64,000 nt of DNA from Gyromitra esculenta (taxonomy: Eukaryota > Ascomycota > Pezizomycetes > Pezizales > Discinaceae), in NCBI GenBank assembly GCA_038503075.1, contig JBCAML010000023.1, forward strand, positions 620,001-684,000, read 5' to 3'. Below are positions 1 to 64,000 of this stretch, one piece after another (the stretch's first letter is position 1; each line of letters opens with the position of its first letter). Made by a program: the position numbers and the translations under genes. The notes beneath the pieces are model-generated. The model saw only the letters and a program-made list of their open reading frames with translations, ran no database searches and had not been told where the DNA came from.

Positions 1-1650
1 TATGCAGCAGAATTCTGTGGGGCTCTGTTAAGGTTTCTTTTGTCTTTAAACCGGGTTTGGTTCATGTATTCGCGTATATCATGAGGGGGGGAGCAAGTTA
101 TCACGGCTCCTGTAATCCATTACCGCATGAGCGTCCACTAGCACTACTCTCATATAAATAACAATACTTAACCAACAGCCAATATCGGCAGGTGTGGTAT
201 CCGTCCATTGTCTTTCATTGCCTACCAGCACGTCATCAGCAAAAAGGGGGGTATGGGTCAGAATGCGTGTACCGCATTGGACGCATATTAACGGACTGGA
301 CGGACTGGAAGTGGATTTATTTTAGGCTCCTAATAGGACGCAGAGCATAAGGTTTTCAACACCCGGACGCGCCCCAGCTTCTGGACGCGGCTCCACTTCT
401 GGACGTATCAATCCTAGCCCTATACGCCCGGTACGTCCAACGTGCTGGACGTGCTGGACGCACTGGAGTCTGCACATCACGGTCAAGCTCCTGTCACACT
501 TTCTTTTGAGGCTAATGAATACTAGTATGTGCGAAATCTTCAATTCTCTAGTACTAAGCTATATACATATATGATACCCCCCGCTCTTCTGCACTCCCCG
601 CCCCCCACCCGCATTTGAGCAGGCGCCGTATAGAGCTCTCTAAGGGGGTCGATCCTGTTGTCAAGCAGGCGCCCTATAGGGCTCGCTCGGGGGGTCAATC
701 CCGCTGCCGATCCTGCTGTTGAACAGGGTCAATATGGGCGTCCTAGGGGGCTGCTAGGGGGGCTGCTAGGGGGGTCGATTCTGCTTTTGAGCGAGGTCAA
801 TATGGGCGTCCTAGGGGGCTGTTAGGGAGGCTGCTAGAGAGGTCGATCCTGTTGTCGAATGGGATCAATATGGGCTTTCTAGGGCAGCCGAGCAGGTAGT
901 ATATGGGCCTTGTCCTCTGGCAGTCGATCCTGCAGTAAAGCAAGCGGTATAGGAGGCGCCCGAGGCGTTGCGGTTGGGGGGAGGGGAGGGCAGGGGAACT
1001 GAACGACAGCGATATATGACCTGGAGACCTGTTAGCGATGTTTTTTGAGATAATGACAGAAGAAAAAGCAAGAGGTGGGGTGTGTGGCCCATATAAAAGA
1101 AGTGGTGCTGGGGGGCGTGGGTGAGGTCCTGGTGATCGTGAAGGAAGCGGGCCCAAATATCCGAGGAAGGGGCTAGGATTCCGACTTAGAAGAATCCGAC
1201 CAAGGCAGCTATTGGGCACATGGGCGTCCTGGGCGTGGGTGTACGGGCGTGGGCGTATGGACATGGGCGTATGGGCGTAGTGGACGTAGTGGACGTGCTA
1301 TCCGAGAGGATATTGAGGCAAAAGTATGAGCGTATGGGCATGCAGGGCGTGCGGGGCTTGCTATTCGGGAGGAAGTTGAAGCGAAGTTATGGCGTATGGG
1401 CGTATGGGCTTACTAGGGCATGTAGATGCACAAGATTTGGGGCGTACCAACGCACGAGGCATGGATGGGCATACCAGCGTACCATTTTGACTACGTACTA
1501 GGGGTAGCAACGCACTAGGCGCAGTTGGATGTACGAGAGCTCCATATCGGCAATGTGCTGGATGCACTGGTTCAGCTGAACGCATATGGGCGCAAATAGA
1601 CGCAAATAGACGCACAAGCGTTTAGGGCTGCGTCCGGGCGCTTGTCCATG
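1..1650. repeat. GC-rich degenerate minisatellite block
   Basis: Several short-unit repeat arrays follow each other. Around 290-480 the motif CTGGACG recurs. Around 705-909 a unit of about 68 bp starting near GTCGATYCTG is repeated three times (starts near 705, 774 and 842). Around 1216-1470 the motif GGGCGTATGG recurs irregularly. Open frames here are translations of repeats on both strands and have no gene-like composition. The block contains a module (481-574) that recurs at 23331-23428. I see no gene. Confidence 0.7.
481..574 (+). repeat. Dispersed module, copy 1 (also at 23331-23428)
   Basis: About 95 bp beginning with the CAAGCTCCTGTCAC motif and ending near an ATATACATATATGA tract is repeated at 23331-23428 with a few substitutions and small indels. 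In both places it lies immediately to the right of a minisatellite array, so array plus module look like one dispersed repeat unit. Confidence 0.7.
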
Positions 1651-3650
1651 CGCGCACACGCAAACCGGTTTTTGCTGATGGTTCTCTCTAGCTTGGGCTT
1701 TTTTGTGTATTGTATAAAGGTTGGTGTTGGTGAGTATCGTCTGATACTGGATCATGTCGTCGTCGAACAGAAGATGGTAGATATGAACAGTTTCTATGAC
1801 GTCAAGGTCATATACTGCAGCTGGTAATCGACAATAAGCTCTGTGAAGCGAGTATCTGTGAGTTTTAGGCTCAAACTAAGAAGGCTAAGGTAGTGTTGAC
1901 GGGTCAAACGCTGGATATGTGAGTTTCGGAGAGATTGGATGTGTGTATGGGTTATCTACCTATCTACTTATCTGCGAATGGTTTTGGTAATGTTGGAGTT
2001 TTGGACCACGATCGAGCTTAGGATATAGAACGAGATACAAGAAAAGCAGACAGTATCTATACAAGAGATTGACCAATAGAAAGCTCCCATAACCCGGAGT
2101 TTCCAAAGCTCGTCTGACTATCGAAAGTCTGTAGGGACTGAGACCCTGAGGCTTTTTAGGGCGCAATATCGATAGCTTCAACAGGTAATATTGAATAGAA
2201 TGAGTATGCGTGATATTCAGTAGTCAAGTAAAGTAGTAAATAGAAAACAGAATATAAGAACGAGCATAGAGCCCCATATATATACTCCCTATGGAGCCAT
2301 ATATAAACAGGTTTATGGGAACTCTTTGGGTGCAGAATAGATCGGCCCGAGAAATCCCCATTAGTAGCGATGACATGTCACTAGGAAGCCTATAGATATA
2401 TTTCATATATCCAACAGATAATTTCCTTTGTCTCCGAGTGATTCTTCGTGATGTGTAGCGTTGGAGCATTCGCTGGCCTTTTAGATGTTCGGGATAGGGG
2501 AAATAGGCTAGGTTCACTGCTTATTGTAGAGGGGCCGTAAGTAGTTACTAGTTGACGGGCACGCAGTATTCTATCAGGCATTGTGTGTGAAATTAGAAGG
2601 GGATAGATGTGTATGAGGAATTACAAGTAAACTGCGGTCCTTTTAAGCATTACTCAATGCCTGTAGAGCTTTCTACCCGTCATACATGTCATATATAGGT
2701 TACCCTTCGGCATATCAAGCATGTGTAGGGGCGGCCAAGATGGGTGGCTGATTTTTATTCGAAGTTTGGGAGTTTATGTCAAAAATCGGTTCTTGCGCAG
2801 GAAGTGATAGATTAAGTACTGTTTCCGTAGCATCTATAGGATTTTTAATCGAGGTGGTGTCGCTAAATAGAGGTTGGCTCGAATTACGTTGCTTGGTTGT
2901 AGCTGAGCTCTTTCGCTAGTTATAAGGGTTTCTGATCACCGTTCCCTAGTTCCGTATATCTCTTGATCCAGCATGATACCGTCCTTTCTATGAGTGCGCA
3001 GTTTGGGACTGCTTGAGAGCTGTTTCAATAATATTGAGAACTGCATTACTACACCTCTCTTCAGATCTAGTAGCAGCCACCTATCCGTCAACTGGCATAT
3101 TAAAAAGGATATAAGTAATGACATTAACTGGCTATAAGGGATGTTTGCCCGCTGTCCCAGTTAATGTTTGAGGCTGACCATATCATCTATATATTGTTCC
3201 GGCTGTAGTTCTCACATTCGCTTGAACCGAGAGTTGCTCCTTTTTATCAACTGGTTTTATCTCTTGGTAAATGGGCACAGGCTCGGAGTGTCTTTTCGTG
3301 ATGAGACCAAAGAGTATACAGAAGTACTTTTCCTCATAACGATCCGTCCAAGTGTGTTGTTGGGCTGTGGTATTCAAAATCCATCGTCGTCTTTCTCAAC
3401 ACAATCACAATCACTACCGTTACCCTCAGTACCGCCCTCACTACTATCGCCATTATAATGGCCTTTTTCTCTCACTCAGGTCTTGAACACCTTCGCCCTT
3501 GGTAGTTTCACACCAGAACAGACACGTTCAAAAAGTCGTGAGATACCTGAGTCCTGGCACGCTCAAAAGCTCACCCGAGGTTGACAAAAAATGAATACTA
3601 CACAACAATGAAAGCTGGAATAACACAATAAAGTTTGCGAGCTTGTCATT
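1651..3650. other. No supported gene
   Basis: About 2 kb of AT-richer sequence with only short, overlapping open frames on both strands. None shows a recognisable domain, intron pattern or consistent composition. No RNA gene or repeat boundary could be defined here. Confidence 0.5.
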
Positions 3651-3659
3651 AGGGCGTGG

Positions 3660-4760
3660 GGTAGAATTAACCATTTAGTATGGCTACCGTTGTTTCTAAT
3701 AACTACTGTAACCCTTCTTGGTGTACGATCTATCAACCCATAGACCCAATCCCAATCCAATTTCTCCCATTCCTCTCATGCTTGCTCAGCTAGCTCTCGT
3801 GAGCTCTTATGTCTCTTCTGTGTATCTCGCATCTTCTTTCACATGTGTGCTTTAAGCATTTACCACACAATTTTAATGTTATGGACGTTAGGAGAATTTG
3901 GAGGCTGATCTAATTTTTTCATACCATGGAGACGAAGCCAATTATTCGCTTTTGCAGACGTGTGAGCTCGGTGACCGTCCTCAATTGTCTCGTAGTCGGC
4001 GGACGTACCAGATAGCTATTCCATAAAGGGCAATAAGTTGGTTTCGAGTATCTCCTTTGTGTATTGTATTGCGTTCCTGCCCAACTTGTCATCAGGGGTA
4101 ACTTGTTCATCAGGCATATGGCGACGTACAACATACAAAGGCGAATGATAGCCATATGTAGCTGCAATCCAAAAGCGAATTGAAAATCAGCCGGATCTAA
4201 GTGTAATTTCAAGATAGCGGTTGTTGTATGCTCGCTCAATACCAACTTTTCTTCGAACTTCCTTTCGTTGGCCACCACTTCCAACTTCCGCTCCACACTC
4301 ACCTGTGAAAACACGCATTCTCCATTTCTCTTTTGGCTACCTGCGCCGCCCTGCACGCCATTGCTTTCGCTTTTTTTTCTTCCCTGTATTCAGCCAGGGC
4401 TTTCTGCGTGCAGAATGGATATACCACTAGCAACCCTCTGAACTCTAGTAATTATCAACCGCACGATCTGAGGCTTGAACACAGCATCCTATAGTAATGT
4501 CTACCAGAGTTGTTCCGGATCTGTATCTGCTATATGACTCAGATGCTTTTTATTTCGCTCTGAAAGATCGGGGGCCGGAAACTGTGTGAGTTATCGAGTA
4601 TATTATCACTTTCCTTCCAGTCGGTAATGATTCGCTGAGCTTGAGACCTCGATACAGGTAGTTTTGCTTCTATTTGGCGAAGGGAGTCACCGGAGGCATG
4701 TGTTTCAGCGATTTTAATTCTCACCACTAGAACTGTCTCTTGCACTCTCCCATTCTCGCC
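3660..4760 (-). pseudogene. Degenerate Tc1/mariner-type transposase
   Basis: On the minus strand the parts of a Tc1/mariner transposase appear in order but broken. Near 4540-4730 there is a helix-turn-helix-like stretch with the family layout (IAETHASGDSLRQIEAKL, then SRSQAQRIITDW). Near 3880-3985 a catalytic-core segment reads EDGHRAHTSAKANNWLRLHG followed by QPPNSPN. This is the region that in the family carries the second catalytic Asp and the PPNSPDLNPIE box; here the third acidic residue has become Asn and the box is eroded. It continues past in-frame stops into SSRELAEQ and a C-terminal tail (IDRTPRR..VIRNNGSHTKW, near 3660-3730). Frameshifts and stops separate the parts, so the copy is dead. 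A CAGTGGTAAGTGG motif preceded by TA at about 5217-5231 could be one terminal repeat; I could not find its partner. Family assignment is by motif only. Confidence 0.65.
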
Positions 4761-5519
4761 AGCTCCCATTCTCACCAACAGGCATTTTTGGCGTGGTTGG
4801 TTGATCGCGAAGTGCGAGTTCATTGAGTTTTTCATGCGGGGAACGGCGCCAAGCCGCGCGTGTCTCACGACCTTCTTGCACGCGTCTCTACCAACGCTGC
4901 CCTCTCTCTCTTCTCTCTCTTCATAATCGCTACCGCCACCCCTCCCAACTGATTTCCTCTCTACTTTGTGCTTTAGTATATTCGTCTTTACTCTTATACC
5001 TAGTTTCATTGCTTTCACTCTTCTCTCCCTCTTCGTCGTCCTCGCTATGATAATCACCCTTATTACCACCATCGTTAATCTCGCTATCATACTGTGAAGT
5101 CTCTGTAGATGCTACGGAATTCATCCTTCCGTTATCCGTCCTGAGAGTCTTGTAGAGGAGACCCTGGAAAAATCCCACAAATGACGGCTAGATTTCCTAA
5201 TATCAATAGCAGTATAATACAGTGGTAAGTGGTCGGGGGTTGGGCACATTTATGACAAGTTGAACCTCCCTTAAAAACGCCAAGTGAACTAAACCAATAT
5301 GAAAGTTAACAGTATTTTGGAGATGAGATCTTGATGGAAGGAAAGAAGGCTTACTGCTCCTGTTCAAGCAGATTCTGTCGAGTGTGGGGTTACCTCTATC
5401 CCAACTTCGTCCTGCACTTTTTATCTCCCCGTTACTATCCTAGATATGCTCAGTGAATTAGATGATCCACGTGGTAGCGATACCACCACGACCCTGTTGA
5501 ATATTTCCACTCCGTAGTC

Positions 5520-6110
5520 TCTACAGTCCGCAGTAATACATCAGGTCAAAGCAGCGGGTCAAAGCATCAGGTTACCTCCAAATATTTGTATGGGAATAGC
5601 ATCAATTAGGGCATTAGCAAAAGAATCAGGTAATGCGTTGCTGCAGGAAAAAGATTCCCGTCAATCACACATCAACCCGATGGCTCTCCCACAAAAACTC
5701 CGTGCAAAAACCATATTTTAAAACGTCCGTAAAAACACCCTTGTCAGGAATTGAACCTGGGAGGGCTACTACTATATGTGGCAACGCTTGGCTCTTCTAC
5801 GATTGGTGTCTATGGGATTTTCCCAAACGGGTACTTATAATCGGCTACTTTGGTGCAGAAGGCGCCAGGATGGTGTGTACGTGGGAAAGGCCGCGGCATT
5901 AGGGGAAGGCATCAGGGTCCTGTGTATGTGTCAAAGGCACCGCGGAAAAGCATCGGGAAAAGAATCGGGCTACTGTGTATTTCTGCTTATGTGCGTCTCA
6001 TATATCGTGGGAAAGCATCACGCAAATGCGTATGTTAGACAAGCATCAACTTAAGGGATGGGTAAAAGCATCCAGTGATGCGTCGCCATCGCCCCTACCT
6101 ACGCTGATAA
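5520..6110. repeat. Degenerate short-motif array (AAAGCATCAGG-like)
   Basis: Variants of AAAGCATCAGG, GGGAAAGGCATCAGG and AAAGAATCGGG recur irregularly, with spacers of 10-40 bases. Some resemblance in motif style is seen at 12650-12870. No open frame here looks coding. Confidence 0.45.
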
Positions 6111-7251
6111 AGCATTAGTCTGTGCTATTACCATTTACTTTCATGTGCTTAATGTCTCTATTAATGCACAACCGCGCTCTATAGACAGTGGCGTTCAATA
6201 AGCTAGGAAATCATATATTCCCTCCACCTAACCTTCCTGCTCGCGAGTCCACATCTACCGTATACTAACTGAACCTCACGCCCTCCGCAATAGCATATAC
6301 ACCAGCGAAACAAGGCCCATCTATCTCCCGCAATAGACCAGCATTCTACGTAATCTAAAACCGGCAACGTAGGGCTGCAGCCCTACAGGTTTCCACCTAT
6401 TCCCAGCGATCACTAATAGCGCAAAATGAATTCACAATCAATCTGTATTCCACTCTGACAACACTATGTCCATCTCGCAATCTAGTCCCTGCGCTACTTG
6501 ATAGCACCTACATGTAATTACGGGATGTAGCAAGCGTTCAATCGTCGCCTCATCTGTCATGCTGTCGTTTCATGGGCGACTACTGCGATAACACCGCACC
6601 GCGCCGCGCCCATCCTCGCTGCGAAATTGGAATTGTAGTTAACGGAGATAATTACATATATAGATCCTCTCCAACTTGATCTATATATGCTCGAAACAGC
6701 TTCCAAATCTTGTCCTAACGCTATTCTTCTTGTCCTAACGCTATTCTCATTCCTGTACTCCTTTCTACTCTTTACATTCGTGTTACTCTTTCGTTGATGC
6801 TGATATTTTCTGACCTGGGTTGGTTGGAGGGTGTTTGGCGGCGTTAGTGTTAGCCGTAGAATCAGCCCTAGTTGCTGCAGAGAACATCTATCTTACTACG
6901 CACTTCAAGCAGTGTATCCTAATAATATTTGCAGCTCGTACATCTGCTGCCCGAAAAACAAGGTTGCTCGTGTCCTCGAGCCTGGTGTCGCCGATGCCAC
7001 CTCGCTATGTGGGCCTACTGGGTATTATGGGCAAACACACCCGCGCGTAGTGCTGTCGGTACTCTCCTCCTTCGGAGTCCCCTGTTGAACACCCACGACG
7101 CGCCATCACCACCGCCACAACCCCCCCAACCCAGAAAAAAAAAAAAAGAAAAAACCTCCACAAAGCTAACCCCCTCCCCCTCCACCCCCCCTCCAACCCC
7201 CCTCAAACACCCCAACGCACCCACCCACACCCGCACCCTCGCAGCAACAGC
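6111..7251. other. Intergenic, no supported gene
   Basis: The left half is AT-rich with only short open frames. From about 7080 the sequence becomes C-rich and merges into the 3' flank of the kinesin-like gene. A short A tract (about 7137-7147) is present. No RNA gene, repeat boundary or terminator can be defined. Confidence 0.45.
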
Positions 7252-9562
7252 CTACCCCTCCAGCGCCTCCAACGCCGCCAACGTCCTCCTCTCCGTCGTC
7301 GCCGTAACCACCACCGTCTTCTTCGTCCGCCGGTCCGTCAGCTTCTCATACAGCACCATATTCAGCCTCGAGGACCGCTTCGACCCAGGTCTCGAGCGGG
7401 GGTCCTCTCGCGCAACTTCGGTGAGCAGCTGTCTGAAGTGCAGGATATCCGCCGCGATGCGATTCGACGCCGTCCCGCCCGCCAGCTGCTCCTCCCGCCC
7501 CTCTCTCCCCTCCCTCCCCTCCCGCCCGTCCTTCCCGGGGGCGGTGGCGGCGGTCATCATCTTGCGGCGGTCGGCGCCGGTTTCCTCGCCGCATATGTCG
7601 ACGAATACGAACTCCTGCTGCTGCTGCTGCTGCAACGTCGACTGTGGCTGTGGCGGTGGCTGTGGTTGTGGCAGGGTGACGGTGATGACGAGGTGAGCGC
7701 GCGAGGACTGCCGGTTCGCCGGGGTGACCATCGTGGACAGCTTCGTGCGCAGGTCCTTGACGAACAGAGCGAGGTGCATTGCGGAGTGTGTCCACTTGAT
7801 TGTTCGCGCGAGGATGACTTCGTCGCGAAGGCCGATGATCTCGGATGCGACGATGGCGTAGGTGCTGGAATGGCGGGTGGTGGTGGTGGTGGTGCTGGCG
7901 ACGGCGAGGAGGTGGGTGATGAGGCCGGGGTCGGAGGGGGTGCCGAGGGTTAGGCTGGTTTTGCCGGTGCCGGAGTGGCCGTACATTATGCAGAGGATGT
8001 TGGTGCCGGAGAGGAGGAGGTTGGTTGCGTTCTGGGGGTGGATATATGTCTGTCAGCGAGGTGAAAACTTTTAGAGGGGGGGGGGAGGAGAGAGGAGGAG
8101 GTTAGGTACCCCGTATAGTCCGGCAAAGAGATCTTGGTTGCTCTGCTCTGGGCCGAAAAAGAGCTGCACGGGTGGGCCCCGGAGGACGCTCCTGGTGCTG
8201 CCGTCGCAGACGTACAGTTTTTCGTTCTGGTAGTCGACCTGACAGTCGCCGGTCTCGACCCGTCGTATCTTGACCACGAAATCGACGCGCTCCAGACCGC
8301 TGACAGCGGTGGGAGGAGGAGTAGAATGGTCGCCAGCCCCGTTGGGAGCCCCAACACCCGCCATGCGCAGATACGAATGCACGTCTCGGAATCCGTTTGT
8401 AATTTTGCCGTCCAGCTGTGTCAGTGCGCCGGTCAGCGATGCGGAGAACACGCCTGCAAGACGGTGCATTTGCGAGTCGATGTTTTCGGACAGATCTCTT
8501 TTGGCGATGACGAACTCGGTTTCGATCTGCTCAGCGATTTCCTGTTTGTGTTCCTGGATATGTAGATCGACCTGCTCTGCGATTTCCTGTTTGTGTTCCA
8601 TGATTTGCAGATCGACCTGGTCTGCGAGCTCCTGTTTTGCGCTGCGCAGCTCCGTGCGTAGCTGCGCGGAGAGCTCCTGCTTGTTCTTTGCGGCGTCGAG
8701 GGACGACTTTGTGGATTCCAGTCGCAGCTCTTCGAGCGCTTGCCAGAGCTTGGCTACTTCGTCCATAGGCTGTGTTTTGCGCGTGTTAGCCCTTGCGTCC
8801 GCTGTGCTTGCAAGCCTCTGTCAGGTACAGACTCACAGTCTGCAGAGTTTGTGCGCTGTCCCTCTCGCGACTGGCTACGCTGTCTGCTCTCGTTCTACTC
8901 TGACCGTTGACCGCAATGACATCCAGCATCTCCTGCCACCCACAAAGTCAGAACCCGCTCCACACACACACACACCGCCACCCAAACCAAACCAACCAAC
9001 CAATCATTCACCAACCAATGCACAAAACATACCACATCGCGATCCCTCTTCTTCGCCCTCATCTCCATCTGACAGTGCTGCTTCTTCGCGAACAAAAACA
9101 GCTGATACATCACGTACGCCAGCTGATCCCGCCGCTCGCCCCACCGCTGCGCCACGCGCTCCACCGTCGCGGGGCGGAAACTCAGCTGCGCCAGCACCCG
9201 GCAGTCGTCGTCGTCGATGGGCAGCCGTCGCCGCATCACCTGCAGCATCTCGTCGATCTCGCACCGGTCGATGCCGAGCTGGGTCTTTATCTCTGATTTG
9301 GTGAGCGCGTGGCGGTTGTGGTACGACGGAGGCTTCTTGCGCGAGAAGGGGAGGGTGTGGCTGGGGGACGGGCGCGGCTTGTCGGGGTTGGTTCGAGCGG
9401 GCTGGCCTAGTGGTGCTGGGGGCGGTGTGCTGGGCTCTGGAGGTCTGTGGGGCGGAGAGAGGGGCGCTGGTGGGGGGATGCGCTGTTTGCAATGGCACGC
9501 CCGTTAGCAGGTATATGTGAATGGAGGGGAGGGCTGCGAGTCTGTACCGTTCTGAGTTCCAT
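7252..9562 (-). CDS. Divergent kinesin-like protein, C-terminal motor
   Basis: Five exons on the minus strand: 9562-9548, 9482-9033, 8932-8837, 8769-8110 and 8031-7252, giving 666 aa. All junctions are phase 0 GT-AG (donors GTACAG, GTATGT, GTGAGT, GTACCT), with CTAAC or CTGAC branch motifs before the acceptors; introns are 65, 100, 67 and 78 nt. The start ATG sits in GCCATGG after an in-frame stop. Residues 6-70 are Pro-rich. Residues about 189-295 form a coiled coil with a 15-residue tandem repeat. Residues about 349-666 are a kinesin motor domain: P-loop GHSGTGKT (425-432), switch I NRQSSRAH (513-520) and switch II DICGEE (552-557), against the usual GQTGSGKT, NxxSSRSH and DLAGSE. A motor behind a coiled coil resembles kinesin-14 minus-end motors. 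A Gln run and TP/PQ-rich loop interrupt the motor between the switches. The switch changes leave ATPase activity uncertain. The order of exons is inferred from splice signals and frame, not from transcripts. Confidence 0.8.
8527..8616 (-). repeat. 45-bp tandem duplication inside the coiled coil
   Basis: Two adjacent 45-bp units (8527-8571 and 8572-8616) encode QVDLHIQEHKQEIAE and QVDLQIMEHKQEIAD-like segments of the kinesin-like protein. The length is a multiple of three and keeps the heptad register roughly intact, so it extends the coiled coil without breaking the gene. Confidence 0.8.
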
Positions 9563-10815
9563 GGCTCTGTAGACTGCGGGCGTATTTTATTTCATCCCAA
9601 ACAGTCTCGGGGGGTTCTGGCTTCTGGCGCAAACAGCTTTGGGGGTTGCGCGGCGGTTATAGCACGCGGGACTGCTTTGTCCCCGCCATGCAGATTAGGG
9701 CTGTCGGCGCGGGCTGTAGCTGTGACCCGCTGTGCACAACATGAAACGCGCCATCCGCCCATCCGTTGTTTCATCCGGCATCTTCAGCCCGCAGCTGCAG
9801 CGATGGCGCGCTTGACACGCGCAGGGCCTGAAACCAGCAGCTGTCCACCGGCAGCAGGCGAAACGCGCAACACTCACCCTGCTGCCGTCACTTGTCCCTT
9901 TTCTCCGCCGCTCTCGTTCCTTGTTCTCGCTGTCAAGGCTGTTCCACCGCCACTGCACACTGCTGCACACTACCCCATCGACGTCCCAGAAGCTCTGCAA
10001 CCCCCATATTTCCCCTCCCTCCATCCCTCCGTTCTTCTTCCACCCTAACTAAATATCGACCTACCCATTCACCTCATTACTTTCGCACAATACACGACCC
10101 ACATATCCCCGCACCAAACACGCACCAAACACATACACAGCACAGCTCTTGCAGCACAGGACCCCGCGGAAACAGAGACCCAGATCCCACCCCAACGCCA
10201 CCAGCACATGATCTGCTGCTTCCAAAGCTGTATGGATTAGTGTTCGATGTTATGTTTTGCGCTTTCGCCACACAACCCCTTTGTGACACTCATTTCGAGC
10301 GGTGCGTGAGGCTGGTTTGGTGGGTGTTTGACGTGCGGGACCGTAGAGTTGACTGTAGCGGGCGGAGCTGGGCCGTGGGTTGTTTAATGATTGTGTTCTT
10401 TGTGGGGTATGGGACCTTTTGGTCGGGGTGGGGAGGTGTTGGGTTGTGGTGGGCTGGCTGGGAGTGGGTGGGTGGATGGGGTACAGAACTTGGTATAGGG
10501 TGCTATTGATGTTGGTGGGGGGTATGTACAGATGGGATGATGATGGTGTAGTTGTAGATGTAGGTGTACAGTAGTACCTACTCGCTGGACTGCGAGCTGG
10601 CTGGGGAGATAGGGAGGACGCTGAGTGAGTATTTTTGAGGGACAGCCTGATCTTCGTTGAACTGCTACCTGCAAAAAAGGTTTACCCTACAACGATACCC
10701 TAGATTTACATGTATGTAGCTCGTTGTTCTGCCATCTCTCAAGTGTGCTATAACATATCCCAATACCATTCTAAAAACACAACCCCCTCCCCCTCCCCTC
10801 TCCACAACCCATCCC
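9563..10815. other. Intergenic, probable promoter side of the kinesin-like gene
   Basis: About 1.25 kb between two minus-strand genes. It is GC-rich near 9600-9900, C/T-rich (top strand) around 9880-10060 and G/T-rich at 10310-10560. No open frame has domain or splice support, and no TATA element stands out. The kinesin-like gene would be driven from its left end. Confidence 0.4.
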
Positions 10816-11761
10816 TCAGCCCATCCGCACATCACTCAGCGCCATAATCTCACACACCATCCCACCCCTCCACATATCCGCCCTCCTCCTCACCTCCTCC
10901 ACACCGCGCACCTCCTCCCCCGACCCCTTCCACAGGAACCTCACGTCCGCCACATCCACCTTAATCCCCGCATACGGCGACGCCCTGCGTCCATCCCGCA
11001 TCGCCGCGCCCGTAAACAGCCGCTGCAGCTCCTCGCCCGCGCGCACCCTCACCTCCTCCAGCCCCACCTCCTGCACCGCAACGCTCATTTCCGCCTCCGC
11101 GTACACCGGCCGCAGGAACGCCGCCACCGCTGCGGGCTCGCGCGGGACCTGCGCGGACACGTGTGGGCTGACGGCGACGTCGGGCGCGGTGGCGAACGTC
11201 ACCGTCAGCGGGTGTGTGTGCGTGTGCGTGTGTGGGTGAGAGAGGGGGTGGGAGAGGGGGTGTGGGTGGGACAGGGAGAGAGGGTCGTCCCAGTGGATCA
11301 GCAGCTCGTGGCCCCCGAGCAGCGGGACACACGTGTCGTAGACGGAGTAGTGGATGCGCAGCAGGCGCTTGCCGACGATGTCGATGGTGGGGGGCGACGG
11401 GTGGGGGCCGAAGATGTTAGTTAGTGTTGTGAGGAGGTGCTGTGCGGTGCGTGGTCAGTAGTTGTGGTAGTTAGAGCTGTGGATGGAGGGGGGGTGGGTA
11501 GGGGGTGGGGGTATGAAGTGAAATTGGCTCTACCTCCTTGGTGGATATTTCGGATAGTGGGACGAGGTAGACTATGTCCCCGCGGACAGATCGGAGGAAG
11601 ACCACCGTTTGATATAGCTTTGGCATGGTGGGGCTTTCATCGTATTTGAAATGGCCGGGAGGGTCGGGGGAAGAGAGATCTGACTTGTTGGTGACGCTGT
11701 AGGGGTCTTGTTCTGGTGGCAGGTCTTGGAACCTCAGCATTTCGTGAGAAACAAGGTCCAT
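10816..11761 (-). CDS. Hypothetical protein, two exons, GC-rich
   Basis: Exons 11761-11534 and 11439-10816 join in phase 0 (donor GTAGAG, branch CTGAC, acceptor CACAG; intron 94 nt) to give 283 aa. The exon frames stay open over their full length and show strong GC3 bias like the neighbouring kinesin-like gene, which supports real coding. Visible features are an N-terminal acidic/Pro segment, a hydrophobic stretch (TVVFLRSVRGDIVYLVPL), the sequence LLGGHELLIHWDDP, and a His/Pro/Thr-rich low-complexity tract encoded by CA-type microsatellite (about 11206-11280). The C-terminal third is Arg/Glu/Val-rich and may be helical. I do not recognise a family. A CTAAC branch motif and an AAG acceptor just upstream of the chosen ATG suggest a further 5' exon, so the start is provisional. 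Confidence 0.6.
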
Positions 11762-12007
11762 CACTTGGTGTCTTGGAGCAGTGTGGTGGTGGATGGTGGA
11801 GATAGTTGGACGCCGGGACGGGTGCACGTTAGCGGGTGTGGTGTTGTCGTTGCCGCCCCATTGAGTGACTACATGTACTTTGCATGGAGTAATCTGGGAA
11901 AAAGGGAACAAGACTGCCTATACAGCGGAGACGGTTCTAGATTCGTCCAGAGCACAAAGCCAAGCTGTCTACGGGGCCCAGATGTTTTCTATGTTCTGTT
12001 TACTGCT

Positions 12008-12334
12008 TCAATTAATCGCTACGATATGCAGTCGAACCCAGCTGACAAAATCACACCGCCTCAATCTGAGCCTCATTCTCGTCCTTCGGCCTCTACCCTC
12101 CGTCAAACCTCCGTCCATGGAACGGCGCTTCGATGCCAACCACGGATTCGCACCCATCCGCCTCACGCTATAAACCACCACGTCAGAAAGCATATACACC
12201 CCATAACAAACCACCGCAAACGCAATCCCCAATCCTAAACGCAGACATGCACCAACGGGTCTAAAAGCAACGCTACAACACCAAATCCCCCACCCAGCAA
12301 CACATGTAGCATGTAAAACCCAATCAATCCACAA
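12008..12334 (-). CDS. Possible small hydrophobic protein or exon
   Basis: An open frame of about 108 codons begins with two hydrophobic stretches (VLHATCVAGWGIWCCSVAF, and LGLGIAFAVVCYGVYML preceding a VVVYSVRRM junction) that could be membrane segments. It then becomes Arg-rich and low in complexity. No ATG opens the frame; an upstream stop is close. If real, it is an internal exon. It could belong to the gene at 10816-11761, whose 5' end is unresolved and lies about 250 bp downstream on the same strand. No family recognised. Confidence 0.25.
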   Translation of the reverse strand: MWIDWVLHATCVAGWGIWCCSVAFRPVGACLRLGLGIAFAVVCYGVYMLSDVVVYSVRRMGANPWLASKRRSMDGGLTEGRGRRTRMRLRLRRCDFVSWVRLHIVAIN

Positions 12335-12559
12335 ACTCTCACTCGCTCAATGACTAAGCACCACCCACGAAGCCAACGACTAACCAATCTTCATCTCAAG
12401 TTCTGCATGCTGAGCCCTAATGTAAACTTCCGCCCCTATATCCATAACCTGCTTCAGTTCGCGACCTCCCACAGGACATCAAACGTTCGGCTAGAGTCTT
12501 CAGCTACATACGATGGGGATTACGCTGGCCATCTCACTCGGCGCCCGAAGAGTAACCTG

Positions 12560-13110
12560 TAGCTAGGCTTGTAGGGCGTGTATGGAGTATGGGTGTGTAG
12601 GGGCTTGACGCCCGTGTTTGCTCTGCTAGCTGTGTAGATGCGTTATTTTAGGGGTGCTGCTTGCGGAGGACTTGGGATAAGATATGGGGTGGTGCATTTG
12701 CTGGCGACTTTAAAGTGGAAAAGTGTGGTTTCGTGCATTTACAGATGACGTCGGAGTGGAAAGGTGTAGGTTTGTACATTTCCTGTGGGAAAGAGGTCGG
12801 TAAGGTCGTCAGCAAACTCGCTAAGGGTGGAAAGTCGAAGGTAAAGTCGTGGGCAAATGCATCAGGAAATTTTTATTTTGCTGCTTACTTTGACACAAAT
12901 AGGATTCTGTTATTAGTGGTATATTCAAGGTGATAGTGTAGGTGTTAAGAAAAGAGGTAGGATGGCTGGACAGCTCGGGTTCAACTCCTATGAAATACTT
13001 TTAGATTTCTGTTTTGTTTTGTTTTTCAGGGTTGGTGAAGTCGTCGATACAGTCATCTGTACATGCATCAAAGTGCAAGTTGATGCGTTTCCAAATGACA
13101 ACCAGACATA
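12560..13110. other. No supported gene; degenerate GTGGAAAG-type motifs
   Basis: Variants of GTGGAAAAGTGTGG and GTGCATTTACAG recur irregularly at 12650-12870, resembling a decayed minisatellite. The open frame across it (12661-12933) is repetitive in the same way and I do not call it a gene. Confidence 0.4.
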
Positions 13111-13758
13111 CATTTGTTCCGACCCGTATGTAATTAATTCCAGTTTGCAAAGTGGCCAACCGGTAGGTTAATTGGGTGGCCGATTTACGGATGGGTCCAT
13201 TTTGCAAATAGGCTGACCGATCTACAAAGTGGGGCCGGTACCCAAATGCCACTAGTAGTAAAAAATTTCACCCAGCTCAATAAACACCACAACTGCAATT
13301 TCTAAATGGCAAATACAAACCCTTTGCACCAGGTACATCAGTATCAGGAAACTTCAACTAATGGCAGTAATTACCTCTCCCTTGTACTGTAAACCAGATG
13401 TTGTTTTCACATTGGGTCTTGATACTGAAACATGACTTCAGTTCTGAAGTTGACATAGTGGAGGTATACAAGTCTTACAGAGTTGTGGCTATAGTGGATC
13501 AATAGTAGAGAAATTCAAGTGGAAGATGAGTGTTATATATTAGTGGTGGTGAATGAGATGCGAACCTTGTAGGTATTAGTTGAACAGGAGTATGGGGCGA
13601 TGAATCCTGAATTGTATACCAGTCCTTTTCTAGATTCAATTTGCGGGTGGGCTGAAAGGTTTGAACAGTGGGTCTATTTGTCAATTACCTAGCCAATTGA
13701 CAAATCTGGCCGATCACTTTGCAAACCGGATCTAATTACATACGGGTCAGAACACATG
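13111..13758. mobile_element. Non-autonomous TIR element with TA target duplication
   Basis: The ends are inverted copies: the left end reads CATTTGTTCCGACCCGTATG and the reverse complement of the right end reads CATGTGTTCTGACCCGTATG, and the match continues inward through TAATTA and the TTTGCAAAGTG motif. TA lies directly outside both ends (13109-13110 and 13759-13760), as for Tc1/mariner-superfamily insertions. At 648 bp with no plausible transposase, it looks like a MITE or an internally deleted element. Confidence 0.7.
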
Positions 13759-14635
13759 TATTCCCACGAATTTGCCATACATCCATAAACTCACAAATGG
13801 CTTTCCTACCCCGTTTTTACTAGGGCGAAGTAATGGCTTTACAGACGACTTTCCCGCACCAATTCAGATAGAGAAAATAATGCATTTCCACGGTTTTCAG
13901 AGCTAGTTCCCCTTTCTCCTCTCGTCTCCACTGTATAGCACAGATATACAGCTATATTTACTAGCCCCAGGAGCTCGCCTGCAACGCTCGTTGCTGGGCC
14001 TACTGCTGAATTCAGATCGCTGTGAGTATTCACATTGTGGGCACGTCCGTACCTCAACGTAAAAGCATATTTACCACCAGGTCACTAACATGGATATAAG
14101 ATATTCCCTTCCCAACACCCTGATAAAGCGCATCGTGAATAGAGACGACTGCATGCACGTATGCACGTACGGACCACTGACATGGACTAATTCACAAATC
14201 TAAGGAAAGAAGCCCGGGCGTGCTTGAGTCCCTTCCCAAGCGAATGACTCCAGCGCTGGCCGCCATCTGTCGATGGAGATACTTATTCCCTCATCTCCCA
14301 TTGATCCCCTCCACTGGCGTACGGTAGGGACTGGCAGATACTTGGTTAGGCGCTGGGTACTGGGTGGATTGACATATATATAAATACAGTGGCTCTAGCC
14401 TTAAACTCTAGTACTTATGCGAGCTGGTACTTACTCACACAGGTCCTTCAGCATACTACGCCTGCATCTATCAGCTTTTATTCATCACTGGTTCAATGTT
14501 TTCGTAAATATTTCGAGCATGAAACGGGGATGTGCGACTCCACCCAAAAAGGCCAGGCCTACGAGCGCCAGGTACGTTTACGCCATCGACTGCATTGTGG
14601 ATCTGACGATACGTTCCGGGCCGTTCGCCAATCTA

Positions 14636-15925
14636 ACTATTACGCGAATAGACCCGATCTGTTCGCGAATGAACTGCTGTTCACATACATCGACGACTCG
14701 GGCCATTCACGAATGACCCAGAGAGACCATGGCCCGGTTGGACACTCCGGTGTGTGGTGTGGGGCGGGCATCTTCGGGGGGGAGTTACCAACTTTTTCAA
14801 CTACTTGAAATGTCTCCTTTTTAGGAACAACATATCCTGGCTGTGAAAAAGTTTCCTCTTGGCTAGAATGTTTATGCAGTCGCCCGTTAAGCATTTCAAA
14901 GTGTTTTAATTCTTCAAATGTTGTTTAGGATTCTGTTGCATTTCCAGGTGTGGGTTTTCGAGTAGGGTAAATTGCAAAAACGTAGTAACAACTTGGAGAA
15001 AGAATCAGATATAGTGCATACAGAAAACGTATGCTACTTGTTAGTAGGAATTGGAAACCGATTTTGACGCTGAGAGTTTCTAATAGATAATATCAAACTG
15101 TTCCCATTGGTTCTGTAAGTGGAGGAGATAAAGGCATTTTGATTGCTACTGTACAGGGAGATATGTGTTATGATGTGCGACCTATGTACATGTTTTTCGG
15201 TTAAAAAATTTCGCTACTTCACCTATTTAGGTTATATATAGACAACTACGAACGAGACCGGGCTATGGCAAGAATGGAGAAAAGTGGAGCCTAAGAATAT
15301 GGAGATGGGTGTGTTTGCTAGATTAAGAAAAATGGCAAAAACAAGCGGGGTGGATGTGAGCTGGGAGAGTATTCAGAGTGGAGCAACGGCGTTTCAGAGA
15401 ATGAGAGTATGTTTGATAGGGCCGGAAACAGAGGTGGATCAATGTGGATATAAGGATCTGAATGTGGAAAGTGTGAAGAAAGGATAGTGTACGGAGTCGG
15501 AATGATGTGAGCAGGAAATGGGCAGGGGGAGATGTTTGTGGGATTGAAACGGATAGCAAGGAGACTAGTGTGGTGCGGCGGTGAAATGTTATTGAGGAAA
15601 AGGACGGAGGAAGAAGCCGAGGAGTTTGATGTGGATGAAGATATGGGAAAGCCATGGAGTGAACACGGAGGGGACAGTGATTGATGTGAAAGTTTTTTTC
15701 GCATCAGAATTTGTTTGTTTTAACAATGTCATTTAGTGCTAGCCGCCATAGCCTAAGGTTGGATGCGTGTATGAATTATATACATATCTCTCAATCTATG
15801 TAGGTTATGTGATTACATTCACCAAATTCGGGCCACTGATCGACTGGCCAGTAGACTGGGCTGACAGTGGATACATACAAAGAGTAGCTCATTCACGAAT
15901 GTACCGGGTCTATTCGCGAAATCGC
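14636..15925. mobile_element. TIR element of about 1.3 kb, degenerate
   Basis: About 60 bp at the left end matches the reverse complement of the right end. The shared core is CGCGAATAGACCCGRT, followed on both arms by a TTCGNGAATGARCT motif. TA dinucleotides lie at both outer edges (14634-14635 and 15926-15927). The interior has G/A-biased short frames (for example 15284-15487) without a recognisable transposase. Superfamily unassigned; the TA edges hint at Tc1/mariner. Confidence 0.6.
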
Positions 15926-16431
15926 TAGATTAGTGGATGGCTAAGAAGAGATAGTCTTCAGTGTAGACTACACATTGCACTGACCTTTGCAGTGAAGCAT
16001 CGCCTGCGCTAAGATATCAGTTTACTATAGGGTGTATCACCCCGCATAGGGCATTCTTCGTTTGCCAAAAGGCAAGCATGTGCGCGGTGGATTCATCTGA
16101 ACGGTGGGATAAATTCTAAATACTTTGATGTTTAACTCGGAAATAGTGATAAGATCTCATTAGCACCGCTTGAGTTATCCAGCAATAGGTAGCTCTATCT
16201 AGATCGCAACTCTGCTTGGGGTTCGTTTTGTAACTCCAGAAGGTTCTATGAAAAATACATCGCTAGGATGTGCTTCTATCCCAAAGACAAGACTGTTACC
16301 TTAGTACTAACCTTGGTTTTTCATGCTAACTATATCCCGTGATAGATGCTCCGCCCATCCGCCACTCTTAAGAACTTGTGGACCTTTTAGATTAATATTG
16401 AATAGCATTCAAAGTCAATCTACCTACCATC

Positions 16432-18744
16432 TTACTCGTTCGGTGATGCATAGTATAAACACAATTCGAGCATCTCCTTTAAGCCAATGTAGCTCACAGT
16501 TTCCGCTGCGGCCACATATTTCCCCCACAGCCCCGAAGCCCTGGCATCCGCCCAGAATTTAATCAGCATCCGCGTGACATCCGTGTTGCTTCCTGAGATA
16601 CGGTCACTCCGGACATCCTTCCATCGCTCCGGCCAACAAAGCATAGCCACGAGCAGCACAAACGCGTGGCAATCGTCGGCCGCATCGGGTGAATACATGG
16701 AATTGAAGCAGCCGAGGAGTCGAGGCGGACAGCATATATAGCCACCCATGTACAAACACATAGTCTTCTGCACTTGGGGACAGTACACTGCGGCACCGAG
16801 ATCGATTAGCACCGCGTGGTCGCGCGCCCATACGATATTATCCAAGCGCACATCACGGTGGATGATATGTTGATCATGAAGCCAGTGTAACGCGGTGAGT
16901 ACATCAGTCAGGACCTCCCGCCAGTGGAAGAGAGTTGCGCCAGGTTTAACAGGATAGCCATACGGCTCGATGCCAAACTCCTGGTTATCGTGCGAATAGT
17001 AAAAGAGCTGAGGAAGGTTTTTGTGCCCGCCCAGGTTGTGGATATATCTTAGGATCTCAATTTCAGAATGCACAAGTCGAGGACCGAAATCTCCACGCGC
17101 AGGAACAGTGCGCTTCACGACTATGGTGCTCACGCCATCGCCACCCTTAGCGTCCGGTTTTATCCACCGCCCGTTTGCGAGCTTCCGGAGATCCCTGGGT
17201 GTTTTGAACACGGCCACCTCGTTGAAGGCTTGATTGCCCAGGCGACAATGCATCACCCCGAGTTCCATAGAGAAGGCTGGAATCGGAGGGAGGTACTGCG
17301 TGTCCTTCATAATCTCGCGGAGGTAGGAGATTGCATATTCAATGGTCATCGATTTATACGACGAGGCCTCGAGCTTGTTGCTAGAGTGTGATCTGGTGAG
17401 CGTTATCATGATATTTTCATTGAAATTTGAAACAATTCCGACAAATCGCCGTCGCTGCAGCTGTTTGCTACCCACAATCTTCAGATAGTCATACATTTGG
17501 CCTTTCGCCTCGTCGTCGAGAGTGCCAAGCTTCATTTCCCACATGGCAATAATGGAATAAGGATCTGGACCCGACACGTTCCCATGTGTGATGCTAAAGT
17601 CCGGTGAAAAGCCACTAAGGTTTCTTGAGCGATGTGTCTCCCAGATCTTAGTGCCCGGATTGTCTTCCGTACTGTCTATATCAAAGTATCTTTGAGCATG
17701 CGGGAAAAATAGCCTGTACATATCAGATTCCCGGGTGTAATCTTCGTCCTGGAGATTTCGAATTTTTGGGTCTTTGATCAAGGCGCCTTCTGGGAGCGCA
17801 GGAATGTCGAGGTTCTGTTGGCCAGCGTTGTTATCCAGGACCTTCGCCCATGTTTGAGCACGGCTAACGGAGACTATGCACATCGTTAGCATTAAATCGA
17901 CAATGAGTATATTAGAAACTCAGGAATATGTAAAAGGGGGCGAGGGAGTGAAATGCCTGGAACGCTGTCGTAACCGGCCATCTGTCGCTCAAGCATGAGC
18001 TTTTGCTTCTCACTCTGAAGTTCCTCTATCTTTGCCTGCGCTTTCTGAGATTGTCTATCGAAATTCTCCCTCTCTTTCTGAGATTGTTTAGCGAAATCCT
18101 CCCTCTCTTTCTGAGATTGTTTAGCGAAATCCTCCCTCTCTTTCTGAGACTGTCTATCGAAGTTCTCTCTCGCTTTCTCCGTCGCCTGCCGTGCCTCTTT
18201 TGCCTCCTGCCTTGCCTCCTTGGTCTCCTTCCTCGACCCCTTGGTCTCCTTCCTAGCCTCCTTTGTCTCCTTCCTCGCCTCCTTGGTCTCCTTCCTCGCC
18301 TCCTTGGTCTCCTGACTCGCCTCCTCGATTCTCTTCAGTGCCTTTTCAGCTATCTTCTGTGCTTGCTCTACAGCATCTACATATGGGTTACTTGCCTATC
18401 CCAAACACATAATAATCAGCAAGTTTCCACTCATTGTCACATATAAATTTGAACCCACCGCATGCAACACATTCATTAAAAGCCTCTCCGCTAGCCCCTG
18501 AACGACCAGTGGCTTCGCAGGCAATGACTTAATCACCATCAGCATATCATCGAGGAGAACTAGAGAGCAAGTTAGTATCAGCCAGCATAGCGAGAGCGAA
18601 GAGTGAGGCTGACAAACCTTTGAAAATTATCTCCAGCTGATCTTGCGTCAGAAAGCGGTAGGAAGGTAGTGTAAATGTAGGGCTGAGCTGGATGGTGCTC
18701 ATCAAATCGGTTATAGAAGGAGAGGTAGTACTAATAAGCTCCAT
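16432..18744 (-). CDS. Coiled coil + PD-(D/E)xK nuclease-like + kinase-like protein (CR-effector architecture)
   Basis: Four minus-strand exons: 18744-18618, 18559-18459, 18395-17975 and 17873-16432, giving 696 aa. Introns are 58, 63 and 101 nt; donors GTTTGT, GTGGGT and GTTACG (the last is weak); a GCTAAC branch precedes the last acceptor. Residues about 85-210 form a highly charged coiled coil built from EARKETK and FAKQSQKERED repeats. Residues about 260-370 carry a restriction-endonuclease-like signature: a Glu in RESDMYRLF (near 265), PD (307-308) and WEMK with E329/K331. Residues about 460-640 are protein-kinase-like: VVK (K470), HRDVRLDN (555-562), DLG (574-576, in place of DFG) and DDCHAF. 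REase-kinase fusions are a described Crinkler/CR-toxin class in fungi and oomycetes. Nuclease and kinase catalytic residues all appear present. Start is the first ATG of exon 1; an extra 5' exon is possible. Function beyond architecture is inference. Confidence 0.75.
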
Positions 18745-20097
18745 GCTGTCCCTCTGCGTGTCCACGGGTGGATTGTTGGTGAACTCGTTGGTGGCAGAAA
18801 CTGGATGGAAAATACAAGTTTAGAGGTGACTAAAACAAATTTTGTGAGCTTAAATCCCCCAAGATACTCTGGGTGGTGGGTTATAGGATGCACAGAGAAT
18901 CACTCGCCGAATGACTAAAGTTTGTGACTAAGCGCCAGCACCCATATTATGTTGGATGCACGCTTAGATGTCAACCAACCGAATTCAGATGCGGAACACG
19001 TCTTCAGTAAAGCAAGGTTCTTGATCTGATTGCTTGCCGTAAGATAGCAGGATGTGCCCATCTAAATTAAATCCTCTCTGTAATGTGTCCACCCAAATTT
19101 TTAGTGAAGCTTAGTAAGCAGCGATGCATGCACCTGGTTAGCGAGTTCTGCGTCTACTTCTTGAAGACGTCACGCATAGCCATTATCCGAGGAAATACTG
19201 CAAGCTCTCACATGCACAGGCACCTAAGAGGATTATACTTCTTTGTGCTTCGTGTTTCTCATATACCAGGGTGGTTGCGCGGATCATGGGTTCTCATTAA
19301 GAGCTTCCTATGTACTAGTCTGAGGCCACATTGAAAATTTAGAACGCTCTGGACATCCATCTAAGCTAAATCGCTAAGATAAAAGAGCCCCGCAGCAAAC
19401 TGCACGTAAAAACTAAGCTGTCATTCGCTCCGAACTGCGTCGTCGATACGCCTGCATGTAGCTTCACAGCGTAGATTGAGCGCTGTGTGAAGCTCATATC
19501 AGGAAGTGAGGAACGACAAAAATGATCCGGCTGATAGAAGAACATGAAAAAAAGCGTAATAATGAGCATTAGAACACCAGAAGCTTAGTATCAAGAATAT
19601 GAGAAGAGTGGTTTTGGCGATGATGTATGGCAGAGGAGTCTCTCGAACGCTTCATCAATGCGAGAACAGGATTGTATCAAACCTTTTTACAAGTCTGGCA
19701 AAGTTTCGGCGACGGTATGGGGATGTTTTTACGATAATCGTCGTGCTACTTTTGATCCAATCGTCGCCAAATCCTATAATAGCAAGCTCTAAATTCAGAT
19801 GTTACGTTACCACGAGTCATGGATCATATCCATTCAACGCTAGGATGCTTCTGCATTGTCATGTAAGACGATTCACGTATCTATAATGCTGATCGGACAA
19901 CCGAGTATGTATGGGTTGAACTCAAAAAAACTCCAAGATCAATATCCTAGGATCAAGACACCGCCGGCGCCCTTGATGCTATGAAGCAGGGACTGGTAGA
20001 GGTGTTATCCGCAGCTCGGGAGCCAGTTATGCCTGCTTGGATGGAGATAGAAATCATGGTAGAATGATGGGATAGGAAATATTAAATTTAGACTTTC
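18745..20097. other. No supported gene
   Basis: AT-rich region upstream of the CR-effector-like gene. Short frames (for example 19083-19334 and 19599-19886) have no domain, splice or compositional support. The first 300 bases probably contain the promoter and perhaps a 5' exon of the gene at 16432-18744. Confidence 0.4.
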
Positions 20098-20366
20098 TGT
20101 CAAAATAAGACTCACGTGTGTATCATGTGATCGGTTATGTAATATCCCGGCGCGGATAGTTTGTTGTATCGACTCGGATAGAATGTTATCCCAAGTTGGA
20201 TAGAATAGTGTGCGGGGGATCATAGTACTGAGGCAACAGTACGGATATAGTTTTTCCTTAAAGTACGGGTTGTGGGAGTAGTTTAATCGTCATCAATATC
20301 AATCTGTATCTCCCTCATACCAGCTATCCTGTTTATCCGCTGTCCTGTGCCTATATATTTTTATTA
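20098..20366 (+). mobile_element. Solo copia LTR
   Basis: This 269-bp sequence starts TGTCAAAATAAGACTCACGT, ends ATATATTTTTATTA, and matches the LTRs of the copia element at 49755-62611 over its length with moderate divergence. It is flanked by the 5-bp duplication CTTTC (20093-20097 and 20367-20371). No internal copia sequence adjoins it, so it is a solo LTR left by recombination between two LTRs. Confidence 0.85.
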
Positions 20367-21109
20367 CTTTCTTCTATCTATATTTCTTTTCCAATATTTC
20401 TCAACCTACTCCGTCTTATTTATTGCGGTAGGCCCTAGCTTCTAGTCACCTGGTAATGCCCTGGGTTTTACTTTAGGGTAAATTAGGAAAAAGCGCAATC
20501 GTAAATTAGTCATCAGCTGTATCCTGCTTAGTCATATACAATTCTCCCACAACACACTGCTGCAGTTGGCTATAGATATAAAGGCTCTTTTAGTTGGTTT
20601 GAATTTCACTGATATTAAGATTTAGGATTACTTCCGCCACACGTTCCAAAAACTACAAGCAAGGAGCAAATCGTTTGGTCGAACAATACTAGATCACATC
20701 CACATCCCTTCAATGTAGGCAGGGTACTCAAGGGCGTTGGTGAGTGTAAGCAAGCTTCAGTAAAAGGTCGTCGCACGCGCCTACCCGTGAAACTGTTGAT
20801 ATATTGGTTATGAAAACACCACGAAAGCCTTTGAGTGGGCACTTTATAATGTTCATAATGACTCCAACGGCCAGCGTGATGTTAACAATATGTCGCTCCA
20901 CCGTTTAATCACTCGGTTCTCGGTGATGTATGAAGCCAATCAGTAAGTTCTGACTATCTCCATACTACAGTTTGACCTCGGACAATGATCAGCATTTTGA
21001 TTGCGGTCGCTCTCTGGTGCCAGCATGTATTATGTGATTCATCACGACTTGTATCTTGAGCTCATCGAAAGCTTTATAGACAGAATAACTACCATATACT
21101 TCTCTATTT
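20367..21109. other. No gene; diverged repeat shared with about 29394-29510
   Basis: The stretch 20452-20560 (CCCTGGGTTTTACTTTAGGG onward, through AGTCATCA) resembles 29394-29510 in the same orientation, with many differences. The rest of the interval has no supportable feature. Confidence 0.4.
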
Positions 21110-21360
21110 CAGCGGTATCCAGGTGTAGTTGATTAATAAGGGGGCGACGGCAACGGCACATCTCATGCCCAAGAGTAAACTTATAGCACTAAAAGTTGAG
21201 CTGAAAAATCCGCAGAGTCAAACAATAAGTCTCAAAATTGCCTGTTTATTTATATCTGTGAGTTTTGTTACTTCCGCCTAATTACCCGACCGTTACGCAA
21301 GGCAGCAGCGGTTGCGTTGCCGCTGTCGCCTCATTCAGCGACAGCGGCAAAACACCACTG
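21110..21360. mobile_element. MITE, CAGTGGTG family, copy at 21 kb
   Basis: Left end CAGCGGTATCC...AAGGGGGCGACGGCAAC; right end reads in reverse complement CAGTGGTGTTTTGCCGC...GAATGAGGCGACAGCGGCAA. The inner TIR core (GRGGCGACRGCRAC) is shared with the copies near 30.0 and 48.4 kb. About 250 bp, no coding. The right end contains a perfect 13-bp hairpin (21317-21350). No clear TA at the edges, so limits are approximate. Confidence 0.55.
21317..21350. repeat. Perfect 13-bp inverted repeat (hairpin)
   Basis: TTGCCGCTGTCGC (21317-21329) and its exact complement GCGACAGCGGCAA (21338-21350) are separated by 8 bases. GC-rich stem; most likely a consequence of overlapping MITE ends rather than an RNA gene. 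Confidence 0.85.
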
Positions 21361-21789
21361 AATGATGCAACTTTCTCATACCTAAACGAATGTTTGCTAG
21401 GATTGGCGGGATAAAAATATAGGCTGTGCCCAACACTTTCTTTGATTCTGTTTCCGTCTTTCAACTTTGTTTTTTGCGCTATTTCTTACATTTGGAATGT
21501 TCCCAGCTTTCATTGGGGCCAAAAAATAGCCAACGTTTGAGGCAGAGACATTATTAAATTCATTGGATCCTCAAAACTACTGTTCAAATGTCTGAAAAAT
21601 ACATAGGTCTCTCTTGGAACTAAGTAAATCGATGTCAGGAATTATAGTGAAGCAACCTCTTCCTGCTCTAGGGCCTTGGATCCGGATAAATGATAGCAAC
21701 ATCAGAGAACCAACGCACAGGATAAGGTTACATGTATCCTGTTTCTAAGGTGTGGCGATGCCGTTGTCGTCGTCTCATTAAGCGATTAT

Positions 21790-21921
21790 GTACTCGTGGC
21801 TCATGGTAAGAACCTGAAAACACGGGTGGCGAATTTGTATGGCGAAATATCCGTGCATCACACCATAGCATACAAAGTCAAACGCCCATGTTTTCAGGTT
21901 CTTGCCCTAGGCCACGAGTAC
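21790..21921. mobile_element. Foldback-like inverted repeat, about 52-bp arms
   Basis: The left arm (21790-21841, starting GTACTCGTGGC, containing AAGAACCTGAAAACA) is matched by the reverse complement of the right arm (21869-21921) with a handful of mismatches. The loop is about 27 bp. Just to its left (about 21750-21782) lies a sequence resembling the right end of the CAGTGGTG MITE family. It may be a very short foldback element or a hairpin formed by two element ends. Confidence 0.6.
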
Positions 21922-23019
21922 CACCGTATGTAGGCGTACTACTCTCTCGAAGCATCCATGAAAGCTGGTTTATGCACTGAGGCAGACGTCTTTTCTGCTG
22001 ATGTCCTCCTCCAATCTCACCTCCTCAACAGCCCCCTTTCTACACCAATCCATGAGTCAGCGTGCCCACTCTCCATTTTCTCAATTGGGCGTAGATACCA
22101 CCTTGCCGGCTGCTCCACTGTCTCCAAATTGTCCCTGGCTCTTTTATCGTGATCATAGAGTATCAATTCCCGCCATTCTCGCTTTTACGCTCTTCTTTTT
22201 CTCCTCCATCTTATTCCCCGCACATGCCCCAGGATGAAAACCGCAAGGGAAATTTGGAATAACGGGTAAGGAAAAATAATCCTAGAACGAGTATGAATGA
22301 GTGTGATGAGCCGCAGTTCTCTAGGCAGCGACTGTCTCGTGCCCAGCCTATTTTTCCAGTATTGCTGACGCGTGAGCGTGAGGACGGACCTTGGCGCCAA
22401 GCATTCCCGCCCGAGCATGAGACAGAGGTAGCGATGGGTTGTGCTTTTCACCAAGGCATAAGCGATTGCTCTCCCCATGAGAACTCATGCTGGAAAGATC
22501 CCTTAATATCCTCTACCTTGTGCCCTTTACGGCGGCCTACCTGGCGCAAAACCGCAAAAATCATCGCTTATGGAAAATGAAAAATGAAAAATGAAAAACT
22601 TGAACTATTAAGGTGAGCCATATGGGTAGAATGTACAACCTAGCTATCAAAGAAACCCTAGGGGGCCATAATAGAGGAAGGCAAGGACCCCGCAAATTGC
22701 AAGCGATGATTTCGAGTGATAATTCGTGATTTGATTCGCCCAGCACCCAGGCGCCGACCTCCTAGAGGTCCTCTTCTCTGGGTGTCACTTTCTGCAGAGA
22801 GTGTTTCCAGACCATACCTCCTAAAAACTTGCTCACCTGGTAGGATTGTGGGACTTTTGGCGAGCTCTCAAAAATCAATATTGCCTGGAGGTCGGGGGGA
22901 AGCACAGAAATCTTGGCATTGTTTACGGCATTGTTTGCACTCTATATATCGCTCTATTGATCTCTATACCGATCTATCTATATTTATATACATATATATC
23001 TATGCTATGGAAGGGGGGC

Positions 23020-23330
23020 GCCGGAGCAGGCCGGAAAGCGAGCAGGAAACAGACTCAAAAGCAGGCAGGAAACAAGCGCCAAAGCAGGCAGGAGAGCGAG
23101 CGGGAAACAGGCCCTGAAGCAGGTAGGAAACAGGCCCCGAAGCGAGCACGAAAGCAGGCATGAAAGCAGGGACGAAAGTAGGCACGAAAGTAGGTAGAAG
23201 ATAGGCTCCGAAGAAGGCAGGAAACAGGCGCCAAAGCAGGCTGGAGACAGGCCCGAAGCAAGCAGGAAACAGGCGCCTAGGTGAGCAGAAAAACGAGCAG
23301 GGAACAGACCCTAGAGCAGGCAGCAAACGC
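23020..23330 (+). repeat. Minisatellite (GCAGGAAACAGGCGCCAAA-type units)
   Basis: Irregular tandem units of about 12-20 bp based on GCAGGAAACAGGC and AAGCAGGCAGG. The same unit types form the array at 63449-63718. Long Gln/Lys/Arg-rich frames in this interval are products of the repeat. The array lies inside the TIR element 22528-23621. Confidence 0.8.
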
Positions 23331-23428
23331 GGCCAAGCTCCTGTCACGCTGTTCTTTTGAGGCTAATGAATATGTGCGATATCTTCAATTCTCTAGAACT
23401 ACATGTACTATGCTATTTACATACATGA
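23331..23428 (+). repeat. Dispersed module, copy 2
   Basis: Matches 481-574, including the CAAGCTCCTGTCAC start and the TTCTTTTGAGGCTAATGAAT core. It follows the minisatellite directly, as in copy 1. Confidence 0.7.
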
Positions 23429-23627
23429 CCTCTGCGCTCTCTGCTCTCTTTATTGCTCTGTTCTCGGGGTATTGGTAATGGAGGATTTTATATGTTTTTT
23501 GCTCACAGTCGCTGTTAAGCATTTCTTGTCGAACCTTATATACTTTTTTCCTTTTCATTTGCCGTTTTCCATTTTCTATAAGCGATGACTTTTGCGGTTT
23601 TGCGCCAGGTAGGCTGCCGTAGCCCTT

Positions 23628-26600
23628 CGTTAAGCTTCTCTCTATATCTTCCATCCCATCTATTTTTGCGATATGGGAGGGTTTTGTTGGTGAGGTGCTG
23701 GCTGAAGGTCGATGTTTAGCTTGTCACGGCATATGCAGGAGAGCTTTATTGCAACTCTTGTGTTCTATTTATCTCGAAACAATCTCTACCATGGCTTTTC
23801 GTCAATTGTACGCATTTATTCCAGTAGGTTCTCTAATATATACAGTAGAAGGCTAAACTTAGTCCTTCCACCAACATTTCGTTGATAAACCTCCCTCGTA
23901 TAGGGAAATTAGATAGAATTGACCGAAGGCGTAGAGTTTTGGCGGTTTCGAATGACTGCTCTTGTTGAGCGATTTTCAAAACTTCGTACATGTCAGTCAC
24001 CCGTTGCTTACTCTTATTCCATCCTATTGTCAGCGTCCCGCAAGGGCTCGCTTTACGGGCTTGTCCTTTTGCTGCTTTTGAGGTTCGAGATTTAAATGCA
24101 AGCTTGCCGGTGCCTGGAAAAGGAGTGCGGGTATTGTTATAGTGGCAGTGGTTCAGAGAGGCGGCAATGCCAATGCCACACTCCATCAATATAGTCTATT
24201 TCTCCATACCCATAAAAGATACAAATATTACTCGCTCTATACTTGTGCTTGAACTTCATTGTCTGCATGGGGAAGTTCGTTTAGTTAGTGTGCTGCTCGC
24301 CTCATTTAACAGCAACCACTATATCACGACGGTGTTCTCAGTTAAGTAACAAGAGAGGGTTTAACCCCGCTCTTGGTTTAGTGGGGTCGTGGTTCGGCAG
24401 GGTAAACCGCTGTATAAGGGGTAGAAACACGTCAAGCGGGGCCCACCCCAGAACATCGCATGTTGACTCTTTAAACTTACAGCTCACTCCTATTGGTATC
24501 AAGCCTAGCATGCACTATGCCTTCTAACTTGGTTTACTGCAAGACAAGCAGTACGTTCAGCGGTGGCGAGTCGACACCCTGAATACAACTGCGGAGATAC
24601 ATTCACAACAGCGAGGATGATTGATGGTGCAGGTCAATTTGGCCAAAAGCAGGCTGTAACGAGAGTTCCTGACACGTTAAACTTCGCCATACAGATAAGA
24701 TTCGCCATCAGCGAAGCTAGTCATGTCTACCAGGCATTAAGTCCCTCGGTGGTAGGAAGTAGGCAATGTTCCCCTCAGACTGCATGTAATCTCGGGTTCA
24801 GCCACATACAGCAAGCTGCGTATATCGGGCTGGACACGAGACTTCCCTCAAACATACCACGTGGCCGCCAACTTAACAGGGCTTATACTCTAACATTATT
24901 TTTCGTCAAGAAGATCGCCGATTTCTCATCATCACAGGTTTTGCTAGCATATTCTTCTCTCTTTTACTCCTCCTATTTGGCATCTGCAAACATTTTCATG
25001 TGATCTCCAGATTTCGGCCGCTTTATTGCATCGGGAGACTCTGAAGAAGACCTACAGTTCTCTCTACCTGGCTGAGATCAGGTTTGGCTTCTCTTGGCCT
25101 CTCTAACATTGTTTTTCTCTCTCCTGTCCGGCATGTTGAGATTGGGTTTGGTTTCATGGGATCTCGACTTATGTGCTATCGTTCCATTTCTATGTTAACT
25201 CTGATTCAGAAGTTTCCTAGCTGGGCAGTCCGTCTGCCCTAACCTCAACACTAGATAGACCTTGATCTATGATTCATCAGGGCAAACCTCTAAGATGGAA
25301 TATTAGGTACTCAGTAGTGCGATAGGCTCCTAGAATTGTCATTGCGCTATAAGCCTTGGAGGTGCCGAACAATATCATTCTGTCCAGTCTAGTATCTCAC
25401 TATTCTGTCCGTAAAGTACTATCACTCTCGACAGCCGCAAGCACTTGTTCGAATTTTCTTACACCGAAAGCATTGGTAACTAAACGTCATGTCCTGTAGA
25501 AATATCGTGCTTCGTGGATCATACTAGCAACGAGGGATCTACTGCACACATATTTATCAGACGCAGTTGTTCTGGCGTTTGCGCTGAGTTCCTCGAAAGG
25601 CTTGCTATAAGTAAAATATCTCGTACGAGAACTCAAAGATCAAAGCCCAGAGTTGGGGGTATTATATCATTCACAAATCCTGGAAACACCTAGTAAAGGT
25701 CGATCAATGAAACTCGAACTCCCTACCAAGTTCAAGAAACACGACGAGATATCTAGGACACGTCTAAAGCCTGCACTACAACCTGGAATCAACCCTTACA
25801 GCCGTGATTGAGGCCTGGCCCCCCCCCCAACTTGTCGATGAAAACTCATTGGGAGCTGGCTGCTTCTCAACACACACTCTTGAGTTTCACGGATATAGAC
25901 AACTTTCTGGATGTCAGACACATATCCTCACCCAAGCAGCTAAGATAATCTCCCGACGGAGAATTTTCATGGTGCTGCCTCCCAGCAATGAAAGATTGCT
26001 CAGCGAGGTTTCGAAGATGGATGTTGCGACATTAAACTAATGCTTGATAGAGAGGAGAGGATTCCCGCTAGGTGATGCGGATTGATTCCTAGAATTGCAT
26101 TTAATGTTAGTAGTTTGCTAGTTGTCCCTCGCCTAGCATCTGTGGCTCATAGTGGTGTTTTATCCTAACCACGTGCGCAGCATTTGTCAAGACCTCCATG
26201 CAGGACTATCAGTCAAACACCTTGGCTCTATTCGCACACAGAACCCCCCGTTGCGATTTATTTAGCTACCCATCGGATCCAACTATGCCTAATAGCGTTG
26301 AATATATCAAAAACCATTACTCGCAAGCTAACATTGAACCTAGATGCATGATCTTAGGGATATGGTACTATTTCTTCACACAGAGATCCTCACAATAGCC
26401 AGTGTTTTCCGCCATACCTCCTGCCTTGGCAGCTTATTCTTGTTCTCGAATAGCATTAGCGGCTCAATGCTTCTGAGATTGGATCAAATATCAACTGGCT
26501 ACGTTGGAGTTATCTACTCATATGCATATTTCACCACAGACCGCAATTAAGAGAGGGCCGAACCAAATTTATATATACTTCTGAATGAGATACTGTTTGC

Positions 26601-29600
26601 AATTGCACGCGTAAAGTCCGTATAGAGCAGAAAAGTGTGGGCTAAAATTCTTGTTCAAGAGCTCTGACCAAAGAGTCGCCAAATTTAATTACAGCTTCAA
26701 CTGACAATAGTAGTCCTTTACAAAAAGCCAGGCTAGCCTGCAAGTTAGTTTTGTAGCTCGACAAAGGTGATTTTCGAGAGCGCAGAAATAAACACTTTCA
26801 AGAAAGAAGATTCGGAAGGTTTATGTATGAATCGATTTCTCCAACTAGAATGGTATCGATATCGCCTTTAGTAACAGACGTCTAGAAGCTTTAGGCGTCA
26901 ATCTCTATAACCCATGTAGCAGCAAGAGAGAGCACAGAGCAACAATGACGTTGCTACTTAACATGGTCCTGAAGGTAAAGATCAAGTTTAATGAACGTCA
27001 TAGCGGGTCGCCTGGCTTTAAGCACCTCTAACTTATTTTGTGCATACTACAAACTCTATAGCAGAGTTTTCACTCTCGAGTGTCAGCAAGCACGGGGATG
27101 CTTTTAAGGCGGCTTTGGCCAACGAAGGATTTACCTTCTGAGCTACCTGATATACTTCAGCTAACATCGGGAAGGTGGTACTGCTATTCAATAGCATCTA
27201 ACTAGAAATACGATGATGTTCCAATGCATCCTCCAGGTCTACTACGGAGACCACTAATAAACCGGAAAAACAGAGCCTTGCCAGGCCAAAAACAGGTGGT
27301 GAGCCATAGATGACAGTAGCATGAAAGGTATAGAGGTTAAATATGCGACTCCTTAACAGCGCAGATATGCCTCGCTGTGAGCTATAAAGTTGATGATGGT
27401 AACTGGAAATGCGCTGCTGATATTTCCGGAGAATTATGCTCAGAGATGGCGCTCAACCCTTAGTATTCGTAGGAGGGGAGACCATATGACCACCTTGATT
27501 AAGAGGACCAGGTTTCCCCTGCGAAATAGGTCATATGTGTATCTGCCTTAGAACCATGGCCGGATATCTGATGAATACGGAAGAGGCATCAGCATGAGTT
27601 ATCTCGATACAGTATCCAGACCCGGATACCGAGCCATTGACCACGGACAAAGCCCCAAAACCGAAGCTATTTAACTATACAGTCCCTAATATAATCGAAT
27701 TCAACGTAACAGAAATGCTCTGCGCACACGTCCATCCGAACGACCAAAACGCTGGCTACTTACCAAACTAAACCTTATCATACTCGTCTTTCTATATAAG
27801 CAAACAATGATAACACTGTTGACTCCGCTGCCAAGAAAACATAACTTCCTCGGACATCTTCATTCCACCAAATCATCCTTTGAGCCTTCAAGGCCCATAA
27901 AATTAATCTTATTATCAACCTACCTTCCCACAGATGTCCGCTCCTAGCACTTACCGGAGACATTAAAAAGAGGCCAAATTCCAATAGCAGAATTACCGGG
28001 TCCGCTAACTCCTTTGTTATGGGAAAAAATTCGATACCGTTAGGACAGTCGCGGATAAGTTCACCAACGGTGTTAAATTCCTAGGGAACGTGAGACGCCG
28101 AACACAAACTCTGGAAGGAGAGATTCTATCAAAGAGCAGGATCCACCTGGAGATTCCTAAACGCTTTAATTATCGATCAAGATAAATGCTTTACAGTGCA
28201 GTTATAGTAGGAAAAATTTCCGTAGAGCAGGCACTCGCAGTATCAATACAATTGCATGTCACCCCGCAGACGAGAGCCAATCTAAAAGGGTCAATCCATC
28301 TTTCGAGATCGCGTAAGCTTCTCTGTCGAGGCAAGGCAATGGTGAATACCACGTAAGCCAATTTAGGTTGGGTGGCTGATATTTTTTGTGGTCTTCAATA
28401 CTAAGAATTCTCGAAGACTCATTGATGAGCTGTTGCTTGCTAGATTAGTGTAGCAGCCCCATTACAGTAGGATGTGTGAACATGTCGAAGGATTAAGTCA
28501 ACAATCGAGGCTAGGTCAATTGAAAGCTGGCAGGGGATGTTTGATTGACCAGAATATTGAGGAGTTCTTTGAACTATCTAAGGTCTATCATTCAATAGGG
28601 GACTTGAAGACCTTTCCTGATCGATTTGATTTCTGCCGTGTGAGGCAATCAAAGGACCGACATAGAGTGGTAAAAATCCAAAATATCAAGATTATCAGTA
28701 GTAGCTCCAGTACGTAGAATGGCGAATTCTTGATTCAGCTCTCGCTGGACTGCATAAGAGCTTGCAATAGCAAGGTTGGCTTTAAGCGTAGCCTAAATTT
28801 GTGTTAAGTCTGTAAGGCCACGAACGTAAGATTTGGCCAAATCTCAACAGAGGTAACAGTTAAGGCATAGGCTTTACTAGGTCGGTGGTAGGAGCGATTC
28901 GTCGCTTGGATAGCTACCGTAGAGTTTCCAGTTGGTGGTGGCTACTCGGAGCCTAAAATTACCTTGAAACGAAGTAACCCCCGAGTATTAGAGACATCGC
29001 GTTTTTGATCAAGCCCTGGTATTTGACCAATCAGAAGCTGATCTGCATCAATCAATTTGCTAGATTTCGGGACTACATTTATTTGCGCGAAGTCTCTCTT
29101 GTAGCGTTTGGTAAGTGAGCAGTAATACGTCACTGCTCTGCTGGTTGGTAACAGCTGCCAGTCTCCCTCGAAAATTTCTCCCTACCTTATATTCAACTCT
29201 ATTCCTTGCAGTATATTCTGATTTACTCTTTGTGTGCGAACCAGCGTGAGAACGCCTATCTAAAGGTTGAAAGAGGTCAAGAAGTAGCAAGCGGAGGAGA
29301 AATGAAGTAGCTTGGTTGAAGTGACCAGAGCTGAAGTGAGGAGGCTTGGGGTACTGAGCCTGGGAGACAGCGAGGCCAACAGGCAGGGAAGAGAGTGTGC
29401 CCTGAAATTTACTTTAGGGTTAAGCAACAAAACTCTAAATGAAAAAATAAGTCATCATTTCTCTTTCTAGATTGGTCATATAGTTTTTTGCACATAATGG
29501 TTTCCTGATAGAGTTGACTAAGATGCTACATGAATTTTACTCCTGTCGCCAGATCTACTATTCCGAGCGATTAAGGTTTGACTTAATATTACGTACAAAA

Positions 29601-29990
29601 ATAGGTCCTAGGCTTTAGTAAAAACCCTTAAAAGGCTAAATTTTGCAGCAACAATGGGTATCGAAAATTGGGATGGTCGAGATACATTGACTAAAGTGCG
29701 TTAATGTTGTTCTCACTCCCAGAATCCTTCTTTTTCCTATATCCCACATCACAGGCATAACAGTTCTGCATTTTGTAAGAATTTAGTCATCTAGCGTTGC
29801 AAACCTGGCTGATGAATAGGCTCTTCGAGGGTCGGATTTAGCTGGGAGGATTCTTCTTGCCATAAAGTGCAAGTTTGCGCGCAAGGGGGGGGTCAAGTTC
29901 CACGCAGCAGCACGAGAGCCGACTAGTGAGCCATTTGGAAAGAAAAGCTCAAGCGCACTCGCGTTCCTTAAATTGTAGGTAGGGTAACCT
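23628..29990. other. Long AT-rich stretch, no supported gene
   Basis: More than 6 kb with only short open frames scattered over both strands (the longest are about 146 codons at 24563-25003 and 118 codons at 23833-24189). None shows a domain, splice pattern or consistent coding composition that I can recognise. The look is of old, decayed repeats. The segment 29394-29510 resembles 20452-20560. No tRNA or rRNA genes were seen. Confidence 0.5.
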
Positions 29991-30004
29991 ACCTTAGTGA
30001 ACTG

Positions 30005-30212
30005 CAGCGGTGGTCTTTTAGTGGGGCGAAAGCAACAATACCGTACTCAGCAACAAAACCAACTTAACCGGTGTTTAATTGTAAAAATAAATAGGGAGGT
30101 AAAACTACAGATGGCATGTTTTTATCTTATGCGTTTTTCTAAACTATGGAAAAATAGCCCATATTGCTAGAATGTGACACTGTCGCTGCCGCCTCACTAG
30201 GCGGCCACCACT
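30005..30212. mobile_element. MITE, CAGTGGTG family, copy at 30 kb
   Basis: The left end CAGCGGTGGTCTTTTAGTGG pairs with the reverse complement of the right end CAGTGGTGGCCGCCTAGTGA, and the match continues through GGCG and MAGCRACARTR. TA follows the right end (30213-30214); the corresponding left dinucleotide is TG. Inner edges at 30021 and 30197 are also flanked by TA. No coding. About 15% of positions differ between arms by eye. It lies 230 bp left of the LINE insertion point. Confidence 0.6.
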
Positions 30213-32613
30213 GTACAGGGCGCTAATGAGTTTAGTGAAGCTCGAGCAGGAGCAATGAGGCTCAAAATTACGGTTGAGGGCATAGGCGTGGTCGCCTAAT
30301 CACATATCGTGGTAGTTGATTACTAAGGTAGCACCAACGATTCGTGCCTTGTGAAGAAAACAATTTGATTGAGTCGCTATCTCAACTCAAAGATCGGAAA
30401 GTCCAATCTGTCCTCTGGCCAGATCCCAAACTTGAACGCAAGTTTTTTTTTTTTTTTTTTTTTTGTTAAATCATTGTTTCATTGTTTTATATATAAAAAG
30501 TACAAGAATATCACATGCAACCGAAGTTATGGCGTGAACAAAACCCTAAATCCCTACAACCCTCCGAAAGTAAAACAAAACTTTTTAAAACTGAAAAGGT
30601 TCTTCCTTAAACAGGTATTCCCAAATGGCAGACACGTGCCAAAAATTACCAAAGCTAGCGTAAAAGAGATTATTCCTCCATTAAATCAAAAAAATTTAAC
30701 AAGGACGAGAGAGATGATATAGAATGAGAAGAAACAGATGATAAAATATCTGATGAACCGGAAGACGAAAGATCTGATAAAACAATTTCTTTAATTGAAG
30801 GAAAGTTTGTTCTTGTTTTAGAAATAAATTCAGCAAGAGCAATTAAGAATGAAATGTTGTTCCAAATTGGAGAGTCTGCATCTAAGGAATTTATAAAGGG
30901 AATAAATAAATTTCGTTCGGATGACAGTGCAAAGCAATGTAGAATAGCATGAGAAAAATTTTGAGAGGTGTCACCGCATAAGGGACATGATGTAGGGCCA
31001 TTATGGGACCAGGATGTATGAGCATTGAGATAGCTTTTATGGGCTCTCATTTGGTGAATGCGACCTGCCATGAATTTTGAAAATTTCATGAATAGGTGTG
31101 GTAGCGTTGAGGTGGGATACGGGTAGTAATCGGGGCTTGGCGCGTATGAGTCCCAATCTTTGATAAGTTGGGAACTGATAGCGGCATTGCTGGCTTCAAT
31201 TATCATTGTTCGATTTGGGTTTGGTTTCTCCAGGATAGGGCCTGCAGCTCCGGGGTAGTAGTTGGCGGGGAGATATTTCCACGCTTTGTTTGCGAACTAG
31301 TCAATGACTAAAGGACGAACCCGGCTTTTGGCGTTAGAGTACCACGGTCTGGGTCTTTTGGCGCCTAGGCCTTTCAGGTGAATTCGTAGAAGAGGTAAAG
31401 GAGTGCCGTCTGCCTGAAAATTTGGAGGGAGGCGAGCTGAGGCGGGGTTGAATAGAACAGGTAAGGTGGCGATGCGAATGGCATGTCGTCTTCTTAAATA
31501 GTGGGCGAAGGCTATCATTGGTGGAAGAGAGGCTTCTCTTGTAAGAGCACCAATATTAGTGGAGGAAAAGCAATTGGTGATCCATCTGAGGATACTATTC
31601 CAAAAGGGGTTTATTTTGCAGAGGATTGATGCGGATGGTGTGAACACGTTCATGCCATACGAGAGGATGGGCCTGATAAGCCCCATTGCTAGTTTGCGGG
31701 CGTTGTGACTAGTCAGCCCGGAGCCAGAGGGAGAAAGGGATTTAATGGCGAAGAAAGCTTTTTGGGCCGAAGAGAGACGTTTGAGAAAATGCGAATTGGT
31801 GTTGAAGTTGTAGGATAACCAAAATCCTAGCCATCGAACACATGTTAGAGGATGAAAGGTGTGGCCGTTTAAATTTATGGCGGCACCTGGAGTTGGAGGA
31901 AGACGGTTATGGATTGTTGTCCAGTGGATTAGCTCGGTTTTGGGAATAGAAAAGCTAACTTTGATATTCTGACCAATTTGATTTATATCGTGGGCGGCTT
32001 TTTCAAGAAGCTTAGCGTTCTTTCGGGATGAGTGCGAAAAGACTGTAATTGCGAAGTCGTCGACGTAGGAGAATGTAAATTTGAAGTCATTTTGCAAGTG
32101 AAGGGGGGCAACATAAATGCAAAAAAGAAGCGGAGAAATGGGGGAGCCTTGAGGTACTCCGACAGAGACTGGTAAAAAGGTGCGAGGTGAGCCCTTGAAA
32201 AGAAGGGCGCATTCACGCGAGTGTAAAAAGGAGATAATCCATGAGGTCATATATTGGGGAATATTATGGTCAAGAAGTCTTTTTTTAAGGATGTGCGGGT
32301 TGACATTGTCAAAACCCCCTTTAATATCAAGGAAGAGGGTTGAGACTTTTTTGTCAGCAGCTTGGAGAAGTTGAATATCGTGTAGTAGTGCGGAGACTGC
32401 GTCGCCAGTGGAAATAAGTGAGAGGGAACCGCATTGGTTTGGGTGGATGAGTCCGTTTGATCGGGAAAGAAAAGCTAGGCGTGTAGCAAAGATTCTTTCC
32501 AGGATCTTTGAGAGTGTTTCGAGTAGTACAATTACTCTAAACGAGGCTGGGGAGTCATATGATTCCTTATTAGGTTTCGGGAGTACGATGCCAAAGGCTT
32601 TCTTGAGTTGGAG

Positions 32614-33037
32614 TTTCATGGATTGACTTAGGGATGAGTCGTGGTTCGGATGGTTGTACAATTTCTTTGTTTTTCGGTTATGTTTTGGGTTATTATAATA
32701 ATGTCTTTGTGTTTCGGTTGTTGCCGGGTTATTGTTGGTGCTATCGAAAAGCGGGGTATTTAAGGAAGGATTTTGGTTGCTTTCGTTTCTCTTCTTCTTC
32801 TTCTTTCCTTAAGCAACGTTCTCGTTACCTTCTGCTGTAGCTATCAAATACCATCTCGGTTCTACCTCAGAACTCTCGCTGTTGCTGTCCACCTCGCTGC
32901 ACCTATCTCGCCTTGAGATAGGCCCTCGTAGAACTTGTAGAAACGCTGCACTCTTCGAACGTGTTGTACCCTTGATTAAGTAGCACTGCTCACCTTCAGG
33001 GATACTGAAGGGCTTAACTCGAGGCTCAACCGTGAGA
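32614..33037 (+). repeat. 5' LTR of gypsy A
   Basis: 424 bp, starting TTTCATGG and ending CCGTGAGA. It contains a TATA-like TATTTAA (32757-32763) and, about 50 bases on, a C/T-rich tract ending in CTTAAGCAACG (from 32808), the probable transcript start. The 3' half has the inverted motif CCTTCAGGGATACTGAAGGG. Confidence 0.9.
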
Positions 33038-33039
33038 TT

Positions 33040-33048
33040 ACGTTGCTT
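33040..33048 (+). promoter_or_regulatory. Putative self-priming primer-binding site (A)
   Basis: Two bases after the LTR comes ACGTTGCTT, an exact complement of AAGCAACGT at 32811-32819 inside the LTR, near the expected RNA 5' end. No TGG-type tRNA 3'-end complement is seen here. Compare Tf1 of fission yeast, which primes from its own RNA 5' end. Confidence 0.55.
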
Positions 33049-33230
33049 CCTCCATCTACACCTTCTACCCCAAAACGCCCTCTCATGGGAATCACCGCTT
33101 GGATTCACCAATCCCTTTTAAACATCTTTCCTTGTTTGACACTGAGAAAGCCCCTCGCTGAAGTCACCCCTGAGTGGCTTGATCAAGAATACCTACAAAA
33201 AAACACCTCACCCCGTCCACCAACCTCATC

Positions 33231-34553
33231 ATGAGCTCATCCGCTCCCGCTGCCCCCTCCATGGAAGGAATTGCTGTTTCTTCCCCACGCTTCCCCACAC
33301 GAGAAGCCTTCGCCCAAGCCATCAGAGAAGATCCCTCGGAACACTACAACTTTCTCCGAGATCTCTACCAGGCGCTAGAGAACCAAATCGATGTCCTCCA
33401 GGAAAGCGAACGGGAAAATGAGGTGAAACTCAACACTGCTCGGATCCAGACCGATAACGCCCTTCGCCATGCTACCGAGCAGGATCAACGGGTCGCCGAG
33501 ACCGCAAACCTGATTGCCCGGTTACGACAAGAAAGAAACGAAGCCCGGATCCTTAGTCAAGCATCTCCTGCTCCACCCAACCTTGCAGCTACCCCACCTC
33601 CGCCAATGAACTCTCACCGTTCAGAACGCATGCCGGACCCGGAAAAGTTTAACGGATCCAGGACCAAACTTCCCGGATTCATCCTCCAACTGCACTCCAA
33701 GTTAACTGTTAACCGAGACCGCTTCGCAGACGAAACTACAATGATCCTCTATACCATCAATCGGCTAGAAGGAGCAGCACTGGAACAGGTCCGCCACACT
33801 GTCCTCCCCTCTGGCCTCACCACCTGGACTAGTGCGGAACAACTTATCGCCGCCCTAGAGACTGCCTTTGGAGATCCAGACCCAACCGGCACTGCCCGAC
33901 GAGAACTCCACCAGCTCCGCCAAGGTAAGCGTGATTTTTCAGCTTACCTAGCCGACTTTCAGAGGATCATGGGACAGTTGAACTTCGATGAGAACTCCAA
34001 GATGGACGCACTGGAACATGGAATGTCGGAGGAACTAACGGAAGCTATGGTATTCGCGCCCATCGCCCCGGCCAACCTTCAGGAAATGACCCTCACTCTC
34101 ACTCGACTCGACAATCGCATTCGAGCCCGTAAGGCAGAGAAAAGAGGAAATGCTTGCGACAGCATGGGCCAATTCAATGCTCCCGCCGCCTTCACCCCCG
34201 CTTCCTCCTTTACCCCAGGAGGACTAGCTCCCATGGACCTATCATTCGGCCGCACCAGCAATACCTCTCGCCCCCCCCAAGATCAAAGATATACAACGGT
34301 CAAAGGAAGAAGGAAGCTGTCAGAGGAAGAAAAGCAGTGGCGACGTTCCACCGGAAAATGTATGTTTTGCGCCGGCCCTGATCACTCCTATGCCAATTGC
34401 CCTTCCGCTCCCAAGAAGCCAACCATGAGAGGAGCTCTCACTGCCCCTCCTGCAACCCGCACGCCCCCAGCCTCCTCCTTACCGCCACCCCCACTCCCAC
34501 CTCAATTTTTCGCCCTGGAAGATGCCAGCGCCTCCAATGAGGCTTTAAACTAG
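33231..34553 (+). CDS. Gag polyprotein of gypsy A
   Basis: 440 aa, uninterrupted. A predicted coiled coil (residues about 45-110) precedes a Pro-rich linker. A retrotransposon Gag domain (around LPGFILQLHSKL to GKRDFSAYLADFQRIMGQL) follows, then a basic stretch, and one CCHC zinc knuckle CMFCAGPDHSYANC near the C-terminus. The protein ends ALN with a stop directly behind the slippery sequence TTTAAAC. A second in-frame Met ten codons in (MEGIAV) matches the start of the Gag of element B and may be the true start. Gag forms the particle and packages RNA. Confidence 0.85.
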   Translation: MSSSAPAAPSMEGIAVSSPRFPTREAFAQAIREDPSEHYNFLRDLYQALENQIDVLQESERENEVKLNTARIQTDNALRHATEQDQRVAETANLIARLRQERNEARILSQASPAPPNLAATPPPPMNSHRSERMPDPEKFNGSRTKLPGFILQLHSKLTVNRDRFADETTMILYTINRLEGAALEQVRHTVLPSGLTTWTSAEQLIAALETAFGDPDPTGTARRELHQLRQGKRDFSAYLADFQRIMGQLNFDENSKMDALEHGMSEELTEAMVFAPIAPANLQEMTLTLTRLDNRIRARKAEKRGNACDSMGQFNAPAAFTPASSFTPGGLAPMDLSFGRTSNTSRPPQDQRYTTVKGRRKLSEEEKQWRRSTGKCMFCAGPDHSYANCPSAPKKPTMRGALTAPPATRTPPASSLPPPPLPPQFFALEDASASNEALN

Positions 34554-34587
34554 TTTTACCGAAGTCGACCAGTGACCCTGCTTCGGT
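34544..34587 (+). promoter_or_regulatory. -1 frameshift signal, gag-pol junction (A)
   Basis: In gag frame the codons read GCT TTA AAC TAG, giving the canonical slippery heptamer T TTA AAC (34544-34550) right before the stop. Downstream, ACCGAAG (34558-34564) pairs with CTTCGGT (34581-34587). The pol frame is -1 and has no ATG near its start. The stem differs in sequence but not in position from those of B and C. Confidence 0.8.
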
Positions 34588-34790
34588 TCCTTTTTCTTTA
34601 CCTTTGTCTGCGTTTTCCATTTCAGGTTTTTCGGTGTCGGATATGTGCGTGGAGGATCAGTTAGATGGGGAACACTTTGTTATTTCTTGTAGCATTTCCC
34701 ATAATAATAAAATCATCAAAACCCACACACTATTGGACACTGGAGCCTCAGGATTCACTTTCATTGACAAAGACTTTGCGAGTCACCACG

Positions 34791-35209
34791 TTTCACGGAT
34801 TAGAGATAGGGTTAGGACTGGGTGCGACGGTTGTTATGGATTTTGGATCTTTTAGTATAATCCTATTGTAGTTCGGTTGCGTTTTAGGCTGCTGTCGGGT
34901 TGTTGATTGTGTAACGGGAAAGCGGGGTATTTAAGCGAAGGATTTCGGACGTTCCTGTTTTCTCTTTCTTTCTTTCCTTAAGCAACGTTCTCGTTTACCT
35001 TCTCTTGTAATTGATAAAACACTATCTCGGTTCTACCTCAGAACCCTCGCTGTCGCTGTCCACTTCGCTGCACTTATCTCGCCTTGAGATAGACCCCTCG
35101 TAGAACTTGTAGAAACACTGCACTCCTCGAACGTGTTAGTACCTCGCTTAAGTAGCACTGCTCACCTTCAGGGATACTGAAGGGCTTAACGAGGGACTGA
35201 ACCGTGAGA
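34791..35209 (+). repeat. 5' LTR of gypsy B
   Basis: 419 bp, TTTCACGG...CCGTGAGA. TATA-like TATTTAAG near 34929 is followed by CTTAAGCAACG at about 34977. Matches the 3' LTR 40244-40662. Confidence 0.92.
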
Positions 35210-35211
35210 TT

Positions 35212-35220
35212 ACGTTGCTT
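35212..35220 (+). promoter_or_regulatory. Putative self-priming primer-binding site (B)
   Basis: ACGTTGCTT two bases after the LTR is an exact complement of AAGCAACGT at 34980-34988 within the LTR, as in element A. Confidence 0.55.
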
Positions 35221-35283
35221 CCAACATCTACACCTTCTACCACCTGATCCACACAAAGCACACCTACCCCCATCGACTCCACC

Positions 35284-36576
35284 ATGGAAGGAGCCGCCGT
35301 CGCCACAAAACGCTTCCCCACCAGGGAAGCTTTCGCCCAAGCCTACAGAGACGATCCCGCGGAGCTCTATAATGAACTCAGGGACCTCAACCAAGCCCTG
35401 GAGGACCAAATCGATGTCCTCCAGGAAAGCGAGCGAGAAACTGAGGTCAAACTCAATACAGCTCGCATTCAAACCGATAACGCCCTCCGCCATGCCACAG
35501 AACAAGACCAACGAGTTACCGAGGCTGCAAGTCTAATCGCTCGGTTGCGACAAGAGCGAAACGAAGCTCGAGCCGCTACCCAAGCCCCTCCCGCTCCACC
35601 TAATCTTACGGCCACCCCACCTCCGCCAACAAATTCTCACCGATCAGAACGGATGCCAGATCCTGAGAAATTTGATGGATCTCGAACTAAACTCCCCGGC
35701 TTTATCCTACAACTACGCTCTAAACTCACTGTCAACAGGGACCGCTTTGCCAACGAGACCACGATGATCCTCTATACTATCAACCGTCTAGAAGGAGCAG
35801 CGCTGGAACAAGTTCGGCACACCGTTCTCCCCTCAGGCCTCACCACCTGGACCAGTGCAGAGCAACTTATCACCGCCCTGGAAACTGCCTTTGGCGATCC
35901 AGACCCAACCGGCACCGCTCGACGGGAACTCCATCAACTCCGTCAAGGGAAACGTGATTTTTCGGCTTATCTAGCCGACTTTCAAAGAATCATGGGTCAG
36001 TTAAATTTCGACGAGAACTCTAAGATGGATGCCCTGGAACATGGCATGTCGGAAGAACTCAAGGAAGCAATGGTGTTTGCACCCATCGCCCCTGCTAACC
36101 TCCCGGAGATGATTCTTACCCTTACCCAATTGGACAACCGAATCCGAGCTCGCAAGGCAGAGAAACGGGGAAACGCCAGAGATAATATGGGTCAATTCAG
36201 TGCCCCCGCCGCCTTCACCCCTGCTTCCTCCTTTACCCCAGGAGGACTAGCCCCTATGGACCTATCTTTCGGACGTACCAGCAATCTTTCTCGCCCTCCT
36301 CAAGACCAACGGTACACAATGGTCAACGGACGAAGAAAGCTTTCGGAGGAAGAGAAACAATGGCGCCGCGCCACTGGAAAGTGTATGTTCTGTGCTGCCC
36401 CGGATCACTCCTACGCCAATTGCCCCTCTGCTCCCAAAAAACCTACGATGAGAGGAGCCCTCACCGCCCCACCTGCTAACCGCACGCCCCCGGCCTCTTC
36501 CCTACCGCCGCCACCTCTCCCGCCTCAATTTTTTGCCCTAGAGTCTGCAAGCGCCTCAAGCGAGGCTTTAAACTAG
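35284..36576 (+). CDS. Gag polyprotein of gypsy B
   Basis: 430 aa, intact, starting MEGAAV in the context CACCATGG. Same layout as Gag of A: coiled coil (about residues 40-100), Gag core, C-terminal knuckle CMFCAAPDHSYANC. Ends in ALN before TAG, at the frameshift site. Most differences from the A copy are conservative. Confidence 0.87.
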   Translation: MEGAAVATKRFPTREAFAQAYRDDPAELYNELRDLNQALEDQIDVLQESERETEVKLNTARIQTDNALRHATEQDQRVTEAASLIARLRQERNEARAATQAPPAPPNLTATPPPPTNSHRSERMPDPEKFDGSRTKLPGFILQLRSKLTVNRDRFANETTMILYTINRLEGAALEQVRHTVLPSGLTTWTSAEQLITALETAFGDPDPTGTARRELHQLRQGKRDFSAYLADFQRIMGQLNFDENSKMDALEHGMSEELKEAMVFAPIAPANLPEMILTLTQLDNRIRARKAEKRGNARDNMGQFSAPAAFTPASSFTPGGLAPMDLSFGRTSNLSRPPQDQRYTMVNGRRKLSEEEKQWRRATGKCMFCAAPDHSYANCPSAPKKPTMRGALTAPPANRTPPASSLPPPPLPPQFFALESASASSEALN

Positions 36577-36611
36577 TTCAACCAAGGTCGATCAGTGACC
36601 CTACCTTGGTT
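36567..36611 (+). promoter_or_regulatory. -1 frameshift signal, gag-pol junction (B)
   Basis: GCT TTA AAC TAG in gag frame (heptamer 36567-36573). After a 6-nt spacer, AACCAAGGT (36580-36588) pairs perfectly with ACCTTGGTT (36603-36611), a 9-bp stem with a 14-nt loop containing GTGACCCT. Pol frame is -1 and stays open across the gag stop. Confidence 0.85.
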
Positions 36612-39600
36612 TCAAATTTCTTACCTTTATCTGCATTTTCTATTTCTGGGTTTTCGGTTTCTGGTATAAGCGTGGAGGATCAATTGGATGGGGAACACTT
36701 TGTAGTAGCATGCAAGATTTCCCATAGCAATAAAGTTATAAACACCCACGCTTTACTAGATACCGGGGCCTCAGGATTTGCATTTATTGATAAAAAATTC
36801 GCGAGTCACCATTCTCTCCCTCTCACCCCTCTAAAAATACCCCGACAACTTGAAGTTATCGATGAACGCCCTGTTGCATCCGGAGATATCACCCACATCG
36901 CTAAACTTAACTTATCCATTGAAAATCACCAAGAGCAAGCGCCCTGTTTTGTAACTCAATTAGGTCACTACCCCTTAGTCTTGGGAATACCATGGATGAA
37001 ATATCACGATGTGCATCTACAGTTCGCCGATAAACGCATTGAGTTTAATTCTAAACTCTGCACCACCCACTGCGCCCCTCACTCCCCTATCGTCATCTCC
37101 CCATCAATCCCTGCTCCCCCCAGATTAAATATGTCTTTTATCGGCGCTGCTAGCTTTAGGACCCTCACTAGGAAACGTGCCCATCAAGCCTATGCCATGT
37201 CCCTCTACGAGATAAACAAACTCATAGACAATAAGACAACTAAGGAAGAATGGAAGTCTAGAATCCCCGCTGAGTACCATGACTTCCTGGACATGTTCGA
37301 CAAAGCAAAAGCACAAGGACTACCCCCACGCCGCCCCTACGACCATAAGATACAACTAATGGAAGGGAAAGATGCACCATTCGGACCACTTTATGGAATG
37401 TCCCGAGAGGAACTGATCGTCTTGAAGAAATATATTGAGGATAATCTCGAGAAAGGATTCATTCGTGCTAGTTCCTCTCCAGCTGGATCCCCCGTCCTAT
37501 TCGTCAAAAAAGCTGACGGGTCATTACGACTCTGCGTGGACTACCGAGGCCTTAATGCCATTACCGTCAAAGATCGTTATACCTCTCCCCTCATCCGCGA
37601 AACCCTAGACCGGCTTGCAAAAGCACAATGGTATACCAAACTAGACCTTCGTGACGGATACCACCAAGTGCGCATTGCAGAAGGAGACGAATGGAAGACC
37701 GCCTTTCGCACGCGGTACGGCCTTTATGAATACCAGGTTATGCCATTCGGTTTAACAAATGCCCCCGGAACATTCCAACGATTTGTGAATGATTGCCTCA
37801 CGGAATACCTGGACATATTCTGTACCGCCTATCTAGATGACATTCTCATCTACAGCAATACCCTCGCGGAGCATCAGATTCACGTCCGCAAAATCCTCCA
37901 AATTCTCAAAGACAACGATATCCTGTTAAAACCGGAGAAATGCGAGTTTGAGGTACAAACTACTAAGTACCTTGGTCTCATCCTCACCCCTGATGGTATC
38001 AGAATGGACGAGGAGAAACTTAAAGCCGTTCGGGAATGGGGGACACCAAAGAGTGTAAAAGATGTTCAAGCATTTTTAGGTTTTGCCAATTTCTACCGTC
38101 GATTCATCCTAGGATTCTCCAAACTTGCTACCCCGCTCACCGCCCTCACTAAGAAAGGCATTGTCTTCGAGTGGACTGTTGAAGCTGATATAGCTTTCGA
38201 AAACCTCAAACATGCCTTTACCACCGCCCCAATCCTTATCCATTTCGATCCAGATAAGAAAATCATTGTGGAAACCAATGCTTCAGACTTCGTGTCCGGA
38301 GGAGTCCTATCCCAGTACGATGATAACGGTGTCCTACACCCGGTGGCCTTCTTCTCAAAGAAACATTCCCCGGCGGAATGCAACTATGAGATTTACGATA
38401 AAGAGCTGTTGGCCATTATCCGTGTTTTCGAAGAATGGCGTCCAGAGCTTGAGGGATCAAAACATCCTATTGACGTGATCAGTGACCATAAGAATCTCGA
38501 ATACTTTATGAGCACTAAACAACTCAATCGACGTCAAGCTAGATGGGCCGAGTACCTATCCCGTTTTGATTTTGTAATAACGTATCGACCTGGAAGTCAA
38601 GGAGGAAAACCGGATGCACTCACTAGAAGATCAGGAGATCTTCCCAAGGAAGGGGATGAACGATTGGCACATCAAAGCCAAGTGATATTAAAAAAGGAGA
38701 ACATCGATCCTAAGCTAAGTTTGTTGTCGGCTTCTTTGTCAAATGAAGCCGCTGAATTGGATGCCCCCCTAAAGAAACTTTTCCAAGAAGGATTTATCGC
38801 TGACAAGTTTCCCGAAGAAATACTCAAGGCACTAAGGAATAAAGATCAACAATCAAAAAAGATCACCTTAAGTGAGTGCACAGAAGAAAACGGAAGGCTA
38901 TGTTATTGAGGGTGCATCTACGTCCCCAACCTGGATGCTCTCCGCTTGGAATTAATCCGAAGACACCATGATAATCCTGCAGCAGGCCACCCAGGACGAG
39001 ACAAGACCTTCGAACTCCTTGCCAGAAGCTTTTACTGGCCAAAGATGAGAGAATCAATCAAGCGATATGTACGTAACTGCCATATCTGCCAGAAAGCGAA
39101 GCCAGTCACCCAGCGAACCCAAGGAGTTCTCCGTCCCCTACCTATTCCAAACCGTCCCTGGCAAGAGATCTCGATGGACTTTGTGACAGGTCTCCCAGAA
39201 TCAAACGGCTATGATGCTATTATGGTAATAGTCGATCGACTATCGAAAATGCGACATCTCATCCCGTGCAATACTACCGTCAATTCCCGAGACATCGCAG
39301 ATCTCTACCTCCAGCATGTTTGGAAACTTCACGGCTTACCGACACATATCACCTCCGATCGAGGGACACAGTTCACTGCCCATTTTTGGAAGGAACTCTG
39401 CCAGCGTCTAGGAATTCAAGCCAGGATGTCAACAGCCTTCCACCCTGAGACCGATGGACAAACGGAACGATTGAATGCGGTTATGGAGCAATACCTACGC
39501 TCCTATGTGTCTTATCAACAAGGAGACTGGAGTAAATGGTTACCAATGGCCGAATTCTCTGCGAATAACCAAGAATCAGCTAGTACCAAGGTCTCGCCCT

Positions 39601-40256
39601 TTTTCGCAAACTACGGTTACCATCCCCGCTTCGATACTTCTGTTATTGCCTTAACAGCCACTGCCCAAAGCCTAGATTCCTCGACCTTTGCAACTACGAT
39701 GCAAGAATTGTATGACTACCTCCGAACCCAAATTCGAACAGCTCAGGACATTCAAGAAACCTCGACTAATAAACACCGAACACCGGCCCCTGCTTATCAA
39801 GTCAATAACCAGGTCTTTGTATCCATGAAGAATATCCGAACAGTTCGAAATGCTCGGAAGCTCGACTGGAAATGGATGGGACCCTATCCGATAAAAAAGA
39901 TAGTATCGCCGTTTGCCTACGAAATTGATCTTCCACCATCAGTCAAGTATCATCCCGTTTTCCACATCTCGCTCCTTAAACCTGCCGCCGATGATCCTCC
40001 CCCAGGACAAATAATACCCCCTCCACCTCCAATTGTAGTTAATGAACAGGAGGAATATTTTATTGAGAAAATCCTCGAACAAAGGATACATCGCGGACAA
40101 CAACAATACCTTGTTGAATGGACGGGATATGCTCATCCTACCTGGGAACCTGCCGAAGATCTTCAGGACACTGCTGCCCTTGATACCTTTTTAACTACCA
40201 GTCCTAAGGTTCACAGGGGCTCACGCTTGAGACGGGGGGCTACTTTCACGGATTAG
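36573..40256 (+). pseudogene. Pol of gypsy B with one stop codon
   Basis: Protease (LLDTGASG), RT (YLDDILIYS), RNase H, integrase (HHD...GHPGRDK...CHICQKA, MDFVTGLP, SDRGTQF, TERLN) and a C-terminal chromodomain (YFIEKILEQRI...YLVEWTGYAHPTWEP) follow in one frame. A TGA at 38907-38909 replaces an Arg codon (CGA-type in the A copy) between RNase H and integrase. The first RNase H Asp (TDAS in A) is Asn, codon AAT at 38277-38279. Both are C:G to T:A transitions. The integrase triad is intact, opposite to the situation in A. Confidence 0.92.
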
Positions 40257-40662
40257 AGATAGGGTTAGGACTGGGTGCGACGGTTGTTATGGATTTTGGA
40301 TCTTTTAGTATAATCCCATTGTAGTTCGGTTGCGTTTTAGGCTGCTGTCGGGTTGGTGATTGTGTAACGGGAAAGCGGGGTATTTAAGCGAAGGATTTTG
40401 GACGTTCCTGTTCTCTCTTTCTTTCTTTCCTTAAGCAACGTTCTCGTTTACCTTCTCTTGTAATTGATAGAACACTATCTCGGTTCTACCTCAGAACCCT
40501 CACTGTCACTGTCCATTTCGCTGCACTTATCTCGCCTTGAGATAGACCCCTCGTAGAACTTGTAGAAACACTGCACTCCTCGAACGTGTTAGTACCTCGC
40601 TTAAGTAGCACTGCTCACCTTCAGGGATACTGAAGGGCTTAACGAGGGACTGAACCGTGAGA
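40244..40662 (+). repeat. 3' LTR of gypsy B
   Basis: 419 bp, preceded by a polypurine tract (GAGACGGGGGG). Ends CCGTGAGA directly before the target duplication CCACG. Confidence 0.92.
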
Positions 40663-43600
40663 CCACGCCCTACCCCTTCTTCCCCTAAAAAATCACCGAC
40701 AACTTGAGGTAATAGACGGCCGCCCAGTCTCATCAGGAGACATTACCCATATTGCCAATATTCACCTCTCTATCCAACAACACCAAGAACAAGCCCCCTG
40801 CTTCGTCACTCAACTAGGACACTACCCCCTCGTTCTTGGAATCCCATGGATGAGTTATCACGATGTCCAACTTCACTTCGCCCAAAAACGCATTGAGTTT
40901 AATTCTAAACTCTGCACCACCCACTGTGCACCACATTCCCCCACCATATCCACCTCAGCCATTACAGTACCTTCCCGCTTTAATATGTCGTTTATTGGTG
41001 CCGCAAGTTTTAGAACCCTTACTCGAAAACGTACCTCTCAGGCCTATGCTATGTCTCTTTACGAGATAAATAGGATCCTAGAGAAAACAACGACCAAGGA
41101 AGAATGGAGAGCAAGGATACCCGCGGAATATCATGATTTTTTGGACATGTTTGACAAAAAGAAAGCACAAGGATTACCCCCCCGCCGTTCCTATGACCAT
41201 AAGATACAGCTAATGGAAGGGAAGGATGCACCGTTTGGACCCCTCTACGGAATGTCAAGAGAAGAACTCATTGTCCTCAAAAAATATATTGAGGATAACC
41301 TAGAGAAAGGCTTCATTCGCGCCAGTTTTTCCCCTGCCGGGTCTCCCGTCCTCTTCGTGAAAAAGGCCGATGGATCATTAAGATTGTGCGTGGACTACCG
41401 TGGCCTTAATGCGATCACTGTCAAAGACCGTTATACGTCGCCCCTCATCCGAGAAACCCTGGACCGTCTAGCAAAAGCACAATGGTACACCAAACTAGAT
41501 CTACGCGACGGTTACCATCAAATACGCATCGCCGAAGGGGATGAATGGAAGACAGCCTTCCGCACTCGTTATGGTTTATATGAATATCAGGTCATGCCCT
41601 TTGGCCTAACCAACGCTCCCGGAACTTTTCAACGCTTCGTGAATGATTGTCTTACAGAGTATCTGGACATCTTCTGCACGGCGTACCTGGACGATATCCT
41701 TATTTACAGTAATACCTTCGCCGAACATCAAACCCACGTTCGCAGAGTCCTCCAAACGCTCAAAGACAATAACATCTTGCTAAAACCAGAAAAATGCGAG
41801 TTCCAGGTACAAACCACTAAATACCTCGGACTTATTCTTACCCCTGATGGCATAAAGATGGACGAGGAGAAACTCAAGGCCGTCCGGGAATGGGGAACCC
41901 CAAAAAGCGTAAAAGACGTTCAGGCATTCTTAGGCTTTGCAAATTTTTATCGTCGATTTATTCTGGGATTCTCAAAGCTTGCTGCCCCCCTTACCGCCCT
42001 TACCAGAAAAGGCATCACCTTTGAATGGTCTGTCGAAGCTGACATAGCTTTCGAAAACCTAAAACACTCCTTCACCACGGCCCCAATCCTTATCCACTTT
42101 GATCCTGATAAAAAAATCATCGTGGAAACCGATGCCTCGGATTTCATATCAGGGGGAGTCCTATCCCAATACGACGATGCTGGAATCCTGCACCCGGTAG
42201 CCTTCTTTTCAAAGAAACACTCACCAGCTGAGTGCAATTACGAAATCTACGACAAGGAGCTACTTGCCATCATACGAGTCTTTGAGGAATGGCGTCCGGA
42301 ATTGGAAGGTTCAAAACACCCAATTGACGTCATTAGTGATCATAAAAACCTTGAGTACTTTATGAGTACCAAGCAACTCAACCGCCGTCAAGCTAGATGG
42401 GCTGAATACCTATCGCGTTTTGATTTTGTGATCACGTATAGACCAGGAAGCCAAGGGGGAAAACCGGATGCGTTGACCAGGAGATCAGGAGATCTCCCCA
42501 AGGAAGGGGATGAACGATTAGCACATCAGAGCCAGGTGGTGCTAAAGAAGGAAAATCTTGACCCTAAGCTAAGTTTGTTGTCGGCTTCTTTATCAAACGA
42601 AGCCGCTGAATTGGACGCCCCCCTAAAAAAGCTATTTGCAGAAGGATATATCGCTGACAAGTTTCCTGAAAAGATCCTCCTAGCGTTAAGGAATAAGGAC
42701 CAACAATCCAAGGAGATTACCTTAAGCGAGTGCAAGGAGGAAAATGGAAACCTCTATTACCGAGACTGTATCTACGTTCCAGACTTTACCCCCCTCCGCC
42801 TTGAATTGATCAAGAAACACCATGATGCCCCTGCCACAGGCCATCCAGGACGTGATAAAACCTTTGAACTCCTTGCTAGAAGGTTCTATTGGCCCAAGAT
42901 GAGGGAGTCGATCGGACAATATGTCCGTAACTGTCATATCTGCCAGAAGGCGAAACCAGTTACCCAACGTACCCAAGGAGTTCTCCGTCCCCTACCCATT
43001 CCTAACCGCCCATGGCAAGAAATCTCTATGTATTTCGTTACCGGCCTCCCTGAATCAAATGGCTATGATGCTATTATGGTAGTAGTCGACCGACTGTCCA
43101 AAATGCGCCATCTTATCCCTTGTAATACTACCGTCAACTCCAGAGATATAGCTGATCTATATCTACAACATGTCTGGAAATTACATGGGTTACCTACGCA
43201 TATTACATCAGACCGAGGTACCCAATTTACAGCCCATTTCTGGAAGGAATTGTGTCAACGCCTTGGGATTCAGGCCAGAATGTCTATTGCTTTCCACCCT
43301 GAGACAGACGGGCAGACGGAGAGACTAAATGCGGTTATGGAACAGTACCTACGATCTTATGTATCTTATCAACAAGAGGACTGGAGTAACTTGTTACCTA
43401 TGGCCGAGTTCTCAGCAAATAATCAGGAATCTGCGAGTACCAAAGTTTCCCCTTTCTTTGCTAACTATGGGTACCATCCTCGTTTCGATACTACTCTCCT
43501 CCCAACCCAAGCGACCCTCGGGATCTTTGCCTTGTTTAGTCAAACAATGCAGGAACTCTATAATCATCTACGAACGCAAATAAGGACGGCCCAAGATATT

Positions 43601-44103
43601 CAAGAAACGGCTACGAATAGACACCGTATACCTGCTCCAGCTTACCGAGTCGATGACCATGTCTTCATTTCAATGAAGAACATTAGAACTGCCCGTAATG
43701 CTAGAAAGTTGGATTGGAAATGGATGGGACCCTACCCGATTAAGAAGATGGTCTCTCCTTTTGCCTACGAAGTTGACCTTCCATCCTCGGTTAAGTACCA
43801 CCCTGTCTTTCATGTTTCTTTATTGAAACCTGCGGCCCATGATGCTCTTCCCGGACAAATCATTCCTCCCCCGGCGCCTGTTGTTGTCAACGACCAAGAA
43901 GAATATTATATCGAGAAAATCTTGGACCAACGGACATATCGTAAGAAACAACAGTACCTCGTTGAATGGACCAGATATGCTCACCCTACCTGGGAACCCG
44001 CTGAAGACCTAGCAGATACTTCGGCACTGGAAAAGTTTTTAACTATCCCGACCTTAACTACGCCCAGTGTTCGCAGGAGCTCACGCTTGAAGGGGGGAGC
44101 TAC

Positions 44104-44526
44104 TTTCATGGATTGACTTAGGGATGAGTCGTGGTTCGGATGGTTGTACAATTTCTTTGTTGTTCGGTTAGGTTTCGGGTTATTATAATAATGTCTTTGT
44201 GTTTCGGTTGTTGCCGGGTTGTTGTTGGTGCTACTGAAAAGCGGGGTATTTAAGGAAGGATTTTGGTTGCTTTCGTTCTTCTTCTTCTTCTTTCCTTAAG
44301 CAACGTTCTCGTTTACCTTCTGCTGTAATTGTCGAAATACTATATCAGTTCTACCTCAGAACTCTCGCTGTTGCTGTCCACCTCGCTGCACCTATCTCGC
44401 CTTGAGATAGGCCCTCGTAGAACTTGTAGAAACGCTGCACTCTTCGAACGTGTTGTACCCTTGATTAAGTAGCACTGCTCACCTTCAGGGATATTGAAGG
44501 GCTTAACTCGAGGCTCAACCGTGAGA
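44104..44526 (+). repeat. 3' LTR of gypsy A
   Basis: 423 bp, preceded by the purine run GAAGGGGGGAG. It starts TTTCATGG and ends CCGTGAGA directly before TGGAG and the resumed LINE sequence. Confidence 0.9.
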
Positions 44527-45365
44527 TGGAGTGGGTGATATCCATAGCGTGCTAGTGGATTGAGTAATTGGTGAATGATTTGTGGATTGATTGCGTTAAT
44601 TCTTTTCCAGATACTGTAGGGTATAGTGTCGGGTCCAGGCGCAGACGAGTTGGAGGAAGAGCTAAGAGCTTTTGAAATCTCGTCAAAGTCAATTTCAATG
44701 AAGTCGCTGTGAGAGAAATAATTGGGTGCAGGAGGGTTTTCTTTTGGAGGAAAGAAGTGTTCGATAAGGGTAGAGGCAAGTTGTGAGGGGGAGTTGATAT
44801 TGGGAAGATTGGGAAAAGCTTCACTGTTGGAGGAGGTTTTGAGTCTTTTAGCGGCCCAGATGTCTGAGGGAGATGCAGAAGAAAGGAAGGAGTTGCAATG
44901 ATTCCTTTTACATCGAGCGATTTCGTGAAAATAGGCATATTTGGCCTTTTTAACCTTCTCTGATGGAGGGGCTTTTAGGCCACGAAATTTAGATCTTTGA
45001 GATCTGTCGACCGAGTGAAAAATTCTTCGAAGTTCAGATAGGAGGGGCGTCCACCATTTTTTGGACCATATCGATGGTCTTTTTATGGGGGTGCAGGAGG
45101 TGAGCGGGATGGTGACGAGGTTTAGAGATTCATGGAACCATACATCGAGATTTGGGAGTGGTGAAGGGGCGGGGATTTTTAGGTTTTTGATGAGGGGTGA
45201 GAGTTTCTTCCAGTCTGTTTTAGACCAGTCTGGAGAGGGTTTTGAGGTATAAAATTTTCGGGTGGAGAGATGGATGGAAATGGGAATGTGGTCAGAGCCT
45301 GTGGAGGGTAAGCTAGCATTCCATTTAGTAATAAATGGAAGGATGTGTGAATTGCCGAAGCTGAG

Positions 45366-45776
45366 TTTCATGGATAACTGTTTTTGTGGGTTCGTCGGGT
45401 ACGAGGGTACGAGGCTATTGTGTTACGTTGCTGTTCCTTATGTTTCCTCGGATTTCTGTTGCAATGAGTCAAGTCTTTGTCATCGAACGAGTTGGAATGT
45501 GGTATATAAGCGAAGGGATTTCCCCTCTTGTTGTACTTTTCCTTCTTTCTTCTTTAAGCAACGTCTTCTATTGTACACTCACAGTATTTTACGAATACAA
45601 ACTCGGGTTACATCTCGTAATCCTTCGCCGTCGCCGTCTTCAAGTTACCATAGCTTGAACCATTGGTAGAGCCTGTAGAATCTTCGCACACTCTCTGGTC
45701 GTTAGTTTCTCGTTCAAGTAGCACTGCTTATCTCGGGGGATACCTGAGATCTTGACGAGAATCTCGCTCCTTGAGA
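45366..45776 (+). mobile_element. Solo gypsy LTR J, inside LINE ORF2
   Basis: 411 bp, TTTCATGG...CCTTGAGA, with CTGAG duplicated at 45361-45365 and 45777-45781. It resembles the LTR of element C (GTATATAAGCGAAGGG, then TTTAAGCAACGTC). No internal sequence, so it is a recombination remnant. It interrupts the endonuclease end of LINE ORF2. Confidence 0.9.
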
Positions 45777-46428
45777 CTGAGATCCAGTACGCTTGGTCTG
45801 GAATGAGAGTCGTATGGAAATCTTGTGAATATGCCTGCAGTGTTGAGGCATTTGAAGGATGATTGGTTTGCGGACAAGTGATATTTCTCCCCTTCATTAT
45901 ATTCTTGGGAGGAGATATTTCGTAGAGGGTCCGTGGAAGGGTGGTGGATGTTGAAATCACCTACTATAAGAGTAGGGAGATTACGGTTGAAAAAGATCTT
46001 GGAATGGTGAATAAAATGACCACCTGAATCGGGTCTAGCGCGATTATAGATGTTCAGGATATTGATGCTGTATGTTGACTCATTGAAGATTGGATTTTTG
46101 AAGGTGAGAAGAATATTAATCATATCATCTCTAAGGTAGTTTTCGATTAAAAAGCTAGCTTGATATGAATTGGTGAAATCGATAGATATATATGTGCATA
46201 CTCTGATTTTCTGATTAGCGAGAATGGAGGGGGTAAGGAGATGATATCCTGGAGCTTTGAGAGGTTTGTTGTTCCAAAGGTAAGGATCTTGGATGGCAAC
46301 GATTGAAGGAGTAGATTTAAAGGACGAAAATAGTGAATGAAAAATTTTTGAACTTCTAGCGCAGTTATGATGAACAACGCTGAATGGAGGGAGAGGAAGA
46401 TTTTTAGATGAGGGGTTTCTGGGCATAA

Positions 46429-47949
46429 TTATTCGGATGACATGGATGTGTCAGCAGCAGATGGTGCTGATTTAGTACTAGATTTGTTCAGAATAGTCTT
46501 GCGAGTGGGGCATTGGAGGTCGGTGGTGGTGTGGTTTCCGTTACAGTCAATGCAAACGGTTGGAGAAATGGGGCAGCAGTTGACGATTGGTTTAACATTG
46601 CCGCCTCCGGGGCATGTGGGGATAGAACAACGATGCTCGTGTCTAGGATGGTCGTTGGAGCAAATGGGGCAGGTGTGGGTTAGGGCTTTGCAGCCTGCAG
46701 TAGCATGGCCGAAGCCCCAACACTTCTTGCATTGAGTGGTAGAAGAGGCAGACCACATGACGTTGGCCTTACGAGGTCGAGAAAAGAGTTTAATTAAAGA
46801 GCCATTTTTTTTGGCATCGTTTGCGGAGCAAGAGATAACTACCGAAGTAGTTTTCTTTGTGGCACGAAGGGCGGCGTCCGTTTTAAGGAATCTTGCGCTA
46901 GTGATTTGAATATCTGCGGCGTAGAGGATAGCTTCGGAAAGGGTGGTTGTAAGTTTGCTGGACTCGTCGGGGAGGGCGAATGTAGGGATGTTGTGGATAG
47001 CAATGTTGACGTCGGTGGGCGCTGTACGTATGGGATTAAATGGGTTATTCCCGATAGGGCAGCATTCATTGAGAGTTTTGTGAATGGCTGAGAAGTAGGG
47101 GATGAATGTGGAGGCTGGTGTGAAGGGGTTAGCGGTGAAGGTAACAGTGCCTCTGACATTTACAGTAGCTGACAGGGCCACGGATTGGCTGTTGGGGAAT
47201 TGGGCGGCTCTGAGGGCACGGCCAATGGCTACTGGGAGCGTTGCGGACAATACAGCAGCTTCTGCGAAGGGAGAAGCAGTGGAACGAGAAGCAAAGAATC
47301 TTCTTTCAGCAGTAGGAAGGGGGCGCGGTGCTTTTTTCTTAGGGTATTTTGGTTCTTTGGGTTTCGGTTGGCTTTTCTGGATGAGGGGTGCTGCAGTGTT
47401 ATCTTTTGGAGGTGCAGATTTGGCTGCTTCGGCAAAGGTAAGTTTTTTCCCTTTCTTGGCAAGCGGGGTAGTGCTGGTTGGTGACGTGTCGGCTGCACGT
47501 TTCGTTTGAGTAACAACTTTGTCGGCAAGATTGCTAATTGCAGCTTGGATTTGGTTGAGTTGTTGAGGGTGGTTATTAGTGGGAGCTGTTTGCAACGAAG
47601 TAAGCAGCTCTTCGAGTTTGGTCATTCTAGTGTCCATGGACGATAGCATGTGTGTGGTGTTGATGACAAGCGCAATTAAAATTGCTTCAGTGCGAGAAGG
47701 GTCGGCGAGCGCAATGTTCTGAACAATGGGAGCAATGCTCGTTTTGTTGATGGGTGATTGTGCTATGAGTTTGCAGAGAATATCTTGCATCTCCGATAGT
47801 ACGTTTGAGGACATAATAGTGGGCGTAGAGGGACGAACAGGAGAATTGACTCTTGATGGAGTGCCCGAGGAAGGCTGGAGAAGTGGAGTTGCAGAGAAAT
47901 TCCTTCCACTGGGGAAGGGGGAGAAGGGTAGTGTGTTTTCAGACATCAC
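46429..47949 (-). CDS. LINE ORF1 protein (Gag-like, zinc knuckles)
   Basis: Predicted 506 aa, uninterrupted. The N-terminal half has Pro/Ser/Thr-rich disorder and a KKGKKLTFAEAAKSAP basic segment. The middle region (near residues 215-380) is an RNA-binding-like fold of the kind found in LINE ORF1 proteins. The C-terminus has Cys/His knuckles: CKKCWGFGHATAGC, CPICSNDHPRHEHRC, and a further CIDCNGNH...C. In related elements this protein coats the RNA and aids target-primed reverse transcription. Its TAA is followed two bases later by the ATG of ORF2, suggesting stop-restart translation of ORF2. Confidence 0.85.
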   Translation of the reverse strand: MMSENTLPFSPFPSGRNFSATPLLQPSSGTPSRVNSPVRPSTPTIMSSNVLSEMQDILCKLIAQSPINKTSIAPIVQNIALADPSRTEAILIALVINTTHMLSSMDTRMTKLEELLTSLQTAPTNNHPQQLNQIQAAISNLADKVVTQTKRAADTSPTSTTPLAKKGKKLTFAEAAKSAPPKDNTAAPLIQKSQPKPKEPKYPKKKAPRPLPTAERRFFASRSTASPFAEAAVLSATLPVAIGRALRAAQFPNSQSVALSATVNVRGTVTFTANPFTPASTFIPYFSAIHKTLNECCPIGNNPFNPIRTAPTDVNIAIHNIPTFALPDESSKLTTTLSEAILYAADIQITSARFLKTDAALRATKKTTSVVISCSANDAKKNGSLIKLFSRPRKANVMWSASSTTQCKKCWGFGHATAGCKALTHTCPICSNDHPRHEHRCSIPTCPGGGNVKPIVNCCPISPTVCIDCNGNHTTTDLQCPTRKTILNKSSTKSAPSAADTSMSSE

Positions 47950-48087
47950 TAACGCTAAGGTGAAGCTGAAAAATAAAGAGTTATGGTGGAGGATTGAGTT
48001 TTGCGAGAAGGTTGGTAGTCCTGAATAGGAAGGTGTTTTTCAGAAAAAATTGTGTAGAGGAGACGGAGCGTGCAAACTTGAACGCAA

Positions 48088-49298
48088 GGCTTCTCAATAT
48101 ATATATAATAACTCGGCGAAATGATCGAACTCCTTTACTTAGACCGGGTAACTGCAGGTATCTCCAAGCTCTAAATTTTCTAGCTCGCTTGTAGGAAAGG
48201 TCAAATAGAGAGCATTTCTAAGCCCATTCAGGGGGTAGTTAAATCAACGAGATGGTATTCAGAACACCTATTTGCTCGTGGCTCACTATCTAATTCTTTC
48301 AGTGAGATATCTATCCGATATAGTTACCAGGTCTGAGCTGAGGGGTCAATCATTCTTGTCTTGGGAATACAGCGGCAGCCGTTTAATGGGGCGACAACAA
48401 CAATACTATGATAGGCTATACACCCCAGTAACAAGGCCAACTTCACCATGTAGACAATGGTGTTTAAATATAGAAATAAACGAGTAGGTAGAACTACATG
48501 AGAAATAATTTTACCTTGAAGCATACATGTTGTTCAAAGCTCTTCTGTGAAGACGGAAAAATAGCCCTTATTTCTGCAGTGTGGCATCGCTGTTGTCGCC
48601 TCACTAAACAACACAATTTCATTGTCCGGTGGGAACGCTGCCCCCCACATATTCTAGCTTAACACAGTGCTAATTGAAACCTCATCAATAAGAGGGATAC
48701 CTTTTGCAGCTGGGGGGAAGCTTTACCGAACTATGGGATAACAAACAGACACGGGTGAAGAAGAACAGCCGGAATAATATCGGGGTGGCGGATGCGGATG
48801 CGGAGGCCTCAGCAATCGAGCAAGGTTCTGAGCAGCCTGTGGAGCCTAAAAACCCGATGTTAGGAAGGTTATGTACGTGAGTGGAACAGCAAGCAGATAG
48901 GATTTCACGGAAGTAGAGAGAGATTGCTGCCCAACAGTGTAATGCTATGGTAACGGCACGTGGGTTAGGGTTGTGCTGTCTTAAAATTTTGGGGTCTTTA
49001 CGCGCTCAACGTCCTGGCTATTTGCTCGCCTAGGCGGGCAGTGCGCTGCAAAAAGCCACTAGCGCAACCCAAGAGGTAGGGCGGAATATACTTCTCTAGT
49101 TGAGATTCCTGCACATTTGTACAAGGAAATCGGAGTCTGGATAGGTGACTGAATTGGTTCGCATTTCAAATTGGCCATTGTAAACAGAGCTCGATTGGAC
49201 ACCGGAGATTGATCGTTATGCATGGGGGATAACATAAAAGTTGGCTTTCCTATCAGAAAAGGGTAGTAAAAAGTTATTGTTGGCTACTTTAGTTTGAT
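48088..49298. other. Intergenic with one MITE, no gene
   Basis: Contains the CAGTGGTG-family MITE at 48370-48627. The rest has no supportable coding frame. An imperfect inverted repeat around GCGCTCAACG and CACTAGCGC (48996-49064) may be another decayed element end. Confidence 0.4.
48370..48627. mobile_element. MITE, CAGTGGTG family, copy at 48 kb
   Basis: The left end CAGCGGCAGCCGTTTAATGG, preceded by TA (48368-48369), is followed by GGCGACAACAACA. The right end has TGTTGTCGCCTCACTAAAC in the opposite sense. The inner part parallels the 30-kb copy (CAACAATACTATGATAGG versus CAACAATACCG, and AAAATAGCCC). No coding; right limit approximate. Confidence 0.55.
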
Positions 49299-49700
49299 AT
49301 ACCGTATAATCTCGGTCATAAGGAACGAGACCAGCCTAGGATCACAGGGGAATATTGTAATGTTACTGGTGGGGGTGACAGGATTCATAGTGTTTAGATC
49401 GTTGGTTCGGTCTTGGAGAGTTTGTTCACTAGTACAGTACAATGGCCCTATAAGAATACTAACTATAAGAATACTCGCCTTGTAAGAATGCTAAATCCAG
49501 TCCCGACAGGGGTAATTTCGAGTGTGGCTTGCTTTTCATATAAGAATAACTCTTTTATAAGAATATGATTTTCGGAACCAACCGTATTCTTATAGGGCGA
49601 TTGTACTGTAGTAATTGAACCTCAACGATTTTCCAACCAGTCTGAAAACAGTTTTATCCTGCTGTCTTAGTCTGGCCCCGTTCCTTATGATCGAGAGTGT
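49299..49700. mobile_element. MITE of about 400 bp, hosting a nested MITE
   Basis: About 30 bp at each end form an inverted repeat with a few mismatches; the shared core is TCATAAGGAACG, preceded by ATCTCGG or CTCTCGA and followed by GRGRCCAG. The 174-bp element at 49435-49608 lies inside. No coding. Confidence 0.6.
49435..49608. mobile_element. pogo/Tc1-type MITE, near-perfect TIRs
   Basis: Terminal inverted repeats of 25 bp start CAGTACAATSGCCCTATAAG and differ at a single position; TA is duplicated on both sides (49433-49434 and 49609-49610). The interior repeats TATAAGAATA several times. The TIR start CAGT and TA target fit the Tc1/mariner-pogo superfamily. The high TIR identity suggests recent activity. 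Confidence 0.85.
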
Positions 49701-49754
49701 ATAGTAGCAGACCAACCCCACGGTTAATCTTATCCTTCAACCCTAAATTCCTTT

Positions 49755-50446
49755 TGTCAAAGTAAGACTCACGTGTTTATCTCTCACGGTTGGGCCCCTC
49801 GTTAAGCCCTTCAGTATCCCTGAAGGTGAGCAGTGCTACTTAAGCGAGGTAACAACACGTTCAAAGAGTGCGGCGTTTCTACAAGTTCTACGAAGGGTCT
49901 ATCTCAAGGCGAGATAAGTGCAGCAAAGTAAACAGCGACAGCGAGGGTTCTGAGGTAGAACCAAGATAGTATTCCAACAATTGCAGAAGAAGGTAAACGA
50001 GAATGTTGCTTAAAGAGAGAAGAAGAAGAAGACAAAGAACGAGCGAAATCCATCATTTAAATACCCCGCTTTTCCTCAACAAACCTAATAACCAATAAGA
50101 ACCGAAATACAATAGCATTATCCAACACAACAATCCGAAACCCATAACAACCATCGAACCGAAACCTAACCCTGTACCCAATCCTTAATCCATGAAAGTA
50201 TCATGTGATCAGTTATCTAATACTCCGGCGCCGGTAGTTTGTTGTACCAACTTGGATAGAATGTTATACCGAGTCGGATAGAATGATGTGCAGGGAATTA
50301 TAGTACTAAGGCAACAGTACTGGTATTATTTCTCTTGTTTAAAGTAAGAGTTGTGGAAGCAAGTTTAGAGGATTATCAATATCATTCAGTATCTCCCTCG
50401 TACCAGCTATCCTGTTTACCCGCTATCCTACTCCTATATTTTATTA
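49755..50446 (+). repeat. 5' LTR of copia D, split by solo LTR G
   Basis: 49755-49781 and 50203-50446 together match the 271-bp 3' LTR (62341-62611). The break is a gypsy solo LTR with its own target duplication. Confidence 0.88.
49782..50197 (-). mobile_element. Solo gypsy LTR G, in the copia 5' LTR
   Basis: 416 bp, in reverse orientation (TCTCACGG...CCATGAAA on the plus strand). Target duplication TTATC/GTATC (49777-49781 and 50198-50202); the intact 3' copia LTR reads GTATC, so the left copy has one substitution. Belongs to the A/B family (ends CCGTGAGA). Confidence 0.88.
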
Positions 50447-50459
50447 GGTTATGAGCCCG
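50447..50459 (+). promoter_or_regulatory. Copia primer-binding site (initiator tRNA-Met half)
   Basis: GGTTATGAGCCCG directly after the 5' LTR is complementary to the anticodon arm of initiator tRNA-Met (GGGCUCAUAACC). Internal half-tRNA priming of this type is known for copia and Ty5. Confidence 0.7.
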
Positions 50460-50951
50460 GATGGCAACAGTTAAAAACAGAAAAACTTCTGCTGACGATC
50501 AAGAGGCTAGACCACCGATTTAATATCACAATCCAAATCTTTTGATGCACTCGAAAAGATGACCTCCTCCCACAAACGCATCCCTACCTTGTCTGTTAAA
50601 CTATCCGGACAAAGCAACTATATCAACTGGTGTGATGCAGCTGAAAAAGTTCTCGACTACTACGATATCCTCGAAGTAGTCGACGGTACCACAAAACCTC
50701 CAGTTGCACCAACAGCGGCCACCGGGTCTACAGTCACCTCTGAGGCCAAAGAAACATACAAAACGAAGAAGCTCTCCTACGAAAAGCAAAATAAATGGGC
50801 AAGGGTTTTCATTATCCATAACATCAAGCGCGATGTACACAGATCCATGGCAAAGTCAAAAATTGCCAGTGAAATGTGGAAATCCCTTGAAGATATGTTT
50901 AACCGCAAAACAACGAGTACCCTTCATCAACTTGTTGGAAACCTCATGACA

Positions 50952-51362
50952 TCTCAAGGAGCGAGATCCTCGTCAAGCTCTCGGGTATCCCCCGAGATAA
51001 GCAGTGCTACTTGAACGAGAAACTAACGACAGGAGAGTGTGCGGGGATTCTACAGGCTCTACCAATGGCTCAAGTTATGATGACTTGAGGACGGCGACGG
51101 CGAAAGATTGCGAGGTGTAATCTAAGTTTGTATTCGTGAGATGTAGTGAGTGTACAATAGAAGACGTTGCTTAAAGAAAGAAGAAGGAAAAGTACAAGAT
51201 GAGGGGGAATCCCTTCGCTTATATACCACGTTCCAACCCTTTCGATGACAAAGACATGACTCATTATAACGAAACACTCATGGAAGCACAAAGAACAACA
51301 ACGAAACCTAACAACCGTGTACCCCTGTTCCTAACCGATTACCATAACACCCATCCATGAAA
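50952..51362 (-). repeat. 3' LTR of gypsy C
   Basis: 411 bp; on the plus strand TCTCAAGG...CCATGAAA. Preceded, on the element strand, by a polypurine tract (TATGAGGGGGGGGGCTAC region, 51363-51385). Confidence 0.93.
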
Positions 51363-51374
51363 GTAGCCCCCCCC

Positions 51375-54300
51375 TCATAGCTGTGAGCTCCTGCGAACAC
51401 TAATCACTCCTTCCCTTGGTTTCTCCGGATATTGTTGATGGAAAGAATCTACAGCTTCCGTCTCTTCGTGGTACTCCGCAGGTTCCCAGGTGGGTAGTGC
51501 GTAGCCAGTCCATTCGACCAAGTATTGAAGTTTTCCGTGGTATAAACGGGAGTCTAGAATAGCTTCAACAAGGTATTCCTCGTGGTCATTAACTTGAACT
51601 GGTGGGGGCGGCGTAATAATCTGCCCGGGGAGTGGGTCGATGGGGGCTGCTTTGATCAACGAAACGTGGAACACAGGGTGATACTTCATTGATCTTGGGA
51701 GGTCAATTTCGTAGGCATAAGCTGAAATAGCACGTTTCACCGGGAAAGGGCCACTCCATTTCCAATCCAACTTCCTAGAATTCCGTGTTGTCCTCATGTT
51801 CTTCATCGACACAAACACTTCGTCCTTTTCCTTGAACAATGGAGCGGGGGTACGGTGTCGATTTGTACTCGACTCGAAAATATCTTGGGCCGTCCTCATC
51901 TGTACTCGGAGGAAGTCTCTGAGTTCTTCCATCTTAAAGGCGAAACTGTCAGCATCGAGGGTCTGAGGAGAGCGGTCATTAGGGACGATTGAGGTATCGA
52001 AGCGAGGGTGGTAGCCGTAGTTCGCAAAGAATGGCGTTGCCTTAGTACTTGCGGACTCCTGGTTGTTGGCAGCGAATTCAGCAATGGGTAACCATTTTGA
52101 CCAGTCATCTTGTTGATAAGAAACATAACAACGGAGATATTGTTCCATTACAGCGTTGAGACGTTCAGTTTGTCCATCGGTTTCTGGGTGGAAGGAGGTA
52201 GACATGCGGGCGGCAATATTTAAACGCTGACAGAGGTGCTTCCAGAATCTTGCGGTGAACTGTGTCCCTCTATCAGAAGTAATATGAGAGGGAAGTCCAT
52301 GGAGTTTCCAAACATTCTGGAGGTATAGCTCGGCAGTTTGTTCAGCGTTAATAGTAGTACTACACGGGACAAGATGCCGCATCTTCGAAAGTCGATCCAC
52401 GATGACCATAATGGCGTCAAAGCCATTAGATTCCGGGAGACCAGTGACGAAGTCCATCGATAATTCTTCCCAGGGGCGGTTGGGAATCGGGAGTGGTTTT
52501 AGAACGCCATGGGTACCGAGAGTGCTTGGTTTTGCTCGTCGGCAAATATGGCAATTCCGGGTATATCGTCCAATATATTCCCTCATCTTTGGCCAATAAA
52601 AACCTCTTGAGATAAGTTCAAAGGTTTTTTCACGTCCTGGGTGACCGGCGGAGGGGGCATCATGGTGTCGTTGTAGGATGAGGAGGCGAAGAGGGTCGTG
52701 GTCGGGGATATAAAGTCTTTGTCGGTAGAAGAGGCGGCCATTCATCTCGGTACAATCGCCTAAGGTAATTTCCTTGGATTGTCGTTCACTGTTCCTAAGT
52801 GCTAAGAGGATTTTTTGTGGGAACGGGTCAGCGTTATATCCATGGTTCATTAGGGTTTCAAGGGTGGCATCCAATTCAGCGGGTTCATTTAGTAAAGAAC
52901 CCGAAAACAAACTCAGCTTGGGATCCAAATTCTTTTCCTTCAGGATTACTTGGTGTTGGTGTCGTAGTCTTTCATCCCCTTCTTCAGGGAGATCTCCTGA
53001 TCTCCGAGTCAATGCGTCCGGTTTTCCCCCTTGTACTCCTGGTCTGTACGTAATGACAAAGTCGAAACGTGAAAGGTATTCCGCCCATCTAACCTGTCTT
53101 CGGTTCAGTTGTTTGGTGGTCATAAAATATTCCAAATTTTTATGATCTGTGATGACGGAGATGGGGAATTCAGATCCTTCGAGCTCAGGGCGCCATTCTT
53201 CAAAGCAACGGATAATGGCTAGCAACTCCTTGTCGTAAATTTCGTAGTTGCACTCAGCGGGTGAGTGCTTCTTGGAAAAGAATGCTACGGGGTGAAGGAC
53301 GTCGTTATCATCGAGTTGGGAGAGGACTCCGCCGGAGACGAAATCAGAGGCATCAGATTCCACAAAGATTTTCTTTCGAGGATCGAAGTGGATGAGTACA
53401 GGGGCCTTGGTGAAGGCATCTTTCAGTGCTTCAAAAGCGAGTTCTGCTTCAACTGTCCATTCGAAAACGATACCTTTCTTTGTAAAAGCGGTAAGGGGTG
53501 CCGCTAGGCGAGAGAATCCTAGGATAAATCGTCGATAGAAATTCGCAAAGCCGAGGAAGGCTTGAACATCTTTGATACACTTTGGGCGATTCCAGTCTCG
53601 TACAGCTTTAAGTTTCTCTTCGTCCATCTTAATTCCCTCAGGTGTGAGAATCAATCCGAGGTATTTTATGGATTGGACGTGAAATTCACACTTCTCAGGT
53701 TTGAGGAGTATGTTATTGGCTTTCAAGGCGTCGAGGACTTGTCGGACGTGGATTTTATGTTCGGCGAGGGTATCACTATAGATAAGGATATCGTCGAGGT
53801 AGGCCGTACAAAAGAGGTCCAAGTATTCTCGGAGAGAATCATTGACAAAGCGTTGGAAGGTACCGGGGGCATTGGTGAGGCCGAAAGGCATAACCATATA
53901 TTCGTAAAGGCCGTAACGAGTCCTAAAGGCGGTCTTCCATTCTTCTCCTTCTGCGATGCGGATTTGGTGAAATCCATCTCGAAGGTCTAGTTTGGAATAC
54001 CATTGTGCTTTAGCGAGGCGGTCGAGGGTTTCTTTAACGAGCGGGGAGGTATATCGGTCTTTGACGGTAAGGGCATTAAGGCCTCGGTAGTCTACACAGA
54101 GGCGTAGAGATCCGTCGGGTTTTGCGGCGAAGAGGACGGGGGAGCCTGCAGAGGAAGAACTAGCACGGATAAAGCCCTTTTCTAGGTTGTCCTCGATATA
54201 CTTTTTAAGGACTAGAAGTTCGTCCCGTGACATACCATAGAGGGGGCCGAATGGTGGTTCCTTACCCTCCTGAAGGGTAATACGATGGTCGTAGGGGCGA

Positions 54301-55055
54301 CGGGGGGGGAGTCCTTGGGCCTTTGCTTTATCAAACATGTCCAGGTATTCGTGATACTCAGCGGGTATTCTTTGTCTCCATTCCTCTTTAGTGGTCTTAC
54401 TATCAAGGACTTTATTTATTTCGTATAGAGACATTGAATAGACCTGAGTACCTTTTTTCCGGGCGAGCATGCGGAAACTAGCGGCTCCGATAAAGGCGGC
54501 GTTAAGTTTGGCTGGAGGCGGGATGGCGGCGGCGGAAACGATAGGTTGTTTGGGGGCACAGTGGGTGGTGCAGAACTCAGAGTTGAATTCAATGCTTTTG
54601 TTGGCAAATTGTAAGTGGACGTCATGGAGGTTCATCCACGGGATACCAAGCACTAGGGGGTAGTGTCCTAGTTTGGTGACGAAGAAGGGAGCTTTCTCAT
54701 TATGCTGTTGAATAGAAAGTTCCAAGTGACAAAGATTGGTAATATCTCCCGAGGCAATTGTTCGGCCGTCAATGACTTCTAATTGGCGAGGGGTTTTGAG
54801 GGGAGATAATGGTAGGGAATGGTGACGCACAAAGTTTTCATCGATGAAAGCGAACCCTGAGGCTCCTGTGTCAAGAAGTGCGTGTGTTTTTATGACTTTA
54901 TTTTGGTGGGAAAGGCTACATGAAACTACAAAATGTTCCCCATCCAAATTATCCTCCACGCACACATCCGACACAGAAAACCCAGAGATAGAAAACGCTG
55001 ACAAAGAAGAAAAAGAAACCAGAGCAGGGTCACAAGGCGACTCTGGTTGAACTAG
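51375..55055 (-). CDS. Pol polyprotein of gypsy C
   Basis: About 1225 aa if read by frameshift from gag. No ATG opens the frame; the first candidate start at 55004 is TTG. Order: protease LLDTGASG, RT (VDYRGLNALTVKDRYTSPLV, YLDDILIYS), RNase H (SDASDFVSGG, TDHKNLEYF), integrase zinc finger (RHHD...GHPGREK...CHICRRA), DDE core (MDFVTGLP, SDRGTQF, TERLN) and chromodomain (YLVEAILDSRL...YLVEWTGYALPTWEPAE). All catalytic positions look intact (RNase H has Ser-Asp-Ala-Ser where A has Thr-Asp-Ala-Ser). The chromodomain marks a chromovirus; in related elements it steers integration to marked chromatin. Confidence 0.93.
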   Translation of the reverse strand, partial: LVQPESPCDPALVSFSSLSAFSISGFSVSDVCVEDNLDGEHFVVSCSLSHQNKVIKTHALLDTGASGFAFIDENFVRHHSLPLSPLKTPRQLEVIDGRTIASGDITNLCHLELSIQQHNEKAPFFVTKLGHYPLVLGIPWMNLHDVHLQFANKSIEFNSEFCTTHCAPKQPIVSAAAIPPPAKLNAAFIGAASFRMLARKKGTQVYSMSLYEINKVLDSKTTKEEWRQRIPAEYHEYLDMFDKAKAQGLPPRRPYDHRITLQEGKEPPFGPLYGMSRDELLVLKKYIEDNLEKGFIRASSSSAGSPVLFAAKPDGSLRLCVDYRGLNALTVKDRYTSPLVKETLDRLAKAQWYSKLDLRDGFHQIRIAEGEEWKTAFRTRYGLYEYMVMPFGLTNAPGTFQRFVNDSLREYLDLFCTAYLDDILIYSDTLAEHKIHVRQVLDALKANNILLKPEKCEFHVQSIKYLGLILTPEGIKMDEEKLKAVRDWNRPKCIKDVQAFLGFANFYRRFILGFSRLAAPLTAFTKKGIVFEWTVEAELAFEALKDAFTKAPVLIHFDPRKKIFVESDASDFVSGGVLSQLDDNDVLHPVAFFSKKHSPAECNYEIYDKELLAIIRCFEEWRPELEGSEFPISVITDHKNLEYFMTTKQLNRRQVRWAEYLSRFDFVITYRPGVQGGKPDALTRRSGDLPEEGDERLRHQHQVILKEKNLDPKLSLFSGSLLNEPAELDATLETLMNHGYNADPFPQKILLALRNSERQSKEITLGDCTEMNGRLFYRQRLYIPDHDPLRLLILQRHHDAPSAGHPGREKTFELISRGFYWPKMREYIGRYTRNCHICRRAKPSTLGTHGVLKPLPIPNRPWEELSMDFVTGLPESNGFDAIMVIVDRLSKMRHLVPCSTTINAEQTAELYLQNVWKLHGLPSHITSDRGTQFTARFWKHLCQRLNIAARMSTSFHPETDGQTERLNAVMEQYLRCYVSYQQDDWSKWLPIAEFAANNQESASTKATPFFANYGYHPRFDTSIVPNDRSPQTLDADSFAFKMEELRDFLRVQMRTAQDIFESSTNRHRTPAPLFKEKDEVFVSMKNMRTTRNSRKLDWKWSGPFPVKRAISAYAYEIDLPRSMKYHPVFHVSLIKAAPIDPLPGQIITPPPPVQVNDHEEYLVEAILDSRLYHGKLQYLVEWTGYALPTWEPAEYHEETEAVDSFHQQYPEKPREGVISVRRSSQL

Positions 55056-55061
55056 TTTAAA
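55017..55061 (-). promoter_or_regulatory. -1 frameshift signal, gag-pol junction (C)
   Basis: On the minus strand TCT TTA AAC TAG in gag frame places the heptamer at 55061-55055. After a 6-nt spacer, AACCAGAG (55048-55041) pairs with CTCTGGTT (55024-55017), an 8-bp stem around a 16-nt loop containing GTGACCCTG. The pol frame is -1. Confidence 0.85.
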
Positions 55062-56299
55062 GACTCAACTGAGTCTGTTGCATCGAAAGCAGGAAAGCGA
55101 GGAGGGAGAGGCGGCGGAAAAACAGAAGGGGCTGGGGGCGCGGCGGCGGCGTTGGTGACTGCTCCCCTCATGGCGGGGCGCTTGGAGGCAGAAGGGCAGT
55201 TCGAGAAGATATGCCCCTCCCCGGCGCAGAACAAGCAACGATTGTTGGTTTGTCTCCAGGATTTTTCCTCAGGAGACAATTTTCTTCTTCCGTTTACTTG
55301 GACATATCGTTGTTCTGGGGCGGGGCGAGAGGTAGAGGTACGACCAAAAGAAAGATCCATGGGGACCAGTCCTCCAGGGGCGAAGGAGGAGGAGGCGGGG
55401 GTATAGGCGGCAGGGGGGGCGGCAGAGGCGGCGAATTGTCCCATGGTGTTGCGGGCGGCGTTTTTCTTCTCCTCCCTTCTTGCTCGGATTCGGTTATCTA
55501 GGCGGAGGAGGAAGGCGCAGAGAGAAACGAAGGTGGTGGGGAAGTCGGCAACTGTTACTACCGCTTCTTTTAACTCATCCGACATGCCGAACTCTAGAGC
55601 ATCGTTCTTAGCTGATTCATCGTAATTGAGGCGTCCCATGATACGTTGAAAGTCGGCGAGGTAGGCCGAGAAGTCTCGCTTCCCTTGTCGGAGTTGGTGT
55701 AATTCGCGACGAGCGGTACCGAGCGGGTCAGGATCGCCGAAGGCAGTTTCCAAGGCGGTGATTAGGTCGGCGGCGGAGTTCCAGGTGGTAGTTCCGTCAG
55801 GAAGGACGGAATGGCGAACTTGTTCGAGGGCGGCTCCCTCGAGACGGCTAATGGCATATAATACCATATTGTTGCTATTGGAAAATCGATCGGCGTTAAC
55901 CGAGAGCTTTGACCTGAGTTGCAAGACGAACCCGGGGAGCTTATCGCGAGACCCATTGAATTTATCTGGGTCGGGCATTTTGTCCGAGCGGCCTCCTTGA
56001 GTATGAGCGGGAGGGGGTGGCGGTGATGGTGCAGGAGGTGGGGGAGCGGCGTTTTGGAGACGGGCGATTTCTACTTCAGCTGCCTGCAATTGAGATTGGC
56101 AGGTATTAAATCTGGCCGTCATGTTGTTTCTTTCTTGAGTTACTTCCTCAAGTTGTAGGTCTGCGTATGTGAGGTTATCTACTCGCTGTTGGTAGTGCGA
56201 GCGGATTTCCTCATAGGCAGAGGCGAGGTCGGCATTGGCGGCGGCTTGGAAATTCTCAAAGGTGGGGAAGGTCCAGGGGGCGGGGGCGGGGTTGCTCAT
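55052..56299 (-). CDS. Gag polyprotein of gypsy C
   Basis: 415 aa from the ATG at 56299 (MSNPAPAP). The frame is open further upstream but without ATG and into the primer region. Coiled-coil N-terminal part (SAYEEIRSHYQQRVDNL, then EIARLQNA), Pro-rich linker, Gag core (LPGFVLQLRSKL to GKRDFSAYLADFQRIMGRL, nearly the same as in A/B), zinc knuckle CLFCAGEGHIFSNC. The N-terminal part differs strongly from A/B while the core is conserved. Confidence 0.9.
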   Translation of the reverse strand: MSNPAPAPWTFPTFENFQAAANADLASAYEEIRSHYQQRVDNLTYADLQLEEVTQERNNMTARFNTCQSQLQAAEVEIARLQNAAPPPPAPSPPPPPAHTQGGRSDKMPDPDKFNGSRDKLPGFVLQLRSKLSVNADRFSNSNNMVLYAISRLEGAALEQVRHSVLPDGTTTWNSAADLITALETAFGDPDPLGTARRELHQLRQGKRDFSAYLADFQRIMGRLNYDESAKNDALEFGMSDELKEAVVTVADFPTTFVSLCAFLLRLDNRIRARREEKKNAARNTMGQFAASAAPPAAYTPASSSFAPGGLVPMDLSFGRTSTSRPAPEQRYVQVNGRRKLSPEEKSWRQTNNRCLFCAGEGHIFSNCPSASKRPAMRGAVTNAAAAPPAPSVFPPPLPPRFPAFDATDSVESLN

Positions 56300-56345
56300 G
56301 GTGAGGTCGAGAGTGAATGGGTAGTGGTAGAGGGTGTAGATAAGG

Positions 56346-56354
56346 AAGCAACGT
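56346..56354 (-). promoter_or_regulatory. Putative self-priming primer-binding site (C)
   Basis: On the element strand ACGTTGCTT follows the 5' LTR after two bases and is an exact complement of AAGCAACGT in the LTR (56577-56569). Confidence 0.55.
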
Positions 56355-56356
56355 AA

Positions 56357-56767
56357 TCTCAAGGAGCGAGATCCTCGTCAAGCTCTCGGGTATCCCCCGA
56401 GATAAGCAGTGCTACTTGAACGAGAAACTAACGACAGGAGAGTGTGCGGGGATTCTACAGGCTCTACCAATGGCTCAAGTTATGATGACTTGAGGACGGC
56501 GACGGCGAAAGATTGCGAGGTGTAATCTAAGTTTGTATTCGTGAGATGTAGTGAGTGTACAATAGAAGACGTTGCTTAAAGAAAGAAGAAGGAAAAGTAC
56601 AAGATGAGGGGGAATCCCTTCGCTTATATACCACGTTCCAACCCTTTCGATGACAAAGACATGACTCATTATAACGAAACACTCATGGAAGCACAAAGAA
56701 CAACAACGAAACCTAACAACCGTGTACCCCTGTTCCTAACCGATTACCATAACACCCATCCATGAAA
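56357..56767 (-). repeat. 5' LTR of gypsy C
   Basis: 411 bp. On the element strand it has GTATATAAG as TATA-like box, followed by a C/T-rich tract and TTTAAGCAACGTC. Reads as identical to 50952-51362. Confidence 0.93.
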
Positions 56768-56820
56768 TGACACTCCGTTATACCCCCGAAACCACACTAA
56801 AAGATCACGTTGCCACCTTT

Positions 56821-57230
56821 TCTCAAGGAGCGAGGTTCTTGTCAAGCTCTTCGGTATCCCCAAAGATGTGCAGAGCTACTTAACAAGAAATAAGCAACTG
56901 GAGAAATGCGAAGATTACACAGGTTCTATGTATGTGTTGAGTCAAGGCGACTCGATTGACAGCGACAGCGAAGGTTTGCGAAATGCAACCGAGGTTTGTA
57001 TTGGTAAAGACACAAAGAGTGTACAATAGAAGACGTTGCTTAAGGAAAGAAGAAGGAAAAGTACAACAAGAGGGGAATACCCTTCGCTTATATACCCATA
57101 GTTCTTCCCTTTGCTGACATATACATGACTCATCATGAACAAAAACCCTAAGAAACACAAAGAACAACCATTTACCATTACACCAAAGAAAATCCTAATG
57201 AGCAACTATCAACACCAGCCATCCATGAAA
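56821..57230 (-). mobile_element. Solo gypsy LTR E, in copia gag
   Basis: 410 bp, TCTCAAGG...CCATGAAA, flanked by CCTTT (56816-56820 and 57231-57235). C-family LTR with clear divergence from C itself. Confidence 0.92.
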
Positions 57231-57679
57231 CCTTTGCCAACCAGTGGAATATGGTTCTTGAATGCACCATTCAACATTCCAAAGACACCGACAGTTTCGG
57301 GTTCCACGTGCATGGAATTGCCAAAGATGCTAAATCCAAGGCCGCCTTCCTCATCCTGTCTATGCAACACGAGACAATGGAGAACGTCATAGACAACCTT
57401 CAGACTAAAGCTGATCTAACATACGAGGATGCTTATGAAAAACTCATTGACTTTTCCACCCGTCGGGAACAATCAAAGGAAGCTGCAGTCCTTCAAGCTG
57501 CAAGAACTCCCCAACGTACAGACAATGGAAAAGAATGTGCCTATTGTAAAGATCAAGGAACTCCATACAAAGGTTACCTGGCCAAGGAATGCAGAAAGAA
57601 GAAAGCGGCAAAACAAGTATCTGCTCAGTCCAATGCTGCAGTAGCGGATATGAATAGTTCATGCTTCATAGTTCACACG

Positions 57680-58098
57680 TTTCACGGATTGATAGTTGGG
57701 TATAGGGTTAGGTGTTGATTTGTTGGTTGTTATGGTTTAGTGGTTGCGGTAAAAAAGATAATGTTATTGTATTTCGGTTCTCTTCGGGTATTGGGTTTTT
57801 CGTGGAAAAAGCGGGGTATTTAAGGATGGATTTTGTGTCGCTTTATTCTCTTTCTCTTCCTTCTTTAAGCAACGTTCTTACTTTACTTCTACCATATTGT
57901 TTTAATACTACCTCGGTTCTGCCTTAGAACTCTCACGGTCGCTGTCGCTGTGAACACTCCCATACTTAACTCGCCTTGAGTTAGACCTCCGTAGGACCTG
58001 TAGAAACATCGTGACTCTTGTCGCTTGACCTCTCGCTTAAGTAGCACTGCTCACCTTCAGGGATACTGAGGGGCTTAACGAGAGATCAAACCGTGAGA
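57680..58098 (+). mobile_element. Solo gypsy LTR F, in copia gag-pol
   Basis: 419 bp, TTTCACGG...CCGTGAGA, flanked by ACACG (57675-57679 and 58099-58103). A/B-family LTR with TATTTAAGG and TTTAAGCAACG. Opposite orientation to LTR E. Confidence 0.92.
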
Positions 58099-61000
58099 AC
58101 ACGTCACTTCCAACTTATACCTCTTTCCTGGATTCAACTTGGGTAAATTGTGAATATCCAGACTATCACGTATCCTCTGACTTCTCCCAAACAGACACCC
58201 TCGGGGACCTAAACTGGACAGACACCTGCACTCTCCTTCCAAGCGTTGCTCTTGCTACCGGATCAAGCAACAAAAACGAATGGATATTCAACACAGGAGC
58301 ATCTGACCACATGACGGGAATCAATACCGTTAACATAAAAACAACGTCCTCAACCGTAACCGCAGCGGGAGGACAGAAACTACAGGTAACCGGTATAGAG
58401 GAATCAAATCTCATTACATCAATTGAACCCATCCATATCAAACAAGTCCTAGTGGTACCCAAAGTCAGCGAAAGCAGCCTGATCTCATGGCAGAAACTTG
58501 CGGCTCAAGGGTATAAAATGACCGGAGAAGGAAACGAGATAAGGATCACCATTAACGGAACCGTCAAAGCAATAGCAAAACTAAGCGCTGATAGAGGACT
58601 ATTCATGATTAAAGACTCACCTTCAACTATCTATTCTACAACTACGGACGGTTTTCATATATGGCATACTAGATTAGGACACCTTCCTGCATCCCTACTT
58701 CCAAAACTTCAATCCTTAGTTATTGATTCCCAAACTCTACCAGTTGATGGCGTTAGTGAAAATTGCACAGATTGTCTTCTAGGGAAATCCAAACGCCTAC
58801 CCGTTACTGGACCAGGCAGCATCACGAAAGCTCCTCTAGAGCTGATTCACTCCGACCTCAGCGGGCGCTTTTCCCTTGATGCTTGAGGAGGATTTCGATA
58901 CTATATCACCTTTATCAATGATTACACTCGATACACACATATCTACATACTAAAAACAAAGGACAGCGCCGCTCAAGCGTTTAAGACCTATGTAGCACAG
59001 GTAGAGAATACACTAAGCAAAAAAGTCAAAAGGTACAGAAGCGACAGAGGAGGTGAATATATGGGAAAAGACTTCATGGGATTTCTGGAGACAAAAGGAA
59101 TAATCAGCGAACCCTCAACTGCCTACTCTCACCAATCCAACGGGGTAGCAGAAAGATACAACCAGACCATAGGCACTATGATCAGGGTAACTTTTATCTC
59201 CTCTGGACTTCCAAAGAATTTATGGGGAGAAGCAGTAAGTATGATGGTACATGTCAAAAATCGCCTTCCTCACTCTCTCCTCTCAGTCATCTCCTTTGAA
59301 GTTTTCTTTGGAAAGAAACCCTCTGTCGCTTACTTGAGAACATTTGGAGACACAGGATATTCACATATATCCGAAGATGTCCAACCTGCCGGCACAAAAC
59401 TCGAACTTAGAGCAATTGAGATCAAGATCTGCGGATACGGTCCGAGCCAAGGCATCTATCGAGTCTACGATCCCGTCAAACAAAGGGTTTTTATATCACG
59501 AAACGTTCGTTTTCCCAATCCATCGACAGGGGAAGACATCTTAAAAAACTCAGGAGAAGTAGATGAATCCGAAAGCGAAGAGGATAAATAGTCAGACAGC
59601 AGCAACGAAGAAACCGAGAAAAAGGAGGACTCTCCAGAAACCAAGAACGAGCTCCCAGGATCCTTTTTCGAACCCCCCATTGCCTCCAAAAAATCGGAAT
59701 ACAACCCTACCAAGTCACCCATCCAGAATGACGAGGAACTGACAGATGACGAAGAAGTTCAACGACTCCTCAGAGAAGCAGGAGAATGATTGCCACCACT
59801 TGAAGATCCTGTCAGTGATGATGAGTTTCTTAAACTAAGGAGAAACTCACCTTTAAGTTCAAATATTTTCGACGATCCACCTCAGTCCTCTATAAGGTCA
59901 CTCGGTCCAAATGTCTCCTTGCGAAGATCTAACCGGCTTAAAAATCCTATTGAAAGATATGGATCCCTTGCAAACCTTACGTTTACGTAACCCAAACAAT
60001 ACGAAGAAGCAATCACTGCTGAAGACTCAGAAGACTGGAAGAAGGCCATGCAGGAGGAGTACGATGCTCTCATCGCAAATGAAACCTGGGAAGTAATACC
60101 TCGTCCGGAAGGAGAGAAAGTTGTAGGATCTCGTTGGCATTTCTTCTTAAAACTTGGACCAGAAGGAGAGGTAATACGACACAAAGCAAGATTTGTTGCC
60201 AGAGGATTCTCACAGATCAAGGACGTCGATTATCAAGAAACCTTCTCACCTGTCTTTCGATACGAATCTCTAAGGATGATCTTTGCTCATGTGGCCACAC
60301 TACCTCAAAGAAACTGGAAGACAATGCAAAGAGATGTCAAAAATGCCTTTCTTAATGCATCGATTAAAGAGACGGTTATGGTAGAACAACCGAAAGGGTT
60401 TTAGATTGGAAAGGGAAATGTTCTAAAGCTTCGAAAGACCCTGTATGGACTCAAGCAATCACCTCTCGCCTGGCATGATATCTTGTGCAAAACATTTGAA
60501 GAAAAAGGGGTTACCAAGACGAACTTCAATCCTAGTATCTTTGTCAACAAAGAACGAACTGTAATTATTGCAGCGTTTGTGCACGATCTAGGATCCTTCT
60601 TCAGTGACCCAAAAACTGAAGCCGAGATTTTCCTTCACCTAGAAAAACGTTTTCGAATGACTGGCAGTGAAGAAATCAGTTGGATGGTAGGAATTAATTT
60701 TATCTACTCAGCATCCTTGATACGACTCAGACAAACCTCATACCTCCAAAGAGTACTCATACGATTCGGAATGCAAGAATCTCGAGTGGTATCTACTCCT
60801 TTCGAGAACCATGGACTTACCAAGCACGAAGGAGAAGCAATCGAAACGACAGAATTTCAAGCGGTGATTGGGTCACTCATGTACGCTGCAGTAGGAACAC
60901 GACCTGATATCGCTTTTTCAACTATTTGCCTCTTCCAATTCGCTTCACATCCTGGACCTGATCATTGGACTGCAGTTAAGAGGATTCTAAGGTATATCAA

Positions 61001-61474
61001 AGGAACACTTGATTACGGCTTTACCTACCCGAGAACAACAAATCAGACAGTACATTTAATCGGATATGCCGCTGCCAGTTATGCCTCCAATGTACCAGAC
61101 CGACGATCGTACTCCGGAAATTGTTTTTTCATCAATGGGTGCTTGGTATCATGGAAAACCAGTAAACAAAAATCGGCCGCAACCTCCACAACAGAAGCAG
61201 AGTATATGTCACTCTCCGAGGCAGCCAGGCAATTGGTATGGATTAAAAGAGCAATAAAGGATTTGGCGTTCAAAGGATCGTATGAGTTATTGGAGGATAA
61301 TACTGGGGCTAAGTCATTAGCAGAAAATCCTGTCTTTCATACTCGTGCGAAACATATTGACGTGCACTTTCATTTTGTTAGGGAAAAATTAGCTAGAAAA
61401 GCATTTTCATTATCTTATGTACTCACTGGGGAAAATGTGGTGGATCTATTTACAAAAGGATTAGGGAGGATCAA

Positions 61475-62288
61475 TTTCATGGATGGTTGTTCGGTTGTCG
61501 GGCCTGTTGTATGAGTATTCAGTTAATTTGCTAATATTAAGTGTTCGCTATGTTTCTTTGGGTCTCTGTTGCAATGAGTCATACGTGTGTTATCGAAAGG
61601 ACGGATTATGGGTATATAAGCGAAGGGCCTTCCTCTCACAGTTCAGTCTCTCGTTAAGCCCTTCAGTATCCCTGAAGGTGAGCAGTGCTACTTAAGCGAG
61701 ATCCTAACTCGTTCGAAGAGTGCGGTATTTCTACAAGTTCTACGGGGGGTATACTTCAAGGCGAAGTATCGGCGATGTTTCACAGCGACAGCGAAGGTTC
61801 TGAGATAGAACCGAGATAGTATTAAGATAATACAAGTAGAAGTGACGAGAACGTTGCTTAAGGAAAGAAGAAGAACACAAACTACCAAAATCCACCCTTA
61901 AATACCCCGCTTTCTTAAACAAAACTTATAACCGAGAAATAACCGAGCAACAAAGAGATTGTTCAACCATCCAAACAACAATACAACCAACAACCAAACC
62001 ACAACTCATTACCCGAAATCAATCCATGAAACTTCCCCTCTTATTGTACTTTTCTTTCTCTTCTTCTTAAGCAACGTCTTCTATTGTACTCTCGTTGTAC
62101 CTTACAATACAACCCTCGATTACATCTCGTAATACTTCACTGTTGCTGTCTTCAAGTCACCATAACTTGAACCTCTTGTAGAGCCTGTAGAAACTCTGTA
62201 CATCCTCTCGTCGCCAGTTTCCCATTCAAGTAGCATTGCTTATCTCGGGGGATACCTGAGAGCTTGACGAGAATCTCGCTCCTTGAGA
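61475..62288 (+). mobile_element. Solo gypsy LTR H, itself split by LTR I
   Basis: 61475-61633 plus 62037-62288 form one C-family LTR (TTTCATGG...CCTTGAGA, about 411 bp). Flanks are ATCAA (61470-61474) and ATCTA (62289-62293), one mismatch. It lies just before the copia 3' LTR. Confidence 0.85.
61634..62031 (-). mobile_element. Solo gypsy LTR I, nested in LTR H
   Basis: 398 bp, TCTCACAG...CCATGAAA on the plus strand, with the perfect duplication CTTCC (61629-61633 and 62032-62036). A/B family. Its target was the leader region of LTR H, just after the TATATAAGCGAAGGG box. Confidence 0.9.
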
Positions 62289-62340
62289 ATCTAACATCAG
62301 TTGTTTTCTTCAAAGATACACTGCGACTCGTTAGGGGAAG

Positions 62341-62611
62341 TGTCAACGTAAGACTCACGTGTGTATCTTGTGATCGGTTATCTAATACTCCGGTGAGGGT
62401 AGTTTGTTGTACCAACTTGGATAGAATGTTATACCGAGTCGGATAGAATGATGTGCAGGGAATTATAGTACTAAGGCAACAGTACTGGTATTGTTTCTCT
62501 TGTTTAAAGTAAGAGTTGTGGAAGCAAGTTTAGAGGATTATCAATATCATTCAGTATCTCCCTTGTACCAGCTATCCTGTTTACCCGCTGTCCTACTCCT
62601 ATATTTTATTA
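62341..62611 (+). repeat. 3' LTR of copia D
   Basis: 271 bp starting TGTCAACGTAAGACTCACGT, preceded by a purine run (TTAGGGGAAG) and followed by the target duplication CCTTT. Confidence 0.9.
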
Positions 62612-62662
62612 CCTTTTTAACTCGATATCAAACCCGGACACAAAATCTGTGAGGATATATCT

Positions 62663-63118
62663 ATGATAGGAAGCTTAAATATTGGCGGGGGTGCGGGCGA
62701 GGAAGTAGGTGATGAACAAAATGCGAGACCTGGTGTCAGAAAAAATCATGCTACAAGGCGAGCCAAGGCAAAAACGAGGTCCAGAAAGCTAAAGGAAGCT
62801 GAAAAACGGCCCACAGCCCAAGGGTAAGCTCCCACTTTTCAAATCCTTTACATAGATTGATCTTAAAACTTAAAATAGGTGAAAGAGATGCTGGTGTGGT
62901 ATATTTCGGTGCAAAAGAACTCAGACATCCATTGTGCATTAAGTCGACCGTGGGTATGCCGGGACAATATGGCTTCAGGGTATTGGACCATGCTCAAAGA
63001 ACATAAAATAAACAATGGTATCAACGATGATCTGTGGACTTATTTCGGTAGTGTCACTCAAACATTCAAACCAGTACTAGTTTGCGATAACATCGATAAA
63101 ATCTACGGAGAAGTTTAA
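62663..63118 (+). other. Possible gene fragment, frame uncertain
   Basis: An ATG at 62663 opens 53 basic codons (RRAKAKTRSRKLKEAEKR) ending at GTAAGC (62824). Downstream, a frame reading VVYFGAKELRHPLCIKSTVG looks protein-like and ends at a TAA near 63005. A 32-nt GT-AG intron (62824-62855) would join them in frame, but that is shorter than the other introns here. Another frame (62879-63118) overlaps it. No family recognised. Confidence 0.25.
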
Positions 63119-63448
63119 CTTTCGTCATCCTTAACATCAGCAAAAAAAAAGAATGGTGCCCCGTACGCCTACTACACTGGGCGGCTAGGGTGCACGGGGC
63201 GGAATATAGCCCTCCCTTGTGTACTTTTTCGCGCCCTCTTGTCTGGGCGGAGGGCTCTAGCAGGTCGGCTCCGCTGGGCGAGACCTTGGGGAGGGCGCTC
63301 TGCCTGGAGGTTCTGTACGGGCTATTGAGATCCGGACGGCGCTTGGTTCCTGTCCTGGAGCTCGCTCCCACACTTTTTGGCTCGCATTGGCTTGATCTAT
63401 TGATCTATATAACTCTCGTTCTATATACATATATGTACGACTATTGGG

Positions 63449-63718
63449 AGCAGGCGGGAAACTGGGGCGGAAGCGGGCAGGGAGACGGGCAGGGAGACGG
63501 GCAGGGAGACGGGCGCCGAAGCAGGTAGGAAAGCGGGTAGGAAACAGACGCCAAAGCGGGCAGGAAACAGGCGCCAAAGCAGGCAGGTAAGCAGGTAAAC
63601 TGGTAGCAAAGCTACAGGAAACAGACCCCAAAGCGAGCTAGAGAGCATACAAAACAGGTGCTTTAGCGAGCAGGAAAGCGAGTAGGAAAGCAGGTAGGAA
63701 AGCAGACGTCGAAACAGG
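63449..63718 (+). repeat. Minisatellite (GGCAGGGAGACG and GCAGGAAACAGGC units)
   Basis: Tandem 12-bp GGCAGGGAGACG units (about 63476-63513), then 13-20 bp units GCAGGAAACAGGCGCCAAA. Unit sequences match those at 23020-23330, and both arrays are preceded by an AT-rich leader with TTGATCT and ATATACATATAT motifs. Confidence 0.8.
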
Positions 63719-64000
63719 GGGATCCTAATTGGGGGGGGGGTCGAAAGCCCAAAGACTTTGGGTACTAGAATACACACGATGTTAGCATTATTCGCCTGTA
63801 GAGAGGGTGAATGGAGAGAACGGGTAGTGGGGACGGTGTTGATATGGAGAAAAGGGGGACGGGTGGAGCGGAATAGGGGGAGACTGCGGTGTCGTCGGGG
63901 CAATGTTGCCTAGCGAGGTCGGGTAACCCCTGCGCAGGTAGGGTAACCATGGGTTAGGGTTCTACCTTTGCTGCTCTCGCGAGAATTCTCTAACTTCCTA
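63719..64000. other. No supported gene
   Basis: G-rich plus strand with a 10-G run near 63731. Short minus-strand frames here run into the minisatellite and have no domain support. Confidence 0.4.

What the first reader, a model, noticed from the sequence alone, without database searches (positions are those of the whole stretch)
34544..36611. Conserved -1 frameshift cassette (TTTAAAC + UAG + co-varying stem) at the gag-pol junction of three gypsy elements
In A (34544-34587), B (36567-36611) and C (55061-55017, minus) the gag frame reads N TTA AAC TAG with T before TTA, the classic U UUA AAC heptamer, immediately before the gag stop. pol is in the -1 frame in all three, is open across the stop, and has no ATG near its start (first candidates are TTG). 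A stem starts 4-6 nt after the stop-containing spacer: ACCGAAG/CTTCGGT in A, AACCAAGGT/ACCTTGGTT in B, AACCAGAG/CTCTGGTT in C. The arms change in a compensatory way while the loop keeps GTGACCCT. The heptamer type is known from coronaviruses; the co-variation is seen directly here.
Basis: partly seen in the sequence, partly recalled or inferred. Interest (0 to 1): 0.85.

Follow-up and report, generated by a model that had tools for sequence, protein, structure and literature searches.

The report
Frameshift switch in fungal-type retrotransposons
Three related jumping genes in this window carry a compact signal that very probably makes ribosomes slip back one base to join the Gag and Pol proteins; the mechanism is a known one, seen here with good comparative evidence and a possible extra control hairpin.

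Summary
In A, B and C the gag frame ends TTA AAC TAG after a T (heptamer U UUA AAC), pol is open in the -1 frame across the stop, and an 8-9 bp stem starts 6-7 nt after the heptamer. Of 75 junctions found by gag protein similarity, 74 keep the heptamer and 70 keep stem pairs 2-9. The stem covaries: 4 of 9 pairs change on both sides, six compensated double changes on a tree, null 14/2000, joint null 0/2000; a stricter all-column test found no pair below E 0.05. No pseudoknot common to the families was found. Splicing and AUG re-initiation fit poorly. The elements are chromodomain Ty3/gypsy with a Tf1/sushi-like self-primer; that group is already reported to use -1 frameshifting, so this is a new member of a known kind. 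No frameshifting was measured.

The parts
33183..34553 (+). A: gag open frame (stop to stop), ends TTA AAC TAG
   Evidence: (Retrotrans_gag, DUF4939)
34530..34543 (+). A: upstream hairpin GCCTC-CAAT-GAGGC abutting the slip site
34544..34550 (+). A: slippery heptamer T TTA AAC
34551..34553 (+). A: gag stop TAG
34558..34587 (+). A: 3' stem-loop, arms 34558-34565 and 34580-34587 (outermost pair of B and C not formed)
34541..34790 (+). A: start of pol in the -1 frame, interrupted by insertion of B
40668..44116 (+). A: remainder of pol after the nested B (RT, RNase H, integrase, chromodomain); that it belongs to A is inferred from the nesting
34791..40662 (+). B: whole element from 5' LTR (34791-35209) to 3' LTR (40244-40662), 5-bp target duplication CCACG
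35248..36576 (+). B: gag open frame
36553..36566 (+). B: upstream hairpin GCCTC-AAGC-GAGGC
36567..36573 (+). B: slippery heptamer
36574..36576 (+). B: gag stop TAG
36580..36611 (+). B: 9-bp 3' stem-loop, arms 36580-36588 and 36603-36611
36480..38909 (+). B: pol open frame (-1 relative to gag), ended by an in-frame stop; the same frame goes on to 40256
50952..56767 (-). C: whole element, LTRs 56357-56767 (5') and 50952-51362 (3'), target duplication TGTCA
55052..56377 (-). C: gag open frame
55062..55075 (-). C: upstream hairpin GACTC-AGTT-GAGTC
55055..55061 (-). C: slippery heptamer
55052..55054 (-). C: gag stop TAG
55017..55048 (-). C: 3' stem-loop, arms 55048-55040 and 55025-55017
   Evidence: in the longer fold of the C-type representative L033 another pairing wins
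51375..55064 (-). C: pol open frame, 1229 aa, -1 relative to gag

Best explanation
The junction is a programmed -1 ribosomal frameshift signal. Shown from sequence: gag ends in U UUA AAC UAG, pol is open in the -1 frame, and a conserved, covarying simple hairpin (8-9 bp, 14-nt loop) begins 6-7 nt after the heptamer. Inferred: when UUA is in the P site and AAC in the A site, the hairpin sits at the mRNA entrance and resists unwinding; both tRNAs re-pair one base back on UUU and AAA, and a minority of ribosomes read CUA GUU ... into Pol, giving Gag-Pol; the rest stop at UAG and make Gag. A second, 5-bp hairpin directly 5' of the slip site probably re-forms behind the ribosome and tunes the efficiency, more likely down than up.
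For: Heptamer, -1 pol frame and stop in all three. Heptamer in 74 of 75 gag-located and 30 of 30 pol-located loci. Stem: 97.2% of cells paired against 89.5% in shuffles (0/500) and at most 53.1% when slid. Six compensated double changes on a tree built without the stem or anything 5' of the stop's end; the observed pairing is reached by 14/2000 nulls, and jointly with the number of covarying pairs by 0/2000. In a scan of -60..+330 in 74 clustered junctions, 14 six-pair windows are paired in at least 85% of rows; the three from this stem have up to four pair types, the other 11 at most three and are rich in G-U. The 3' stem is in the minimum-energy fold of 13 of 15 representatives. U_UUA_AAC is named among the most shifty -1 heptamers with mammalian ribosomes (PMC5009743, passage). 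Tf1/sushi elements outside fission yeasts are said to use mainly -1 frameshifting (PMC10085805, passages).
Against: No translation data. An all-against-all covariation test in the style of R-scape gave no pair with E < 0.05 (best stem pair 0.085-0.135), because there are few independent changes. In one search two of five measures did not exceed shuffles (pairs with two-sided change 60/500; further pair types 495/500). L057 and L138 have an A-C mismatch in the stem although their pol frames are long and open. In representatives L008 and L033 (C type) a longer fold prefers other pairings. All DNA comes from one genome; 38 of the 143 loci were chosen by the heptamer (30 of them also by the bases ACC of the 5' arm), and the pol query began one codon before the heptamer.
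Confidence: 0.92

Rival explanations
1. Pol is made by termination and re-initiation, or by internal initiation, at a start codon after the gag stop.
For: 25 of 94 copies have a pol-frame ATG before the protease motif, 32-35 codons after the slip site; A has one too.
Against: 69 of 94 copies have no pol-frame ATG between slip site and protease motif; 134 of 141 have no ATG in any frame within 60 nt from the heptamer. It does not explain why the heptamer is kept in 74 of 75 gag-located junctions. Non-AUG starts were not tested.
Confidence: 0.03
2. A small intron across the gag stop joins gag to pol.
For: Gene predictors can place introns at such junctions, as annotated wrongly in Tcn1 (PMC10085805, passage). 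16 of 78 distinct junctions do have a phase-compatible 45-200 nt GTRNGY...YAG stretch.
Against: Only 22 of 78 distinct junctions have a GTRNGY donor within -200..+10, and the commonest donor position is shared by 14 of 78. Weak or more distant donors were not tested.
Confidence: 0.02
3. Frameshifting occurs on the heptamer, but the stem is not a stimulator: its covariation is an accident of a few family-level changes in a coding region.
For: Few independent events; the all-pair test is not significant; two measures do not exceed shuffles.
Against: Compensated types occur in small separate clades (AACCTGAG/CTCAGGTT in 2 rows, AACTGAAG/CTTCAGTT in 4); breaks are single rows except the outermost pair, lost in an A-type clade of 19 rows; the joint null is 0/2000.
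Confidence: 0.06
4. The upstream inverted repeat reflects gag C-terminal codons, not RNA structure.
For: It lies in coding sequence; the AACTGAAG family (4 rows) has only 3-4 of 5 pairs; 9 breaking events, and the number of covarying pairs is reached by 400/2000 nulls; on the ungapped alignment, where the loop-7 families are out of register, only 83.1% of cells pair and one pair covaries, a number that all 500 shuffles reach; swapped arms still give at least 4 of 5 pairs in 86%.
Against: 112 of 122 rows pair 5/5; shuffled 5' regions reach 5/5 in 3.2% and swapped arms in 14.6%, against 81.5% of 54 distinct 22-mers; synonymous sites inside the stem are conserved (GAG 0.00 against 0.31 expected, GCC 0.10 against 0.27) while those in the loop vary (TCA 0.37/0.50, AGC 0.35/0.33); observed pairing reached by 1/2000 nulls; in the fold of 11 of 15 representatives.
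Confidence: 0.4

Closest known systems
-1 frameshifting Tf1/sushi retrotransposons outside fission yeasts (PMC10085805; in the text seen, grasshopper is stated to use -1 and Tcn1 to have a programmed frameshift; the figure column for the others was not seen)
   Same: Ty3/gypsy retrotransposon with pol in the -1 frame after the gag stop; here also chromodomain and an LTR sequence complementary to the primer-binding site
   Different: Heptamers and structures of the named elements were not seen here (Gao et al. 2003 is not held), so sameness of the signal is untested
Coronavirus ORF1a/1b frameshift element
   Same: U UUA AAC heptamer (IBV, PMC5009743); 3' structure; in SARS-CoV an upstream attenuator hairpin (PMC3639245)
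   Different: A simple stem-loop here, with no common pseudoknot found; gag stop directly after the heptamer; retrotransposon, not RNA virus
SARS-CoV upstream attenuator hairpin (PMC3639245, passages)
   Same: Short hairpin next to the 5' side of the slip site; there, raising the spacing from 2 to 5 nt about halved the attenuation
   Different: Here 5 bp with a loop of 4 or 7 nt and 0 nt spacing; no activity measured; unrelated sequence
Fission yeast Tj1, Tcry1 and Tosmo elements
   Same: Related retrotransposons with a gag stop before pol
   Different: Those have pol in frame after TGA and are thought to use readthrough (PMC10085805); here pol is -1, so readthrough cannot give Pol

Membership tests
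-1 programmed ribosomal frameshift signal | X XXY YYZ heptamer in the frame of the upstream ORF | tested here: met
-1 programmed ribosomal frameshift signal | Downstream ORF in the -1 frame and open across the stop | tested here: met
-1 programmed ribosomal frameshift signal | RNA structure a short spacer after the heptamer | tested here: met
   6-7 nt; in the minimum-energy fold of 13 of 15 representatives
-1 programmed ribosomal frameshift signal | Structure conserved by compensatory change | tested here: met
   the all-pair test is not significant
-1 programmed ribosomal frameshift signal | Pseudoknot (common, not required) | tested here: inconclusive
   Loop-downstream helices of 5-9 bp against mean shuffle maxima of 6.1-7.0; L001 (9), L008 and L017 (8) exceed the mean; one downstream place pairs 6-9 bp with the loop in 9 of 14 representatives, not listed in L018 (B type), L019, L028, L033, L070; none in the conserved-helix list
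-1 programmed ribosomal frameshift signal | Measured -1 product | not testable with these tools
   no translation or proteome data
Tf1/sushi-type chromovirus (Ty3/gypsy) | Protease, RT, RNase H, integrase order with C-terminal chromodomain | tested here: met
   C (all) and the frame 40661-44116 taken as A's (RT to chromodomain); the second part of B's pol was not scanned
Tf1/sushi-type chromovirus (Ty3/gypsy) | Self-primer in the LTR complementary to the primer-binding site | tested here: met
   9-nt AAGCAACGT at 221-230 nt from the site in A, B and C; shuffled site mean 5.6-5.8, but up to 10-12 in 500
Tf1/sushi-type chromovirus (Ty3/gypsy) | Place in an RT-IN tree with named members | not tested
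   named element sequences were not at hand
Upstream -1 attenuator hairpin | Hairpin close to the 5' side of the slip site | tested here: met
   0 nt away, 5/5 pairs in 112 of 122 rows; -4.5 to -7.7 kcal/mol in the 11 of 15 representatives with 5/5 pairs
Upstream -1 attenuator hairpin | Lowers -1 frameshifting | not testable with these tools
   needs a reporter assay

The most novel reading that the evidence does not exclude
The slip site is held between two covarying hairpins: a 3' stimulator and a 5' attenuator that abuts the heptamer. Together they set the Gag:Gag-Pol ratio. The retrotransposon lineage has kept both through family divergence, so it carries a natural, minimal two-sided frameshift controller built from simple hairpins without a pseudoknot.
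Probability: 0.4. Interest if true: 0.6.

Novelty: new member of a known kind. Interest (0 to 1): 0.42.

Why it matters
About 290 or more junctions in one genome, in families with different but compensated stem arms, are a natural mutagenesis series for a simple-hairpin frameshift signal. If the upstream hairpin is a real attenuator, one can ask whether elements tune Gag-Pol with a brake as well as a stimulator. Practically, gag and pol of such elements are at risk of mis-annotation (false introns or split genes) unless the shift is recognised.

Tried and rejected
Pseudoknot: no loop-downstream helix of 6 bp or more shared by the families (one place pairs 6-9 bp in 9 of 14, so a long-range contact in some families is open); none in the conserved-helix scan of -60..+330. 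Readthrough of UAG: excluded, pol is not in frame. Splicing and AUG re-initiation: see rivals. Relatives in viral contigs: none confirmed. Rfam: no match in 32600-44600; C was not searched. Gag homologs elsewhere: of 13 proteins found, P0001 and P0003 end in LN as here; P0002, P0004 (Morchella sextelata), P0005 and P0009 (Podosphaera aphanis) end in FQ, P0010 in FH, the other six otherwise; so by protein ends this heptamer at the last two gag codons is not general in the wider group.
Full report
WHAT WAS CHECKED. The three junctions are as described. Gag of A (33183-34553), B (35248-36576) and C (55052-56377, minus) ends in Leu-Asn-stop, read TTA AAC TAG after a T. The pol frame is -1; in A and C it is closed by TGA one codon before the heptamer, so only the heptamer region can serve the shift; in B the overlap is 97 nt. 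Pfam gives Retrotrans_gag and DUF4939 for the three gags, RT and RNase H for the part of B's pol scanned, and RT, RNase H, integrase and chromodomain for C and for the frame 40661-44116.

WHAT THE ELEMENTS ARE. B (34791-40662, LTRs 97% alike over 300 nt) is inserted in A's pol with target duplication CCACG; A's pol is taken to go on at 40668. C (50952-56767) has LTRs that agree in 300 of 300 nt compared and target duplication TGTCA. In all three the site after the 5' LTR, TTACGTTGCTT, has a 9-nt complement AAGCAACGT inside the LTR at 221-230 nt distance; shuffled sites give a mean of 5.6-5.8 nt and a maximum of 10-12 in 500. Self-primers of this kind are named for fission yeast elements in PMC10085805; that they mark the Tf1/sushi group is recalled. 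The genome is 47.1 Mb in 23 contigs; the unnamed host looks fungal because the named gag relatives are from Morchella and Podosphaera.

COPY NUMBER. TTTAAACTAG: 588 against 169 for the reversed control. TTTAAACTAGTTNNACC: 290 against 0.

CONSERVATION IN COPIES NOT CHOSEN BY THE HEPTAMER. A gag protein of another species (P0004) listed 103 matches out of 825 first-look candidates; junctions of 75 of these were fetched as L069-L143. Heptamer 74 of 75; TAG 70, TAA 3, AAG 1, no junction in the stretch 1 (L111); stem pairs 2-9 all formed in 70 (misses L078, L097, L100, L111, L138). A C-type pol query listed 150 matches out of 715 candidates (the query begins one codon before the heptamer, a slight bias); 30 were fetched: heptamer 30, TAG 29, TAA 1, stem 29. 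The 38 loci chosen by the heptamer keep the stem in 34. Some places occur in more than one set.

THE 3' STEM. On 91 distinct rows, 97.2% of cells pair; 4 of 9 pairs have two-sided changes (C-G/U-A; A-U/G-C/U-A; A-U/G-C twice) and the innermost pair varies U-G/U-A/C-G. In favour: cells paired, double-change cells and covariation score are reached by 0 of 500 shuffles, and slid versions pair 22.6-53.1%. Not in favour: the number of pairs with two-sided change was reached by 60 of 500 shuffles and the number of pair types by 495. On a tree from 72 columns 3' of the stop without the stem, six double changes keep pairing, 11 other changes keep it and 14 break it; independent columns with the same number of changes reach the observed pairing in 14 of 2000 and both pairing and covarying pairs in 0 of 2000 (8 and 0 of 2000 with a tree that included 5' columns). 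An R-scape-like test over all column pairs gives the best stem pair E 0.085-0.135 and no pair below 0.05. Thirty of the loci had been picked with the bases ACC of the 5' arm fixed, which bears on pairs 2-4 only. In 15 representatives the minimum-energy fold of about 108 nt contains this stem in 13; in L008 and in the C-type L033 other pairings win. I take the stem as well supported but resting on few independent events.

CODING. Between clusters, synonymous difference is zero in TTA and AAC of gag (expected 0.55, 0.33; 28 of 63 clusters heptamer-picked) and in AGT GAC of the loop (expected 0.32, 0.27). So part of the loop is conserved beyond protein need, reason unknown. Loop-downstream helices: 5-9 bp against mean shuffle maxima 6.1-7.0 in 14 representatives; one place pairs 6-9 bp in nine of them; GTGAC/GTCAC, 5 bp, is present in all 14 without variation. 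None reaches the conserved-helix list. A long-range contact is therefore open, a family-wide pseudoknot not supported.

THE UPSTREAM HAIRPIN (not in the finding). The 14-17 nt directly before the heptamer fold as GCCTC/GAGGC (A, B), GACTC/GAGTC with loop 4 (C) or loop 7 (other families), GGCTC/GAGTC (L070, L071): 5 of 5 pairs in 112 of 122 rows. Four double changes keep pairing, five other changes keep it, nine break it; the null reaches the pairing in 1 of 2000 but the number of covarying pairs in 400 of 2000. The loop register was chosen as the better of two per row, which favours pairing a little. On the ungapped alignment, with loop-7 families out of register, 83.1% of cells pair and all 500 shuffles reach two of the five measures. 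Synonymous sites in the stem are conserved and those in the loop are not. One family (AACTGAAG stem, 4 rows) has only 3-4 pairs. A refolding hairpin close to a slip site lowers -1 frameshifting, more so when stable and near (PMC3639245, passages; PMC6321510, abstract and passages). [quoted passage not shown]

MECHANISM. Shown: frames, heptamer, spacing, covarying 3' stem. Inferred: tandem slippage of tRNA-Leu and tRNA-Asn, stimulation by the stem, tuning by the 5' hairpin.

NOVELTY. -1 frameshifting in Tf1/sushi elements outside fission yeasts is in print (PMC10085805, passages and part of one section), and recoding in LTR retrotransposons was surveyed in 2003 (as told in PMC5009743; the survey itself is not held). 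In ten search listings of an open-access library I saw no paper on this cassette or on a flanking hairpin pair in a retrotransposon; most subscription papers are not held. Hence a new member of a known kind, with one possibly new feature.

Noticed in passing
34643-34672 (+), 36666-36695 (+), 54933-54962 (-): A second stretch, 99-128 nt after the heptamer start (codons for VEDxLDGE), has low synonymous change (observed/expected about 0.35-0.55 in 6-codon windows) without a covarying structure in the scan. Unexplained.
   Followed up: partly
34786-40667: B is nested in A's pol with a 5-bp target duplication CCACG; its LTRs start TTTCACG and end CGTGAGA rather than TG...CA.
   Followed up: yes
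38907-38909: B's pol frame is interrupted by one in-frame stop; the same frame continues to 40256.
   Followed up: no
gag homologs P0002, P0004, P0005, P0009, P0010: Related gags in Morchella, Podosphaera and unnamed sources end in Phe-Gln or Phe-His instead of Leu-Asn, so they probably use another recoding site or arrangement.
   Followed up: partly
36595-36599 and 36805-36809 in B (+), same places in other families: Loop motif GTGAC has an invariant 5-nt complement GTCAC about 205 nt further on in 14 of 14 representatives; both lie in conserved codons, so this may be chance.
   Followed up: partly
about 217-226 nt after the heptamer start, e.g. L001, L008, L017: A stretch that pairs 6-9 bp with the hairpin loop in 9 of 14 representatives (L001 9 bp, L008 and L017 8 bp), rich in A-U and G-U. 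Not tested further.
   Followed up: no
58041-61511 (+): Pieces of a Ty1/copia element (Pol_BBD, gag_pre-integrs, RVT_2).
   Followed up: no
31300-32808 (-): Open frame with an RVT_1 reverse transcriptase domain beside A, on the other strand, probably a different retroelement.
   Followed up: no
16435-17919 (-): Open frame with a protein kinase domain, weakly like the fungal kinase family Pkinase_fungal.
   Followed up: no
L048, L086, L097, L138: In four copies the gag stop is TAA instead of TAG, so the stop is kept while its letters change.
   Followed up: no
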